DNA of 64,000 nt. Source: Isoetes taiwanensis (taxonomy: Eukaryota; Streptophyta; Lycopodiopsida; Isoetales; Isoetaceae). The stretch covers positions 3,914,905-3,978,904 of the forward strand of contig JAJEKV010000055.1 of NCBI GenBank assembly GCA_021234155.1. Direction: 5' to 3'. This document shows positions 1 to 64,000 of this stretch, piece by piece (position 1 is the stretch's first letter; each line of letters starts with the position of its first letter). Under the pieces are notes generated by a model. It saw only the letters and a program-made list of their open reading frames with translations. It was not told the origin of the DNA and did not search any database. Made by a program: the position numbers and the translations under genes.

Positions 1-2090
1 GCATATGATGATGTTGCGATCGGTGGCATCCAATCTTAAAGCTCAAGCAGTTTGCTTTTCCAGGCCACTCTGGTATTCAGTAGTAATCTTTCAAGCAAAT
101 GATGGGGCTTTTAACTGGAAAATAGTTTTCTAGATTGGCAAAGGCCATTGCTCTCTTTGCTGGCAGAGATATCCAGGATAAGAACTTCAGAGCTTCAATC
201 ATTTAAAGCAGCATGCCTTAAACAGGTTTTGTTCATCTTCTTATTGCATTTTAATCTAGAATATTATTCCAAACTTTGTGAAGGAGAAATGTGTCAAGAC
301 TAAGCTCTATATGATGCGTTTGGTTTTGCTTCAATAAGGTCATCATTGAGCTCATCATTTTTATGAATCGTAGTTGGGACATGTACATATGGAGTTTCGT
401 ATCTTCTTTAACAACGATGTACGGTTGAAGCCCTGGTTATCAAAATCATCTGTTTCTGGGCTTCTGTCAGTAGCCAATACCCCTTTTTTAATGGAATTAA
501 TCCTTGTACTGTAATCAACTAAAGCGAGCGACTACTTGATCATCTTATTCTCTGAGGGCTATTTGGGGCATTGTAAAGCCGCCCTGTATTTTAGAAGCAA
601 CAGACAAGAGAAATGTATTTGTTATCTTCAACTTAATATAAAAGCGATATAACTACGAATTCTTGTCGCAACATTGATCATCTGTGTCTAACATTTTTTG
701 TCACAACATTGATCATCTGTGTCAATAGCATGAACCCATAAATGCCAAGATGCTTAATTTGGGTTCTCGGGCAACGGATTTGAAGACCACATGAGTACTT
801 ACACCTAGCTGATCTAATATAGTTTACAGAGTATCAAAATGGAAAAAACTATGAGGCAGAATCAAGTTTATCTTGATATAAAAGAAGTCAGCAACCTAAA
901 CACCATGTATGCCTATTGAAACATAGCCTCTGAATAGCAGACAGCAGGCTTTGAGATAATGCTTAAGTTTATTTTCTACACCATTGTTACTTCAAATCCC
1001 TTGTGATGTAACAGAGAACATGGCAGTGCGCTTTGGCAGTGATGATGATTTCGCCAGAAACGCATATCGTGTATTAACAGAAAAAACTACATTAATATAT
1101 CAATTCTACAACACCACAGCAATCCAAAAACTGAAGTAAGGACTCCGAAACCTAAAGCTGTAACTAACTCGCCTCCCTGATTTATCAAGACAACCTGGGA
1201 GCAAAATAATCTCCGTATCTTGCCAACAAGCAGCATCTGCAAGCACAAGCAGACAATCTTTAGATGGGCCAAATACAAATTTAATAGCAAAGAAATGGTA
1301 TCTGCTTTGGGTTCTGCGAACCAGGGCTCTGCTCTGGGAATCAAGCAGATCCTTATTCTGGGGCCTGCCAATCAAGCCCAGGCACTACTTGAAGATACAT
1401 AACATAATAGAGTATGCCTCTGAAAGCTTAAAATCTCATCAAAATCTTACATTTGAATGCAGATGCTAGCCGATTGCCTTTGCTAAATCCTTGTTAAACA
1501 CAAACCAGGCTTCATATGGGTACGATGGCTACAGATTCGACCGCATCTATAGCTCCATAGCATAAATCTGGCACAGACCCTCTTCCGGGATCAACGGCAG
1601 GCATAAAGAAATTGGTAAAACATATTCTTACCTGAGCTCAAGTTTTGTACAGTCGACACTTACGCTTTTGGAATATGAAAGCTCCAGTTCAAACACAACC
1701 AAATCAAATAAACCAAATTAATAACACAGACCCGGCAGTTAGATTTGCAATCAATCACAACCAAATCAGATAAACTATAAGACAATCAATCAGACAAATC
1801 AAACACTCAGAAAGAAGACGGCGGCGTCCAGCAGGAGGCAACGACCCGCAAATTTGCTGAACGGCATCTGTTTGCCATGCCACAATACAGGTAGGTCCAA
1901 TCGCGGGGCAGGGCCGGCCAGGCAGAAAGGGAAAGGCAAGCGCACCACATGGCACTGCATTGATAAGAAGCATGGAAATAAAGTGCCATAGCCAGAGCCC
2001 GGCATATGAGATCCAAAATTGAAAATATGGGCGCTCCGAGACGAAACCATTGGATTTGGCGCGCCACCTTAGGTCTTATTAAATAGGGCA
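1..2090. other. Non-coding or unrecognised stretch
   Basis: I see no supported gene here. Overlapping short ORFs occur on both strands; the longest is a 94-codon leucine-rich minus-strand ORF at 1087-1371 with no domain I recognise and no clear splice context. A 15-20 base phrase containing ACATTGATCATCTGTGTC is repeated around 674-725. Base composition is AT-rich apart from a GC-richer patch at about 1820-2060, which might be an old promoter or CpG-poor exon remnant. Confidence 0.4.
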
Positions 2091-2092
2091 AC

Positions 2093-2293
2093 TTAGAATG
2101 TTCTACAACTTTCTAGCAATGTTCTAGAATTTCAACAACATTCTAACACATTCTAGAAGTTACCAGAGGACCGCCAGGAACCTTCCGGAAGCCACTAGAT
2201 CCGACGGCCCAGATTGCATGGGAGCGAACGGATGGCCGGGATCTGGCGGCTGATATATAATGGAACTTTCCGGAAGCCACCACTAGAAATTAC
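2093..2293 (+). repeat. Dispersed repeat with heat-shock elements, copy 1
   Basis: About 200 bp that recurs, diverged, at 48031-48215 in the same orientation. Shared landmarks in order are a run of TTCTAGAA-like motifs, the perfect HSE at 2178-2190, AGATCCGACGG, GGGAGCGAA, GGCCGGGATCTGGCGG, a TATATA box-like segment and a second TTCCGGAAGCCAC. The order HSE cluster, spacer, TATA-like box resembles a promoter or a transposon/LTR regulatory end. No gene starts clearly after it. It could be a MITE, a solo LTR fragment or a retained promoter duplication. Confidence 0.7.
2178..2190 (+). promoter_or_regulatory. Perfect heat-shock element
   Basis: GAACCTTCCGGAA fits the three-pentamer heat-shock factor consensus GAAnnTTCnnGAA without mismatch. 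Weaker TTCnnGAA units lie upstream at about 2100-2160 and another TTCCGGAA lies at about 2270. A TATATAA-like sequence follows at about 2253. Confidence 0.55.
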
Positions 2294-2560
2294 ATATATA
2301 TACTGATATACAAGTTTTTGTACTATCAATGGGTTACTGAGCTATGGTTTATGAAGACGTGGAAATAAAATCTAGGCTTAAACGGATTGGAATACGCTAA
2401 AAGAGTCGAATTTAGTGGAATACAAAATCTTAAAGGATACCTTCATAGAACGTTAGAGAGTTTAAGGAAATATTAAGATCCCCTTATAATTCTCATTCTT
2501 TCAAATTCCATAAAGATTCCAACATTATCTAGAAACATTTGCATTTGTCACTGTTTTTTT
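2291..2560 (+). repeat. Fragment related to the 61.3-62.3 kb AGATTCC satellite
   Basis: ACATATATATACTGATATACAAGTTTTTGTACTAT at 2291 resembles 61297-61327, and both are followed by DNA rich in GATTCC and GGAATA phrases. A phrase beginning ATGGTTTATGAAGA at 2343 also recurs at 3364 with three changes in 30 bases. I read this as a remnant of the same repeat family. No coding potential seen. Confidence 0.4.
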
Positions 2561-3230
2561 ATTCTACATAACCTTGGATTTGTTTTTGAGGCACAGGCAT
2601 TTCGACACATGTTATATTGCATAATAACATTCTCACCGAGAAAATTTTTACCTTTTGGGAAGTGGCAATTTCTATACAAAAGATTGTGCACGCATTGGGT
2701 GGGTTGTTCTTTTTTTAACAACAAAAACGTGTTTTCGTTGCATAACAGTTGGCAAGCATTGCCGATCATTCTTTGATCACCTTGTATATGCCGTTCCTAT
2801 TTGTATTTTCATACATATATGTACATACGCAAGGGAACGCTCAAGTATGCGGGAGATCTGGCATATTTGTAGGAATATGCTGAAATCCAATGTCAACATT
2901 CTATGTCAATATTAAGATATTTAAGACATTAAAATGCCATAGCGCTTTCATGTAAAATGTTAGGGTGGTTAAATGTGAAACATGTAATTCTTAAGGTTAT
3001 AGAAAACATATGCTATTTTCAAATATGCGTTACAATTATCTCCACTGTTGAGAAGGAAAAGGGATGTCTCTCAGTAAGCTACTTGGCGAATTGCACCCTA
3101 CAATGATTTAAGAATCTACATCCATGTGTTATTAACTGGTTGCAATAATAATGTGGAGAGGGTAAAAGCTCTAGCCTAATTATAATCTATACATTGCACT
3201 GGTACCACAAAATGCAACCACATGGGAATG

Positions 3231-3339
3231 TAGAATTCGATTGACATTGTTGTCAAATCAAGCTTCAGATATATTTATAAAAGGATTTAGAATTCGATCG
3301 ATAACATTGCCAAATCAAGGTTTAGGTATATTTATAACA
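3231..3339 (+). repeat. Two-copy tandem repeat, about 57 bp unit
   Basis: Copies at 3231-3287 and 3288-3339 share TAGAATTCGAT, an ACATTG core, AAATCAAG and AGATATATTTATAA-like blocks, with several substitutions. Non-coding. Confidence 0.75.
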
Positions 3340-3544
3340 TAAGATTGTTTAAAGGTTCAGAGCATGGTTTATGAAGATGTGGAAGTAAAATCTGTGAAGA
3401 TATTGGAGTCCCATCATTGTTTTTCCTGGGAGCTCATATTCGACATTTGAAAGCGGCTGAGCAGGACCCATCAACCGGAATCTGCAGCATAAAATAAAGG
3501 AGTTTGTTGGTACTTATCTCCAGCATGCACATTAGCGCCATATT

Positions 3545-3925
3545 TTGTCAAGATTTTTACTATCTCCAGCATCCCAAGTGAGCAAGCCATCAATCGAAAT
3601 CTGCATCCCAAGTGAGCAAGCCATCATTCCGGTTCAAAACCATTCCAGATTTGGATTCGACAGCATTCTGCGAGAATTGTCGCAGCCTTGCAGAAGAATT
3701 CAAGATGGTGTGGCACCCTTGCCTCGGCTGGGCTGGTGGCCCATCAAAATAAACCGCCTTACATTTGTTGAAGCAGAAAGAAAGCATAAACGCCAAGGTC
3801 TGAGCTTCCAAGAGCTTGCTGCTAGCCGCAGGTAATTATATTATTGGTTTAATGATTTGAGTTTTGGGTTTCTGGGAATGTGGCATTTCTTAAAATTGGA
3901 TCATTTGATTTGTACTTTTGCAGGA
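3545..3925 (+). CDS. Possible plus-strand exon pair, unrecognised
   Basis: A 96-codon ORF (3545-3835) reads through a plausible splice donor, CGCAG followed by GTAATTA, at about 3832, and an acceptor TTTTGCAG lies at about 3923, so a short intron is possible. The peptide ends in a basic, helical-looking stretch (EAERKHKRQGLSFQELAASRR minus its first residues). It contains a 34-bp internal duplication (3569-3602 and 3603-3636), which argues against strong constraint. I recognise no domain. It may be chance. Confidence 0.2.
3569..3632 (+). repeat. 34-bp tandem duplication
   Basis: GCATCCCAAGTGAGCAAGCC is present at 3569 and again at 3603, followed by ATCA and diverging after about 28 bases. 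It lies inside the possible exon above. Confidence 0.85.
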
Positions 3926-3989
3926 TTAAGAGCATTGGCAACACACCGTGTAAGAAGTTAGCTTTGAATTTATAAGCCCAAGAGCATTG

Positions 3990-4022
3990 GGATCTAGTTG
4001 GGGTTCGATTCCCCAAGCTCTG
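3990..4022 (+). other. tRNA-like T-arm / Pol III B box
   Basis: GGGGTTCGATTCCCC can fold into a T-arm, and GGTTCGATTCC at 4002-4012 is a canonical Pol III box B. I cannot fold a whole tRNA around it: no matching acceptor stem or anticodon arm is evident upstream. It could be the remnant of a tRNA gene or a tRNA-derived SINE head. Confidence 0.35.
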
Positions 4023-4029
4023 TTATTTT

Positions 4030-7000
4030 GGTTGATTGTGCTGTATCAGGCTTTTGGAATACTGACATAACCATTGAGTTGGTTTTTTTAAGCCCCCTAG
4101 AAATCGGGTCAACATGGGCTCTTTGACCCTATCTTTGTTCAAAGCTTTTTATAAAATATCTCCCAGAATATGCCATGATCAAATGGCCACGAAAGAATAA
4201 TACATGCCCTAGCAATAATATATACCGCTACAACAAATATTTTATTTTCAGTCAGAAGACCACTTAGAATAAGATGATCAATTACAATCAACAGTAAAAC
4301 TGCAATTTGCTAAAATAGATTTCAAACACAAATATGCATTTTTAAAGCTGTGGAGCTACAATTTGGAAAAACCTTAATTACAGAGTGGTGATCAAGCCTA
4401 TTTTATGAAGCAAGTCTTGGTGCTGCAAATGCCTATTATTATCGACTGTAGGTAAGGTCTGAAGTATAAGTAACATGAATAAGGATGGCAATAAACTCAT
4501 AACATGAAGCATGGGAATGTGAGCATTGGCTGTAGAACATCCGGTGCACTATGCACAATATGCAAAACACCAAAAGCCAAAACCAACTGTGTTAATGTGA
4601 AAGAATATGTCCAAACGCATGTGCTGCCAAATCAACTTGTTGAAGGGTACAACAGCAATTGATTTCCCCTGAGAGTCAACCATATCACATGCAGATTGGC
4701 TAAGCATTACTATAAAGATCAAGCCCCCCTATGGAATACACGTAATGAACTATAACTCTTGATGAGCTTAGTAGAGCTAGGCGTGGGACCCAATTGGGCC
4801 TGCCATCAGATGCTCAGGTCAGGATAAGACTGTTATACCCTTTACCAGGATCTGCGACCATAAATAACAAGCATATGTACAACACGTTTATCTCAAGTGC
4901 AACGCCCTGAAAGTAGATAGATCATTTGATGGTATTTAATTTCATGCCCAGGTAAAACCATAATCATTTACAACATAATATCCAGCTTAAAGCTGTGTAA
5001 TCAACCTATATAATAGGATTACATTTGGCAACAATCTGTATCATAGCTGGACTTTTAAGTGGATCAAATAGGTTGATGCCGCTCATGCTTCCTCAATTGC
5101 CATCAATTGTTGCAAGTAGGAAATACTTGCACATCTCTTCAATTTGTACACAATTTTGCGGTCCTGCTTGAAAACAGATGCTTATTTGTCTCTTTCCAGT
5201 TCCAAAGTATAACTACTTTGAGTTTGCAGAGAAGATTTAAGCGAGGTATGCATTCCAAATCTCTCCAACAACTAGTCTCGCAACTCTGCCAATAGATGCA
5301 ACATAGAGGAATGCAAAAAAAGGTTACATTGCAGCAGAGAACAGCCAAACAATTAGGCAATTGGCTACACAATGTATATTGTCGAATATAACAACTCACT
5401 CTTCAAGAATCTGCTCCAGCAGCACATACTTTTATGCGGTCATATGGTTTGCAACAGACATGAATTTTTCTTGGTGACATTTATGGGAAATGTGGCAAAG
5501 CACAGGATGCTACCGCATCTGTAAGGCCGCAATAAAGTTTATATAGGTATGCATAGGATAGATCCTAAAAAAATCTAAATCATGTCCATGGACTAAGGCA
5601 ACAACCAGAAGATGGATCGAAGCACAAAGCAAAGAGAGGACTTGAATGAGCCTTAAATTGTGCAATAATAGCTTTTGTTATGAGATCCCTCAATACTACA
5701 TGTAATTTAAATGCATACATGAGTAATTTTGTGCACTTAATGTTGTAACACGAGAAAAATGCTTACTGTTCCTGCATAGTTAGGCTCAGAGTTCCTTTAT
5801 TATTCTTGCCTTTCCTGAGCAGACTACCAGATCCTGAGGAGATAAATTCCATTTGGGAAAAGCTCAACACAATATTTTTCCAGTCTTATAAATCCTGTCA
5901 TCAAGTTTAAGAATACCAACTACAACCTGTACAACAAAACCTAATCATAGCATAGCATGATAATCCTAAATAACATACTTGAGGCTGTTCAGGCTGTTCT
6001 ACATACCTGACAACTGCAAATTACAAAAGAGATTTATTTCATGACATAACACATAATGCACAAGACTACAACAACATCTATTGGCACTTTTTGCATTTAT
6101 TACCTCGTTTGGTTAAAGAACCCCATTTGGAGGACACATTAAGCATCTCTTAGGCGCCGTTGTTTGAAGCTGAAAGTTGAACAATTTATCAGGACTTTCT
6201 TGCAGTATGCACAAAAACTAAAAATGTGAAATACAATCCAGCCCTACGGCCAAGTGGTTAGGCACAGGAATCACTTACTTTCAATGCCACTAGGGACCAG
6301 CTAACATCTTTTATCTTCACTGCACTTGCAACCTGCTCGCCAGGTTCATTTGATGAATACAAAGCTCATCAGCACTGCAAAACATCAAACGTTGTTACAA
6401 CCATTTCTTATTTTTCCCCGTAAAATATTATTGACATAGGTGTTACCATGTTGGCACCAAAGTATTATCCAGGCCGTATAACCTGCAACATGAAAAAAAA
6501 TGGAGTCTTCAGAGAAACTCGTCACCAGATGAACCAGGCTTGCAAATGGCAATGGATTTTGATTCATCATGTTTTTTTCTAAAGCAACCTCCACAAAGTG
6601 GAGAGCAAATTGAGAAATTATTCAGCGAATTGCCATCAAGGAGACTAGCATGGGATTTATAGCTGAACCATTATGCCCACACACGTTTTATGTAAAAGGG
6701 GTCTAAACCTCAACAGACGATATTGAAATACCAGGATGCCAAATCTTTGCAGAGAATCCCAGCTGATTAACGAGGCATTTAAAAGAGGCAACGGAGGTGT
6801 TAATCTGGAAAACCCCTGCAGCAAGTGCCTGGCTAGGATCTTGTTTATTATCAAGCAAATCACAACGTTCAATCATTAACGTTCTGTCTAGGGTAAAAGC
6901 ACGTACTCATCTAGCAGTAGACATAACATCTTAACAAATGAATTCAATAAGAAGAAGATTACCATTGAAATGTTCTCAAGACATAATTAAAAGTCGCAAT

Positions 7001-7890
7001 CACTTGAAACTTATGTTGTTGCTCTTTCCCTGGTAAAGAGCAACAGCGAAATTAGAACTTCGTAAAATAGAATCAATCGACTATTTTACTTTATCAGGTA
7101 ATTGTAAAGAAAGTGCATAGACTCACCAATGCAGGATCTACGTCTATTTGTTGCTGGAATCAGAATAATTGCTTTAGCTTCCATGGAACCAATTATCTTA
7201 CAAAAATAGAACAAAGACATGGACAAAAAAAGTATGCCATCATTTAATTATACATGTACACAAAGACAACAACAAATGGAAATTAGGAAGCCAAAGTAAG
7301 ATACGCCCCCTTTTTTTATTTGCGCCCCAAGCAACTCCGTTTCACATCATTTACATAAACAGTTCTGCAAGGTAAACCTTCTGCCAACACCTCCAGAGTC
7401 TAAAGGCTTATTTAAGAGTGCTGCAAATCCATCCAACATTCTACAACACCAAAACATAATTCCGCCACAAGACTCAAAGGCACAAAACGACCAAGGCCAT
7501 GACTGAGAAAGATCGTCTGGTTGAGGCATACAGAATGAAATAGTAGGCCAATTACATTTTGGTGATTGGATATACGAACTAGGAGAAGACACTTATGCAA
7601 TAACATGTCCAAGCGGCACAGAATAAATAATAAGACCCATTACATCTTCGAACACCACCAGAATTAATTGAAGTTATTTGCCATACTTGTAGCCAATGGG
7701 CAGGCAAAGAAAACCCAATAAGAATAGCTACATGCTTGTCAAACTTAATGAAAGAGAAAAAATCTTCTACTGTGAATGTTGGCAAGGAAATTCAGCGTGC
7801 AAATTAACACCATCTAGGACCTATGTCACATTCTAAATAGAAAGGAAGCTTTACCAAAAATAGGTTTACTAGTAGATCTCACTATCGCTT
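4030..7890. other. Long stretch without a supported gene
   Basis: AT-rich DNA with scattered short ORFs, mostly minus strand (for example 5139-5399, 6657-6872, 7347-7592 and 7579-7785). Several look exon-like in composition and lie upstream-to-downstream consistent with the minus-strand gene at 9.6-11.7 kb, so parts may be its 3' exons or UTR, but I cannot define splice sites or domains with confidence. Confidence 0.35.
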
Positions 7891-8048
7891 CTAAGTGAAT
7901 CCGCATGCTTCATAAAGAGCATCTATTACAGAAATTCAATGCACAACTTAGTGTTAATCCATGCTCGCTCTAAGTGAATCCGCATGCTTCATAAAGAGCA
8001 TCTATTACAGAAATTCAATGCACAACTTAGTGTTAATCCATGCTCGCT
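7891..8048 (+). repeat. Perfect 79-bp tandem duplication
   Basis: Copies 7891-7969 and 7970-8048 are identical by eye, beginning CTAAGTGAATCCGCATGCTT. Perfect identity implies a recent event or, possibly, an assembly artefact. Confidence 0.95.
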
Positions 8049-8360
8049 CTGTTTTCCACCAGCTCCAGATGAATGTCCCTGACCAGAAACAGAATAGTAA
8101 GGGAAACCATTACATGTTACACATTATCATTCCAGTTTGAAGTAAAGTCTCCTACCGGCACGTGTCTTGGTGTCAACCACAGTGATTCACAAGTTCTGGA
8201 TCAACTTCCAGCTCTGATAATACTGCAAATTGCTATCGAACAGACGACATTAGCAGAGTACAAAATACATCATTCATGCAACCGTAAACCAGACATACAT
8301 GAAGATGTAATGCAATGCAAGACAATGATGTAAGCCAACCTTCAATTTTGTAAGACTCCA

Positions 8361-8560
8361 GTGGATTCTACACCTGTTGCAAATCCCATAATATTTTCCC
8401 AGCAGGATCTTGTTGCCATATCCATGGCACACATCTCTAAGAAAGGAAGAAAGTGGAATCCACGACAAAAAGTATCTACCTCCTTGGTTGCAAGTTTCTC
8501 GTTCGCCGAAGACACCTTTTGGTGTTTTTGCTTGAGTAAGAAGCAAATGGAAGATAACAA
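8361..8560 (-). other. Possible minus-strand exon, unrecognised
   Basis: On the minus strand one frame gives a hydrophobic, globular-looking peptide including FCRGFHFLPFLEMCAMDMAT, in an otherwise non-coding area. No domain recognised. It may belong to the same transcription unit as the exons at 9.6-11.7 kb, or be chance. Confidence 0.2.
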
Positions 8561-8826
8561 CTCAAAATTTAGGCTATTTACATTATTTTCATATTAGTGA
8601 CATGCTTCCAAAAACCTGAGATTTTAGTCCGAAACAATACAGGCAATGCTAAGCCCACAGTCAAAAAGAGCCCTTATTATCTAACGTTTCTGCATGTAAA
8701 AATTTGAGGTAGCAACATGCTGAAGCAACCATATATAGATGTCTGAAATAATACAGTTAAATATATGTAGATGTGAACTTCAGGGATTTCTTGAATCAAG
8801 ACAATTTCTCAAAAACTAGGCAAGTT

Positions 8827-9375
8827 AGTAGATATTTGGGCATAACTTGCAAATGCAAGATCAATTTTTCAAGCAAAAGTATCCATTGGAAAGCTTAAGG
8901 AAAGCTCTAAAAATAAGTCTAGGTAGACGTCTTTCAATTTCCTAGTGTATATGTGTCAAATATAGCAAAATATTTTTGCTGTCCTAATTTTACAGCAGAT
9001 GAAAAACATGGAGGTTACTCCAAAAAAAAGCTCCATTGCCCGAGTAACTACTTTGAAGACATAACACAAGGATATACAGGGATAATATATTGAAAAAAAG
9101 AAATAGCAAATACTTCATTACCTCCACTGAGACGGCAATGTTCACTATGTGGCGTGACCACCAGCTAGCAAATATTTGAGCGTAACTTGCAAATGCAAGA
9201 TCCATTGCTCAAGCAAGAGTATCCGTTGGAAAGCTCAAGGGAAGCTCTAAAAATAAGTCTAGGTACATCTCTTTCAAATTCCTAGTGCATGTATGTCAAA
9301 TATGGCAAAATACATTTGCTGTTCTAATTTTACAGCAGAGGACAAACATGGAGGTAACTCCAACACCACCGTAAA
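8827..9375 (+). repeat. Diverged direct duplication of about 200 bp
   Basis: 8827-9030 and 9169-9375 align along their length (shared AACTTGCAAATGCAAGATC, AAGCTCTAAAAATAAGTCTA, TTTTACAGCAGA, AACATGGAGGT) with roughly one difference in eight to ten bases. The roughly 140-bp spacer is unrelated. Looks like an old local duplication. Confidence 0.9.
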
Positions 9376-9593
9376 TTAATGAATATATTAAGTGTTACAA
9401 TCCTGAATGACTTCTCCTTTGCCGCTAAAAAGGAAAAACATCATGACAAAAAGCCATATGCACACCTTCAAAAACATGGCCGCTACAAACTTTGCCCAGC
9501 CAAGACACTGGAAATGATTGTCAAGGATTACCCTCAGGGAAAAGGAAAATATAGCTCAAAGCTAAATATAATGCCAGAAGATCTTACCTTCTA

Positions 9594-11716
9594 GCCAGCC
9601 AATTCACAAGTTCCATCACGTATGCAAAATCGTCATCAAAGAGCCACATTGAATATGTATCTGCTCCATCATAGCTGCATATCAGAAATGATGCGGTTTC
9701 ATTCGAATCAACCATGGTCTCTTGATCACTATAGCTAGAGGCGAAGCTGAAGCAACCATTTTTGCTGCTACTATTGAAGGTGCTTATAACTTCTAGACTA
9801 ACTAAATTTGAAACAATCTACATAGAACACAAAATAAGAAGACATTCAATCAAATACCTCTGTCCCCACAATCGTAGATCACACGAGCATTGCAGCCCAA
9901 ATAGCAAACTGTATGTGCATTGCAACCTTGGAATAACAGGGATAAGCTTCATTCGAAGGCTATGGTGACTTCTGCAGTTGCTCCTCAAGAACAGGGTCTT
10001 CAACACAGTGGTTTTATGCAAAGTTACAGAGGATCAGGAATAAAACAACATATGACATACTCTAATACTCCAAATCTAATACTCCAAATCCAAATCCAGC
10101 CATGGAGCACAAAAAAATGTGTTAGGTTTATTGACAAACTACATAAGAAAGAACACTACACATTGTTAATCCAAACAGATCCATAACAGCGTCATCTACA
10201 CATGCTCATCTCCTAAAACATGATATTCCGTCTACACCTTTAAAAATCACATGGGACATTCGTCATTTCATAGACACAGTCATTCTTAAAAGGCAGGAGA
10301 ACTTGACCTTTGTCTTCCTCAAATAATAGAGCAACTCCGGCAGAAGGAAATCTGGTATTGCCACCTTACTTTTCAATTCCTTAAAACACTTAAAAACTGG
10401 AAAAACCTACCCATATGGCAAATATCTTGGAACTTAATAAAGATTGGGTCTTGTAACCCTAGACATTTGATCCATCATTGCATATTCCAGCACAACATAA
10501 GCACCCCAGAATGCCTCAAATACATCATCTGGCTCAGTCAATAATCTCCCTGACAAATTCCGCAAAGTTAACATACGTACAACCTTGAAGGAAAAAAACC
10601 TTCTGATATATGTTGCTCCAAGAGGATATGCAGATAGAAGAGAATAATAAAATTTAAAGAAAATTCTTGGGAGTCCAGGGCTAATACATTTTCATATACC
10701 TCACATTCGCACCAAGATGTGAAGAAAAATATGAAAGTTATCTTTAAGCGCGGATTTGTAATACGCACAGACATAATCTCCACCAAGTTTAAACTGTCGA
10801 AAACCATTCAAACATCACAACTCTGCTACAAACTTCGCCCAGCGAAGATACCGGAAAATAACATGCCATTTGAGACTGCATTCACAGATAGACAATCCGG
10901 TTGGATTTATAGGCCTGATAGAGTCTTGCTCAAGAACCGCCCAAGGAGAAACCCAAGCCCTTGCTGCAAAAGGAGAATCAATAAGAACCTGCAGGTTCAA
11001 GAGACGCACTTCCCTCTGGCCAAAAAGTCTATCTTGTAAAGTTTTGTCTTGTGATATATAATAGAACCAACTTTCCGATATGCTTTTCCCTCCTGAAATT
11101 TCTACATCCCAGCACTCTATACCGATTTCTGTCAAAAGAAGAAACTGGCACAAACCCTTACTTGAGAGACCAGTATTAGACTTCCAAACTAAAGATCCTG
11201 CAGCAAAGTGATCATGGTTGGAGGGACTGCTGCCTTTTCCTTCGGCCTTATATGGATCACGAACATGTTCCCATAATATGCTCCCTGGAGTGCAGTAGCA
11301 AATTGAAAAACACAATCAGAAGAAGTTAAACCTGCATCAAACCGCTGTCCTCCCTGCATTAAACCTGCATTAAACCGCATCAAACCTGCATTAAACCTGC
11401 GTCAAATCGCTGTGGGCTAGACATCGTTTCAAAAGTTCGAATACATCCCATTCACAAGGTATATGACAACAATTCGTATCACAGATTTGTTCTACCAGAA
11501 ATTTCTGAGCACGACATGAAACTTGCAGTATTCATCAGGGTTCAGATTGAAACCTAGGCCATGCCCACAATCCCATCGCCATTCCAAAACTCCGAGGAGA
11601 GTACCACCGAATGCACAGAGCCGAGGGGGACGGATCTGGAACTGGACGAAGGCAGGGGATAATTTGGGGGTTTCAACGTCTCGAAAATCCCTGGACCAAT
11701 TCGATGGAGAAATCAA
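9594..11716 (-). CDS. Spliced minus-strand gene, tentatively HET-domain-like
   Basis: Several exon-like blocks lie in one orientation. 10815-11315 encodes 166 residues; its C-terminal part has AARAWVSPWAVLEQ followed about 20 residues later by ICECS, resembling the RAW...ECS core of HET (heterokaryon incompatibility) domains. 10440-10575 encodes NLSGRLLTEPDDVFEAFWGA, resembling the next conserved HET segment. 10250-10345 encodes AGVALLFEEDKGQVLLPFKN, which has a paralogue at 56950-57050. 9594-9749 is bounded by a good acceptor (TTCAG) and donor (AG/GTAAGA) and includes DDDFAYVMELVNWLARR. A 74-codon ORF at 11492-11716 may hold the N-terminus. HET proteins are known mainly from fungal recognition systems and occur in some early plants. 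The HET assignment is inference from short motifs; the exon structure is better supported than the name. Confidence 0.4.
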
Positions 11717-11960
11717 TTGGGGCTTTTTGTTGTGGGTAGTTCATCTCGAGAGATGGGCGGCCGAGATCATCTGCACCAATGTTTTGGTACACCAACAAGA
11801 GGGGTGCTTGGGGAGTTCACGAGGTGGCACCGTCTGGACCGTCCATCTCAAAAGATGGGCGGCGAGATCAATCTCTACCAAAAATTTGTGGCATAATCTC
11901 TACACCATTTGAGACTCTACATCATTTGTGGCACCCAATATAATTGTATATATATAAGGA
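11700..11960 (+). repeat. Dispersed repeat with CACCGTCTGGACC, copy 1
   Basis: Two internal copies of a phrase like CATCTCGAGAGATGGGCGGC (at about 11742 and 11848) each sit in a GAGATCA context. The segment beginning CACCGTCTGGACC at 11828 recurs at 58091. It lies just upstream of the minus-strand gene, so it may contain promoter sequence, or be a small inverted-repeat element (ATCTC...GAGAT arms). A TATATATATAAGGATA segment follows at about 11945. Confidence 0.5.
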
Positions 11961-12000
11961 TATACTAGTAATGGTACCCAGCCTTGCTGGGCATAAATTA

Positions 12001-13830
12001 GGAACCTTTAATTTCTTTCTTTTTTATTCTCCCTTTTTTTTCTAACCCCTTCTCCCTCCCTTTTGCCTTCCTTTCCCCTTCCCCTTTTTTTTTTTCTTTT
12101 TCTTATCAGCTTTTTTCCCTTCCTTTTATCTTTCCCCGCTCTTCCCATTTTTCCACTACTCTCTTTCCCTTTCCTTTTCCCCTTCCTCTTCCTTTTCCTT
12201 TTTCTTTTCTCTTTCCCGTTTCTCATGCATTTTTTTCGTTCTCTTTTGCTTACCTTTTCATGTGCCCTTTTCTTCCTTTCCCCACCCTCTTCCTCTTGAT
12301 CACGTGCCCTTTTCCCCATCTCTTTTCCCATTTCTCTCTCCTCTTTTCCTCATGCTCTTTTTGCTTTCCCTTCTCATTTTTCCGCTTCCCTTTTCCTTTC
12401 AACTTTTCATTCCCTTTTCATACTTTCCCAACCCTTTTGCTTTTGCGATATTCCCTTTTTCCTTTCCTTTCTTTTCCCTTCCTTTACATTTTCCCTTTCC
12501 CCGTTCCTTTCGCTTTTCATATGCCTCTTTCCATTCCCTTTCTCAACCTTTTTATGTACCCTTTTTCCTTCTTTTCCCCATCCTCTTCCCCTTTTTCCCC
12601 TTTCCACTTTATCCTTTCTTGTTTCTTTTTCTTTTCCCTTTCCTATACTCTTTTTCCCTTTCTTTTTCTATTTCCTCACCCTTTTCCCTCTTCCCTTTTT
12701 CTCGTGCCCTTTTCTCCTTCCTCTTTTTTCCTCTTCCTATTCCTTGCTCCCTACCCTTTGTCTAGTCTACTTTCCCCCACCTTTTCCTCATTTTTCCATC
12801 CTTTCCCTCTTCCTTTTTCTCGATGCTCTTTTTTTTTTTCTTTTTCTCTTTCTTCACCCTTTCTCTTTTCCCCTTTCTTTCCACGCCTTTCCTTTTTTTC
12901 TCTTTTTCTCGTTCCTTTTCCCAAGTTCTCTTTTTTCCCTTTTCCCCCTCTCTTTTCCTTTTTTTTTTTTTTTCCCATAGACTTTTGCAACCTTTTCTTA
13001 TTTTCCCTTACCTTTTTCTCCTTTTCTCACCTTTACTTCTCACCCTTCTCGCGGTGCTCTTTTTCCGTTCCTTTCCCCTCGCCTATTCTATTCCTTTTTC
13101 TATTTTCTTTTATCTTTCCATTTTCCTTTTCTCCTTCTCTTTCCTTTTTCCTCTTACCTTTCTTTTATTCCTTTCCCTTTTCCCTTTTCCCCTTTTCCCT
13201 TTCATCGCTTTTCCTTTTCCCCCCCTCTTCCTTTTCCCTTTTCCTTTTCCCTTTCATCGTTTTTCCTTTTCCCTTCCCCTTTTCCCTTTCATCGTTTTCC
13301 TTTTCCTTCCCTCTTCCTTTTCCCTTTTCCTTTTCCCTTTCATCGTTTTCCTTTTCCCTTCCCCTTTTTCTTTTTTTCTTTTCCCTTTTACCTTTTCCCT
13401 TTTCCCTTTTTTCCTTTTTTCCCTTTCATCGTTTTTCCTTTTCCCTTCCCCTTTTCCTTTTCCCTTTTCCCTTTTCCTTTTCCCTTTCATCATTTTTCCT
13501 TTTCCTTCCTTCCCCTTTTCCCTTTTCCCTTTTCCCTTTCATCATTTTTCCTTTTCCCGTCCCCGTTTTCCTTTTCCGTTTCCCTTTTCCGTTTTCCCTT
13601 TTCCCTTTTTTTTTTTCCTTTTCCCTTCCCCTTTTCCTTTTCCCTTTTCCCTTTCATCGCCGTTTTTCTTTTCCCTTTTCCCTTTCATCGTTTTTCCTTT
13701 TCCCTTCCCTTTTCCGTTTCCCTTTTCCCCTTTCATCATTTTTCCTTTTCCCTTCCCTTCCCTTCCCTTCCTTTTTCCCTTTTCCCTTTTCCCTTTTCCT
13801 TTTCCTTTTCCTTTTTCCTTTTCCCTTTCA
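12001..13830 (+). repeat. 1.8 kb polypyrimidine tract
   Basis: The plus strand is almost pure C/T for about 1830 bases, dominated by CCCTTTTCC-type units. After about 13190 a higher-order repeat appears in which TTTCATCG/ATTTTTCC interrupts the tract about ten times (near 13199, 13253, 13287, 13339, 13427, 13486, 13539, 13652, 13684 and 13732). Long open frames in it (533 codons on +, poly Phe/Pro/Ser) are low-complexity artefacts. Such homopurine-homopyrimidine DNA can form triplex (H-DNA) and stall polymerases. Confidence 0.98.
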
Positions 13831-14000
13831 TATTGAAGCCATAGTCAAGATGAAATTTTAGTTGAAGACACGCACACATCATCTCCACCATTGGTCAATC
13901 AAATCCTCGACCGTCCGATTTAGGGTGCGGTCCATTACACAACATTATAATATAAGATATACACATATATGTATATAAATTGGTTGTCTGAAGGTTGTCT

Positions 14001-14165
14001 GCGGTATAAATTTATACCGAGAGAGCTGTCGCGGTATAACGAGGGAGCTCTCACGGTATAAATTTATACCGGTCGAGTCCACTTGCGGTATAAATTTATA
14101 CCATGCGAACTCTCTGGCATGTGATATCCACACATCACTATCTATTGTAGTATAAATTTATACCA
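14001..14165. repeat. Array of GGTATAAATTTATACC palindromes
   Basis: The 16-bp perfect palindrome GGTATAAATTTATACC occurs at about 14003, 14056 and 14087, with a slightly diverged copy (GTATAAATTTATACC) near 14149; half-sites GCGGTATA occur at 14031 and 14209. Spacing is about 30-60 bp. It may be a subterminal repeat of a transposon or a set of binding sites. TATAAA is embedded on both strands. Confidence 0.9.
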
Positions 14166-14209
14166 TCTAGAAATTTATTTTGAAGACGTTATGTCCACGC
14201 ATTGTCATC

Positions 14210-14720
14210 GCGGTATACATAAGTCTATAGCAAGACGGATGAGCAAATAAGAGCAAGTATATAAGATGAAGAGCGAGCGTCTTCGAATCCAACTTGCACT
14301 TCAAAGTGTAAGTTTGTTCAATGAGGCATCCTTTCATGTGAAAATGTTTGCTTCGATGAGACAATGTCAAAATGTGTTGCATTTTTTACAGTTTTGTTCA
14401 TAGTTTTGTATTGATTTTGAAAACTTTGAATAAAATACCTTTTTGGCACTTTTAGTGTGCTTCTTTGCTTTTTTCATGTCTATTTTGTTTAGTTTTTGAA
14501 AATATTACTATTTCTCAAACCAAATTAGGGGGCAAAAGGGATATCAAACAATTTTGAATGAAAGCTAAGTTCACACCCCCCTCAAAATGATGCCTAAAAT
14601 TTTTCAAATTGTCACACTTGTCACAAATATACCACGAAAAGGACCTTTTTGGGGGGATTTTAGGGAATCTTTCAAAGATTCCTTTTAAAGTGCGTTTGGA
14701 GCAAATTAGTGCGTTTCATT
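14210..14720. other. AT-rich stretch, no gene seen
   Basis: Contains short poly-T runs and a 71-codon minus ORF without recognisable features. Nothing else visible. Confidence 0.5.
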
Positions 14721-14924
14721 TTAAACTTTGTTAATGGTGATTGACCTCGGCCTGATTGTGCCCATTCGCTCGAAGACAAGACGTAGTGCTATCTTAAGGG
14801 CATGTCGTTGGTGCCCCTCGTCGGCCTCTATGCTGCAGAGCATGTAAAACACTGGGTACCCCACACCCCTGGCAATCGGTACAACAGCTCCAATCTGGCA
14901 TGAAACTTCCCACAGATTTGTCAC
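14721..14924 (-). pseudogene. Transposase-like fragment, uncertain
   Basis: A 67-codon minus ORF reads VPIARGVGYPVFYMLCSIE and later ALKIALRLVFERMGTIRPRS. The pattern of a small hydrophobic strand, a cue like PVFYMLCS, then a helix and RP+S+ is reminiscent of MULE-like DDE cores where a host-like 'substrate replies' strand precedes the second acidic residue. This is a weak impression; no catalytic triad can be assembled. It lies downstream of the minus ORFs at 15260-16067 and may be part of the same decayed element. Confidence 0.2.
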
Positions 14925-15259
14925 GGAAGGTTAAATCCATGGCCCAACCACCCGGCGCTCCATCTCACAAGAAACCTCAACATCCTGTCATCTTGGATGA
15001 CTAGGATCCATGGCCGGTCCAAGGGCTCCGGCGAAGATCGCAGATTCCGGGCTGGTGAAAAATCACCTTCCCGGAGGCTTTCCAATCGTCAATCCCGCTC
15101 TCGGCTTTCCCACATCCCGTACCCAAACTCCCGCCTATGAGGTGGAGAGATTAAATGACAAAATATTTACGGTGCATATCCAGAATGACAAAGTTGAGTG
15201 AGAACTCCAAGTTCATTACTGTTCCAAAAACTAAGCATTCTCTTGAATCTACAACAACA

Positions 15260-16067
15260 TCATTGTTCCATGGTAAAAGAATTTTCAGTGGAGCTTACTG
15301 AGTATTCTCTGCACGCATCCTTCATGGTGCGACCACTTTTGCACGTGCACACTTCCATGCATGCAGTTATGTATTCCTGTGGGATGCCATGGCGCCGTAG
15401 ACCGATTTCCCATTCCTCTAAAATTTTTTCAAACGTGGCAGTGGGGGACCGATGGATGCTTCCATTCAAGTGGCCCATGGCAACTAGCTGGCTCCAAAAC
15501 TCCACGTAAGGGACTAACTTATGAGGCCCGGTTACGCGCCGGTACAACCAACCGCTGGAGTCATCGTCAACTATAAACTCCTCACAATATGCAGCCCATC
15601 GGTACATCGACCTGACATGGTGCTCGATGGGTGGCCTCCCGCTTCTCTGTGAGACCGGGGGCAAGCGGGGATCAGCAGCACTTATTTCAGACGGGTGGGG
15701 AACATAGTGTTGCTGGGCACAGCCTCATCAACCCATACACAGACTCGTTGAGGGCATAACCACCCTGAGGGGCAACACGGAGCCATTCCACTGGGTCTGG
15801 GTAGAGACCGGCCAATTCATGTACAAGCAGTTCTTGGGAATTTTGGATGGGAGTAACTTGTGGAGCAACTTGACCAGGCGGGTTCCACCCATCGCCTACA
15901 TTTTCCCCAATGTCCTCCTCCGACATTGTGTCATCCTCGATGTCATGAAGGTCATACTCACTATCATTTTCATCTGACATCTCATCGGTAGTCAGCCGGT
16001 GACTACCTTCGCCATTCTCGTGCACTCTACTTGAAGACAAATATAAACCATCGCAAAGAAAGTGCAC
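15260..16067 (-). CDS. Two minus-strand ORFs, unrecognised, probably one broken gene
   Basis: 15687-16067 (126 codons) is strongly acidic in its first half (DEMSDENDSEYDLHDIEDDT). 15260-15664 (134 codons) follows at once in another frame and has aromatic/charged, globular sequence (SMYRWAAYCEEFIVDDDSSGW, KILEEWEIGLRRHGIPQEY). Their spacing and order suggest one protein split by a frameshift or short intron. I recognise no family. The gene lies between two different palindrome arrays (14.0-14.17 and 17.12-17.50 kb), so it may be the coding part of a transposon. Confidence 0.4.
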
Positions 16068-16471
16068 CTGCTTCTAGCAATCAAGGCTGCTCTAGCAAAC
16101 GATCTCGAATAGATATCCGAGGTACAGCTGAACATGAACACAAGCCCGAAAGCAAACCTATAGATGCATTGGGGTCTTGACAAAACACAAATAAAACAAA
16201 AAGCAACGCATTATACTACTTGTTTCCCATTCATAAAAAAAATTATACATTGTTTTTGTCCATCCCGAGGGCGTGACAATTTGATGCAACGACTTGCATC
16301 ATTATCTCGCACATCCAACATCGTTTCATCTTTATTTGCCTCGGTTAGCCATTCTACCGGGCCGTTCCCGCAGGGAACGCCGGATGTTAAAGCAATCAAG
16401 CTCCCTTTCACTCATCCTTGCAACGACGGTGAAAGGAGCCGGGAAGAAGTAGGGGGATTGGCTGTCCCTTA

Positions 16472-16509
16472 GAGGAGGAGGAGGAGGAGGAGGAGGAGGA
16501 GGAGGAGGG
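16472..16509 (+). repeat. (GGA)n microsatellite
   Basis: About twelve consecutive AGG/GGA triplets, followed at about 16530 by a shorter GGA run. On the minus strand it encodes poly-Ser in a short ORF. Confidence 0.97.
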
Positions 16510-17118
16510 GATTGCTGGAGATGTCCCTTGGAGGAAGAGGAGGAGGATCATTATCGCTAGAAGGGACACATCGTGCGAAGACGGTCTTGAACTGGCGGAC
16601 CATTGTAACAAGATGGGCTAGAAGAATGGCAACAGTTTTCCACAGAAAATGGCAATATCAAGCAATTTCCCTGCCATTGTTAGAATAAAACATTTTAACA
16701 AAATATGGACCAGAACAAGAAAAAAAGTGCCCACCAAGTTTCTAATAGAAACTCACTTGAGCGAATAGAAAGTCCTTAACGCGGAGATTGGCTTCAAGAT
16801 CAAGCCAGGAGTCGAAGCTCGCTCGAGCGCCACCGGAGGTTCACAAGCGTGAGTTCACAAGGGTGAGTTCACAAGTTCACAATGGTTCGCTCAAAAGAGT
16901 GACTTAAGATCATATATATATTCAAGATTGTTCATTGATGGCACTACGGGCAATATATTCCTTATTGGATTTTGCTCCACCGAAAGTCTCGAAAGTGTCA
17001 CGCGGTGGATTTTGCTCCACCGAAAGGATCGCCAAAAGCGCACGGGTCAGGTACGCCCTGCCATCAGGCATGGCCCATGCCCATCAATGTCGCGGACCGT
17101 GACGGTCACGCGACGCCT
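16510..17118. other. No gene seen; short direct repeats
   Basis: GTGAGTTCACAAG occurs in tandem at about 16848-16880. GGATTTTGCTCCACCGAAAG occurs at 16970 and again at about 17008. GC content rises sharply after 17000, where a 178-codon low-complexity plus ORF runs through the palindrome array; I do not treat it as a gene. Confidence 0.5.
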
Positions 17119-17502
17119 GGATTCGCCTGGGCAAACCCGCAGGGGGTGGCTGTGCACGCCCGCCATCGCACCGCCCATAAAGTCGCTGCCGTACGGGCCT
17201 GCCGCCCAGGTTTCGCCTGGGAGAAACCCGGTAGGGTGGTCAGGTACCCCCTGCCATCAGGTACCACCGCCCCTGCCAACGTTGCCGTACGGGCCCCAGG
17301 TGGGTTCGCTTGGGCGAACCCGGTAGGGCGCCAAATTCCACTCCCATCCGCTGCAGACATAACTCTGGTTAGGGGTTCGCTTGGGCGAACCCGACAGCAA
17401 TGCCAAGTAAGCAGGCCACCCCCGCCACGTCTTCGACAGGGTTCGCCTGGGCGAATCCGGCGGGTTCGCCTAGGCGAATTTCGGGGTTCGCCTAAGCGAA
17501 CC
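17119..17502. repeat. Array of GGGTTCGCCTGGGCGAACCC palindromes
   Basis: Seven copies of a 20-bp palindrome (GGGTTCGCCTGGGCGAACCC or close variants) lie at about 17119-17138, 17209-17229, 17302-17321, 17373-17392, 17439-17458, 17462-17480 and 17483-17502. Spacing is 70-90 bp at first, then nearly abutting. Because the unit is palindromic, both strands translate to GFAWANP/GFAQANP-like repeats, which explains the spurious ORFs. The array is GC-rich against an AT-rich background. Confidence 0.95.
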
Positions 17503-18297
17503 TGTTAGACGCTTCAACCGTTTGGGCCATTCAAGCACCGAAGTTAACTCCGGTGCCTCCGCAGTCACGAGCAAGCAGCTTCCCAACGGGGCAGAAGATT
17601 CTAGATTCAGGACAGAGTTAGCATATTTTCAGCTCCATCGGTGCCACCATCGAGCATATCATCATGTATCGAAGCTTCTCCTAGATTGCATACACATTTA
17701 AAAATCTATACATTCTTTGAAAAACTGGGCGAATAGTTCCTGTTTATTTTCATATCTTAACTTTGAAACATATCATTTTTCATTTTGAAATAATTTCCAC
17801 AGCTCTAAAACATAGAATAACCCTCTAATCCTCTTCCTCTTCCTCACTGCTCGAGTCTTCCCCGTCATCTTCTCCACATAACCTCATATTTCGATGTGCA
17901 GATACAGTCCCTAAATATCAAGGGATTTGTAATAATTATAAATGTCAAGAAAGAAGTCATGTACATGAGGTATGTACTTTCGATGAAATCATAATACCAA
18001 GTTAGTCTGCTTGTTATGCTTGACCGAGTTCGCCCAATATTCTCGCAAGAAGATTGGAAAATAAAGATGTCTTTGACTCAAAAGCTTAGCCGGTTGGTCA
18101 AACTCGACCAGCTAGACCCGAATGATAATGGTTTTCATGAGTAGTTCAAATTTATTAACAAAGCAAAGATCACTTACCATCTCTCAAAGTTAACACCATA
18201 CCACTTTGTCACCATCTGTTGGTATAATGATGAGCAACAAAGGATCATTGTACACTCGAAAATTTTTCTCTCACACCTTCAAGGACCGTGATCAGTA
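17503..18297. other. No gene seen
   Basis: Unique-looking AT-rich DNA. It may hold the end of the element containing the transposase-like gene at 18.8-22.2 kb, but I found no convincing terminal inverted repeat partner near 36.3-36.9 kb. Confidence 0.4.
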
Positions 18298-18579
18298 GTG
18301 TTATCAAGTGATGGGTGGTTTTTAATTCACATACTCAAAAAGCATGTGGGCTTACACATGTGCCGCATGTACCTCTTCATTGCCCTTCAAACCGCCTCTT
18401 CATTGCCCTTCCATAGCCCTTCATTGCCCTTCAAAAATCATGAGTGTTTTCTATTATATAAAGGATATAATGAGCATATTAGTGATGCAAATGATGATGA
18501 CATAAATTATTTGGTGAAGGTGCTTATATGTGCTGTGATGGTTAAAAAACTGGGTAGGTCAATAAAAAAGTTATCCTGA
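18298..18579 (+). other. Short ORF upstream of the transposase-like gene
   Basis: A 93-codon plus ORF with HIGH-complexity composition but no recognised domain; it contains a triplicated phrase (CTTCATTGCCCTTC near 18376, 18399 and 18418). Could be an upstream exon of the transposase-like gene or chance. Confidence 0.2.
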
Positions 18580-18812
18580 TGCAGTTACCTCATCTAAAAC
18601 AAGTATGCAGCTGTTTTTTAAAAGGACACAGCCTAAGCAGAACAATTGCCATTGTCCCACACTCCAATTTTCACCATCATCTCCAACTGCATTTGCAACT
18701 CATCATGATTAGAGAATAAATAGTAGGGTAAAAGCATGCTAGGGTGTCATACATTAGTTCTAAATTCATGTACTATTTTGCACTAGAAACCCGTTTTTTT
18801 ATGTAATTTTGA

Positions 18813-21800
18813 ATGTATGGTAGGAGGCCACGTGCTTGTCGTTATATATTTAAAAAAGGAATATATTTGATTGTTTGTCATCATGACATGAAGTGGCCGA
18901 CGGTTGTTGCGAAATTTTGGGCACAATCACTAGATTCCCTCCGATCCAAGCAAATTCCTCCAATCCATCCGGGCAAGCAAGCAAATTCCTCCAATTTACG
19001 GTCTAAGAATCTAAAACAAAGAAAAGAATTTCAAATTCTTGGCGGATCTTTGCATGCATATCAGTTTTTCATAGTAGTAGTAGTGGCATGGCACAAGAAA
19101 ATCAAAGTATGAAACGAAATTACTCAGCCGATGTCCAAAATGAGGACGGTGATACCGAATCGACAAAGGGAAGCAGAAAATGGTTGAACAAGATACTCTA
19201 AATGACATCTTTGGAATGAAGTGACAGAGAGTGATAATCACAACAAAGATGAGAATAGCGATCATATTCCGTGTATTTCACCAAAAAATCGGAAAAGAGC
19301 GTAAAAGGTTGTTGAATGCTTTAGAAATGAAGCCAGTCTCTCTATCTCCCGTGAAAGAGAGGTATTGGTTTCGTGGATCTTGCAAGATAACAGGCTCTTG
19401 GGGTTGTTTAAACTGTGATTGGGCTACCTTCCAGAAGCGGTGGTGAAACATTCATTGTTACAAAATCTCAAAGATGGATTAGAAGAGGTTAAATCTTCTA
19501 ATAGCAAAGTGGACAAGTTGGCGCACCAAGCACTCGCTTTATCCATGATTGTTGGGAAAATGGGGAATTGAAGCAAAAAGGAGTTGCTTCAAAATGTTGA
19601 ACTGCCATCCTCGAATTTGTCATACTGCAGTTGTAAGAAAGAGAATGAAAATTGCAGGTCCAAGTATATGGGCATTAGCAGGCAGAAAGAGAAGATCTGA
19701 TTGTTTGGACGAAGACACAAAGCAATTAGTCATCCAATTTTGGTTAAACAACACCAAGGTTTCACCTAAATACAGGGATGTAAGAAAGAAAAGGCATCAG
19801 TAATCCAGTTTCTTGATATACCACAGGTATTTCATTCTTTACTTTGTGAAATGCTTCTGATCCCTCATGTATATGCTCATTTTTATTGGAATTTATAGTA
19901 TCTTCTTTGTTTTGATGTATGAATGCTTTCTAATGACTGATCTATTATTTATGTATTCACTTTTACTTACTTTTACATATGCAATCACCTTTATTGGTTT
20001 GCTTACATTTATTGACCATGTATATTACACTAAATCTTCCTTTCTTATTTATGCAGTGACTCCAAAATTCTTAAGCAATGTACAGATTAGATATTTGCAT
20101 AATATTGTATGTTATACATGTCTATAGAGTACATATCTTGTACTTTCACTTTCGATAGTGCCTATGGACTTCAAGAATCTACTCTAGAACATTAATATGC
20201 TCTAGGGTACATTAATGTACCCACACTGCTACTTTATCCTTACACACGTATTTAATGTACATGTGTAATGTATATTCTGTTGTCCTTATGTATATTGTAA
20301 GTACATTCTCGAAAGTACATTCTCGAAAGTACATATGAGTGCATATGAGTACATATGAATGCATACGAAAGTACATCCAGAGTACATATTAGTACATTAT
20401 GAGTACATGTTAGTACATTTTGACTCATGTACTCAATTGCACATACAAAATCTTTTATTAACTATGATGATTTGAATGCACAGTGCGAAATTGCACTTTA
20501 AACTTTGTGGAGCAACACCTGTGAGGCACATTGGCATCGATTGTTCAATACCTCAAACCCCGATTGTGTAAGGAAGCTAAAGGAAAGAAACACATGTTGT
20601 TGTGTCAAGCATGAGCAAGCGTGAGAACTTCAGTGAAGGCATTTAATTCTATGAGGGCTAAGCTTCACATCAATTGTAGCTGCAATTGTGAAGTTTGTGC
20701 CGCTAACAAAATGATGGAATTTGTCGCTCACAAGCATACATACCGTAATGTCAAAGACTCTATGGAGGAGTATGGTTTGTCCAAAACAGGATAGTGACGA
20801 GTGGCACAAATTAAATTGTATTACAAGTGATTGCAAGAACTGTGGTAAGCAGAACATTAGCTTGTGTCCAAAAGAAACTGAAAATGACATTGAAAGTAAA
20901 GTCAATTGGCAAATATACTCTTATGTGGATGAGAAGTCTAAAAAGGAGTCTCAAGAAGGCTCGATTGGAGAAGACAACAAATGCACCTGTAATGCCGATG
21001 CCATGTTTGGTCACATGAAGACATTTATCCATCACAACTTTGCAGCCAATCGCAAAGCAAGGAATTCGGCGATGTGTTCAAAACCCGAGATGATTCGTTG
21101 ATATCGCTGGTTGATTTTGCAGAAAAATTATACATTGAAGCCTTTCAAAGAGGTTCACCCAACATTGGAATGCGATCAAGTTACTATAATGGTACGACAT
21201 TACCATGTCAAGGTAAATGGCATCTTGAAGAAGATCGTTCACTTGTATATTTCTGATGACGTAAATCATGATACACATTTTGTACAACATGCATTTAAGC
21301 TTCATCTAAAATGGCTGAAAGAGAATGGTGGATCTCATGTACGATCATATTGTGTGGTCTCGATGGTCGTGCCGCACAATACAAGTCCGTAAGAAATTCA
21401 TATTTCATTACCGTGTACTATGTTGAATATGGCATTCGCTTACAATGGAACTACTTTGGTTCGGGCATGGAAAAGGTGAACATGATGGAGAGTCCCGCCA
21501 AGGCCAAGGTGTACTTGCAAACTAATGCCCCTAAGCTTTGGTAGAACATGGAACGTAGATTAGAGGTGCACATGATGCTTGTGTTGTCTTGAGGAGCAAG
21601 CAATCTAATGTTGACAGAGTATACCGGGAAGTGAAGGAGTCGATATTGATAGAACCAATGCATTGATGTGCAACCTCTTCCCCGGTATTCAAATTGCATG
21701 CTATAGCTTCTATAAGTCCAACTCGACCCCACCTTAGTAATGGTGAGACCATTATCTTGCTTCAATGCTTGCATTAACTTTGAATGGGATGCTTGTGAGT

Positions 21801-22200
21801 CCATTTCATTCCGTGGAAGTGGCAATTAAAGAAGCTAGTACCCCGAGTAAGTACTCATTGTGAAGTAGAGAATGAGGAAATCACCGCTTTTGCAAATGAA
21901 AATGAAGAGCTAGAAGATCTAGTACATGTAGGTGATATGTTTGCTTCTTTTGCTGCACCAGAAAATGAAGAAAAATGTGCCATACTATATCCTTCTTTGC
22001 AAGAAAACAAAATTTGTTTTGCGGAAAATGTTATTGACGATTACAAAAATTATCACCATAAGTGTGAAACAAATATATCCGCAGATTACTATCAAAATTG
22101 CCCGGTTGTCACCACAAGTATAAGTTATTGGATGACAAAGAAGTTCTTGTACCGCAGAGTCCAATTATTGGAGCAAAGTTTGCAATGCCAAAAGTAAATC
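18813..22200 (+). pseudogene. Decayed DDE transposase-like gene
   Basis: Fragments in the three plus frames follow one another in the order expected for an uncharacterised transposase-like family with a cysteine-rich N-terminal half. At 19440-19800 KLAHQALALSMIV and NTKVSPKYRDVRKKRHQ are seen. At 20721-21101 come WHKLNCITSDCKNCGK, an LCPKE, a WQIYSYVDEK and a helical FGHMKTFIHHNFAANRKAR. At 21098-21250 LVDFAEKL is the likely first acidic motif; 21210-21310 has LYISDDVNHDTHFVQHAF; at about 21340-21540 LDGRAAQYKS and WNYFGSGMEK fit the second acidic motif and the downstream FF/YFGSG block. Frame changes between motifs and several stops show it is not functional, although some frame changes may be introns. 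The gene converges with the minus-strand Ulp1-like gene that ends near 22475. Family name not assigned; role as transposase is inference from motif order. Confidence 0.55.
20280..20425 (+). repeat. GTACAT-rich degenerate repeat
   Basis: GTACAT occurs roughly every 10-25 bases (AAGTACAT, GAGTACAT, TAGTACATT), in a probable intron of the transposase-like gene. A similar ATGTAC-rich patch lies at 34500-34720 in a probable intron of the minus-strand gene. Confidence 0.75.
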
Positions 22201-22474
22201 ATAAGGTGAAGGGTGCTTCAAGTAGCCTTATGCATTGTCTAACATGTGCATGAGATGCTACCGAAGTCTCACTTTGAAATGCTACATGATCCGAATAGCT
22301 TGAACAGATTATATGTTGGACAGATTATATGTTGGAGAGAAATCTGAAAAGAGAAAAGTGCAGGAGTAACATGATTTATATTACATTGTAATTGAGTACA
22401 TCAACTTATTTCAAAACATGTTTCTTGTTATTGATAACTTTATAGAATATATCAACTTCTTTTATGCCTAACTA

Positions 22475-22798
22475 TTACATCCCTCGTGGTGGCTGAAATC
22501 TCATAGGTATTGCATCCATTCTCCTAAGATTTCCTGAGCCATATAATGTTAGGACTAGCCGTGGGCGCAGGCCATCGCTACTTCTCTTGCAATTGGAAGC
22601 CCACTCCACCTCCACGCTTGTGCAAGTAGCTTGACTCGCGGCAAGATTTGGCAACCGATTCCTTCCCAAGGATCGATCATAGATCTTGTGAATTGCCCAA
22701 AGTATTGTTAGCATCTCATCCCTGGTGCTTCTGTCTTCGATCTGTTCGACCTGTTCCCATAATCCAGGCAGGCTGGTAAGGAATCTTGCTTCATACAT
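22475..22798 (-). pseudogene. Possible C-terminal exon of the minus-strand gene
   Basis: A 107-codon minus ORF (SLPGLWEQVEQIEDRSTRDE, ILWAIHKIYDRSLG) ends about 100-270 bases from the end of the plus-strand transposase-like gene. Upstream, at about 22860-22940, a direct repeat encodes two HGAEVE units. I recognise no domain. It is probably the 3' exon of the same gene as the blocks at 23.2-25.4 kb, or a separate short gene. Confidence 0.3.
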
Positions 22799-23234
22799 TA
22801 AGCCACAAGAGAATGGTACATCTGAAACATATTCTGCTTCAGTCCCTAAAGTAGAAGGTGGTTCATCCGTTCAACCTCTGCTCCATGTACATGTACAAGT
22901 TCCTTTTGTTCTGGTTCAACCTCTGCTCCATGTATAAATTCCTCTTCAATTTCATTTTCCTCAACTTCTAATCCAATAACAAAAGTTAAAAATTATTAGC
23001 ATTTTAAATCTAAAACTTCCTCAACCTTAAATATTAATAATAGATATAATTTAACAAGTACTCAAAAGAGTTATGAAAGCAAATAAACATCAAGAAAAGT
23101 TACAGTAAAACAGATTCAGTTTATCAAAGGCATTGTACATAGGGCCTTTATTCTGTTCATATCTTCGCCGTATTCATCCACTATAGTCTTGATGATAATG
23201 TCACCATATATGTCCCAAGAGTCATCCAACTTAT

Positions 23235-23762
23235 GCTCCTTTATGTAATTGGTAAAATCGGTGCATATTTCAACCCTACCAACCAATCAAATAAGAAGGA
23301 CGATGGTTGTCGCGTTCTATCAAAGGTGTCCATAGTGTGCAAACTTTCTTTGTTGAAAAGAGCTTTGTGCTTAGACTCAAACACACCACGTAGACCATTT
23401 GTATTTAGGATATTCAATGACAATACTATCCATAGGTACTACTTGAGGGGTTACACCAACCTAATTTGTGTAAGGAAGTCCCCAACATCTCTTTTTCCAT
23501 AAACATGTTTAAATTTTGGGATGCCATCTTCATAGAGCTTGTCCAAAATTGATGTTATGATATCTAAGGTAAGAGTTGACCATATGGCCAAATCCCAATG
23601 AAAGGAGGCATATTGAAGCATTGCTTTCATTGTTGGTCCAAGAGAGAAAACTCCATGTTCGTAATTATGGGCTTGTAAGAGGAAATATTCATTTCCCGGA
23701 GTTCTATAAAAGTAACCCGAACACCTTGGATCTCAAATATTAGAGTCCTATAAGGAAGCAAA
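23235..23762 (-). pseudogene. HAD/FCP1-like phosphatase domain exon(s)
   Basis: Reading the minus strand from a TATAG acceptor at about 23750, the peptide includes GYFYRTPGNEYFLLQA, then FHWDLAIWSTLTLDIITSIL, then GIPKFKHVYGKRD, and in the next block SIVIEYPKYK followed by KHKALFNKESLHTMDTFDR. The order R-x-P-G-x-x-x-F, AIWST, and I-x-[DE]-x-x-x-K is that of motifs around the cap and motifs II-IV of FCP1/NIF-type HAD phosphatases. The usual DD of motif IV reads EY, and the motif I DxDxT is not found in the preceding bases, so catalysis looks lost. Stops and frame changes occur. It lies downstream of the Ulp1-like exons on the same strand; one gene or two cannot be decided. Confidence 0.35.
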
Positions 23763-24104
23763 ATATAATTAACATACAAGTAGCACTAGGATTGCAACCA
23801 TTCATTGATTACATTATCAAGATTACATAAAGCCAAATGGCTTAGTGTTGTTTCCAATAAGAAAAAAGCCAATTGGCCTCATTTGATAAAGAGTTATGAA
23901 AGAAGTTAAAAAGCTTCCTGAGGTGCTAGTAGTGCCTGCTTCATTGAGATGGCTCTTATAATTAATCATAGCCTTAATGAGCACATGTCTCCCCGGACTG
24001 CATACTCAAGATCAAACCAATCTCAAGAGAATCAAAGAATGAAAACAAATAGTTTTCGGAATTAAATATTATATAAAAAGCAATTGTGTATATGTTATCT
24101 CACC

Positions 24105-24540
24105 ATGCTCTTAGCCTGCACCTGGGCTTCCACAAAGGCTTGCATATAAGCCATGACATAAAGACCACAGGAAGCCAGGTCACCTTGTTGTGGAACCTCA
24201 GGTCTAATTTCTTTCTCTCGACTGAATTCTTTTACATAAATATCAATCTTACGAGAACCGAATTAGTCAATCTTTGAATGATATCTTTATGAAGCCCGCA
24301 ATAGAAAATAACATCAGAACTATGAAGCATTACACTCAATTAATAGTGAGTGCACTTACATCATAACCATCCTCGTGTTGACCTGCACATTCTTTAGCGA
24401 GTTCAGAATAAGGATAGCTGGAGAAGACAAAGGGGTGCTGCTACAGTTCTTGGCCTTATCTAAAACAATGATGACTAGTGCATGGTGCATAGGATCCTCA
24501 ATCCGGATTGGAATCATAATATAATCGGCATTTGCTCAAT
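24105..24540 (-). pseudogene. Ulp1/C48-type cysteine protease exons
   Basis: Two minus-strand exons carry the order of catalytic motifs of Ulp1/SENP (peptidase C48) SUMO proteases. About 24360-24520 encodes PIRIEDPMHHALVIIVLD (catalytic His region, usually HW) and PAILILNSL (usually ILHLDSL, so the catalytic Asp appears as Asn). About 24110-24290 encodes PEVPQQGDLASCGLYVMAYM, matching the Q..(D)CG(L/V)(Y/F)(V/L) catalytic-cysteine motif, with the Gln of the oxyanion hole. Exon edges have GT donors (GAT/GTAAGT at about 24357 and ATG/GTGAGAT at about 24104). Known role of the family: processing or removal of SUMO-like proteins. Ulp1-like domains are repeatedly found captured in plant transposons. 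The protease part is my most secure domain call in this gene. Confidence 0.6.
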
Positions 24541-24769
24541 ATGATTCCCCGGCCCTTTTTGAACTACAACCAATCCGCATCGTACCATCGGGTTGCATCG
24601 GATGACCAGTTTGTTAAAGGCCGCTTGAGTAGGCTAAGAAATTCTCACGAAGGGAAGAAAAAAAATGCATCACGCCATTTGTCGCATAATGCTAATCGAT
24701 ACCTATTCACAAAGAAAGTGAGGTTAGATGTTCAAGAGTTAACCATAATGCCTTCCAAATAGTTACCTT

Positions 24770-25372
24770 CCAAATATATCTATATGCACATAGACATGTG
24801 TCTGTCTCTGCAAAGACCTTCCACACAATATTTAGTCACTTTGATTAGAGGCTTTTGCTGGAAAGGGTAGCATGGAACTATTTTCAACAAGCTCTCCGGG
24901 TCTCGTAAAAAACAGACTTGCATTATTGAGAGACAAATGAATTGCAACTACAATGTAATCTTACTTACTCTCCCCTGTCTTTGTCATCTCCGTGATCGAG
25001 CACTTTCGGATGATGTTTGGCTTCTAGTCCTGCAGAAGTCATCATAAAATTGTTCAGATATTACACTTCAAAAGCTTCAATTAACATAATAAATATTCAC
25101 CTTTTTGTTGAAGTTGTATTTTGCATGCACTCCTTCCTTTTTCTTGTCTGCTTCTCATGTTTAACAACCTTGGTCTCCTCAACCTTGGTTTCCTCTATGT
25201 CATCAACCTTAGTGGCCTCAACCTTTGTTTCCTCAACCTTTGTTTCCTCAACCCTGGTTTCCTCCACTGCCACATCATCCTTTTGGATCTCTTGTACCTC
25301 CACCATCCTCTATCTTTTCAATGGTTGCCTGAACAAAGGCTCAGAAGATTCACCAATTTCCAACACTTCTGC
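24770..25372 (-). pseudogene. Linker exons with acidic KVEETKVEET repeat
   Basis: The exon at about 25100-25371 follows an acceptor TTATGCAG and encodes EVLEIGESSEPLFRQPLKR, one in-frame TAG, then a repeat of the form VEETK about eight times, then a basic HEKQTRKRKE. The next small exon (about 24975-25026) encodes AKHHPKVLDHGDDKDRGE between an AG and a GTAAG. Another exon-like block (about 24770-24910) encodes DPESLLKIVPCYPFQQKP in one frame. Together these form the region between the RING/coiled-coil N-terminal part and the protease exons. The stop codon marks decay. Confidence 0.45.
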
Positions 25373-25439
25373 ATAAATTAGTCACCAAAGTCAATCAGTA
25401 TTGTGGATCCTAATTTTAAGTTAATGGTATACCTGTTGA

Positions 25440-25600
25440 ATCATCAGTCAACAGCATTTGAATTTCCTTGAAATGATGGCATTGGCTTAATAGGTTTCCA
25501 AATTGGTTTCTCCGAAATTTGTATTGTGAAGAAAGCCCCTGCAGACTGGAACTTTATCTTGTGAAGAAAAAACTTGAAGAACCTACAAAAATGGTGTTTA
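25440..25600 (-). pseudogene. Small exon of the Ulp1-like gene
   Basis: Between a TTTTTGTAG acceptor (about 25590) and a GGTATACC donor (about 25433), one minus frame encodes HHFKEIQMLLTDDSTG, which joins in frame with the next exon beginning EVLEIGES. It is the first exon downstream of the intron that contains the LINE. Confidence 0.35.
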
Positions 25601-25792
25601 ATAATTGCGGTACACACAAGCAAAAAAAGAAGATGCAACATACCGCGGTATTAACTCATAATTTAACTTTTCAACCTCTCACGATAATCCACAAATGTTC
25701 GAATCGGTATGCTCGTGGCTATATGGAATTCCAAGTGACATATCAAGCTCATATGACATGAAAATTAAATTCCAGGGATTGTAAATCAATCA

Positions 25793-25819
25793 AATGTGAT
25801 TTTTTTTTTTTTTTTTTTT
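25793..25819 (-). repeat. LINE poly(A) tail and left target-site duplication
   Basis: AATGTGAT followed by 20 T; the matching AATGTGAT is at 34190-34197 just outside the LINE 5' end. Confidence 0.65.
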
Positions 25820-26066
25820 GGAGGTAAGATTAGATATATGTATTAATATAAAGCATTATGTACAATGAGACCCACTCGGATGTTATGGGGACCACAAAGA
25901 TGTGTACTACGAGAGAGCATCGCCTCCGCCTTCCCTACTTTAGGGGTACTATAGGGAGTCGCCCATCTTCACCATAAAGCAGGTACTATAGAGGGAAGCA
26001 GCTCCGTTCCACTATTGGGTCCTCAAAACATTCTCAATTCTGAATAGATGGGATTCCTCGCCTATG

Positions 26067-27021
26067 TCATTCCCCGCCTTCATTATCATCCCAATGGCAC
26101 TTAAAATAAAAAGTAGAACCCCTCAGAAGGAACCGAAGTCTATCAAGACCCTTGTTGTAGTTAATTCCATGCTTCCTATGATGTGATAGCGCCATCAGTG
26201 CTACTTCTGAGTTGAAAGAGTTCTTTAGCTTCACTATGGAGATCCCTTGGCCACCTAGTGCCACATCACATCGGTGTTTCCAGATGACCCATATCGCAAT
26301 ATTCACCAAGGAGGCTTCGACATCGCGCACCTATCGCTGATCGATAAATCCGCCATCTTAGATGGTGTATCATCAGCCCAATGATGGGGCAAACCCGCAA
26401 TACGTAACTCGCGATCCGGGGCAAAAGAGGAGGTGTCCAATAGATTCAGTGGTATGGCAACCAAGTGGACATCTATCATTGTCCAGAATACCTTTATTGA
26501 ATAAACTTTCCTTTGTACTGAGCCCTCCTTGTAAAGCTGTCCACCTAAAGAATTGTATCTTTCTTGAACAAAGCGACTTCCAGGAGTTGGCTAAAACAGC
26601 TTTGGCAACTCCATTGCTCACCCCAAGCCTTGCCTCAGCTATCAGAGGAGTATCTACACATAGTCCTCGATAGATTCTTGCCACACTATACTGCATGTCC
26701 ATCAACCCGCCATTCCTCACAAGGCCCCACTGTTCCAGTTAGGTTGGTGACTTTGCCTAATATCTCTCGTAGCACCTTACAAATTACCTTCGCTGGGGTT
26801 CTGATTTTACTCTTGAATGTAGTCCAACAGACCCATTTCCCATTCATCCACAGATGTTGCAACCTAGTGATTCCACAGCTCTTCCATTTAATGAAGATGC
26901 GGGGGTGAGAGAGGGCCAGAGGAAGACCCTCCCTCCCCCATATCCTAGTATTCCAGAATAAACTGAAGCCACCTGCTTCCCTAGGAGGATCCATAGGAAC
27001 AAAAAGGTGTTGCACATCCAA
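26067..27021 (-). pseudogene. LINE ORF2 C-terminal part with zf-RVT domain
   Basis: 26373-26720 encodes SRKIQFFRWTALQGGLSTKE and later NDRCPLGCHTTESIGHLLFC, the typical plant zf-RVT pattern (W..L...L.TK..L...G......CP.C.....S..HLLF.C). 26686-27021 holds the preceding segment with FSLFWNTRIWG, and 26067-26330 the last segment with VNIAIWVIWKHRCDVAL. The three pieces lie in different frames, showing frameshifts. In known plant L1 elements this part follows the reverse transcriptase thumb and ends the protein. Confidence 0.8.
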
Positions 27022-27065
27022 ACACGCTTTGGAGAATCTTTCTCATCACAGAGATGTACCGGGGG

Positions 27066-28675
27066 CTACTTTGAAACTAAAGTAGAATGCTCCCAATTCA
27101 TCTCCTCGAGAGCCGGCTTTCCCAAGAGCTTACCTTGCTTCAACCAATAGGATACAAATTTTAAAGCAGGTGATAAAGCAGATGACTCACCTTGTAGTAC
27201 TCTCCAAACAAATTTAGCCGCCAGTGGCTCAGGTTCGAAAGTGAAGGGTCTTTGCAGCCCAATCCCCTCCCTTTTGTCCCGGACACGCGCCTCCTCCTGT
27301 GCCACCTTAGCCATGCCACCCCAAATGAATTTCCCCGATGATAGTTTGCATTTGATTGTAAACCCCTTTCGGGCAATCATCGCTGATGAGTAATAAATAT
27401 GAGAGGCAGCTAGCACTGCATTAGCCACTGTCACCCGACCAGATGTTGCCAAGGTCTTTGTGGACCATAGGCCTACCTTCTTTCTGAGTTTATCCATTAT
27501 GGGGGTCCGTAGGCCTTTGAGGTTGTCGAAAGCACCGTGGGAAGACCCGTGAGCTTAATGCATTCTCCAAACGCTACTACCGAAAACCCGCACTCGCCCC
27601 CGAGGATCAATGGGACTATCCAAGCCCCGAGAACTACACACTTATTGGCATTAAGGCCGATACCCGTATATAACCTCAAAGGACGAAGAATATCTCGAAA
27701 AGAGTGGAAACTGTTGTCATCATATCTGAGGAACATGAAGGTATCATCTGCATATTGCATAATTGTTAGCTTTTCTGTACCTCCAGGAAAGGTAAGCCCT
27801 TCCAGATCTCCCACTAACATCTTTAGCTGAACCATTCTTGTCAATAGGTTGGCCATGATGAGGAATAAGTAGGAGCGAGGGGCAGCCCCCGCCTAATCCC
27901 CTTCTTGAGTTTAAACAGGCGACGGTTGTCCATTAACCAGACCGACGCAGCTAAGTTATTCATCCCCAAAGCCAACCAATAAAGTGGAGCTCAAAACTCA
28001 TATGGGACATGACCGAGCTTAACCCTTCCCATCCGAGAGAGTCATATGCCTTTCTAAAGTCCATCTTAATCATTACACAATTTTGTTTGGAGGCTCGCAC
28101 CAATGCGCCCTTCCTGGCCGCAAGATAGTTATCCAATATGTATTCACCCTCGCAAGAAAGCTGATTGCTCATGCCCACCACCCCTGCTCGTAATTGGTTT
28201 CAAGCGTTAGCAATAGCCTTCATGATTACCTTATAGATGACATTGGTGAGTGCGATAGGGCCTCCATTCCCCTAGGCTTTGAGGTCTTGGGACCTTCTAA
28301 CAAGAGTGATAAACCCTGGCCGCTAATGATGGGTGTAGAGAGCATGACATCCATGCTCCACAAACAGCTCGATGAAGTCCGCCCAAGCACATCCCAAAAT
28401 TCAACAAAGAATTCTGGAGGAAAACCATCCGCCCAGAGATTTCCTCGCCGCAAGGGAGCATAAGGTTTTGTAGATCTCATCCCCTCTATGTTACGTAGTA
28501 ACAACCTATTTTTCTCGGGTAACCTTCTCCCCCAATCCACTTTAGTTAGCCAAAGATGCCAACCGAAAGCATGGTAAGAGGAAGGTATAGGATCTTCCTT
28601 AAATTGATTCTCAAAGCTTTCCCTAATAAATGATCTGATCTCCTCGTGGTTCCTCCAATACATTTGAATTGCCAT
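27066..28675 (-). pseudogene. LINE ORF2 reverse transcriptase, frameshifted
   Basis: RT motifs are present in order on the minus strand. The block at 28226-28675 carries the region before and including NLWADGFPPEFFVEFW (the PDG/DGF motif). 27960-28181 carries IKMDFRKAYDSLGW (motif A, catalytic Asp codon at about 28061). At about 27855-27900 a frameshift splits the R-G-x-P-L-x-P-Y-L-F motif B. 27497-27856 carries QYADDTFMF (motif C, YADD codons at 27743-27754). 27066-27497 carries the thumb/connection segment TKTLATSGRVTVANAVLAAS. At least three frame changes break the enzyme. Confidence 0.85.
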
Positions 28676-28774
28676 CCTTAATCGATGAGATACTATTATC
28701 GCCTAACCTAGCACCCGCCATTCTAAAAAAAACATTTGAGTTCTCATGGTCAAGTTAAGCATACCACTTAGTTT

Positions 28775-29855
28775 TTAGAGAACAGCCGCCCCTCTAGCCT
28801 CCTCCTCCTCAATTGCCTTTGCTTTCCCTTCCAGCTCTGCCTCAATGTTCTGTTTGGCAATGTTGTGTGGATCAGATAATAAGTCCTGCTTAACTATTCT
28901 CAACTGATTGTATATATCCATCTTTTCCTTTTTGAACTCCTTGGCTCTGCTCTTTCCCCACACTTTAGCCCAGGCCTTCATTAGGCTGAGCTTCTCCACC
29001 CAGGCTTTCATGCTTAGAGGATTAAGATCATTAGAGAGAGAGGAAATAAATACCCTAAAAGGCTTGCAAAATGCCTCCTTTCCTAGCCACGAGGTATTGA
29101 ATTTGAAAGGGATATTTCCTCGCTTGCCAGTAGAAGGCATGTTTTCAAGAAATAAGCTTTGGGGAACATGATCAGAGTGGGAGAAGGCAAGTTCCCCCTC
29201 AACATAACACTTATCCATGAAGCATGCTGTTTTATTGGCCATATAAAATCTGTCTAATAGACAATATACTCGGTCTTGGCCCTTCTGCTTATTCGACCAT
29301 GAGAAGGTAGCATTGGAGGGCGGAATCAAATTAAATCCCACACTATCAAGCAAAGAGTTCCAAGAAGTATCCTCATCTCCTGATAGATTTCTATGCAACC
29401 CAATTTTTTGGTCCCACACATCGGTCATGTTCAGATCTCCCCCTAAAATCCAGTTTTCGGTGACATCCCCTTGGTGACCTATCCAGCTTTCAATTTCTTT
29501 CCACATCGCGGCCCTTTCTGCAGGCTTATTTGACGCATATACATTGATGACCCCCCATTGGCACTCATTAGATTCAAAGGTCACCACCTGCCATCGACCA
29601 TCCCCAGCAGCATAGTAGGACTTCTGAACAAGGCCTCTCCAGAGGATACAGGTGCCACCTTTAGTTCCCCTGGCTGCACAGCTAAAGGAGGAGTAGTTGC
29701 CTCCTATCCATTTGCCTATAGAACTTGCTTCGAAGTCAGGAAGTCTATGTTCCTGTAAGAGAATAACATCTGCCATCATAGAGCGTATGGCGGCAAGCAC
29801 TCTACCACGCTTGAATGCCTTTAATACCTCTGAGGTTCCAGGATACAATTTTCAT
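28775..29855 (-). pseudogene. LINE ORF2 endonuclease (APE/EEP family)
   Basis: 357 codons on the minus strand with the endonuclease-exonuclease-phosphatase signatures in order: DVILLQEHRL (metal-binding Glu), GGTCILWRG, WILGGDLNMTD (catalytic D and N), RVYCLLDRFYM and FSHSDHVP (SDH, catalytic Asp-His). The true N-terminus is in another frame: an ATG at 29855 begins MKIVSWNLRGI, the canonical W-N-x-R-G start, so one frameshift lies near 29800. The C-terminal third is a lysine/glutamate-rich helical linker (KVWGKSRAKEFKKEKMDIYN) leading to the RT. The nicking function at the target site is established for the family. Confidence 0.88.
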
Positions 29856-31440
29856 AGTATATAGTATAATAACCTCTCGACAAGACGGCGGTGCTGCATC
29901 AGAATGATACAAAAATTCCTTGCACATGGGCCATCTGAACCAACATAAATACGACCTATATATATGGGAATGTATTTCCCCAGTGGTCTCAGTCGGTCCC
30001 TCTGACAGAGGGCAGAGGATATATGACCATCCCTTTTTCTCAAGGCGATCCCCCCACCAAAGATATCTTTATAAGTGGCCCCCATCCCTAACACTTTCTA
30101 GGTGTGTTATTGCACCCATACTTAAAATGAGTGGCTCACCACCCCTTGCACCCCTTAGGTGTTTAGTTTGCAATACCCTATAATTAATAGCTGCCACCCC
30201 CTCCTGACCAACACAATTTCTAGTCACATACGTCAAAAAATGTGGCCCTATATAGGTTCTTGCTATGACTTCTTGTATCGAGGTAGATACCTCCAGGGTT
30301 GTGGAAAGGTTTAGTTTGTCCTTTCCTCATCACCAAAGCTTTAATTTGTCTTTCCCTTTCCTTATTAGAAGGGATACATGGAAGGATACCCATACCCCTT
30401 CGTAATACTCCAATGTATAAACATCCCACTCCCACTTGATCACACCACTTCTTAGTTAAACATTTGTACCACAATGATCCTAACCTGGAATGTGTGTAAG
30501 TAGCCCAAGTACCACTGGTACTAGCCCAATATTGTACAAATGACCAGGTATTGGGGTTCCAAGGTGGACTTAACCCGGATAATATGCCATGCCACTTAGC
30601 TACCCAAGTGGTGGATTTGTTATCCCCTGTTGGTAAGGGTGTTAGTATGCTTGGCATACTATAATGCCCCCCCCATCACCTTCCCTAGTTGACCCCTCAA
30701 CCCAATCTTTTTTTTAAATCTCAACCCTCCCATCAGGCAAGTTATTCCTGCCCCCCCCAATCGACTTCAATAGTTGACCCCCATCCAAATTATTTTTTTT
30801 AACCAACCCTCCCAACATAACTGATATTATAAAGTGGCCCCCACTAACTTCCGTGACCCTCTCTAAGCTTGTCCACATGTTTTGAAACATGGAATATGAT
30901 CCCCTGTTTTTATGAGTGAGAGCAGGGAGAAGTTGGCCAGTCCCATACCATGAATGTAGCACCAAATAATTAGGAGTTGCCATATATTTCCCATACCCCT
31001 GTTAGTTGTCTTAGATTCTTGGGATTGGCAATAACAAAGAGCACTTAATTCCTTCCTTAAATTCATAACCAGATCCTTTGTGTCAAAAGTTAAACTATAG
31101 ATCATAAAGAGTTCCATTAAACTGCCGATATGTAGAACATTATCCAAATACAAAATAGTCAGCCCTGGCTGGAAAATGGGCTCGATCCTTAACATTGTGT
31201 GTAGATCTAAGCTTCAATCTACATCCCAGGTCCCGGTACAGGCCAGAATTGTTGCCTTTTCTGCTACATTTACCTATTCTGATACATTTACCTTTTCTTG
31301 TACAATATGATAAACAGAGATATTTGCCTTTTGTAGTACTATTGTCTTTTCTGATACAACATACAAAACAGAGAACTATGGTGCAGCTAGAAGCCTCGAG
31401 CAGGAGAAGAACTAACCTCTGATTTTTAAACACCATGGAG
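29856..31440 (-). other. Unexplained interval between LINE ORF1 and ORF2
   Basis: About 1.6 kb that should be nearly absent in a plant L1, where ORF1 and ORF2 usually abut. Decayed minus-strand ORFs of unusual composition lie in it: 30220-30657 (145 codons; rich in W, includes LWYKCLTKKWCDQVGVGCLY), 30714-30983 (89 codons; LVLHSWYGTGQLLPALTHKN) and 30863-31195. The last two overlap in different frames over the same peptide-like signal. None resembles LINE proteins. At 31220-31300 a short repeat TACATTTACCT/TTTTCT occurs. It may be an insertion of another element or captured foreign coding DNA; origin not identified. Confidence 0.5.
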
Positions 31441-31479
31441 ATCAGCCGAACTCGAGATCTGCTTACACAGCAGCCCAGA

Positions 31480-32928
31480 TCATCCCTTTTTCTTGGAGGT
31501 ATCATCTATGGAGTGATCCAAGAGTACCTTTGCAATGGCAGATTCGAATTCACGATTGCAGATTTTCTTCCCATTAGGTTTTTTTACCTTCTTTAGACGG
31601 GCCTCATCTAGAGGCTTGTCGCTCTGATCTTCAGAGGCAGCAACTTCAACCTCCAAGTTTAGAGGTCTGCAACCATCGGAAGTGGAGAGGACCTTCCCAT
31701 TACCAATCGAACTTGCAGAGGCAGCCTCAAATCGGGCTTGCAAAAGCTGGACGCCTTGAAGAAGTAGTTGCTTAGGGGAAGGGGGAACATCAGCAACAGA
31801 TATATGGCTAGCAGTGAGAGAGTCTCCAGCCAATGAGCAGGCGTAGAAATAGAAGGCTCCGGCCGGCAAAGATCTATGATCCGGAGCAACTTCGGAAGGA
31901 TAGTCACTTCTCCAGGGGGAGGAAGGGCCAGCTCGGCAGGGGGAGATGGGCATGGGACCAGGTAATAGAGCCTCGCTCTTATCATTTGAAGCAGAAAGAG
32001 GGTCAGGGCACAAGAGGGGCTGTTGTTCCTCGATTACAGCAGATATGACCTTGGGATCTTCAACGACCTTCACCTTCACTTTGGCAGCCTTTGATACCGC
32101 ACCACCGTTTCTCGGTTTATTACGGGCTCTTACCAAGATAAAGCCTTCTTCATCCACTGTCTTGCCTTTCTCTACCTCTGCACTTACTGTCTCGGCCATA
32201 ACAGGTGGGCAAACTTCCCCAGCATGCACCAGGGAACCGCAGGTAGAACAAGGCAAGGGCAAGCCAGAAACTTGTAGTTTAAACTCAATGAGCTCGCTGT
32301 TAAAACCTTTGAAAAACAGTGCTTGAGGAAGCGGATTGAAGATGTTGACGGAGACACAGATTTTAGGGGGCTCGTTGGGAGAGCCACCCATGCAAACAAA
32401 CTCGCCTAGAGCAGAAGAGATGATCTTGAAGGCCTTTTCTGTCCAGAACTCACAACTGAGGTTAGAAAGAGACAACCAGATTGGGAAGAAAAGGGCATCA
32501 GGGCTCTTAGCATTAAAATTTGGCCTCCACCGCTGAAAAAGGATCTGCCCATGAAGGCATGTGATGACGCCCTTCTTGAAAATGAGGTCTGCTTCCCTTT
32601 CACTTGGGAAGGTGACAAGAAAATACAGATTACCAAGAGGCTGGACCCTGGGCAGAACACGGCCTCGAGATGCCCGCTCCAAAGCTTTTTTAATTTCCTG
32701 AAGAGATGGATTACCTCTGATTACCTTAGCAATAAGACCAAGGTTATCAAGGTGGCGAATCCTATTCGCCACCTCAGGGATATGAAGAGAAAGGGAAACT
32801 TTGTCCTCCATATCCTCGGACAAAGACAGGGCCTTATCCATAAAACTCAAGCCAGTAGAGGCTGGCTTGCCAAGTGCAGGTAACAAGGACAGACTGAGTT
32901 GGTTCAACAGCTTGGTCTCCAAAAACAA
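31480..32928 (-). CDS. LINE ORF1 protein (DUF4283-like plus zinc knuckle)
   Basis: An intact 482-codon frame. Residues about 50-220 look like the DUF4283/RRM-like nucleic-acid-binding region of plant L1 ORF1 (LYFLVTFPSEREADLIFKKG, then a W-rich FPIWLSLSNLSCEFW). A CX2CX4HX4C knuckle with key residues C227, C230, H235 and C240 follows. Residues 240-482 are low-complexity and end in a basic KKVKKPNGKK. In known LINEs ORF1 binds the element RNA and acts as a chaperone. The true start is probably upstream: the preceding minus frame (32834-33244) overlaps and encodes the second copy of a duplicated domain, so a frameshift separates it from this ORF. Confidence 0.85.
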   Translation of the reverse strand: MFLETKLLNQLSLSLLPALGKPASTGLSFMDKALSLSEDMEDKVSLSLHIPEVANRIRHLDNLGLIAKVIRGNPSLQEIKKALERASRGRVLPRVQPLGNLYFLVTFPSEREADLIFKKGVITCLHGQILFQRWRPNFNAKSPDALFFPIWLSLSNLSCEFWTEKAFKIISSALGEFVCMGGSPNEPPKICVSVNIFNPLPQALFFKGFNSELIEFKLQVSGLPLPCSTCGSLVHAGEVCPPVMAETVSAEVEKGKTVDEEGFILVRARNKPRNGGAVSKAAKVKVKVVEDPKVISAVIEEQQPLLCPDPLSASNDKSEALLPGPMPISPCRAGPSSPWRSDYPSEVAPDHRSLPAGAFYFYACSLAGDSLTASHISVADVPPSPKQLLLQGVQLLQARFEAASASSIGNGKVLSTSDGCRPLNLEVEVAASEDQSDKPLDEARLKKVKKPNGKKICNREFESAIAKVLLDHSIDDTSKKKG

Positions 32929-33646
32929 GCTGTCTCACTTGCCTTCTGATTTGAAATGGGTCCCCTCTGATAGCAAGCCCGCCTGTGCAGTTGAACTGGT
33001 CGGGGAAGAGAAATCTATTATCAATGATCGAGGCCCAGAGCTGATCAACGGGGCCTTGGACAAAGCCCCACCAGATAAATTCAGTATTAACTAAGAAGGC
33101 TGATCTGACGATAAAAAGAGGGCCTTGCGGGAATGACGAGTCCTGGTGAGATACTGAAGATGATGAGAAAGGCTGGGGGGACTCTGAAAATGCAGCTTCT
33201 GAGATTTGAGGGCTGGAATCAGAAGAGAGCAATAGATACTCCATGAGCAGAACACATTAAACTCTATAAAGTTCTAGAGTAACAAAATCAGTAAGCTGGT
33301 CTGAATATATTAAGAACTTTGCCTTTGGGGGGCGATCTGATCCGAGATAGGCAATTCTTAGCTCAATAGAGGAAGCTAAGGTGTTGCTAGTAGGTCCGGA
33401 TTGCTCTCCAATGAAGAAAATATCAGGGAAGACTGATTCGTCCACAAGGAATGCCCAGAGATCCACAGGAGATCCCTCCAGCCAGCCACAACAGATTTGG
33501 TCCAAGTTGTAGAAGATGACAAAGTATTTAGTTGAATCTGTCACAGGAGAACTTGGAGATGGAATGGCAGTATTGGACGATGGATTAGAGGCACTAGCTT
33601 CAGAGCAGATCAAAGCTAAAAAGGCGTTGGTAACCCCATTGAACAT
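32905..33646 (-). pseudogene. Duplicated N-terminal domain of LINE ORF1
   Basis: Two minus-strand ORFs (33257-33646 and 32834-33244) each contain a related block of about 70 residues. The first reads CCGWLEGSPVDLWAFLVDES, the second WWGFVQGPVDQLWASIIDNR; both continue with FPD and end near Y/VFGD or YLGSD. They lie head to tail upstream of ORF1, about 400 bp apart. Domain identity unknown; it is not part of the DUF4283 region. The pieces are in different frames from ORF1. Confidence 0.6.
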
Positions 33647-34189
33647 TTTGAAGCTTTATATGAAAAAGGAGCAAAAAGCTTCATGCGGGGAGAGAGAGAG
33701 CTTCTGACGGGGAATGGATGATTCTTTGCAATGAGATAATAGAAAAACATTGATTGAAGATAAAGAGGGTGATTGCATGGAACCAGATATACAAAAAGAC
33801 CACTGATTGAGAGCCTTTATAATGGCAACTGCTGCCACTGCTGCAAGAGCTGCAATCCTTCCATATCTTTTAAGTAATCATGAAAAAGTCATGGTCAAGG
33901 GGAGTGTATTCTTGCCCTGATTCAACCTTCCCCTGCAACCCGAATCCAGTGTCCCCTTCTACAAGGGGACCGACAGCATAAACTAAAACCTAACTCAATG
34001 AAAGGGACCGATCCAAGGGTCCCCTTCTACACAAGGGGACCGGCAAGAATCCACAAGAACGACCGGCCACCGACCTTCATTTCGGGAGGAAAGGATTTCG
34101 AGCAGAGTTTTTTATGAGAGCAGCCGCCCAAAATAGCGCCCAAAATAGCGCCTAACCAAAATAGCGCCTAACATCTCGACTTCGAATTC

Positions 34190-34207
34190 AATGTGATATT
34201 TACTTAC
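34190..34207 (-). promoter_or_regulatory. Splice donor with adjacent LINE target-site duplication
   Basis: On the minus strand an exon ending in CAT is followed by GTAAGTAAAT (donor at 34202-34207) and then by ATCACATT, the right copy of the LINE target-site duplication. The LINE is thus intronic. Confidence 0.5.
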
Positions 34208-34475
34208 ATGTATCCGAGGACTTCACTGGTACCTCAAGCTCTTCCTCAAAAGACTTTACAAGGTTTACAGGTGATGCCCATGTAGAAGTATTTCCCAAAT
34301 CCTCCTGACCTTCTGTCAAATCCAATACCTTGGAAGAAAGTGCTTTTGTTGGCTTCTTTAACATCTACAATAAAGAGTAGAAAAAGACTTGAGATAAGAA
34401 AAGGAATATGCATGATTAACAAGACTACAGTATCATACCCTTTTCTGGTTTCCTTATGCTACCAAAATCACCTGC
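34208..34475 (-). pseudogene. Middle exons of the RING/Ulp1-like gene
   Basis: Exon 34208-34369 follows an acceptor TTTATTGTAG and encodes LKKPTKALSSKVLDLTEGQE and later VKSFEEELEVPVKSSDT. A 40-base exon at about 34436-34475, between CAG and GGTATGA, encodes GDFGSIRKPEK. Charged, probably disordered linker. No stop in the chosen frame. Confidence 0.45.
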
Positions 34476-34499
34476 ATCAGTCAAACATTGAGTATATCA

Positions 34500-34725
34500 G
34501 ATCATCAACTAAGAAATGTATTCTCAATGTACTCTACAAGTACAGTCAATGAAAAAATTAACTGACAATGTACTCCAATGTATCCATCTGATAATGTACT
34601 CTGATTTATCATGTAAATGTATCCAATGTACTGTTGAAATGTACTGAATGTACTCTGAAATGCATTGTTCTGAAGTACAATCAATGTAAACAAAGCTAGC
34701 TGATATTGTACTTTGCCCACTCGAT
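34500..34725 (+). repeat. ATGTAC/GTACA-rich intronic patch
   Basis: AATGTACTC, AATGTATCC and ATGTACTG phrases recur about a dozen times. Compare 20280-20425 in the convergent gene. Confidence 0.7.
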
Positions 34726-35056
34726 GAGTCATGAAGTATTCAATAATAACTCAAAATGTAATTTTGACAGCAACAATAGCAATGTATCTGTCAATTGCTA
34801 CACTATACAGTTCTCAATAACAAGTAATTAGCTACCTACATTACTGAGCTGATGAGCACATGAAATTAAAAACTCTCATCTTTAAAAATAAGTAGTCTAT
34901 TTGGCAGATTATACATGACTGAACCCACATTATCCAACTACAAAAACTATGTATCTAAATACTCAATGTAAATGCAAGCCTAAAACCTTCATGCAAAAAA
35001 GAATCTAACTATTAAAATAAGAAAAGAAATTGTAAATTAAATGTACATCTACTAAC

Positions 35057-35265
35057 CTTTTGTTGCAAGCAGTCCAAGTGCTACAGGCAAATTGCTATTC
35101 CATGAGCAGTCAGGATCAACACATGAAATCTTTGTGCTAGCAAGATAGGATATACACAACAGACAATAAGGGTGTCTGCAGGGTGCCATAGAACCACTGG
35201 ATTCACACCAAAAAGATTGCTCACAATATGTACATGAAGAAAAAGGCCAACAATAATCTGATCTG
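35057..35265 (-). pseudogene. RING-like zinc-finger exon
   Basis: In a minus frame different from the longer overlapping ORF, the exon between CTTGCAG (about 35266) and AAAAG/GTTAGT (35057) encodes a cysteine pattern starting CTYC at 35234, then about 14 residues, CRHPYCLLC, ten residues, and CVDPDC ending at 35106. That is C-x2-C, C-x-H-x2-C-x2-C, C-x4-C, close to a RING-HC finger except that the final pair is spaced by four. RING domains usually act as ubiquitin or SUMO E3 ligases; here function is inferred only. The exon is missed if only long ORFs are considered. Confidence 0.5.
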
Positions 35266-35700
35266 CAAGAATTGTAGACTGGAGAGGAGGGGGCTGTAAA
35301 GTAAGGATCGAGGAATGTTCTAAAAATTCCCTGAGTTCCATAATTTTTTTGTCTCCTGCCTCAGCTGAGCTCATATCAACAGATGTAGCTTCAATCTTTG
35401 CATCTACATGTTTCAATTCGGTAAGATTCATGTCAATATGTTTCTGGAGCTCAGCCTGATCCTGCATTCTTGATTCCTTTTGCTCGATAGCATCCTCAAC
35501 TTTCCATTTTAGGTGCTGAAATCTTATGGCACTTTCAGATGTTTGGTCCAGTTTTGATTGTTGATCCTCCAATGCTGCCATTTTTGCTTCAACATTCCTC
35601 TGCTTTCTTCGACCAACCCGATATATAACCGCTTCTCTCTCCCCTTCCTTGTGCTTCAATGTATCAAGGATCTCTTTGCCTTCTTTCCTTTAACTCGCTT
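35266..35700 (-). pseudogene. Coiled-coil exon of the RING/Ulp1-like gene
   Basis: The minus frame beginning at 35659 has a long charged helical segment with heptad-like spacing (RKQRNVEAKMAALEDQQSKL, KVEDAIEQKESRMQDQAEL, HIDMNLTELKHVDAKIEA) over about 110 residues, ending near LREFLEHSSIL. It is preceded by KRVKGKKAKR in the same direction. Likely a dimerisation coiled coil next to the RING-like finger. Confidence 0.5.
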
Positions 35701-36285
35701 AATTTCTTTTTAAAGATGTTTTCACAATAGATCTGCTGTCTAAGAAGTTACTGAAAACTTCTAATTGCTCCTTTGTGTAACTCTTAGCTGAAGTTCTTGG
35801 GGCTTTTGCATTTGCATTGCTAGATTTCACTGTCACCACCTCACTAGATAGATCCGAATCCTTTTGCTTCGATCTGGCCCATGCTTTGACATCTTCCCAG
35901 TCCACTTCTGCACCTTTCAGATGCAATGCAAATGCCCTTGCAAAGTACAGAGGGACATAGTGATTCATAACATCTTTTCTTCCAAAAGCAAACTCATACC
36001 ATTTGCAGAATTCTTCTGTCCACTTCATATCAATTCAGTCATCCTTATAGCCATACCTGCTTGGTGCTTCATCACCCCATATCTCTCTTACCATAGCATC
36101 ATACTTTGCCAGTAAACATCACAAAAATTCAGTTATTCCGAGTCTTCACGTAAAACCCGTATCATCGTGGTAAAATTTCCCTTTTGGCATGCGAACTTGA
36201 AGCTTTCTTATTTGCTTGGAGGCTTTCCTATCCTTGGAGACTTTCTTGAACCCTTGATTGGCGTCTTCTTTGGGGTCTTTGCCAT
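35699..36285 (-). pseudogene. 5' exons of the RING/Ulp1-like gene
   Basis: An ATG at 36285 begins MAKTPKKTPIKGSRKSPRIG, a basic, NLS-like N-terminus; a stop or frameshift follows about 24 codons later, with KQIRKLQVRMPKGKFYHDDT in the next frame. The following exon (about 36048-36110) encodes KYDAMVREIWGDEAPSR before a GTATGG donor. The exon at 35699-36028 encodes TEEFCKWYEFAFGRKDVMNH, YFARAFALHLKGAEVDWEDV and a Ser/Lys-rich tail. No family recognised for this helical domain. The basic start and position make this the probable N-terminus. Confidence 0.45.
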
Positions 36286-36329
36286 GTTTACGCGACTGCG
36301 AAAATGAACAAAGCAACAAATTTGATTTC

Positions 36330-36984
36330 ATAAGATAAATTTGCCCTCAAATATTTGAACATCGGGACCAGTAAACCAAACGCATTGTTTATATTCATGT
36401 TATACCTACATCGATTTAGCTTGAAAAATACCGCTTTTCAATTTTTAATCCATAGAACCAGTTCTGTTACTTCTTGAATTCATTTTCTGGACCGAAATCA
36501 CGTAAAAATTAAAACTACAAAATAAAGAAAACAAAACTTACAGGGCAGATCACACGGATATGCAGTGTTCCGAGCCGGTTCAAACGTTCTTAGCGGTGCC
36601 AATTTTCAGAAAACAAACCAATTCTTGCTCCACTCGGTTAGCCAAGAAACAGGGGGAACAAAATGAAGGGAATTTTTGGTACACTCGAATAATGACATTT
36701 TCTTTAATGATGGCAATCAAAAACTTGCTATAATTAAAATACATAACGTTATATGTAATGTTTTCGAATGGCCCTTTTTTTTATCACCCTAGCGTGCTTA
36801 TACCCAGTATAACCAAGATCATCAAAGGCATGAAGAAGTTTTACCATAAGCATTGAGTTGCTCTTCCTTTCCTCGAACAAACATCTTTGCAAGGCCTGGA
36901 TAAAAGATGTCATATTTTAATAATAATGCATACAAGACAGCAAAGAATCAAATACATTATCACAATAAAACAATGTTATTGAAA
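36330..36984. other. No gene seen
   Basis: AT-rich DNA upstream of the RING/Ulp1-like gene. It should contain that gene's promoter and perhaps an element terminus, but I see no clear TATA/TIR signature. Confidence 0.4.
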
Positions 36985-37975
36985 TCATTTACTACACACC
37001 TCCCAAATCTCCCAGTCTGAATGTTGACACAAAGGATCAACGTTAAACTGAACAGTTCCGCGAAATAATATTGGATCATGAACAATTATGCTGAGTCTAG
37101 AACGTAAATCGTGAAGTCCAATTGTAGTAATATCAAGGCCATTAATAATCAGTATACTTCCACTAACTGGTTCAACCAGACAAAAAAGTGCAGCTATCAA
37201 AGTTGACTTGCAACTTCCAATTCACCCCACAACCCCGATCCTTTGGCCTCCCTCAAATACACATGTGATTCCATAGAGGACTACTGGTGAACCTGGTTGA
37301 TACCGTACCTGTTCTCCCAACAAACAATTTTGAAATTATAGAAGACCAATTAAGGCACGTAATTCTTTATGGATTAATATATAAATGATACTAACCTGCA
37401 AGTTCCATAGTTCCACCTTTCCTTTCAATGGCCAATGCAAGAAAGGTCTCTTCTCATCAACTATGGCCGGTGCTTCACGAGGCAACTGCATATATTTCTT
37501 AATTCTTTCAACTGATATAATATTGTTGGCCAAGATACACTGGTTTTATATACTGAAAACCATCGAAAGATTTAAGAAAGACCATAGCTGATGGCCAGTC
37601 CAACAAATCCTACAAAGCAATTGCAATATTGTTAGATGAAACTTAACTTCCCAACATCGGTTACCGTCCAAAATTACTAGGATCAATTGAGCCAGCTGGA
37701 AGGGAGACCATTAAGCGAGCAGAAGAACAAACTATCATAGCAGCAAGTGCTTCAAGACATTGAATAAGCCATTCACTGGCTGCAAAGTTATGAAAAAATG
37801 GACTGGAATTTGCATTTACTAGATGTAATGCACGACCTATGAAACGATCTTCCATTCCGAAGGCCCGAATTGTAGCAGCACCCGATACAGCTTCACCAAA
37901 AAAGTTCACAAGTTGGTGATTTTGTTGTGCCATTTAGCCTCATTAATTCCCGTGCAGATGATAGGTAAACAAGAT
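36985..37975 (-). pseudogene. ABCC (MRP-type) transporter fragment
   Basis: Three minus-strand exons encode the end of the second membrane domain and the start of the second nucleotide-binding domain. 37661-37975: YLSSARELMRLNG then, after a frameshift near 37910, GEAVSGAATIRAFGMEDRFI. 37397-37545: ISVERIKKYMQLPREAPAIV and WPLKGKVELWNLQ, ending at a GTTAGT donor. 37000-37319: [16 protein letters not shown], stop, [18 protein letters not shown], then [20 protein letters not shown]. Walker A carries TGA (37222-37224) where Arg is usual and GSCKS where GSGKS is usual, and the Q-loop Gln reads His. Plant ABCCs export glutathione conjugates and organic anions from the cytosol. The rest of the gene is absent; upstream it meets the TIR element at 38045. 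Confidence 0.9.
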
Positions 37976-38044
37976 GCTAACGCATCAATGGGTCGCACTT
38001 CATAGGAGTCATTGATGCATGCACAATCATTTAGGATAAATCTA

Positions 38045-38905
38045 CTAGTATGATTTATCTGTGTTTTGAGATAAGCAGATAAATCCGCTTCTTGAGGCTA
38101 GTTGACGTGTCCCCTCTTGAGTATTTATGTTCATTTCCTTCTCAGTCGTCCCTATCAGCCTTTCTCGAGCCTCTCTTCCTTAGGGCCACCTCATGCCCAT
38201 AGGTCCAATCCATCTCCAAGCCAACCTGGTGCAAGGGCCACTCCAAAAGAAAACCACCATGAGAATAAGCGCATTTATGCAAATTCTGCAAAAACCACCA
38301 ATCTAACATCCACTAGGCACGGGAGCCCTATGTACCACCGGCAAAAACCACCAAACCAACATATTCTAGAAACGAGGGCTTATTCCAGGCACGAAGGCCA
38401 CCAAATCTCTGGCACGAAGGCCAACACTCATGGCACGAGGGCACCACAACATCCACAACACTCATGGCCCAAGGGCCACGACAACATCCACATCATTTGC
38501 AAACATGCGAGCCAACATCTCTCTGGCATGAGCATCACCACACTATCACTAAAATCCTTGCATAAGAGGAACACTTGAATACAAAGGCATCACTGCAGAA
38601 TGACTCAAGATCACCAACAATAAAAAATACTAGGCGCTACCTCCAAGGAAGAACAAACGAATGAAAGCCTAAGACCCCGGACCAGACAAGAAAATACTTG
38701 AGAACTATAAAGGGCCAAACTAACAAGGGCCCAAAGGCACAAGCGGGTGGGAGGGTGGGACAAGCGACCTAAGGAAGAGAGGCTCGAGAAAGGCTGATAG
38801 GGATGACTAAGAAGGAAATGAACATAAATACTCAAGAGGAGACACGTCAACTAGCCTCAAGAAGCGGATTTATCTGCTTATCTCAAAACACAGATAAATC
38901 ATACT
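38045..38905. mobile_element. Non-autonomous element with 138-bp terminal inverted repeats
   Basis: 38047-38184 and 38768-38905 are inverted copies of each other with only about three differences; each begins AGTATGATTTATCTGTGTTT. TCTA at 38041-38044 and 38906-38909 may be a 4-bp target-site duplication if the left end is placed at 38045. The interior (about 580 bp) has an imperfect repeat with GGCACGAGGGC-like units (38320-38480) and no credible gene; the 158-codon plus ORF across it is compositional. Superfamily undetermined. Confidence 0.85.
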
Positions 38906-38909
38906 TCTA

Positions 38910-40077
38910 GAGCCTAGTTGAACATGCTGAATAAAGAGGCAGAAAGAATCTACCAGACAATGGCCACATCACTACATAAGATAAGGCTAGGCAACAACCA
39001 ACAAGTCCAATGCAAACTTGACAACGTGGATAAGTGGACAGAAAAGGGCACATACCATATCTCTACATTCTAAAGCTAAAAGAATTTTGATGACCAAATC
39101 TAAGCAAGAAGACAATGGCCCAAGGGTTGTCTTGAAGATCAATAAGCATACAATATATAAAAACTAAACAGAGAGTGTAAGAGAAAGTAAGGTCTCACTG
39201 CCACACTTAATGCAAAGAAAAAAAAGGGGGGGCAAGGGATTGCGAGCAAGAGACCAAGGTATTAGATGACAGTGTACACGACACTACAAAATAAAAATAA
39301 ATAAATAAAATGTGGACATGCAATTGCTATAAAGGTGGAAACAAGGCTTGAAAGACAACTAGTCTGGGTGATCTTGCATGAGCTACAACAATCCTAGCAT
39401 GGGTCAACCAAGGTCTGGCCTAGCCTTCAAACCCCCCACGAGCACGTGCACACCACTTGAGATGGACAGATAAAAAATTGAGCCACCACAAAACTTGCAC
39501 AAGGGCAATCAAAGTGAATTGGCCTTCAACACCCATCATAAGATAACGAGGACATAACTAGGACTGCAAAATGCAAACTTAGTAGCAAAATAAAGCTAAA
39601 TGACCAAAGCAAGGAAAAAGCCACGTCATGAAGAAAAAGGTTCAACAAGCCACTCATGCACTGCCATCTAGCAAAAGGCACTCGATTAAAACAATCTCCA
39701 AGGTTATGAAATGAGAACTCATAAAAATTCATCCTTCATGCCAAGATAACTATGCCCATTGAAGCAGAGTTTCATTAAAGTTGGAAATTTCGTGATTCCA
39801 ATTTCTCGTGAAATTAGTTTCTTCCCTATTTTATCACACATTTATGGCTAGATATGGCACTATTTACTTAAAAAGAAACCAGTTATCATGCAAAAACCGC
39901 TACATTTAATATAAAACAGCGCGGTTTTAGTTGTCAGGAAGAGAAGTATGGCACCATTTACTTGGAAAGTATGAGGAAAAGCGGCCCGAGAACCACAAAA
40001 GCAGATATTAAATTGCATAAAAGCGCCCAGCAAGCAAACAAAATGGCGCGGCCGCTCGTTTAACTTAGAAATAACCA
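38910..40077. other. No gene seen
   Basis: AT-rich, unique-looking, with short minus ORFs (39526-39732, 39860-40078). From about 39840 the phrases GGCACTATTTACTT, GCGCGGTTTT and AAATGGCGCGGCCGC appear, perhaps the beginning of the palindrome-rich element at 40.1-46.5 kb. Confidence 0.4.
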
Positions 40078-40278
40078 CAAAGCAAATAGCGCAAACACGC
40101 TATTTGCTTTAACGTGAAAGGAAGCAAATGTTGCAGGCGCGCTATTTGCTTGAACGTGAAAGCAAGCAAATAGTGCAGGCGCGCTATTTACTTCAAGGTG
40201 TAGAGCGAGCAAATAGTGCAGGCGCGCTATTTGCGTGAACGTGAAAACCAAACAAATAGTGCTCTCACGCCATTTTGC
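40078..40278. repeat. Tandem array of GCAAATAG-centred palindromes, 43-bp unit
   Basis: Four to five units of about 43 bp, each an imperfect palindrome GCAAATAGTGCAGG / CGCGCTATTTGC joined by an AACGTGAAAG spacer; palindromes at about 40081-40107, 40124-40149, 40166-40190, 40209-40235 and a decayed one at 40253-40277. Confidence 0.92.
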
Positions 40279-40614
40279 TATAGATATATACAAGATACAA
40301 TTTTTCAAAACACAAAATTATTTTAATAGTCATTGCCGAAGTGTTCATCATCGACTTTCTCATAATCATCCAGGTTAATTTTACTGCGGTCAATTTGCTC
40401 CCCACTAAGCTGCTCCAGGCCCGACGCCTCACCTTTCTCTCAGTATGAGAAGCTTCTTCGTCTTCCCCCTTACGAGATTCACCATCTTGCAAAGTCAAGA
40501 CTTCCCGTTGGCGTTGGTCAATGGCCTTTGGGTCAAGCCAGGGGTACATGACGTTCTCGACCCTACCCAGAATGCCCGCTACACATTTCATCTTTCCTAA
40601 GTCATACTTTCAGA
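40265..40614 (-). pseudogene. Possible C-terminal exon of the palindrome-element gene
   Basis: A 108-codon minus ORF (MKCVAGILGRVENVMYPWLD, DQRQREVLTLQDGESRKGED) rich in charged residues, immediately downstream of the methyltransferase-like block and running into the palindrome array. No domain recognised. Confidence 0.3.
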
Positions 40615-40616
40615 TG

Positions 40617-41344
40617 TCACAATCGATTCTTCCTACATGAAGGATGCCCTAGAGAAGGCTCCACCGAGAAGAAGAAATCTAGTACGATGTTACCTTGAGG
40701 GCAGAGCTTATCAACAAGGTAGAATGCAGTTGCATGACCAATCTGTTTATGCACCAGATATTCTCCCTCCATACCCTGCCAACTCCACTTAAACCTGTCT
40801 TGCATGAGTTTTTTAGCCATAACATCGCCCTCACTTCTGATGGCTTCCTTAGGAATAGGAGGAATTTGCGGGAGCTTTCTAGGATGGTCGCCATATAGCC
40901 TGAGGTCCGTGTCTTCACGCCGCTCTCCGCCCTGCGCCGAAAATCCTCGTAGCAAATAGAAGAGCTTGTGGCTCTTTGATTCGTGAACCACCTATAGCTC
41001 CAGTCTCCTCCTCATAGATTCCTACAAACACTCTTGACCTGGATTCTAGTCTTTCAAGCGCACTGGCAAATAGTAAGTTATGCTCCAGCCTGACGAAACA
41101 TAGAATCCAGTATGTCTCTACATCTGTCATCTGTGAGACTTTATTGAAGAATCACGGTTCTGATCTCACTATTCCAAATCGAGTAAGTCTGCCTTGCATC
41201 TAAACATATCATCTTTGGCGGTATAATCGCATGTTCTGCTTGGAATCCCCCTATGACACATGCTCCACAATCCATCTTGGCGGAAGCGGTCTTACGCTTC
41301 AGTTTGAAGGATTTTTCGAATGGATCCGCCAAGGAGAATGGCAT
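40617..41344 (-). pseudogene. Methyltransferase-like segment
   Basis: Minus-strand frames give, in order, MDCGACVIGGFQAEHAI (41141-41344), VETYWILCFVRLEHNLLFAS with ALERLESRSRVFVGIYEEE (40915-41130), and LPQIPPIPKEAIRSEGD with YLVHKQIGHATAFYLVDKLC and NIVLDFF (40617-40991). The last part, H/Q..F.LVDKLC..G..VLDFF, followed after a frameshift (about 40675) by a glycine-rich GGAFSRASFM, resembles motif I of beta-class amino-methyltransferases (as in DNA N4/N6 methylases: 'K P..L...L......G..VLDPF.GSG'). No clear DPPY/DPPW was found. This is inference from one motif and its context; it may be another Rossmann-type enzyme. Frameshifts show decay. Confidence 0.35.
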
Positions 41345-41877
41345 GTTACCACGAACTCCCTCTTTGAGTATTCCTTCCTGTACCCACTTATGGTGGCATA
41401 CTCCCCAAGCCAGAAGTGCATTATTTGAGAAGTGGTCTGTGGCTTTCCGTAGGTCCTCGAATTTCTTGTACTTAGTGTGCCAATTTGATCTGCAATGAAG
41501 TGCAGTATCTCCTTCTTCATGTAAGCAAGTATTCTTAAGTTCTGCACCCTCGTCTTGAAGAAATTCTCGCCTTTGTAATCTGAGGTGACTTTGACGTATA
41601 TATCCCCGCTTAAAGCTTCTTCGAGGACCTTTCTACAATCATCATAGTCCAAGCCCCTCATGCATCTAAGGTAGTTGTCACTGAAGTAATCTTTGTCTTT
41701 AGCAAAATTGATTACTATAGCTTGACCCCTATTGTCCTTAAGTTCTCCCTTCCTCCATTTGTTCCACATCTGGCGGAAGAGTGCATAGACATCATCTGGC
41801 ATGAAGACAAACCGATTAACATCCTTCGTGTGTTTGCCCCTCAGAATCTTGTCTGCTATTTCAAGGTAGTGCTGCAA
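41299..41877 (-). CDS. Unrecognised 192-codon ORF upstream of the methyltransferase-like part
   Basis: An uninterrupted minus-strand frame with globular composition (HYLEIADKILRGKHTKDVNR, VYALFRQMWNKWRKGELKDN, CMRGLDYDDCRKVLEEALSG, FFKTRVQNLRILAYMKKEIL). It overlaps the next downstream frame by 45 bases, suggesting one protein broken by a frameshift. I recognise no domain. It is the best preserved piece of the gene in the 40.1-46.5 kb element. Confidence 0.5.
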   Translation of the reverse strand: MQHYLEIADKILRGKHTKDVNRFVFMPDDVYALFRQMWNKWRKGELKDNRGQAIVINFAKDKDYFSDNYLRCMRGLDYDDCRKVLEEALSGDIYVKVTSDYKGENFFKTRVQNLRILAYMKKEILHFIADQIGTLSTRNSRTYGKPQTTSQIMHFWLGEYATISGYRKEYSKREFVVTCHSPWRIHSKNPSN

Positions 41878-41918
41878 GAGAATTGGCGATATTAGAATTT
41901 CAAATGTTGCTATTTACA

Positions 41919-41968
41919 TTTAATGGCGCAGCTGCGCTATTTACACATTTCAACTCAAATGGCGCAAA
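41919..41968. repeat. GCGC-centred palindrome within the element
   Basis: TTAATGGCGCAGCTGCGCTATTTA-like palindrome at 41919-41943 and a half-site AAATGGCGCAA at 41957. Same family as 43.60-43.84 and 46.38-46.46 kb. Confidence 0.8.
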
Positions 41969-42199
41969 TGCATGTTTCGATCAATGTATGGCTAAGGAGA
42001 CGAACGCACCTTTGTACTCGTCACTTCTTGATCATCCTTTACTAGCGGGGGCTGGTCTTCGCATTCCCGGTACTTGCTTGGAAGATGGTGGATCCCCGAT
42101 CCACATATGGTTCCTTGAAGACGGTCTTTTGCTACTATATCATTCACATCCACACCGAAATGAAGAAGGTCGGTCATTGATCTCTCCCAGAACTACGCA

Positions 42200-42810
42200 T
42201 ATTCTATAGACATAGATCTTCTTGTGAGCTCAGCTCTAGCATCCTCATCCCCAACTTATCGCATTACACGAAACGAAAGCAACAGAATGATTACCATTGA
42301 TAATATAAAATCTTTTCCGAATCGGTCAGTTCCCGTGACCCAGCTCGGCCAACTCCTTTGTGTCCGGATCAAAGGGCACCACATCTCTGGAGTGAATAAC
42401 GGTGTGGATCCTCGTGAATGATTTGCGAGCCTCCTAACATGCTTCGGGGTTAATAACCCCGGCGGTCATATTAGGTGGGGCCTCTTCTAGATCCCGATAG
42501 ATATTCTTCCGTGTATGTGACTCAAGGGGGAACATGTGGCCGTGCTTTTGTATTTTCTTTAGTGTTTCCTCTCGCCATTTCTTCTTGACGCCCACGGTCC
42601 ATCTTTAGTTCCTCGGGCACTTCAAGATCCGCAATCTTTTGTAATTTCACCGCCCTTATCGTGCTTTGGTTTTTTCTCTTTCTTTGGAGTGCTATCTCTG
42701 TGGATGTTACATTTCTTATGTGCTTTGTAGCCTCCTTATTGTCACTAATAGTGCGGTCACTATCAGCAGGCTTCTCACTGGACTTCACGGGAGAATCATG
42801 TTTGTGAGCA
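42200..42810 (-). pseudogene. Basic linker exon, unrecognised
   Basis: Minus ORF 42522-42788 encodes a lysine-rich, probably disordered segment (ALQRKRKNQSTIRAVKLQKI). The 42200-42500 part has no clear frame. Consistent with an interdomain linker between the N-terminal zinc-finger-like part and the C-terminal half. Confidence 0.3.
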
Positions 42811-42989
42811 TCAACCTCATCCCTCTTCTCATCCTTATATGCTCGCCCACTTTCTCAACGTCTCGTCCTTCTTCTTACTGTCTCCCTTTGTACTTCACCA
42901 CCTCCACCTGTTTTTGTTCCTTTGCCAGCTTTGGTGGCTTGTTTAGTTTTTACACCTTTTCTTTGCATCTCTCCCAGCAGCCATCTGCT

Positions 42990-43534
42990 ATCCATTACTG
43001 CTGGCATGTTGCCTGAGATCTTCGCTCTTTACAATGTAGGACACGGGTTTTTGACATGTCCATTGCCGCCGCATGAGAATCAATCCTTTGAGGATCTCTA
43101 TCGCCTTTGATATCCGCTTGCTCTGGACTCATAAGATGGCAAATGGCCAACCTTTTTTCTTGGCCGGACAATGGCTTGGTCCTTCATCTTTGGACTCCAT
43201 CATTGCGTGCTCATAACACCGCCAATCCATGCAATAGAGATCAATGCTGCCAGTGACCGGATCTTCCACTGTGCAACCAAGAAAGTCAAATCTTCTTGTT
43301 TCTTGACTTCCCTCATGTTGACAATGATGCCCATCTGGGCCACGGCTGAGGCTCCTTCTTCAATTGCACTGATTTGACAAGGAGGCAAAGTTCTGCGCCT
43401 CTTATCTCCCTTGGTTGGGTCACGCCTTGGGCCAAGGGTATGGCTCTAACGATCTCCATACACCACGACCTTCTAGTGAGGACTATGCTCCTCGAAGTCA
43501 CCACGTTCCATTTCTTGGTAAGACTAGCGGCCAT
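42990..43534 (-). pseudogene. N-terminal zinc-finger-like part of the palindrome-element gene
   Basis: Minus frames carry PPCQISAIEEGASAVAQMGI, REVKKQEDLTFLVAQWKIRS and, further on (about 43030-43090), FSCGGNGHVKNPCPTL, which looks like a CCHC-type knuckle lacking one spacing position. Upstream an EIRGAELCLL-like segment with scattered Cys may be part of a PHD-type finger. Pieces lie in three frames. A start may be at 43534. Assignment of PHD/CCHC fingers is inference. Confidence 0.3.
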
Positions 43535-43600
43535 GAGGTAAGCATGGTGAGAGAAATGGCATGTGCTAGAAAGTTAAAACAGCAAACGGCATTTAGACTA

Positions 43601-43844
43601 AATCATGGCGCAGGTGCGCCATTTAGACTAAATGGTGCAGCTAAATGGCGCACCTGCGCCATTTGCTCTATCATATAAAAGCTAAATGGTGCACCTGCGC
43701 CATTTGCTATTCTATGGGTCCGCTTCTACAAGAATATTAACAGACATTATGGAAATGGCGCACCTGCGCCATTTCATAAACTATAGGAGGAAAGGCTGCT
43801 ACAAGCCCACCCTCTCCTAATGAAATGGCGCGTCCGCGCCATTT
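43601..43844. repeat. Array of five AAATGGCGCA/TGCGCCATTT palindromes
   Basis: 22-24 bp palindromes with half-site AAATGGCGCA at 43601-43624, 43643-43664, 43684-43705, 43753-43774 and 43823-43844. The 2-bp centre varies (CC, GT, CG). Spacing is 40-70 bp. They lie at the 5' side of the minus-strand gene. Confidence 0.95.
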
Positions 43845-43979
43845 TAGTTACCTTGCAGTCTACAAATCGATAAGAATAGAAACAACAGATACTAACCTGA
43901 GCCTGGCTCCTGGATTTTGATCGAAGATTGCGCCATTGTATAAAAGTATAAAAGTACAGGACCGTACAAATCCTACTCC

Positions 43980-44460
43980 ACTTTGTTTCCGAGCGCTCCC
44001 GGATCAACATGCGCTAGAGAGAGAAAATGGTTGAATATGAGAGAGAGTGTGCAAGGCGCTAGGCGCTAGGCGCTGGCGGAAGGCGGAGGCGGGAGAAAAT
44101 AACAATGAAATTGAAAATGAAAATTGGACGGAAAGAAAAGAAAAGAAAAGTCCGCCAGTCCGTCTCTACAAATTAAAAATTTTGAATTTTCCCGCCCTTC
44201 CGTCTCTCCCGCCCGTTCGTCATTATAAATTTTAAGTAGTTTGAGTCATTCAGCCCGCACGCCCATGTCCCCACCCGCCCGGCCAAATTTGAAATTTGAA
44301 TTTGCCCGCCGATTTTGAACTTTGAATTTGCCCGCCTCCACTTCATAATGGCGCTTTTTCATTGTCTGGCGTCGAGGCGGCGACATGGTCATTAGAAGGC
44401 GCTATAGTCGACTCCGACGGTTCGCGATTTTATGCACCGTCCAGCGTTTCAATATTCGTA
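43980..44460 (-). promoter_or_regulatory. GC-richer region upstream of the element gene
   Basis: Contains a triplicated GCGCTAG (44058-44080) and, on the plus strand, ATTTTCCCGCCC at about 44183, which matches the E2F consensus TTTCCCGCC, with further CCCGCC runs at 44205-44335. Tandem TTTGAA/CCCGCC phrases recur at 44285-44335. Could be the promoter of the minus-strand gene; not proven. Confidence 0.25.
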
Positions 44461-44773
44461 GGTATTTGCACCTGAGATCACTTGGTCGACAAAGCAGGGC
44501 GCTTCTCCGACGTCTATTCCGTCTTAGACGTTGGTTCCTTAGTCGATAGCGGTAGTCGCCAGCTTGGCCGCTTGTCTTTCTTTTGCAGCCGCTTAGCCCT
44601 TGTCTTCATTCTTGGTGGCCACCCGTTCTTCAATTTCGGCTTCATTCTTCGGCTTGGCTTCATTCTAGTGGCTTCGTCTTCATTTTTTCAGGCGCTTGTC
44701 CGTGATTCTCCGGCATTGTCGGACTTGTCCAGATTATTGACGTTTGCTCCATTTCAAGGAAAATGGCGCTACT

Positions 44774-46345
44774 GGGTGTAAATATGGTAATGCTACCCAA
44801 AAAAACGCGAAAGCACTTAGCACTTAAGCACTTAAAGCGCTTTGGTCGCGGCCAAAGAATCATGTAAGTAAATGCTTCCTACTTGTACTTTGTTCTCGGC
44901 TAAGTTAGATTAATAATTATCACCTCTGATACTCTCCAATCTTTGCATTTTGATGCCGTGTAATGTCAAAAAAAAAATTTGTTGAGATAGATTACATGGC
45001 AATTTCGATGTTGGATTGGTTTCAATAGAGTATCGAGAAAGTTAGAGAGAAAATAACAAACAAAGAAGTAATGTAATTGCAAGGATAAAACTAAGAAGTA
45101 ATGGAATTGCATGAATAGTATTAAGATTGTTTCAATACAGAGACGAAATTAAAAGACAATGTTAACCCACTATTAGTGAAAATTGGCCAACTTTGAGAGG
45201 TCATTTCTCCCGCATCCAAGCTCAGATTTAATTGATTTAAACTGCAAGAGAAAGGCCATAGTGTCTACTTTTAGATGCAGGTAAAATCATCAAAAACTAT
45301 TCATTAAAACTCAAGATATCAAATTCTGAGTTTTGGTATATTTCTGTGACAAAAAATCAGAACCTGTAACAAAAAATCAGAACACAGAATAAAAATCAGA
45401 ACTTTGAGAGACTGTTTCTCACTCCTCATAGCTCAGATTTAAGTGATTTAAATTGCAAAGAAAGTGCTAAGTGTCTAGTTTCAAATTCATGTGCGATCAC
45501 TCAAAACCGATCAGCACAACTCAAGATATTAAAGTCTGAATTTTGTATATTCTTATGACATCAATTTCTGCACCCACTGTAACAAAAAATCAGCCAAGTT
45601 TGAGAGGCTATTTCTCACTCCTCAGAGATCGGATTTGTGTGATTTTGATTGCAAAAGAAAGAGACCAAAGTATACTTCTATATCAAAATAAAATTGCTCC
45701 AAATAGATTGGTAGAACTCAAGATATCAATGTCTGAGTGCTCATTAATTTTCCCATTTGGGGAAAAAAAAAATAACGTAGATCTAGGATACAGCATTAGA
45801 GATGCATAATACATTGAAAGAATGGAACAAAAATACTCTTAAGAAAAACAAAGAGTAATCAGATTGTCTCTTCTCACTTGATTTGAATCCCAAAAAGCTT
45901 CTTCTGGTTAAATGGATGCTTTCAAGAGAGCTGCCCACAATTCAATCTCCAATGCAACAGAGATTGAATTATCAATCTAAATCAAATTGCAATAAAACAT
46001 TGTTAATTCACCTATAATTTCTATGTCGATTTGAACTCTAATTTGTGTTCTTATACTGCATTGAAAAAGAGAAACTCCATCAATCTTGTCCCGCCAATGG
46101 AGTTCCCGCCAATGGAGTTCCCGCCCTTGAAGATCCTCATCAGCGATCCTTACCATTTCAGAGATCTCCCACCGCGGGATCATCCATGTCATCGATCCTT
46201 ACCTCCACGGGATGATCCATCCTATTTCTGGAGTAACAACCCCCCGAGGTCATTGAACGAAAAAGCACTCGAGGGTAAAGCACCTAAAGCATTAAAGCAC
46301 TTGTCCGGATAGTGCGTTTTGGGTAGCATTACCATATTTGCACCC
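44774..46345. mobile_element. 1.57 kb non-autonomous TIR element
   Basis: Starts GGGTGTAAATATGGTAATGC and ends with the inverse complement, GCATTACCATATTTGCACCC; the inverted match covers 29 bases with one mismatch (GGGTG[T/C]AAAT...CCCAAAA), followed on both sides by AAGCACTTAAG/AAGCATTAAAGC subterminal phrases. TACT flanks both sides (44770-44773 and 46346-46349), a likely 4-bp target duplication. Flanks on both sides also carry GCTCCATTTxAAGGAAAATGGC, so the element appears inserted between copies of the palindrome-array repeat. The interior is AT-rich with a repeated phrase TTTGAGAGRCTRTTTCTCRC (45190, 45404, 45600) and no gene. Confidence 0.88.
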
Positions 46346-46371
46346 TACTGCTCCATTTAAAGGAAAATGGC

Positions 46372-46460
46372 CCATTGACATTTAAATGGCGCAGCTGCGC
46401 CATTTAAAGGTAAATGGCGCGACTGCGCCATTTCGTAAATGGAGCAGCTGCGCCATTTGT
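46372..46460. repeat. Three AAATGGCGC palindromes, right edge of the element
   Basis: Palindromes at 46381-46406, 46412-46433 and 46437-46459, separated by 3-6 bases. They mark the right side of the 40.1-46.5 kb region; the 43-bp array at 40078-40278 marks the left. Confidence 0.93.
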
Positions 46461-48030
46461 CTCATGCCGTATAATTTCTTTCACATTTTCGCGCTATTTT
46501 TACTAAGTATATGTCAATAGGGGTATGGATATCAGTCCAACCTAGGTATTTTCACTAACCCAACATGTGGTACAAACAGGATGGTCCTAACTTGAACTGC
46601 TAAAGATGGACATTTGTTGTTTTGTGCATGCCTATGCTTTGAACATTAGGATAGAAGACCCAATTCTGTTTGCATAGTCCAACCTCACGTTTGCTTCGAT
46701 TTTCATAATTGTTAATTTTATGTGTAGTTTGCTACTTGAGCAACAACACATAAAGCCTATCTGTGACACTTTAAATGCCAAAACAAATAATTGTTTGCTA
46801 GGTGAACCATTTGTCAGGCAATCTTGATGGAATCTTGAAGAATCTAGGAAGCTTTCACAAAATCTAAAGAAATCTATAAGAACTTGCATCGTAGAAACAT
46901 GCTAAAATTGGAACTTGCATCATTGGAACATGCACCGTCAGAGCATGGGTTTACATTTTGGCAAAACAATTTACTCTACTAACTTATATGGTCTGAAAAA
47001 ATACCGATATGATCACTAAGACGTTTGCACCCATGGGAGCAGCAAAATTTGTGAAGAAAAAAGTAAGAAGAATGTCGATTTAATAGATGTCGAATGTTGA
47101 ATTTCCTGAATTTCCAGAACTGCCATCCAAACAAAAAATGCTATTCCAGTATCTTAGTATCTTCTGCATATAGAAACAGACAGGCCAAAATTGGGCAATA
47201 CCGGTTATGCCCAGCCTACTGTGGTCGCTTCATCATATGCCTATACTGTTGCTTTTCCCTGTTCAGAAAGATACCATTCAAATCTGTTTTAAACATAACT
47301 AAAAAGTAAGATCAATCTTTCGATTTCTACCTTGGAGCCATATATGGGCTGAAAAAAAATCGTCGTATAATATTTCCTTTTTCGATCCAAACTTAGAAGG
47401 CATGCACGAGATTCAATTTATATTGCAAATGCTCGTAGATAAACCTACAAGCAATTTCGCCCAGCCTCGGCAAAGATCGACCATCGTGGTCGACCCATCG
47501 GTCACCGGATCCATAGCTGGTCGTTGCCTAACCACCCGTGACCCAACAACGGATATGCCGGATTTAAGCACCCTTTTGCGGTCGAAATCCTGGCCCTATA
47601 AACTCCCGCAAGCAAAAAAAAACAGAGGAATCATGGCTATTTGTATAAAAATCACATCTAAAGAGCAAAACTCGAATGCCTCGTGAGATTTTTGCGGTTG
47701 AGGGCTTCAATCCACGACCCTATCAGGTTGTGCAAATCGCCATAGCCGAAAATGCTTTCTCCACTTTCGTCCTTACTGAAAGAAATCCGGCAGAAAGGCT
47801 TTTCTTGAAATGATGGCGGCTGCCAACAAAATATTGGCTAAAGCCAACGAAAATATTCCAGAACCACCGTATCAATGGCGTCAAAAGACAAAACAAAGTT
47901 CCATGACCATAGCTCTAAGCTGGAAAATATGCAGAGCATAAGGGAGAGCCAGCGCCAGCACCATCACCATACCTGTCAAAACAATTTCGATATCCAATAA
48001 TCGTATATATACCAGCATTCAGAACATTGA
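46461..48030. other. No supported gene
   Basis: Contains GAATCTTGA/AAATCTA-rich DNA at 46795-46885 (related in style to the AGATTCC satellite) and a 94-codon plus ORF at 47402-47686 with no recognised domain. TTTGCGGTTGAGGGCTTCAATCC at about 47690 looks vaguely like the 3' part of a tRNA but does not fold. Confidence 0.4.
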
Positions 48031-48215
48031 AGAATGTTCTAGAATTTATTGCCATCTTCTAGAATTTTTAGGACATTCTGGAAGCCACCACATCCCCGCC
48101 AAGAACCTTCCGGAAGCCACCAGATCCGACGGCTGAGATCGCGTGGGAGCGAATGGACGGCCGGGATCTGGCGGTATAGATATAAAAGAAGGTTCCGGAA
48201 GCCACTCCTAATAAT
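48031..48215 (+). repeat. Dispersed repeat with heat-shock elements, copy 2
   Basis: Same landmark order as 2093-2293: TTCTAGAA units, TTCTGGAAGCCACC, perfect HSE at 48103-48115, AGATCCGACGG, GGGAGCGAA, GGCCGGGATCTGGCGG, TATAAAA, TTCCGGAAGCCACT. It ends within a few bases of the 104-bp inverted repeat that starts at 48220. Confidence 0.75.
48103..48115 (+). promoter_or_regulatory. Perfect heat-shock element
   Basis: GAACCTTCCGGAA again fits GAAnnTTCnnGAA; further TTCTAGAA/TTCTGGAA units lie at 48037, 48057 and 48075. TATAAAAG follows at 48181. Confidence 0.55.
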
Positions 48216-48219
48216 TATA

Positions 48220-48323
48220 TATATATAATTATATTATGGGTCCTATGGGGGGGTGAAAGTAGGTAGAGATTATTCCTGGCCGTCGATTTTTTGAGGTGTC
48301 GCCACAATAGCTGTTGGATTTGA
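48220..48323 (+). repeat. Left arm of a perfect 104-bp inverted repeat
   Basis: From TATATATAATTATATTATGG through GGATTTGA; identical by eye to the inverse complement of 58250-58353. Includes CCTATGGGGGGGTGAAAGTA. Could be the terminal inverted repeat of a 10.1 kb element or two recent insertions of a short MITE in opposite orientation. Confidence 0.93.
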
Positions 48324-48639
48324 AAAAGTTCATCTAGGCTTGAAATTTCACTGGCAACCTCTTGTAGATACATCAACTCCAAATACAACCTTTGATCAGC
48401 ATCATAGCACTTGCAAGCATAAGTTTGAAGAACACATTCAGTAGCTATTTCTGAAGCACCATAAGCATTTAAAATGTACCTCCCTTTATTAATGAGATAT
48501 ATGTGCTAAGGAAATACAATTGATTATCTACGAGGATACAAAAAATCCCACTTTAGAATCTACTCAAGCGCATCAAATAAGCATAACACAAGGCACCCAA
48601 AATTAAAACTCTACATGATTTTTCCCATGGTTATGACTA

Positions 48640-49225
48640 TAAAACCATTCTACAAAACCAATGCATGTTTGTGGGTTGATATCATTAAAAACCATATGTG
48701 GCTAAACTAATGGGTTCTCTTGTGAGGTTTGTTAGGATGGTTAGATGAATGGGCTTCTTTGTAGAGTTTGTCAACGTGGTATTACATGTTGGTAAATGAA
48801 TGTAGTATATTATTCCGTTTTAAGGGTATGGTTTGTCCATGTGGTATAACATAAAGGTTGTGGATGTGGTTTAATATGGTGTTCTTTCATGTGATTTTAT
48901 AATATGGTTCATTATTGTGGTAAACTGACATGACTAAATGTCATGGTAAATGCACTAGTCATGCGATGGTAAATGCACATGGTTTTCAATGTGTTAGAAA
49001 TTACTATCAATCTTAAGTGGATTTGTTTGTTCCAAATATGCATGGTTTTATTATGGTCATTTATAAACCAATAATAATAATGAGAACTCGTAAACCAATA
49101 ATGATAACAAGTATAATGTGATTTATTAACCAATAATGATACGAAAACTAATATCTTATTAACCAATAATGATAACCAAAACTAATAAGGATTAACCAAT
49201 AACCAATAATGATAACCAGTAACGA
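48640..49225. repeat. Degenerate satellite of GTGGT / AACCAATAATGATAA units
   Basis: 48700-48950 is rich in ATGGT/GTGGTTTAATATGG phrases; 49060-49220 is rich in TTAACCAATAATGATAACC (five or so copies). The two halves are roughly inverse complements in style. Related AACCA phrases fill 52480-53010. Confidence 0.75.
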
Positions 49226-49577
49226 TATGTTGTTTGAAGCATTCCAAGTTTAGTAGACTAATTGCAAATGGTTTTTTATTGCAAATGGTTTTTTATGGAC
49301 TGTAGTGGCTTCTACAAAAATTAGGGAGCAAGGGGATTTGAACCCCAACCATTTCCAAAACTCTTAAAGAATGATAATTTATTTCTAGAAATATGCAGAA
49401 GCTGCTTTGAGTGCTCCAAATTTTGAGCTAATACTGCACTTGATACTGCAAAAAACAAGAATACATAAAATAAAACACGCAACAAAACTTAAAAAAAAAA
49501 GAATGAATGATCAAAATGTTTGGGCCAACCGTTCTGGATCCTTAATCATGTCAAGGAAATGCTTGAAACTGCAAGAA
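49226..49577. other. No gene seen
   Basis: GCAAATGGTTTTTTATTGCAAATGG shows a short direct duplication at about 49264-49299. Nothing else recognised. Confidence 0.4.
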
Positions 49578-49637
49578 CAGACATAAGCTATAACCCTTTA
49601 CTTGTAGCAGACATAAGCTATAACCCTTTACTTGTAG
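49578..49637 (+). repeat. Perfect 30-bp tandem duplication
   Basis: CAGACATAAGCTATAACCCT starts identical 30-bp units at 49578 and 49608. Confidence 0.95.
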
Positions 49638-49639
49638 CA

Positions 49640-52078
49640 GATGAAGTGTTTGCAGGAGTAGAAGTTGTTCAAGAGTAGAGGAGAAACTTTTTCCTTTTCA
49701 GATGCACGAGCAAGGAATTTTTCTGTAAGCGTCATTGCTTGCTTCACCTAGAAGATGAATAATAGAATGAGCTACCAATCTACACAATTAACTAACGAGC
49801 TACATCCAGAAACAATGGGAAAAGAATTGCAAGCAAAACCGTAGAAAAACTTACAGGTCCATCATACTTCAACATCATATAGTTTAATAATGCATCATAC
49901 TTCAACATACATCAGCTTCAATGGCAATCTATGGTTCCTGCAAACGTATGGCTTCTAAATTCGAGAAACAATTCTCTTCAGCTTTAGATATCAAATTTCT
50001 TTTTAAATAGACATTTCTGTACTGAACAGTTCTGTTAATATATAGGAAGAAGAAAGACAAGTGAAAAAACTCACATCATCACTGGGTATTAAGGGCTACA
50101 AGATAAACCTGGGGATTCCGAATAAATTTGCTATGGGCTGCCTAGAATACAGTTCGATGGAGCATGGCTGGATTCACTTCAACAAATCTTGCAAAATAAA
50201 CAGAATGTAAGCGGGGTCAGAATATTTCGAAAACAACAAAAGATCACTGGTTTCTTTTCTACCTTGGGATGAAGGAAGTAAATGTCAGAGGCTGCTAAGA
50301 TTTGCCAAAGAAAAACCTCCATCGCCTATATAAAAATGGAAAACCTTCATTCACCTGTGTAAGAAATGAAGCTAAGCCGGAAAGCATTTGTGCTTCAGAA
50401 AACTTTGTGTGCATACCAAATACGAGCTGTGATTTCTAACGACTCTTGCATACCAAATAAAGCTGTGAATCTATTCAAAATCATCAGTAAAAAAAACCAT
50501 AAAGGGCGTTAACAGAAAAACCTTACGATGTCGAAAAGCTGCCATGAATCGCCAAGGATTTGCTGCTCAATTTAAACCCCACTTGTTCAAAGACCTCGTG
50601 AAGAGTTGAACCCCATCTATTCCAGAAATCCTTGAAGAATAAGAAACAGTTTCAAACGTACTCTAAAACAAGGCATGCAAAAAAAACAAGTTAATGAGCT
50701 CCGCAAGTATAAACTATCGTGAATAAAATGAAGAAACAACAAATAACATATATTGGTTGAGAAAATGCAGCAGAAAAGACACATCTTTTGCCGAGATGAG
50801 CGTGTCGACACAGACAGAGCGGAGCCTTCGCCATGGCCACCGCCTCCAGCTTCGCCAACTGCCACGCCGAGCCCTAAACCTAAAATGCAACCCTAGCCAT
50901 TCTGTGCCGCAACCCTAGCCATGCCGCAGCTGTTTAGGTGGAAAAGAGAGAGATGAATCTATTTTATTTACATATATATATTAAAACGAAATTTAAAATG
51001 TAGGTTTTACATGACATATGACATGCTCAAGATTATTAACCCACATAGCTTTTTTCTTTTGTTTTCCTAGCCAAAATTTTCTCACATGTCATTATGCTCT
51101 ACTTACCTCACGCTCTAAACTTACCTCACATTCTGGCAAATTTTACTTTAGATTCCAACGATTTACCTTGCATTCTTCTCATCTAGGTTGCATTCTGATC
51201 ATCTAGTGCATTCTACATTAGCCGAATTTTCTCTAAGTGGCTTCCATGTAATGGGAATGTCTCTTTGCTTGGCATTCCTTTGTGTCAACAATGCCGCCCC
51301 TTGATGGCATCGGCATTGTTGCCAAAACCTTCTCACATCTGACGGCATCTGCCTATGAAAGACTCATTGCCTCCATTCACACAGGTGCCCACCATCTCCG
51401 AATTGAGACTGGTAGATGGATTGGGGAGCCATGCCAGGACATGATTTGTTCGTGTTTGGACTTTGCTTTACATGATCAAGCATATTTTATGATTTGCTAT
51501 CCAGATCAGTGTAATGTTGTGTAGTAAGAAATGACAAGTCTCATAGTAATAATAAGCTTTGTTTGAATAAACTATTCAATCAAAATGAGGTATTGGCATC
51601 CCTAATATTCAAGCTCTTAAAGGTATCGAAAGCAAGGAACAAAAAAAATATGTTATGCTTGATTGTGGTAGGTGTGCTCATCCCTGTTGAACATGTAAAA
51701 GAACAAGATTTATTATTCTCATAAGGAATTGAGTGTGACTAAGGGTGAAATGTTACTTCGAGCAAGCCCAATCTAGGGAAATCCAAATGTTGTAAACCCT
51801 CATGGTAGAGGTAAGAGTCCCCCCATGGGATTAATATGATATGAATGGTCCCATTATTTCTCCTAAGGGTTACGTAACTTGTAATTTTATGCCAAGGAGT
51901 CCCCCTAGCAAATTTATAAAAAAAAACATGGTTTATTAGCGACCCCTTACGTTATTGGTTAAGGAAGCAATTGGGCCTTAGGTCAATAGGTCAGCCCTTG
52001 AATTGTAATTGTATACTCTATGATGGAGATATGAGTCCGCCCATGGGTAACAGTACCAATGTATGCAGGAAGAGCGTC
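49640..52078. other. No supported gene
   Basis: Short ORFs only. Exon-like plus ORF 51282-51524 (80 codons; IVAKTFSHLTASAYERLIAS) is not recognised. CCCTAACC-like phrases at 50878-50930 (AACCCTAGCCAT twice) are not telomeric arrays. Confidence 0.4.
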
Positions 52079-52386
52079 TATTGTCTTTATTTTCATGTAT
52101 ATCCCTTGTATTTTATTTCCTATGGATGTATGAATTTCTCATGGGAGTATATTTTTTAATATGAGCCTAGCAATCTTGGTTATGGTACAGTGTTGAAGGG
52201 CATGCAAATTAGAAAAGATGACTTGAGGCCCTAATATCTTTATTTTCATGTCTACCCTTGTATTTTTATTCTTTATGGAAGTATGAATCCCCTCCAATGG
52301 AGTATATTTTTGTAATATGAGCCTAGTCTTCTTGGTTGTGGTATGGTGTCAAGGGGCATGTAGATTAGAAAAGATGCCTTTGAATT
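52079..52386 (+). repeat. Diverged tandem repeat, about 155-bp unit, two copies
   Basis: 52079-52231 and 52232-52386 share TCTTTATTTTCATGT, CCCTTGTATTTT, TATGAAT, GGAGTATATTTTT, AATATGAGCCTAG, CTTGGTT, GGGCATG and TTAGAAAAGATG. Confidence 0.85.
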
Positions 52387-52479
52387 TTCACATGTACTAG
52401 TTTGCTTGATATTTTTGAGTAAATTTAACGTCCTTCAAAAAACAAAAAACTACAAAAGACCGTATATATATCTATAGTG

Positions 52480-53010
52480 GTTTGATAGTAATTAATTATG
52501 ACAATAGTTTTTTGGGTGCCTTATTAGTAACCACTATGAATAACCACATCCTTTAAGGTTATAACTATGGATAATTACTATGACAATAGATTCAGTATTG
52601 AAAACCATGCTATAAACCACGATCATTTTATATCATACATTTTCATAATGGAAAACTAGCATGAATGACCACCATAGCATTTAAATTGGTATAAAAACCA
52701 TGTCATAAACTACTTCAACTTATGAAAGTTAAGTGACAATACAAAACCAATATGAATAACCATGCTACAAACCACTTTGTATTTAATAAACCATGGACGT
52801 TAAAGAACCAACATCAATGACCACCATTGATGCTAGAAACCATGAAAGAAACTAATATTAGTTTTACTAAACCACGTTATAACATAAAATCAGTATTAAT
52901 AACCATGTACTCGTTATGAAAACCACTATATTATGTGGTTCTTACTAAGAATAAAATTTTTAGCATAAAAAACCACATCTATAGTGGTTCTTTAGAAGTT
53001 TATTATAGTG
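52480..53010. repeat. Degenerate AACCAC/AACCATG satellite
   Basis: AACCACTATGAATAACCACA-like phrases recur about every 20-40 bases over 500 bp, with reverse-complement TGGTT forms at the edges. Confidence 0.75.
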
Positions 53011-54353
53011 GTTAAAAATTTGGGTGCCTTGTGTAAGTGCCAAACTTTCTTTGCCTCCATTTCTAGTGGGAACAACAGTCAGATAAACAATAAGCGATTG
53101 GGCCCATTTCTAATGATACACGCACATTGCACATTATATATAGAATGTGCATACTCATCTAGAACATTATCAATAGCGAATCTAATTTTCTTTCACCTAT
53201 AGATTGTGGTAGATCTCCGCATTGCAGGCAAATCCTACAATAGTCCAAATAAAATGCACAGGATGTCTTGACATGTTGCTGATGTCTTGCTATAATGAAA
53301 CAATAGCTCAAAGAAAAAATCGCACTGGGTCATCCACAACATGTTATTGAGTATAAAGCGGGGTTTTTGAAATGAAAAATGACAGGGAACTAGTTATGCC
53401 ATTCCGAACAAAAACACCTTTGGATGTTGCGCCTCACCCTAGTTTATCCAACATGGAAGGACTTCGGTTGAAGACAAAGCACTAGGTTGCATTTAAAATG
53501 GACCTAGCAAAACAAATGTAAACAACTCCCTTGATAATGTTCATACCTTTAATATAATGCCCCGACTGCATTATATGGCAAAATATAGGGAAGTTTCGGA
53601 CATAATCCATTGACAAAACTATGTTTGAGACTTTTATGTAAATATGTAGGGCCAACTTACTCCCTTCCCATCACGGAAGCATCAGAGAAGAAATCGACGG
53701 GCGTGGGTGTCGATTTGCAATCTTCATAGCTTTAGTGATAGCTCGCATTCTTATGAAAGCATAAAGCAAAAGTGCGAAATGGCCAATTTAACAACTTTCA
53801 AGTTACACACATGTTAGATCGAAGCAAGCTTTCTTACCAAGTGCACCTTGATGTAAATCGAATTTGCCTTCCGAACGCATAAAAATCTGGTTACAAACAA
53901 ACAAAGAACATGGAGTCATTTAAAATCCGAGCAAGATCATAAACTAAAGAAACTAAAGGTCGGATTTGATGAATACTATAGAAACGTAATAACTAAGCAA
54001 ATGATAATGATCCAATCGTTACAAATAAAATCTCAAAACTATGAAGAAGTGGCGATGCCGTTGCTTGCAACATAGGCACGATGAAATATACACCGAGCTA
54101 GTTATAAGAGCTAGTTATAACAGCCTCTTGAAGGCCCAACAAGCCATATTCTCGGGGGACATATTTGTTTGCCATGTTCCTTGAGAAGAGCATGTGCTTG
54201 GTGTAATGCGTTATTTTAAGATGATGTTATGATATCTAGAAAGCGGCATTCAACCGGGTCGTAACAAAATTTGTTGAAGCATTCAACCGGCCCGAACAAA
54301 ATTTGTTGCAAAAAATGTAAAAACCAAGCTCAAGAGTGCATACCGGTGGTTTG
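53011..54353. other. No supported gene
   Basis: Unique-looking AT-rich DNA with only short ORFs. A direct repeat GCATTCAACCGG...AACAAAATTTGTTG occurs at about 54247 and 54278. Confidence 0.4.
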
Positions 54354-54857
54354 ACTCATTCATGCTAAGCATTTGAAAAATGTATGCCAAGCAACATTTG
54401 TGGACTGACCAATGATCTCCCAATACATGTTCTTGCACAGCACAATAGAGTTTTCATTTAGGAGTTATGGCCATAACTCAACTGTAAAACTGTGGCGAAA
54501 CAAAGACATTAGACCATTTGGCATTGTTTTAGCCCATTTATGTTAAGAATTTGGAAAATGGATGCCTAGCATCAATTGTGGATCTTCCAGTGACCTTTCC
54601 GCCAGGATGTTCCTGTGCAGAAAATAGAGCTTTCATTTTGGAGTTATGGCCATATTTCTACCCGACTGTAAAAACTGTGGCAGCAAAGACATTGCCTGAT
54701 TTGGCACTGTTTTGGCCCATTTCTGCTAGGAATTTGGAAAATGGACGCCTAGCATCAATTGTGGACCTTCCAGTGACCTTTCCAACGGATGTTCTTGTGC
54801 ATAAAACAGAGCTTCAATTTGGGAGTTATGGCCACGTTTCTAGAAAATCTGACTGAC
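54354..54857 (+). repeat. Three-copy tandem repeat, about 178-bp unit
   Basis: Units start at about 54354, 54534 and 54714. Each contains AATTTGGAAAATGGA, ATCAATTGTGGA, CCAGTGACCT, GGATGTTCTTGTGCA and GGGAGTTATGGCCA-like blocks; units 2 and 3 are closest. The phrase 'aaaatggaygcctagc...gagttatggcca' is reminiscent of plant satellite monomers. The plus ORF across units 2-3 shows repeated protein and is not a gene. Confidence 0.92.
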
Positions 54858-55135
54858 ATCCATACCGTTCAAGAAATCTACAGCAGCAGCAGCTTTTTAC
54901 AAATAAAAAAACTAAGATTTATCATGACATTTCCTCATTGGCACTTTAGTTAAGGTTGCAATTATGGATCTAACTGAGTGATTGCAGTAGTTCCATAGTT
55001 GTCACAGGACAAATAGAGACCACAATAGCCAGCTTATTTCTTCCCAGAGCATTTGTTTTAACATTTGTTTTTAGTGAATCACAGAGCAATTGCTGATGAA
55101 CATTGGAAAAGGCAGTAACTAAATACTTAAGGCAC

Positions 55136-55500
55136 TTACTTTGCACTGGATTTGGCATCATCAAGTTTTGGAAAGTATCCGCTTTCCTTTATTTGTGTAC
55201 TTAGACGTTTCAATGTGGCATAGATCTCTTCACTTCTTCGATGGCTTCTATCTTTCACAAAGAACTCATGCACGTTGTTATCAATCTCAAATCCATGCCA
55301 TTGCAGGTTTTTTCCATGCACCTGCACACTGCCTAAGCTCATCTATTCCGCACAGCATCTGACCACATACATGCCTCAGAATAGATGTCTGACATAAGCA
55401 TATAGGCAGAGCCATCACATGGAGATAGCTGAACAATTCTTACATAGCAATGTCTTCCCATCTATTAGACCACTGTCGCATTTGCCATTATGTATTGCCT
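55136..55500 (-). pseudogene. PPR protein C-terminus (E/E+ region), broken
   Basis: Minus-strand peptides give SPCDGSAYMLMSDIYSEACM and WSDAVRNR, then a TAG, then a segment beginning at 55342 that includes FEIDNNVHEFFVKDRSHRRS and YATLKRLSTQIKESGYFPKL. This is the E and E+ motif order of PLS-class plant PPR proteins (…LSNIYA..GMW..V..VR…W.E….HEF…D.SHP.S..IY..L..L…I+E.GY.P). The DYW domain that usually follows and the upstream PPR motifs are missing or unrecognisable. PLS-class proteins direct C-to-U editing in organelle RNA. Truncated on both sides, so a pseudogene. Confidence 0.82.
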
Positions 55501-55969
55501 GCTCTGGTGCAGCCATCCTTAAGCTTCTTTCATAAATTTCTCACGTGTGAATGCCCCATCAAGAACCATAAAGGACACATTTCCTGCATCCCATAACAAG
55601 TGTTTGAGCTCTTCTTGTAGACCAGCTTCACGCTGGGACTTATGTTCTGCATCTAATGATAAGCAAGAATCTCAAGCATGCATCGTGGTGTTATCTCTTC
55701 CAAAGTCTCATCTATTTGCTTCTGTAAGCCTGGGGCCAGATTATCACCCCTTCTTCCTGCAATAACGGAAGACCAAATTAGACCAGATAAAATTCATCTA
55801 TCATACAGATAAAATTCATCTATCATACAGTAGCTTTTCTAAAATGGCAACATCATTTTGCTATAACCATGTACATATCCTTGCAAGACCAATATGTTAG
55901 GAACCTCAAAGAATCATAGCTCTCTCTATGCTCTTCAAATCACAAAAAACTGAAAAGAGTTGCAGGCTA
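55501..55969. other. Possible remnant of the PPR gene
   Basis: On the minus strand LQKQIDETLEEITPRC-like helical peptide can be read near 55700, but stops intervene. A 27-base direct repeat (AGATAAAATTCATCTATCATACAG) occurs at about 55788 and 55812. Confidence 0.35.
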
Positions 55970-57061
55970 TCACATGCCTTGCAGAGAGCAGAGCTGGAAG
56001 AACCAGCATCTATGTTGTTCTTTCCCATTCTGGCCAACAATCGGTAGCTCTGCCATAGCCAAAAGGTACAGAGTGAAAATCAGCATGCCAAGAAGGTGGA
56101 CATTTAACAAGATTTTGCGGGAACCAACTTTTCCCGCAAATCCGTCATAGGCACCATAGCTCCGACAGAGAAACTGGATTTGCACTTCCAAAAATACAAA
56201 CATGGCGCATCCATAGCTGCCCCTGTTTCGTAGACAGTTTGGGCAGAGAATATGGAGACGTTCACTGGGACAGTTCTTTCGATGAAGCCGCTGGCAACAG
56301 ACATTAGACCAGACAGCCAAATCAGCACATAAGTCGGCCAAAGCAGAGACCCAAGCCTACAGCGCCATCAAATTCAAGATGATGCACCTCAATGTTTGAA
56401 TCTCTTACCCAGATCATGAACCGGCCATATCTTTCCTGATTTGAGCATAGGCCATCCAAATTCAGAAAGCACCCCATTTCGACAAATATCTGCGTAATTT
56501 TTGTACCAATCTGCAAAGACGTTTGAGGAATTTGCATCTTGGCAGACACTGGAACAAAATGGAACACCAGAACAGTGGCAGACACAATTGGCTGGGTCGC
56601 GTTACATTTGTTCACACCATCAAACTAGGATTGATACCTTATATGAGAAAGAAAGCCAAAATGAACAGGCAATTCTAATGAACAACGAAATACCAAAACA
56701 ATGGCAGGCAACACTGTGCAAAATCCCAACGCTAAATAAAAAATGGAGTCATTTTAAAAGAGAAGTGACAACTGTGTCATCATTCTAGATGCTAACCTGC
56801 TAGGAGGCATAACGCAATGGCAGATCCAGCGCCTTCTTTTTCAAGATTTGAAGCTGGGAGCAAAATCCTGAAAAAGGCCTCCGGAAACACAGAAAGCAAT
56901 AAGCACAAAACCCCAATGGATACCATATCTAAATCGCTGCTGCCTGGGACATTTGTCATTTCATAGAAACAGCCATTCTTAAAAGGCAGGATAACTTGAC
57001 CTGTGTCTGCCTCAAATAATAGAGCAACTCCGGCAGAGCCACTGTTAACTACGAACCTCAT
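55970..57061 (-). CDS. Minus-strand exons paralogous to the 9.6-11.7 kb gene
   Basis: The block 56792-57061 encodes SAGVALLFEADTGQVILPFK followed by CFYEMTNVPGSSD, clearly related to the exon at 10250-10345 (AGVALLFEEDKGQVLLPFKN...YEMTNVP); nucleotide identity over about 100 bp is high. It continues with a hydrophobic, possibly membrane segment (VSIGVLCLLLSVFPEAFF). Further minus ORFs at 56322-56615 (NKCNATQPIVSATVLV, FVEMGCFLNLDGLC) and 55970-56341 are Cys-rich and unrecognised; they may be additional exons or chance. No complete gene can be assembled. Confidence 0.4.
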
Positions 57062-57601
57062 TTATTCTTTGAAAAAGCTTCAAGCCTGCAAAGCATTCAG
57101 AGAAGCCGCTATAGTCAGCTCAGAATGCATCGAAGGAAAACACATGCAAACGTAAGTTCGAGCTCTGCATTAAAGCTCCAGACATGTCCAGATAAAAATG
57201 GGCGCAACTCCCACTGTCTTTTGATCTCTCCTCTTTATATGTAGAAAATAGAAAATGGCAGAAATTTCAATAAGTTTCGGGAAGGTTTTGGCAATGCCGG
57301 AATGCACTGGCACTGATAAGGAACAAAAAAATCCTTTCCAATACGAAGAATGCTTTACTCCTGCCATAGCAAAGATGATGCCACCGGGAAAGAATCGCGC
57401 TTCTGCAAAGAAACCATCGGCTAAGGAATTCGTAAGAACTATAAGAACCCTAATCGTAGAAAAACAAAGGGGAGGTAACGAGGATCTGTAAAGGATAATC
57501 GGAAGGCTTTACTTGCAAAGGTCGCCATACTACCTACGATGGTACAGAAGAAACGGGACAATGTAATTAATGATGCTTAATTGCTGACAGTGCCACCTCA
57601 C
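57062..57601. other. Probable 5' region of the minus-strand gene
   Basis: A 78-codon plus ORF at 57255-57491 and a 65-codon minus ORF at 57170-57367 overlap; neither is recognised. Nothing else seen. Confidence 0.35.
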
Positions 57602-57787
57602 CCCTTTAACACACTGCCCCTCAAGTTTATAGTGATCCAACGGCTCAGATCAATCTTGATCAGTGTGTTACTGGAGCTATAACACACTGCTACTCCATAA
57701 CACCCTAGGATGTTATGAAATGGACGGATCCAGATCGATTTTGATAATGATCGGATGGCCCAAAACTCTCGGGGCAGTGTGTTAAGG
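57602..57787. mobile_element. Small MITE-like element, 186 bp
   Basis: Ends CCCTTTAACACACTGCCCC and GGGGCAGTGTGTTAAGGG form an 18-bp terminal inverted repeat (one extra T on the left). The interior has further ATAACACACTGC and GATCAATCTTGATC inverted phrases. No clear target duplication. Confidence 0.7.
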
Positions 57788-58039
57788 GCGATAACGCCCT
57801 GGCCCTCGGGTGTTACTTCAAAAAAAATTTTCGGGCCATCAAAATGGCTCGGGCATTTTGATGGCCTCAAATTTTTTTTCCCTCAAACCCCCTACCTTGG
57901 CGCTATCTTATCTCCATATTAAATGTAATACAATTTCCTTTCACACCCAATATTTAATAAACATTAAATATAAAAGCCCTAATTTCAAGGATGGACGGTC
58001 TACATAAAATGCCCCAATTGAAGCCCTAGATCTAACGGG

Positions 58040-58160
58040 CCACATCAAAAGCCCCAAATAAAGGGGGCTGCTTGGGGTTGATTGAAGTGTCACCGTCTGG
58101 ACCATCCATCTCAGAGATGGACGGCCGAGATCAAGCTTTACCAACAATTTCCTTGCACCT
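58040..58160 (+). repeat. Dispersed repeat with CACCGTCTGGACC, copy 2
   Basis: CACCGTCTGGACCATCCATC at 58091 and GATGGACGGCCGAGATCAAGC match 11828-11875; preceding GGGGCTGCTTGGGG-like DNA resembles the area near 11800. ATCTCAGAGAT forms a short palindrome in its centre. Confidence 0.6.
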
Positions 58161-58249
58161 TCCTTAACCTTAAAATCAAGGGCCACGATTTCTCGCGTGC
58201 CCGATCGACGGCCCAGGGATGGGGTGCATGCCCCATGCATGCCCCCCCA

Positions 58250-58353
58250 TCAAATCCAACAGCTATTGTGGCGACACCTCAAAAAATCGACGGCCAGGAA
58301 TAATCTCTACCTACTTTCACCCCCCCATAGGACCCATAATATAATTATATATA
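58250..58353 (-). repeat. Right arm of the perfect 104-bp inverted repeat
   Basis: Inverse complement of 48220-48323. Outside it (58354-58375) lies AAGAAACTTCCGCCGCGAAC, which has TTC/GAA character like the HSE repeat outside the left arm but is not a clear copy. Confidence 0.93.
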
Positions 58354-60398
58354 CAAGAAACTTCCGCCGCGAACGTTTCTCTTCCCCAACTCGTCTATAC
58401 ATGCCCTGTCAAAGAAATAAACTCTTGCAAATAGCATGTTACTTGCTACCTAAATTGTTTCAAATATTGCCTAAAATGCTTTTACTTGCACTGGTTCATG
58501 GAAACATACTATATTTTGCTCTCCACTTAGAGCTTGTGAAAGATAAAGTTGCATATCATGAATGTGGTGATGTCCAAGGCTAGAAGCTTTATAGAATAAG
58601 CTGGATGGCATCACCCCATGGCCATAGAACAAATGCCTTAAAATCGTATTACAAAGTACATGCCTTAAACTAATGCATGTGACCTAGCATATATATAAAA
58701 ATTTACATTATCATTTCCCATTTGACTTGTATCATTTCCCATTTGACTTATTCACTTTAAACTAGATTTGAAACATAGGTTGTGTTCGATAGAAATGAGC
58801 AACACGGTAGACTAATGTGGTGGATGGTTTAACCTAACTTAGGATGTACATTCCATCATTATTGCATAACAATGCACATAACGGGCAATCAACATAATAG
58901 AGATTAGGAACTAGCTATATGATGCAAGTCGTGGCAATTACCAAATCTTGTTACCAATAATAAAGATTATCATGAAATGCACAAATGTTGCCACCTTGTA
59001 AGTTAACCTATGACCTTAACTTTTCTTTAAACATTTGAATTGACAACACAATTTTCAAGATAAACATCCGCCATCATCTTCAACGTGAGAAAATACTTGA
59101 AGGGGAATGTACATTTTAAGGCTAGAAATGGTTTTATAGAGCAAGAGTTTTAACGAGACAAATTCTGACACAATGCTTTGTATCTTACCGACCTGCTTTC
59201 TATCTTACCAAATGCGTATAACCTACCATCATTTGCACTAGCGGCAACCTCAAGATGCGGTGCGAGAAATTGTAGCAAAAAAGTCAAGCTCACGGTTATT
59301 TAATTGTCCGGAAACATAATACCACAGGCATAACATATCTACATTAATAAAAGCTAGAACATAAAGGGAAACAAAAAGAGGGACAATAGTTCAAGATTGC
59401 CGGGCATAAAAAAAGTGAAATTTAAAGTCGTCTTCTTACGACCCGACAAGAATCATGTTTTCTAAATAATGAGATCCCTTTCAACAAAGAGAAAATTGCA
59501 TGTCTTTAGAAGAGAGAGCTCCACCCATTTTCCATTTGAAATTTGCCAGACAAACATTTTAAAAACTAAAGAGGAACTTGCCTCCTGTGATCAGAGTACT
59601 CACAAATCCCACAAAAATCTTCTATTACAAATCTCCATCGTGTGTTCAAGAACTTAGTTGCCTCAAGCAAGAAATTCAATGGCCTTGCCAAGCCACCTTC
59701 TTAAGAAATTTTAAGCTCGGGAGCATTTATTCCCTAAGATCTAAAACAAAGACTACACATCAATTGAAGCTTGGAGGCCTTTCTATTTGCAACTTACCCC
59801 CGCATGTGATCATCGGGTTTGAATGCCACGCTCTAAACAGTAAAGCACAAGGGAAGGCATGTGATCATCTGCCTAAATGCTGCAGACCAAGCCCCCGTTT
59901 TGGGGTCTACAAATCAGTTCCATGGGCCTTACAAATCATGGCACACAAGCCCCAGTTTGTGGGCAAAATTTCAAACCCTCATGTGTTGGAACCGGAGTTG
60001 CGTAAAAACCCACAACAAAAAGATCCAAAGCACAACGGTTTTGGGCTTACCATTTTCTCGTCAAGATGATCAAATCGCAAAGCTGTATAGCGTAGCGATG
60101 TCCTTGATATAGATCTCAAATCCAGATCCTCCCAAGAGTGCAATGTTTTAAATCAAAACGAAGCGAAGAGTCCCTTAGCATTGCTTATCGGTGCCATAAC
60201 GAGCTTTAATTTCAGTAAAAAAAATAGAAGGGTTTCAGTTCTGGTTGACAACGAACACGAGTCCCGGAAGGAGAAAGCTTGCTTCGAGCCCAAAGCGTAA
60301 GAATCCATTAGTAATTTTCCGGCTCCTCTATCTTGAAACCTCGGTAGCTGATTTAACCGAAAAATAGGCCCGATTTAACCAAAAAAAAAGAGGGAAGC
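58354..60398. other. No supported gene
   Basis: ORF 59578-60069 (+, 163 codons, continuous with 59469-59657 in another frame) is the longest; its composition is mixed and no domain is recognised. ATTTCCCATTTGACTTRT is duplicated at about 58710 and 58730. Otherwise nothing. Confidence 0.4.
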
Positions 60399-60869
60399 TT
60401 GCTCATTTCTCCTCTCTACAAAGAACAAATGCGTGGGAAGAGAAGAAACAATGCATGCGGATTAGGGCTTGCCTACCTCGACACAAAATGCATTTATTTG
60501 CCTCACAAAATTCGTCCACCTTGGGATGCTAATGGGACCCGCCTCCGTGAGTCACCGGAAATGAGACTAGAATTAGAAACAAAAATCCATCCATTGGGTA
60601 AACCCGGGCCTGTTGGGAAAATTTCGGCATGCTTTCTCTTGCTTGTAATTTGCCCCATTTTCGTAGGTTGCTTCGGAGATAATATGCAAATGGCGGGGCT
60701 TTTTTCTCAGCTCAAATCACCGGTCCTCAACATCGGGCACCCGGATCACGAGGCTTGCTTCATATATTTCCGAAGCCCTCGTCCGGAATCGGGTCGAAGC
60801 AATGGGTTTGATTGCGAGCAATGGCCCTTGCCTCTAGATTTGACACATCTTCGACGCTTCTATGCCTAA
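60399..60869 (+). CDS. Unrecognised 156-codon ORF
   Basis: An uninterrupted plus frame with one hydrophobic segment (ISACFLLLVICPIFVGCFGD, about residues 93-112) that could be a membrane helix, flanked by charged sequence (MRLELETKIHPLG; FRSPRPESGRSNGFDCEQWP). No family recognised and no promoter or splice signal seen. Could be a decayed TE-derived or orphan ORF. Confidence 0.25.
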   Translation: MLISPLYKEQMRGKRRNNACGLGLAYLDTKCIYLPHKIRPPWDANGTRLRESPEMRLELETKIHPLGKPGPVGKISACFLLLVICPIFVGCFGDNMQMAGLFSQLKSPVLNIGHPDHEACFIYFRSPRPESGRSNGFDCEQWPLPLDLTHLRRFYA

Positions 60870-61296
60870 TGAAGTGTAAATGAAGCAAAGAAGACCACCA
60901 CGAAGAACCCTTGTTTCTTGATTCTTTTCCTCTTGTTACTGCTCCAAATCCGTGATTCTAAGCTCCGTTCTCTATTTTTATCCGAATCGGGATGATGCAT
61001 GGAAAAATTTCCATGTGGGCGATGGAGACTTTCTTTTTGGTTTCCTACCCAAAAATCCCACATCGTTTCGATTCTTCACCGAATTATGGTATAGGAAGAA
61101 AGGCCGCCATTTGTTGCCTGAAATCCCCATTCAAATGAAGAAATGAAAATGGCGTTTAGTTGGTGCATACTGATCTGATCTTCGCTTTTCTATCTAATAT
61201 AAAGAATTTGAACCACAACCGCATTTCCAGCATGAAAATCATTTGCAACGAAATTAGATCAAACAAAATACGAAATGAAAAAAATGAAACTGCATT

Positions 61297-62340
61297 ACAT
61301 ATGAGTGATATACAAGTGTTTGTACTATGAAGGACCGCATGAAGCCGACCCTGCAAAACACGCCAGTGTGGAAGATTTTCCTAGATTTTTAAGATTCTAC
61401 ATATATTTATCTAGATTCCCAACGACTATTCCAAGATTTGCATAATATTCTATGTACATTCTTCTAGATTCATTCAAATTTTATAAAGATTCCCCTATAT
61501 TCTATGAAGATTCCCTTGCTTTCCACCAGATTCTCAAAGATTTTCCAGAGATTCCAATAAATTCCCTAAGATTCTTTAAGATTATCTTGAGATTCCCCTG
61601 GATTCTCAGAGATTGTCCCGAGATTCACCTAAATTCCCCATGCTTCTATGTAGATGCTCTTGGATTCCCTTAGATTAGGTTTTATCAAGATTCCCCCAAA
61701 TTCCTAAAGATTTTATGAAGATTCCTTAGGATTCCTTTAAATTTTGTCTCCAAGATTCCATCAAGATTCCTCCAATATCTCAAAGATTCAACTGGGATTC
61801 CCCTAGATTCTCAGAGATTCTCTCACGATTCACATAGATTCTCTCAGTGTGGAAGATTCCACTAGACCTTTAAGATTCTACAAATTTTTTTCTAGATTTC
61901 CAAAAACTGTTCTAAGATTCGCATACATTCCTCAAGAATCTATTTAGATTCTCTAAATTCATTCTGTTTTTGTGAAGATTCACCTAGATTCCCCTATATT
62001 CTTATGAACCCAAAGATTTTTCCAAAATTCACCTAGACTCCCAGAAGTCTATGTAGATTCTCTTGGATTCCCTTGGATTCTATGAAGACTCCTCAAGATT
62101 AACCTACATTTTCCATGGTTTTATGTAGAGTCCCATAAAATTCCCATAATTCTATAAAGATTATGGTCTTAAATTCCCATAATTCCCATAATTCTATAAA
62201 ATTATGGTCTTAAATTCCCATAATTCTATAAAGATTCCTCTAGATTCTCCATTATTCCATTGAGAATCTCCTAGATTTCCAAAGATTCCCCTCCATTATT
62301 TCAGATTTGTCAATGTGCCTATGTAGAATCCTACTTCTGG
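61297..62340 (+). repeat. Degenerate AGATTCC satellite, about 1 kb
   Basis: From about 61370 AGATTC or GATTCC/GATTCY phrases recur every 10-20 bases (TTCCTAGATTTTTAAGATTC, CCTAGATTCTCAGAGATTC and so on). A near-exact duplication of CCATAATTCTATAAA-G/ATTATGGTCTTAAATTC occurs at 62145-62240. The 5' edge (61297-61335) resembles 2291-2330. Phrases like GATTC..AGATTC come close to nGAAnnTTCn on the other strand, but no perfect heat-shock element is seen. Confidence 0.9.
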
Positions 62341-62972
62341 CTCGAAATCTAAAAAATTTAGAAGTTATAAAGACATCAAGTTCTAACGTCGAGACTAGCC
62401 ATTAAATTTAAAATTTGAGATTAAATCCACAATGATTGCCATCGACATCTGCACATTCTATTTTGAGAGGGGGGCTACAGGTGTCTTAACAGAGCAGAGC
62501 TAATTAGTTAGAAGTGTGAGGAGATGAAAGAACTTTATCTTACGTGATCTAGCAATCTAGCAATTTTGTAAGTTGTTTACATCACTATGAGTTTCAATGG
62601 TATTGCCAACTATTTGCCAACTCATTGTACATCAACTTTATTTTTAATCTGTGATATTCTAACATTAGCTATCAAGCGACTCTGGTTATTAACACGCATC
62701 GTATTTTTAAGTTGTCAAGGTTCGAAAAATGAATTTTACTAATGAATGTATTGACGTCATAGAAAACGAAAATCTACAGCAAACAAATAGCAAGAATTTA
62801 GCGAGAACCTTAGCACCTGAGAGATCCGATTGTTTAACAACAAACTCGACCAGGTCATTACATAATGTGCTTCTCATATCCACGCATCTTGGGGCAACTC
62901 TTGCATAGTTGCCCCATGTAAATTGGACATTTTTCATCATTTTTTCCCGTCATTTGTTACATTGTTTCGTGG
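62341..62972. other. No gene seen
   Basis: AT-rich; a 77-codon minus ORF at 62707-62940 is not recognised. Confidence 0.4.
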
Positions 62973-63056
62973 TTGTACATATACAAAGATCTACCAGATT
63001 GTACATATACAAAGATCTACCAGATCTACCGTGGTTGTACATATCCAAAGATCTTC
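62973..63056 (+). repeat. 26-bp tandem repeat, two perfect copies plus a third
   Basis: TTGTACATATACAAAGATCT starts identical 26-bp units at 62973 and 62999; a diverged third unit with TTGTACATATCCAAAGATCT starts at about 63035. Confidence 0.92.
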
Positions 63057-64000
63057 CACTAATGTACTATTGCAATGTTAAAAGTGCTAAGTTGAGGCAA
63101 AGTGCAAGTGCTAAATAGGGGCAAGGGTTGGGTGGGCACGGATAAGGATATATGCATAGATGCTTCAGGGCAGAAAAATAGAAATACTGATTTGGAAAAA
63201 AAAGGGATCCCCGATAAAACTCCAGATATATAGATGTTTCAAAACACAAAGAAATGCAACTAAATTTAGAGTGAGTTTGCAAGTATTACATATGTTTGTA
63301 ACATCTAATCTACCTAGGAATATTTTATTTATTTGCTCGATTTAACTACAACTTCGTCAACAATACATCTACAATTCAATCACCATTAAAAATTGCAATT
63401 CTTTGGCGGCTCATAAATTTGAAGAATGCTGCTCCTATTCAAACGGAAAATATGTTCAATATCCTACATTGTGTTCTATCTATTCATGACGTGCTTCAAT
63501 AAGCTTGGTGTCGCGGAGCTACATATGTTGAACATGCATGGAATCTATATATCGTGCATGCACGGCTTTCACATGCAGGATCTGCAAGTCAGCAAAACGA
63601 CTGAATCAAGCTTATACAAAAGCCCAAATAAAACAAAAAAATGAGATTTGTGGTCCATATGGTAATAAAAATACGAGGCAAATCAGAAAAAAGAAGTTGC
63701 CAGCTCTACCTAGCAGTTCATTATTAAATCAAGAGACTCAACGAGTATGCATATTGGTTACCTTAATATGGTTGGACACGTATAACCTTGGAGCATTTCA
63801 AGCTTCAATACTAAACTACAAAAAAGATTGTAGAATCCAATCATCATTTGAACAAAGGACAAAAACTAAAAAGCAAATATTCAGGTCCACAAATGAAACA
63901 TTCTGATGGCACGCATGCAATTACAATAAGAAAATCCCATACCAAGAGTAAATGTAACATTCCAGTTTCTCTTAGCTGGTGATCTAATGGCATCTGGACC
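63057..64000. other. No supported gene
   Basis: Short ORFs only (for example 63538-63906, +, 122 codons, lysine/serine-rich). No motif recognised; the window ends in this stretch. Confidence 0.4.

Follow-up and report, generated by a model that had tools for sequence, protein, structure and literature searches.

Do a decayed transposase-like gene and the spliced gene that meets it tail to tail in the genome of Isoetes taiwanensis belong together, and what might the second gene do? In the 64,000-nt stretch analyzed here (contig JAJEKV010000055.1; hereafter, the window), an earlier note had tentatively assigned both genes to one large element at positions 18298–36285. We found that a single element does account for both, but its true borders are 18726 and 36805, an interval occupied by one DNA transposon with terminal inverted repeats (TIRs) and flanked by a perfect 4-bp target duplication. 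The explanation that we consider likely, taken as a whole, is that the two convergent genes make up the gene set of a single family of cut-and-paste TIR DNA transposons of about 9.7 kb and that the minus-strand gene encodes an accessory protein retained by the element, with a helical domain, a coiled coil, a RING-like finger, an acidic linker, a C48 protease, and a degenerate HAD block.

Borders of the element and a later insertion

A search of the window for the TIR pattern GGGTAWAAGCAYGYTAGGKTG, allowing up to two mismatches, returned two matches, i.e., the two element ends, with 0 expected (100 shuffles). The TIRs are ~21 bp long and start with GGGTA, and 4-bp duplications (AAAA, CCCT, AATA, TATT, and TACT) were present in each of the five copies for which both ends were available, including the one in the window. 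An uninterrupted copy (c1) measures 9,718 bp. Compared with it, the window element minus an inserted LINE is 96.5% and 92.9% identical on the two sides of the insertion.

The LINE is not part of the transposon and probably landed in an intron of the accessory gene. Two of its frames matched Pfam families (DUF4283, 1.2e-15; the endonuclease family Exo_endo_phos, 4.4e-10), while the other three of the five scanned matched none; it has a poly-A, a YADD reverse-transcriptase motif seen by eye only, and a 7- to 8-bp repeat at both junctions. The window copy is a dead copy, later struck by the LINE, with both genes broken by stops and frameshifts. It sits between pieces of an ABC-transporter-like gene.

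Layout of the two genes

The minus-strand gene of the window opens with a basic start at 36285 and a helical/coiled-coil block; a RING-like finger and an acidic repeat come next, followed by the C48 motifs and, last, a HAD-like block (Table 1). All the parts that had been named for this gene were present in the N-to-C order given, but 25805–34189 within it is the LINE. Based on inferred exon joints, these blocks would form one spliced gene. Because the window copy is broken, Pfam scans of its ORF pieces gave mostly noise, and better copies were used for the domain calls.

The decayed transposase-like gene reported on the plus strand was readily recovered, with LVDFAE, LYISDDVNHD, LDGRAAQYKS, and NYFGSG all located within 20993–21544. 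Its Cys-rich/catalytic part displays the motifs TCCCxKH, VDFAE, ISDDxNHD, and DGxAAQYKS, and copy c3 has WSDGCAAQYKS and HGKGEHDG. No Pfam transposase model matched this gene, and no relatives were confirmed in bacterial or archaeal genomes or in viral contigs. We take its motifs to resemble those of the Sola DDD transposase and provisionally classify it as a Sola-like, DDD/E-type transposase.

Table 1. Features of the element in the window (positions of the 64,000-nt stretch)
Feature	Position	Strand	Basis or remark
Target site duplication AGTA, left copy	18722–18725		same letters as 36806–36809
TIR, left element end	18726–18746	+	exact match to GGGTAWAAGCAYGYTAGGKTG
Transposase, N-terminal part, decayed (stops, frameshifts)	19088–19826	+	tblastn, query: open exon of copy c7
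Transposase, Cys-rich and catalytic part, decayed	20541–21556	+	tblastn, query: 381-aa open frame of copy c3
Transposase, C-terminal part, decayed	21764–22059	+	matches copies c7 and c8
Accessory gene, possible C-terminal tail frame	22478–22792	−	not found in diverged copy c8
Accessory gene, FCP1/NIF-type HAD block, frameshifted	23128–23720	−	motif I unreadable in window copy
Accessory gene, C48 exon with catalytic Cys (QQGDLASCGLYV)	24098–24256	−
Accessory gene, C48 exon with catalytic His, Asn (HHALVII...ILILNSL)	24359–24664	−	profile part aligned to SENP7
Accessory gene, first C48 exon	24792–24908	−
Accessory gene, acidic/basic repeat linker (VEETK...)	25100–25369	−	sequence reading
LINE, 8.4 kb, inserted in accessory gene	25805–34189	−	missing from uninterrupted copy c1
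Accessory gene, RING-like finger C-x2-C...C-x-H-x2-C-x2-C...C-x4-C	35055–35246	−	none of the eight ligands varies among the 4 intact rows selected
Accessory gene, helical domain and coiled coil	35309–36166	−	85% identity to copy c7; 152 genome matches
Accessory protein, basic N-terminal start, broken by stops	36166–36285	−	sequence reading
TIR, right element end	36785–36805	−	19/21 first bases same as left end
Target site duplication AGTA, right copy	36806–36809		same letters as left copy

Copies across the genome

In the 1.66 Gb of genome searched, the coil/RING exon had 152 matches, and the 150 listed correspond to 134 places after removal of 16 overlapping-frame rows. Joint occurrence of the two genes elsewhere had been set as a test of the pairing, and 33 of these 134 sampled loci contained all four markers (coil/RING, Ulp1 Cys exon, HAD, and convergent transposase) in the same order and orientation. 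Since the coil/RING exon recurs so often and the order is kept across the genome, the block motifs are not chance readings. Starting from the HAD block instead, 107 of 131 places had at least one partner marker; wrong-orientation controls gave 0, 1, 3, and 1 of 131.

Among the matches listed, a convergent transposase was found within 25 kb of 47 of the 134 coil/RING places (most often ~5.6 kb away) and of 19 of the 52 PF02902 matches. At the other 87 coil/RING places, none was listed within that distance, four of them having one otherwise oriented; decay, nesting, and matches beyond those listed are possible reasons. Of the 150 transposase matches listed, 58 had coil/RING or PF02902 within 25 kb (49 of the closest 72 and 9 of the other 78), and there may be related elements without the accessory gene or with one too diverged for the matches listed.

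The TIR pattern had 2,684 exact genomic matches (1335 + 1349), whereas its reversed control had none on either strand (0 + 0). Among 100 matches listed, we found 35 facing pairs, of which 33 span 319–342 bp and two span 8.9 and 9.6 kb. The ~320-bp pairs are MITEs, i.e., short non-autonomous units with the element's ends. Copies or fragments of the family number well over a hundred, and its ends are common to many MITEs.

Predicted domains of the accessory protein

The C48 domain is a solid assignment, predicted to be a SUMO protease of the Ulp2/SENP7 type. Specifically, PF02902 matched the C48 region of copy c8, spliced at the inferred joints, at 7e-14 (52.6 bits versus a cut-off of 20.7), and the Cys exon alone exceeded the same cut-off in copies c8 (31.5 bits) and c7 (24.8 bits). 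The nearest PDB profiles were SENP7 (8e-5) and Ulp2 (4e-4), with which it shares the fold by profile, the placement of His and Cys, and aligned PxILILxSLK and VPxQ...CGxYxxxY stretches. It differs from them in having Asn in place of the catalytic Asp (three of three aligned rows) and in being encoded by a transposon, next to RING-like, coiled-coil, and HAD blocks. The Cys, the His, and the oxyanion Gln are kept in both of the subfamilies described below; copy c3 has lost the catalytic Cys.

The RING-like finger has eight ordered Cys/His ligands (C3HC4) in all four intact rows chosen, which represent both subfamilies, with an unusual C-x4-C as the last pair; it is damaged in several copies (e.g., c5, L022, L024, and L025). 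Judged by sequence statistics alone, the candidate finger is weak: zf-RING_5 scored 14.4 bits, under its cut-off of 27.9, and the best PDB match was TRIM2 (E = 0.019).

The HAD block resembles FCP1/NIF phosphatases of the UBLCP1 kind in its RP and WS motifs and in a Pfam NIF match (PF03031, cut-off 21.8) that reached 24.4 bits only in the copy c8 row read across a frame change; lone frames scored 20.1 (first c8 frame), 16.9 (c7), and 19.4 bits (c5), and the PDB profile match to UBLCP1 had an E-value of 0.49. It differs from these enzymes in motif I, where the catalytic DxD is absent and all four rows have ExQ or DxQ (FEIQG or FDLQG). With DxD replaced, the block is therefore probably no phosphatase, and it most plausibly represents a degenerate, catalytically dead fold of the FCP1/NIF type. 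The unusual pairing of RING-like and HAD-like parts in one unit, as first proposed, was upheld in that both are present and their order recurs genome-wide, with two limits: a degenerate HAD block and a finger that scores below its Pfam cut-off.

Excess of silent differences between subfamilies

The copies fall into two subfamilies whose proteins are about 50% alike and between which the convergent two-gene layout is retained. When copy c8 was compared with the others, every block had fewer amino-acid-changing than silent differences per site: pN/pS ranged from 0.28 to 0.56 for C48 (16 rows), from 0.33 to 0.56 for coil/RING (29 rows, some loci counted twice), from 0.12 to 0.54 for the N-terminal and middle parts of the transposase (17 rows), and from 0.46 to 0.73 for HAD (14 rows). 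With two diverged subfamilies, open exons in several copies, and these clear marks of selection, the family allows a direct test of what SUMO-pathway genes do in transposons.

Relation to known systems

The portion of PMC10741241 available to us gives Sola elements TIRs of 11–1124 bp and lengths mostly of 2–9 kb, with some >15 kb. By description only, rather than by transposase homology, the present element is like Sola in its 4-bp duplications (five of five copies), short ~21-bp TIR, and 9,718-bp size. Sola2 elements carry accessory genes (Fanzor1; PMC3627910), but we met no Ulp1, RING, or HAD gene in the excerpted Sola descriptions (PMC10741241 and PMC3627910), nor, in the accessible part of the open-access literature, a report of a Sola-like element with all three.

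The VANDAL elements of Arabidopsis (KIU/VANC non-TIR MULEs) are likewise plant transposons with a separate accessory gene containing an Ulp1 domain, but they belong to the MULE superfamily, with longer duplications and no TIR, and the words RING and phosphatase do not occur in the KIU/VANC review (PMC13317346). Target duplications of Mutator-like elements are 7–12 bp, according to the part seen of PMC10741241, compared with 4 bp here. Ginger1 shares the 4-bp duplications and an Ulp1 or OTU protease within the element, yet its protease is fused to the transposase, its ends are TGTNR, its TIRs are 40–270 bp, and its targets are CCGG/CCGT (PMC2836005, in part), whereas the present family has GGGTA ends, a ~21-bp TIR, and the five targets listed above.

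Several transposon groups have acquired Ulp1-type proteases; here one occurs in its own gene, beside a RING-like finger and a probably dead phosphatase fold, which suggests that capture of SUMO-pathway genes also happened outside Mutator and Ginger. Their precise function in transposons is described as unknown in the section of PMC13317346 that we consulted.

Possible roles of the accessory gene

A SUMO/ubiquitin or anti-silencing role is suggested for the accessory protein, which probably serves to handle protein tagging in the host. As one possible course of events, the transposase would work at the TIRs of MITEs as well as at those of full elements, and the accessory protein would be active in the nucleus: coil and RING might assemble it on a target, HAD would serve as a binding module rather than an enzyme, and the protease could strip SUMO from the transposase or from host proteins of silencing or repair; such SUMO removal would protect or promote transposition. 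A bolder version, in which a plant DNA transposon lineage encodes a one-protein SUMO/ubiquitin switch (coiled-coil RING ligase, Ulp2-type protease, and dead FCP1-type binding fold) whose action on silencing or repair factors of the host keeps the family active, is speculative and, in our judgment, rather unlikely. If true, this would be the first transposon-borne protein to join both arms of the SUMO-ubiquitin pathway.

A more specific form of the favored explanation makes the accessory gene an anti-silencing factor of the VANC/KIU kind, which would bind non-coding motifs of the element while its Ulp1 domain deSUMOylates chromatin silencers, so that the family escapes methylation. The Ulp1 domain inside the anti-silencing VANC/KIU genes offers a plant precedent (PMC13317346, excerpts), and the separation of the accessory gene from the transposase, its silent-difference excess, and the many copies or fragments (at least 134 places) fit as well, but Pfam recognized no DNA-binding domain in the accessory-gene pieces scanned, and we regard this form as possible though doubtful. 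Similarly tentative is a role in the transposition reaction or repair, rather than silencing, in which the protein would deSUMOylate or ubiquitylate the transposase or strand-break repair factors. Ulp1 or OTU proteases fused to Ginger1 transposases have a suggested part in transposition (PMC2836005, portion seen), and retention of the convergent layout between subfamilies agrees with such a role; against it, the protease here lies in a separate gene, and many listed transposase matches lack a detected partner, which would be odd for an essential helper.

That host gene pieces were captured once and carried as a functionless passenger appears quite improbable: even though Ulp1 capture by plant transposons is known (PMC13317346, same excerpts), the HAD catalytic residues are lost, and many copies have decayed, pN/pS is below 1 in every block between such divergent subfamilies, both of which keep the C48 Cys/His/Gln and the eight RING ligands, and the same order recurs at 33 loci. 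Finally, chance proximity of a transposase relic to a host gene, to which the ABC-transporter-like pieces on both sides, oriented as the minus-strand gene, might have pointed, is refuted by the common borders with 4-bp duplications and the recurrent four-marker order, which also rule out a host-gene reading of the minus strand, the other outcome that had been named as speaking against the pairing; the minus-strand exons are repeated genome-wide inside the same TIRs.

An intact NIF phosphatase carried by a transposase family of ~56% identity was suggested by one locus (C889), drawing on 102 of 150 listed NIF rows with the strongest host-like ones left out. In the follow-up, with both genes of that locus as queries, we compared 148 NIF places (two double rows dropped) with 138 transposase places (12 rows already in an earlier transposase list left out) plus 56 from that list. 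Among the matches listed, two NIF/transposase pairs were otherwise oriented, at 8.9 and 17.2 kb, and one more was convergent at 27.6 kb. Because only the C889 pair was convergent within 10 kb, the repeated NIF family is, among the matches listed, mostly a separate repeat from the transposase family.

Borders and genomic copies of the element

Reading of the window sequence confirmed the plus-strand transposase motifs and the minus-strand accessory-gene blocks named in the earlier note, and the gene pair is a real element. The genome containing the window (1.66 Gb, 1,110 contigs) was searched for further copies, and the coiled-coil exon gave 152 matches out of 738 first-look candidates. Ten loci besides the window, each taken as a 20-kb stretch, were aligned with it. 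We found that GGGTA forms the left border in the window and all ten copies. Both borders were available for five (c1, c3, c7, c8, which belongs to a diverged subfamily, and the window), and each of these is surrounded by a perfect 4-bp duplication of its own (AAAA, CCCT, AATA, TATT and TACT, respectively); in the remaining six copies the right end is unreached or lost. In copy c1 (loci L031/L032) the element runs without interruption over 9,718 bp; the window matches it in two blocks (96.5% and 92.9% identity), between which lie 8,385 bp that c1 does not possess.

Allowing at most two mismatches, the end pattern occurred in the window at the two element ends only, where chance would predict none. 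Across the genome, exact matches numbered 1,335 and 1,349 (reversed control, 0 and 0). Among 100 places listed of these 2,684 matches, there were 35 facing pairs, 33 of which spanned 319 to 342 bp (MITEs), with two long pairs of 8,936 and 9,620 bp; the latter (contig C112) contains coil/RING, C48, HAD and transposase matches. MITEs of ~320 bp seem very abundant in this genome, with ends that are mostly GGGTAAAAGCATGTTAGGGTG.

Positions of the element and neighboring features in the window
Feature	Position	Strand	Remarks
Pyrimidine-rich tract	12200-13850		91% pyrimidine on the plus strand
ABC-transporter-like gene pieces, left	16500-18700	minus	include GENWSVGQ, presumably an ABC signature-like piece
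Element	18726-36805		AGTA flanking both sides
LINE	25805-34189		within accessory gene; DUF4283 1.2e-15, endonuclease 4.4e-10
ABC-transporter-like gene pieces, right	36806-38100	minus	
Nucleotide-binding piece	~37.0-37.2 kb	minus	E 1.8e-4, under the Pfam cut-off
Fold-back unit	38041-38911		144-bp arms, 97% complementary
Probable young TIR element	48220-58353		104-bp inverted repeats, 100% complementary

Linkage of the two genes

Four markers were crossed with one another, using the matches listed for each: coil/RING (134 places, i.e., 150 listed of the 152 matches minus 16 overlapping-frame rows), the C48 exon carrying the catalytic Cys (150), the HAD exon (131, i.e., 150 listed minus 19 double rows) and the transposase (150). 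The earlier note had proposed that the two genes travel together, and genome copies bear this out: among the matches listed, 33 of the 134 coil/RING places had all three other markers with order and orientation kept. Among the same matches, a HAD match lay downstream of 79/134 coil/RING places (median, 3.6 kb) and the C48 exon lay by 82/134 (median, 3.0 kb), while 107 of the 131 HAD places listed had at least one partner marker, compared with 0, 1, 3 and 1 of 131 in wrong-orientation controls. Searching 25 kb around each of 52 PF02902 matches, we found a coil/RING place near 14 and a convergent transposase near 19. A single mobile unit holds both genes, and MITEs share its ends.

Counting against such unity, a convergent transposase was found within 25 kb of only 47/134 coil/RING places (among the matches listed), with a transposase in another orientation at four more. 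Moreover, coil/RING or PF02902 lay within 25 kb of 49 of the first 72 transposase matches and only 9 of the remaining 78. Missing partners are partly a sampling effect, as each marker list covers ~150 matches out of as many as 3,668 candidates; relatives of the element without the accessory gene likely exist.

Domains of the encoded proteins

No Pfam transposase model matched the transposase frames. Of the open frames, the best (381 aa, in c3) has a Cys-rich region as well as the motifs VVDFAENY, EHW, ISDDRNHD, WSDGCAAQYKS and HGKGEHDG, and we take the transposase motifs to resemble those of Sola.

In the accessory protein, the Cys exon of C48 alone exceeds the Pfam cut-off in c7 and c8, and the domain spliced at inferred joints scored 7.1e-14 for c8, with 1.3e-10 for a mosaic row. 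Against solved structures, a three-row C48 profile matched SENP7 (8.1e-5) and Ulp2 (3.7e-4). The catalytic His, Gln and Cys are retained, with Asn for the usual Asp in all three aligned rows; c3 has lost the Cys. All eight finger ligands are invariant in four rows, which were selected for intactness. Since the finger scored only E 0.037 in Pfam and E 0.019 in the PDB (TRIM2), and fingers are damaged in several other copies, we term it RING-like.

The c8 HAD row, read across a frame change, exceeds the NIF cut-off of 21.8 bits (24.4 bits, E 2.6e-5), with lower scores for its first frame alone (20.1), c5 (19.4) and c7 (16.9). A four-row profile matched only UBLCP1 in the PDB (E 0.49). FDLQG or FEIQG replaces the DxD motif in all four rows, and therefore the HAD enzyme is probably dead.

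Separately, NIF/FCP1-like phosphatase domains with the motif LDLNG form a highly repeated family in this genome (5,058 first-look candidates; e.g., locus L050, C889:565400-566130). Besides the query, its top matches are six near-full-length sequences of 94–97% identity. Among the matches listed, the family is mostly unlinked to the transposon, and it may mark another mobile element.

Selection between subfamilies

The coil/RING protein of c8 is ~50% alike to that of other copies. We compared c8 with all rows found, and ratios of non-synonymous to synonymous differences per site ranged from 0.33 to 0.56 for coil/RING (29 rows; loci taken twice count twice), 0.28 to 0.56 for C48 (16 rows), 0.12 to 0.54 for the N-terminal and middle parts of the transposase (17 rows) and 0.46 to 0.73 for HAD (14 rows), which is the least constrained block. 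Rows with many stops fall at the high end. Many comparisons approach saturation at synonymous sites, so that the ratios overstate true values. For the transposase C-terminal part, the young subfamily gave 0.42 to 0.90 in four rows, one undefined; these copies are broken, so the values are uninformative.

Superfamily and proposed mechanism

In its size and in the lengths of its duplications and ends, the element comes closest to the Sola superfamily (PMC10741241, PMC3627910), to which it may belong. Ends and duplication length, as given in PMC2836005 and PMC10741241, rule out both Ginger1 and Mutator. Ulp1 in plant transposons is already known; for its combination with a RING-like finger and HAD in a Sola-like element, we found no report in the portions of the open literature searched.

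We propose that the transposase would cleave, with a 4-base stagger, at the ends common to full elements and MITEs. The accessory protein may act in the nucleus on the SUMO pathway: its coil and RING would assemble partners, its C48 protease would strip SUMO and its HAD fold could serve as a binding module. Its target could be the silencing machinery, as suggested by the Ulp1-bearing VANC/KIU genes of Arabidopsis VANDAL transposons (PMC13317346), or, with equal probability, the transposition reaction itself, through the repair machinery or the transposase.

The window copy and its surroundings

The window copy is dead, with stops and frameshifts in both genes. Its LINE insertion probably falls in an intron of the accessory gene; the alignment displays a 7- to 8-bp repeat at both LINE junctions, and the other three LINE frames scanned matched no Pfam family. 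ABC-transporter-like gene pieces flank the element on both sides, and therefore its insertion interrupts that gene or its relic. Beside these pieces, ~1.2 kb beyond the element's right end, lies an 871-bp fold-back unit. Further right, the probable young TIR element spans 10.1 kb, and its inverted repeats have an AT-rich start, TATATATAATTATATTATGGGTCC. The pyrimidine-rich tract to the left (~1.65 kb) contains stretches of 64 and 91 bases made up of pyrimidines alone.
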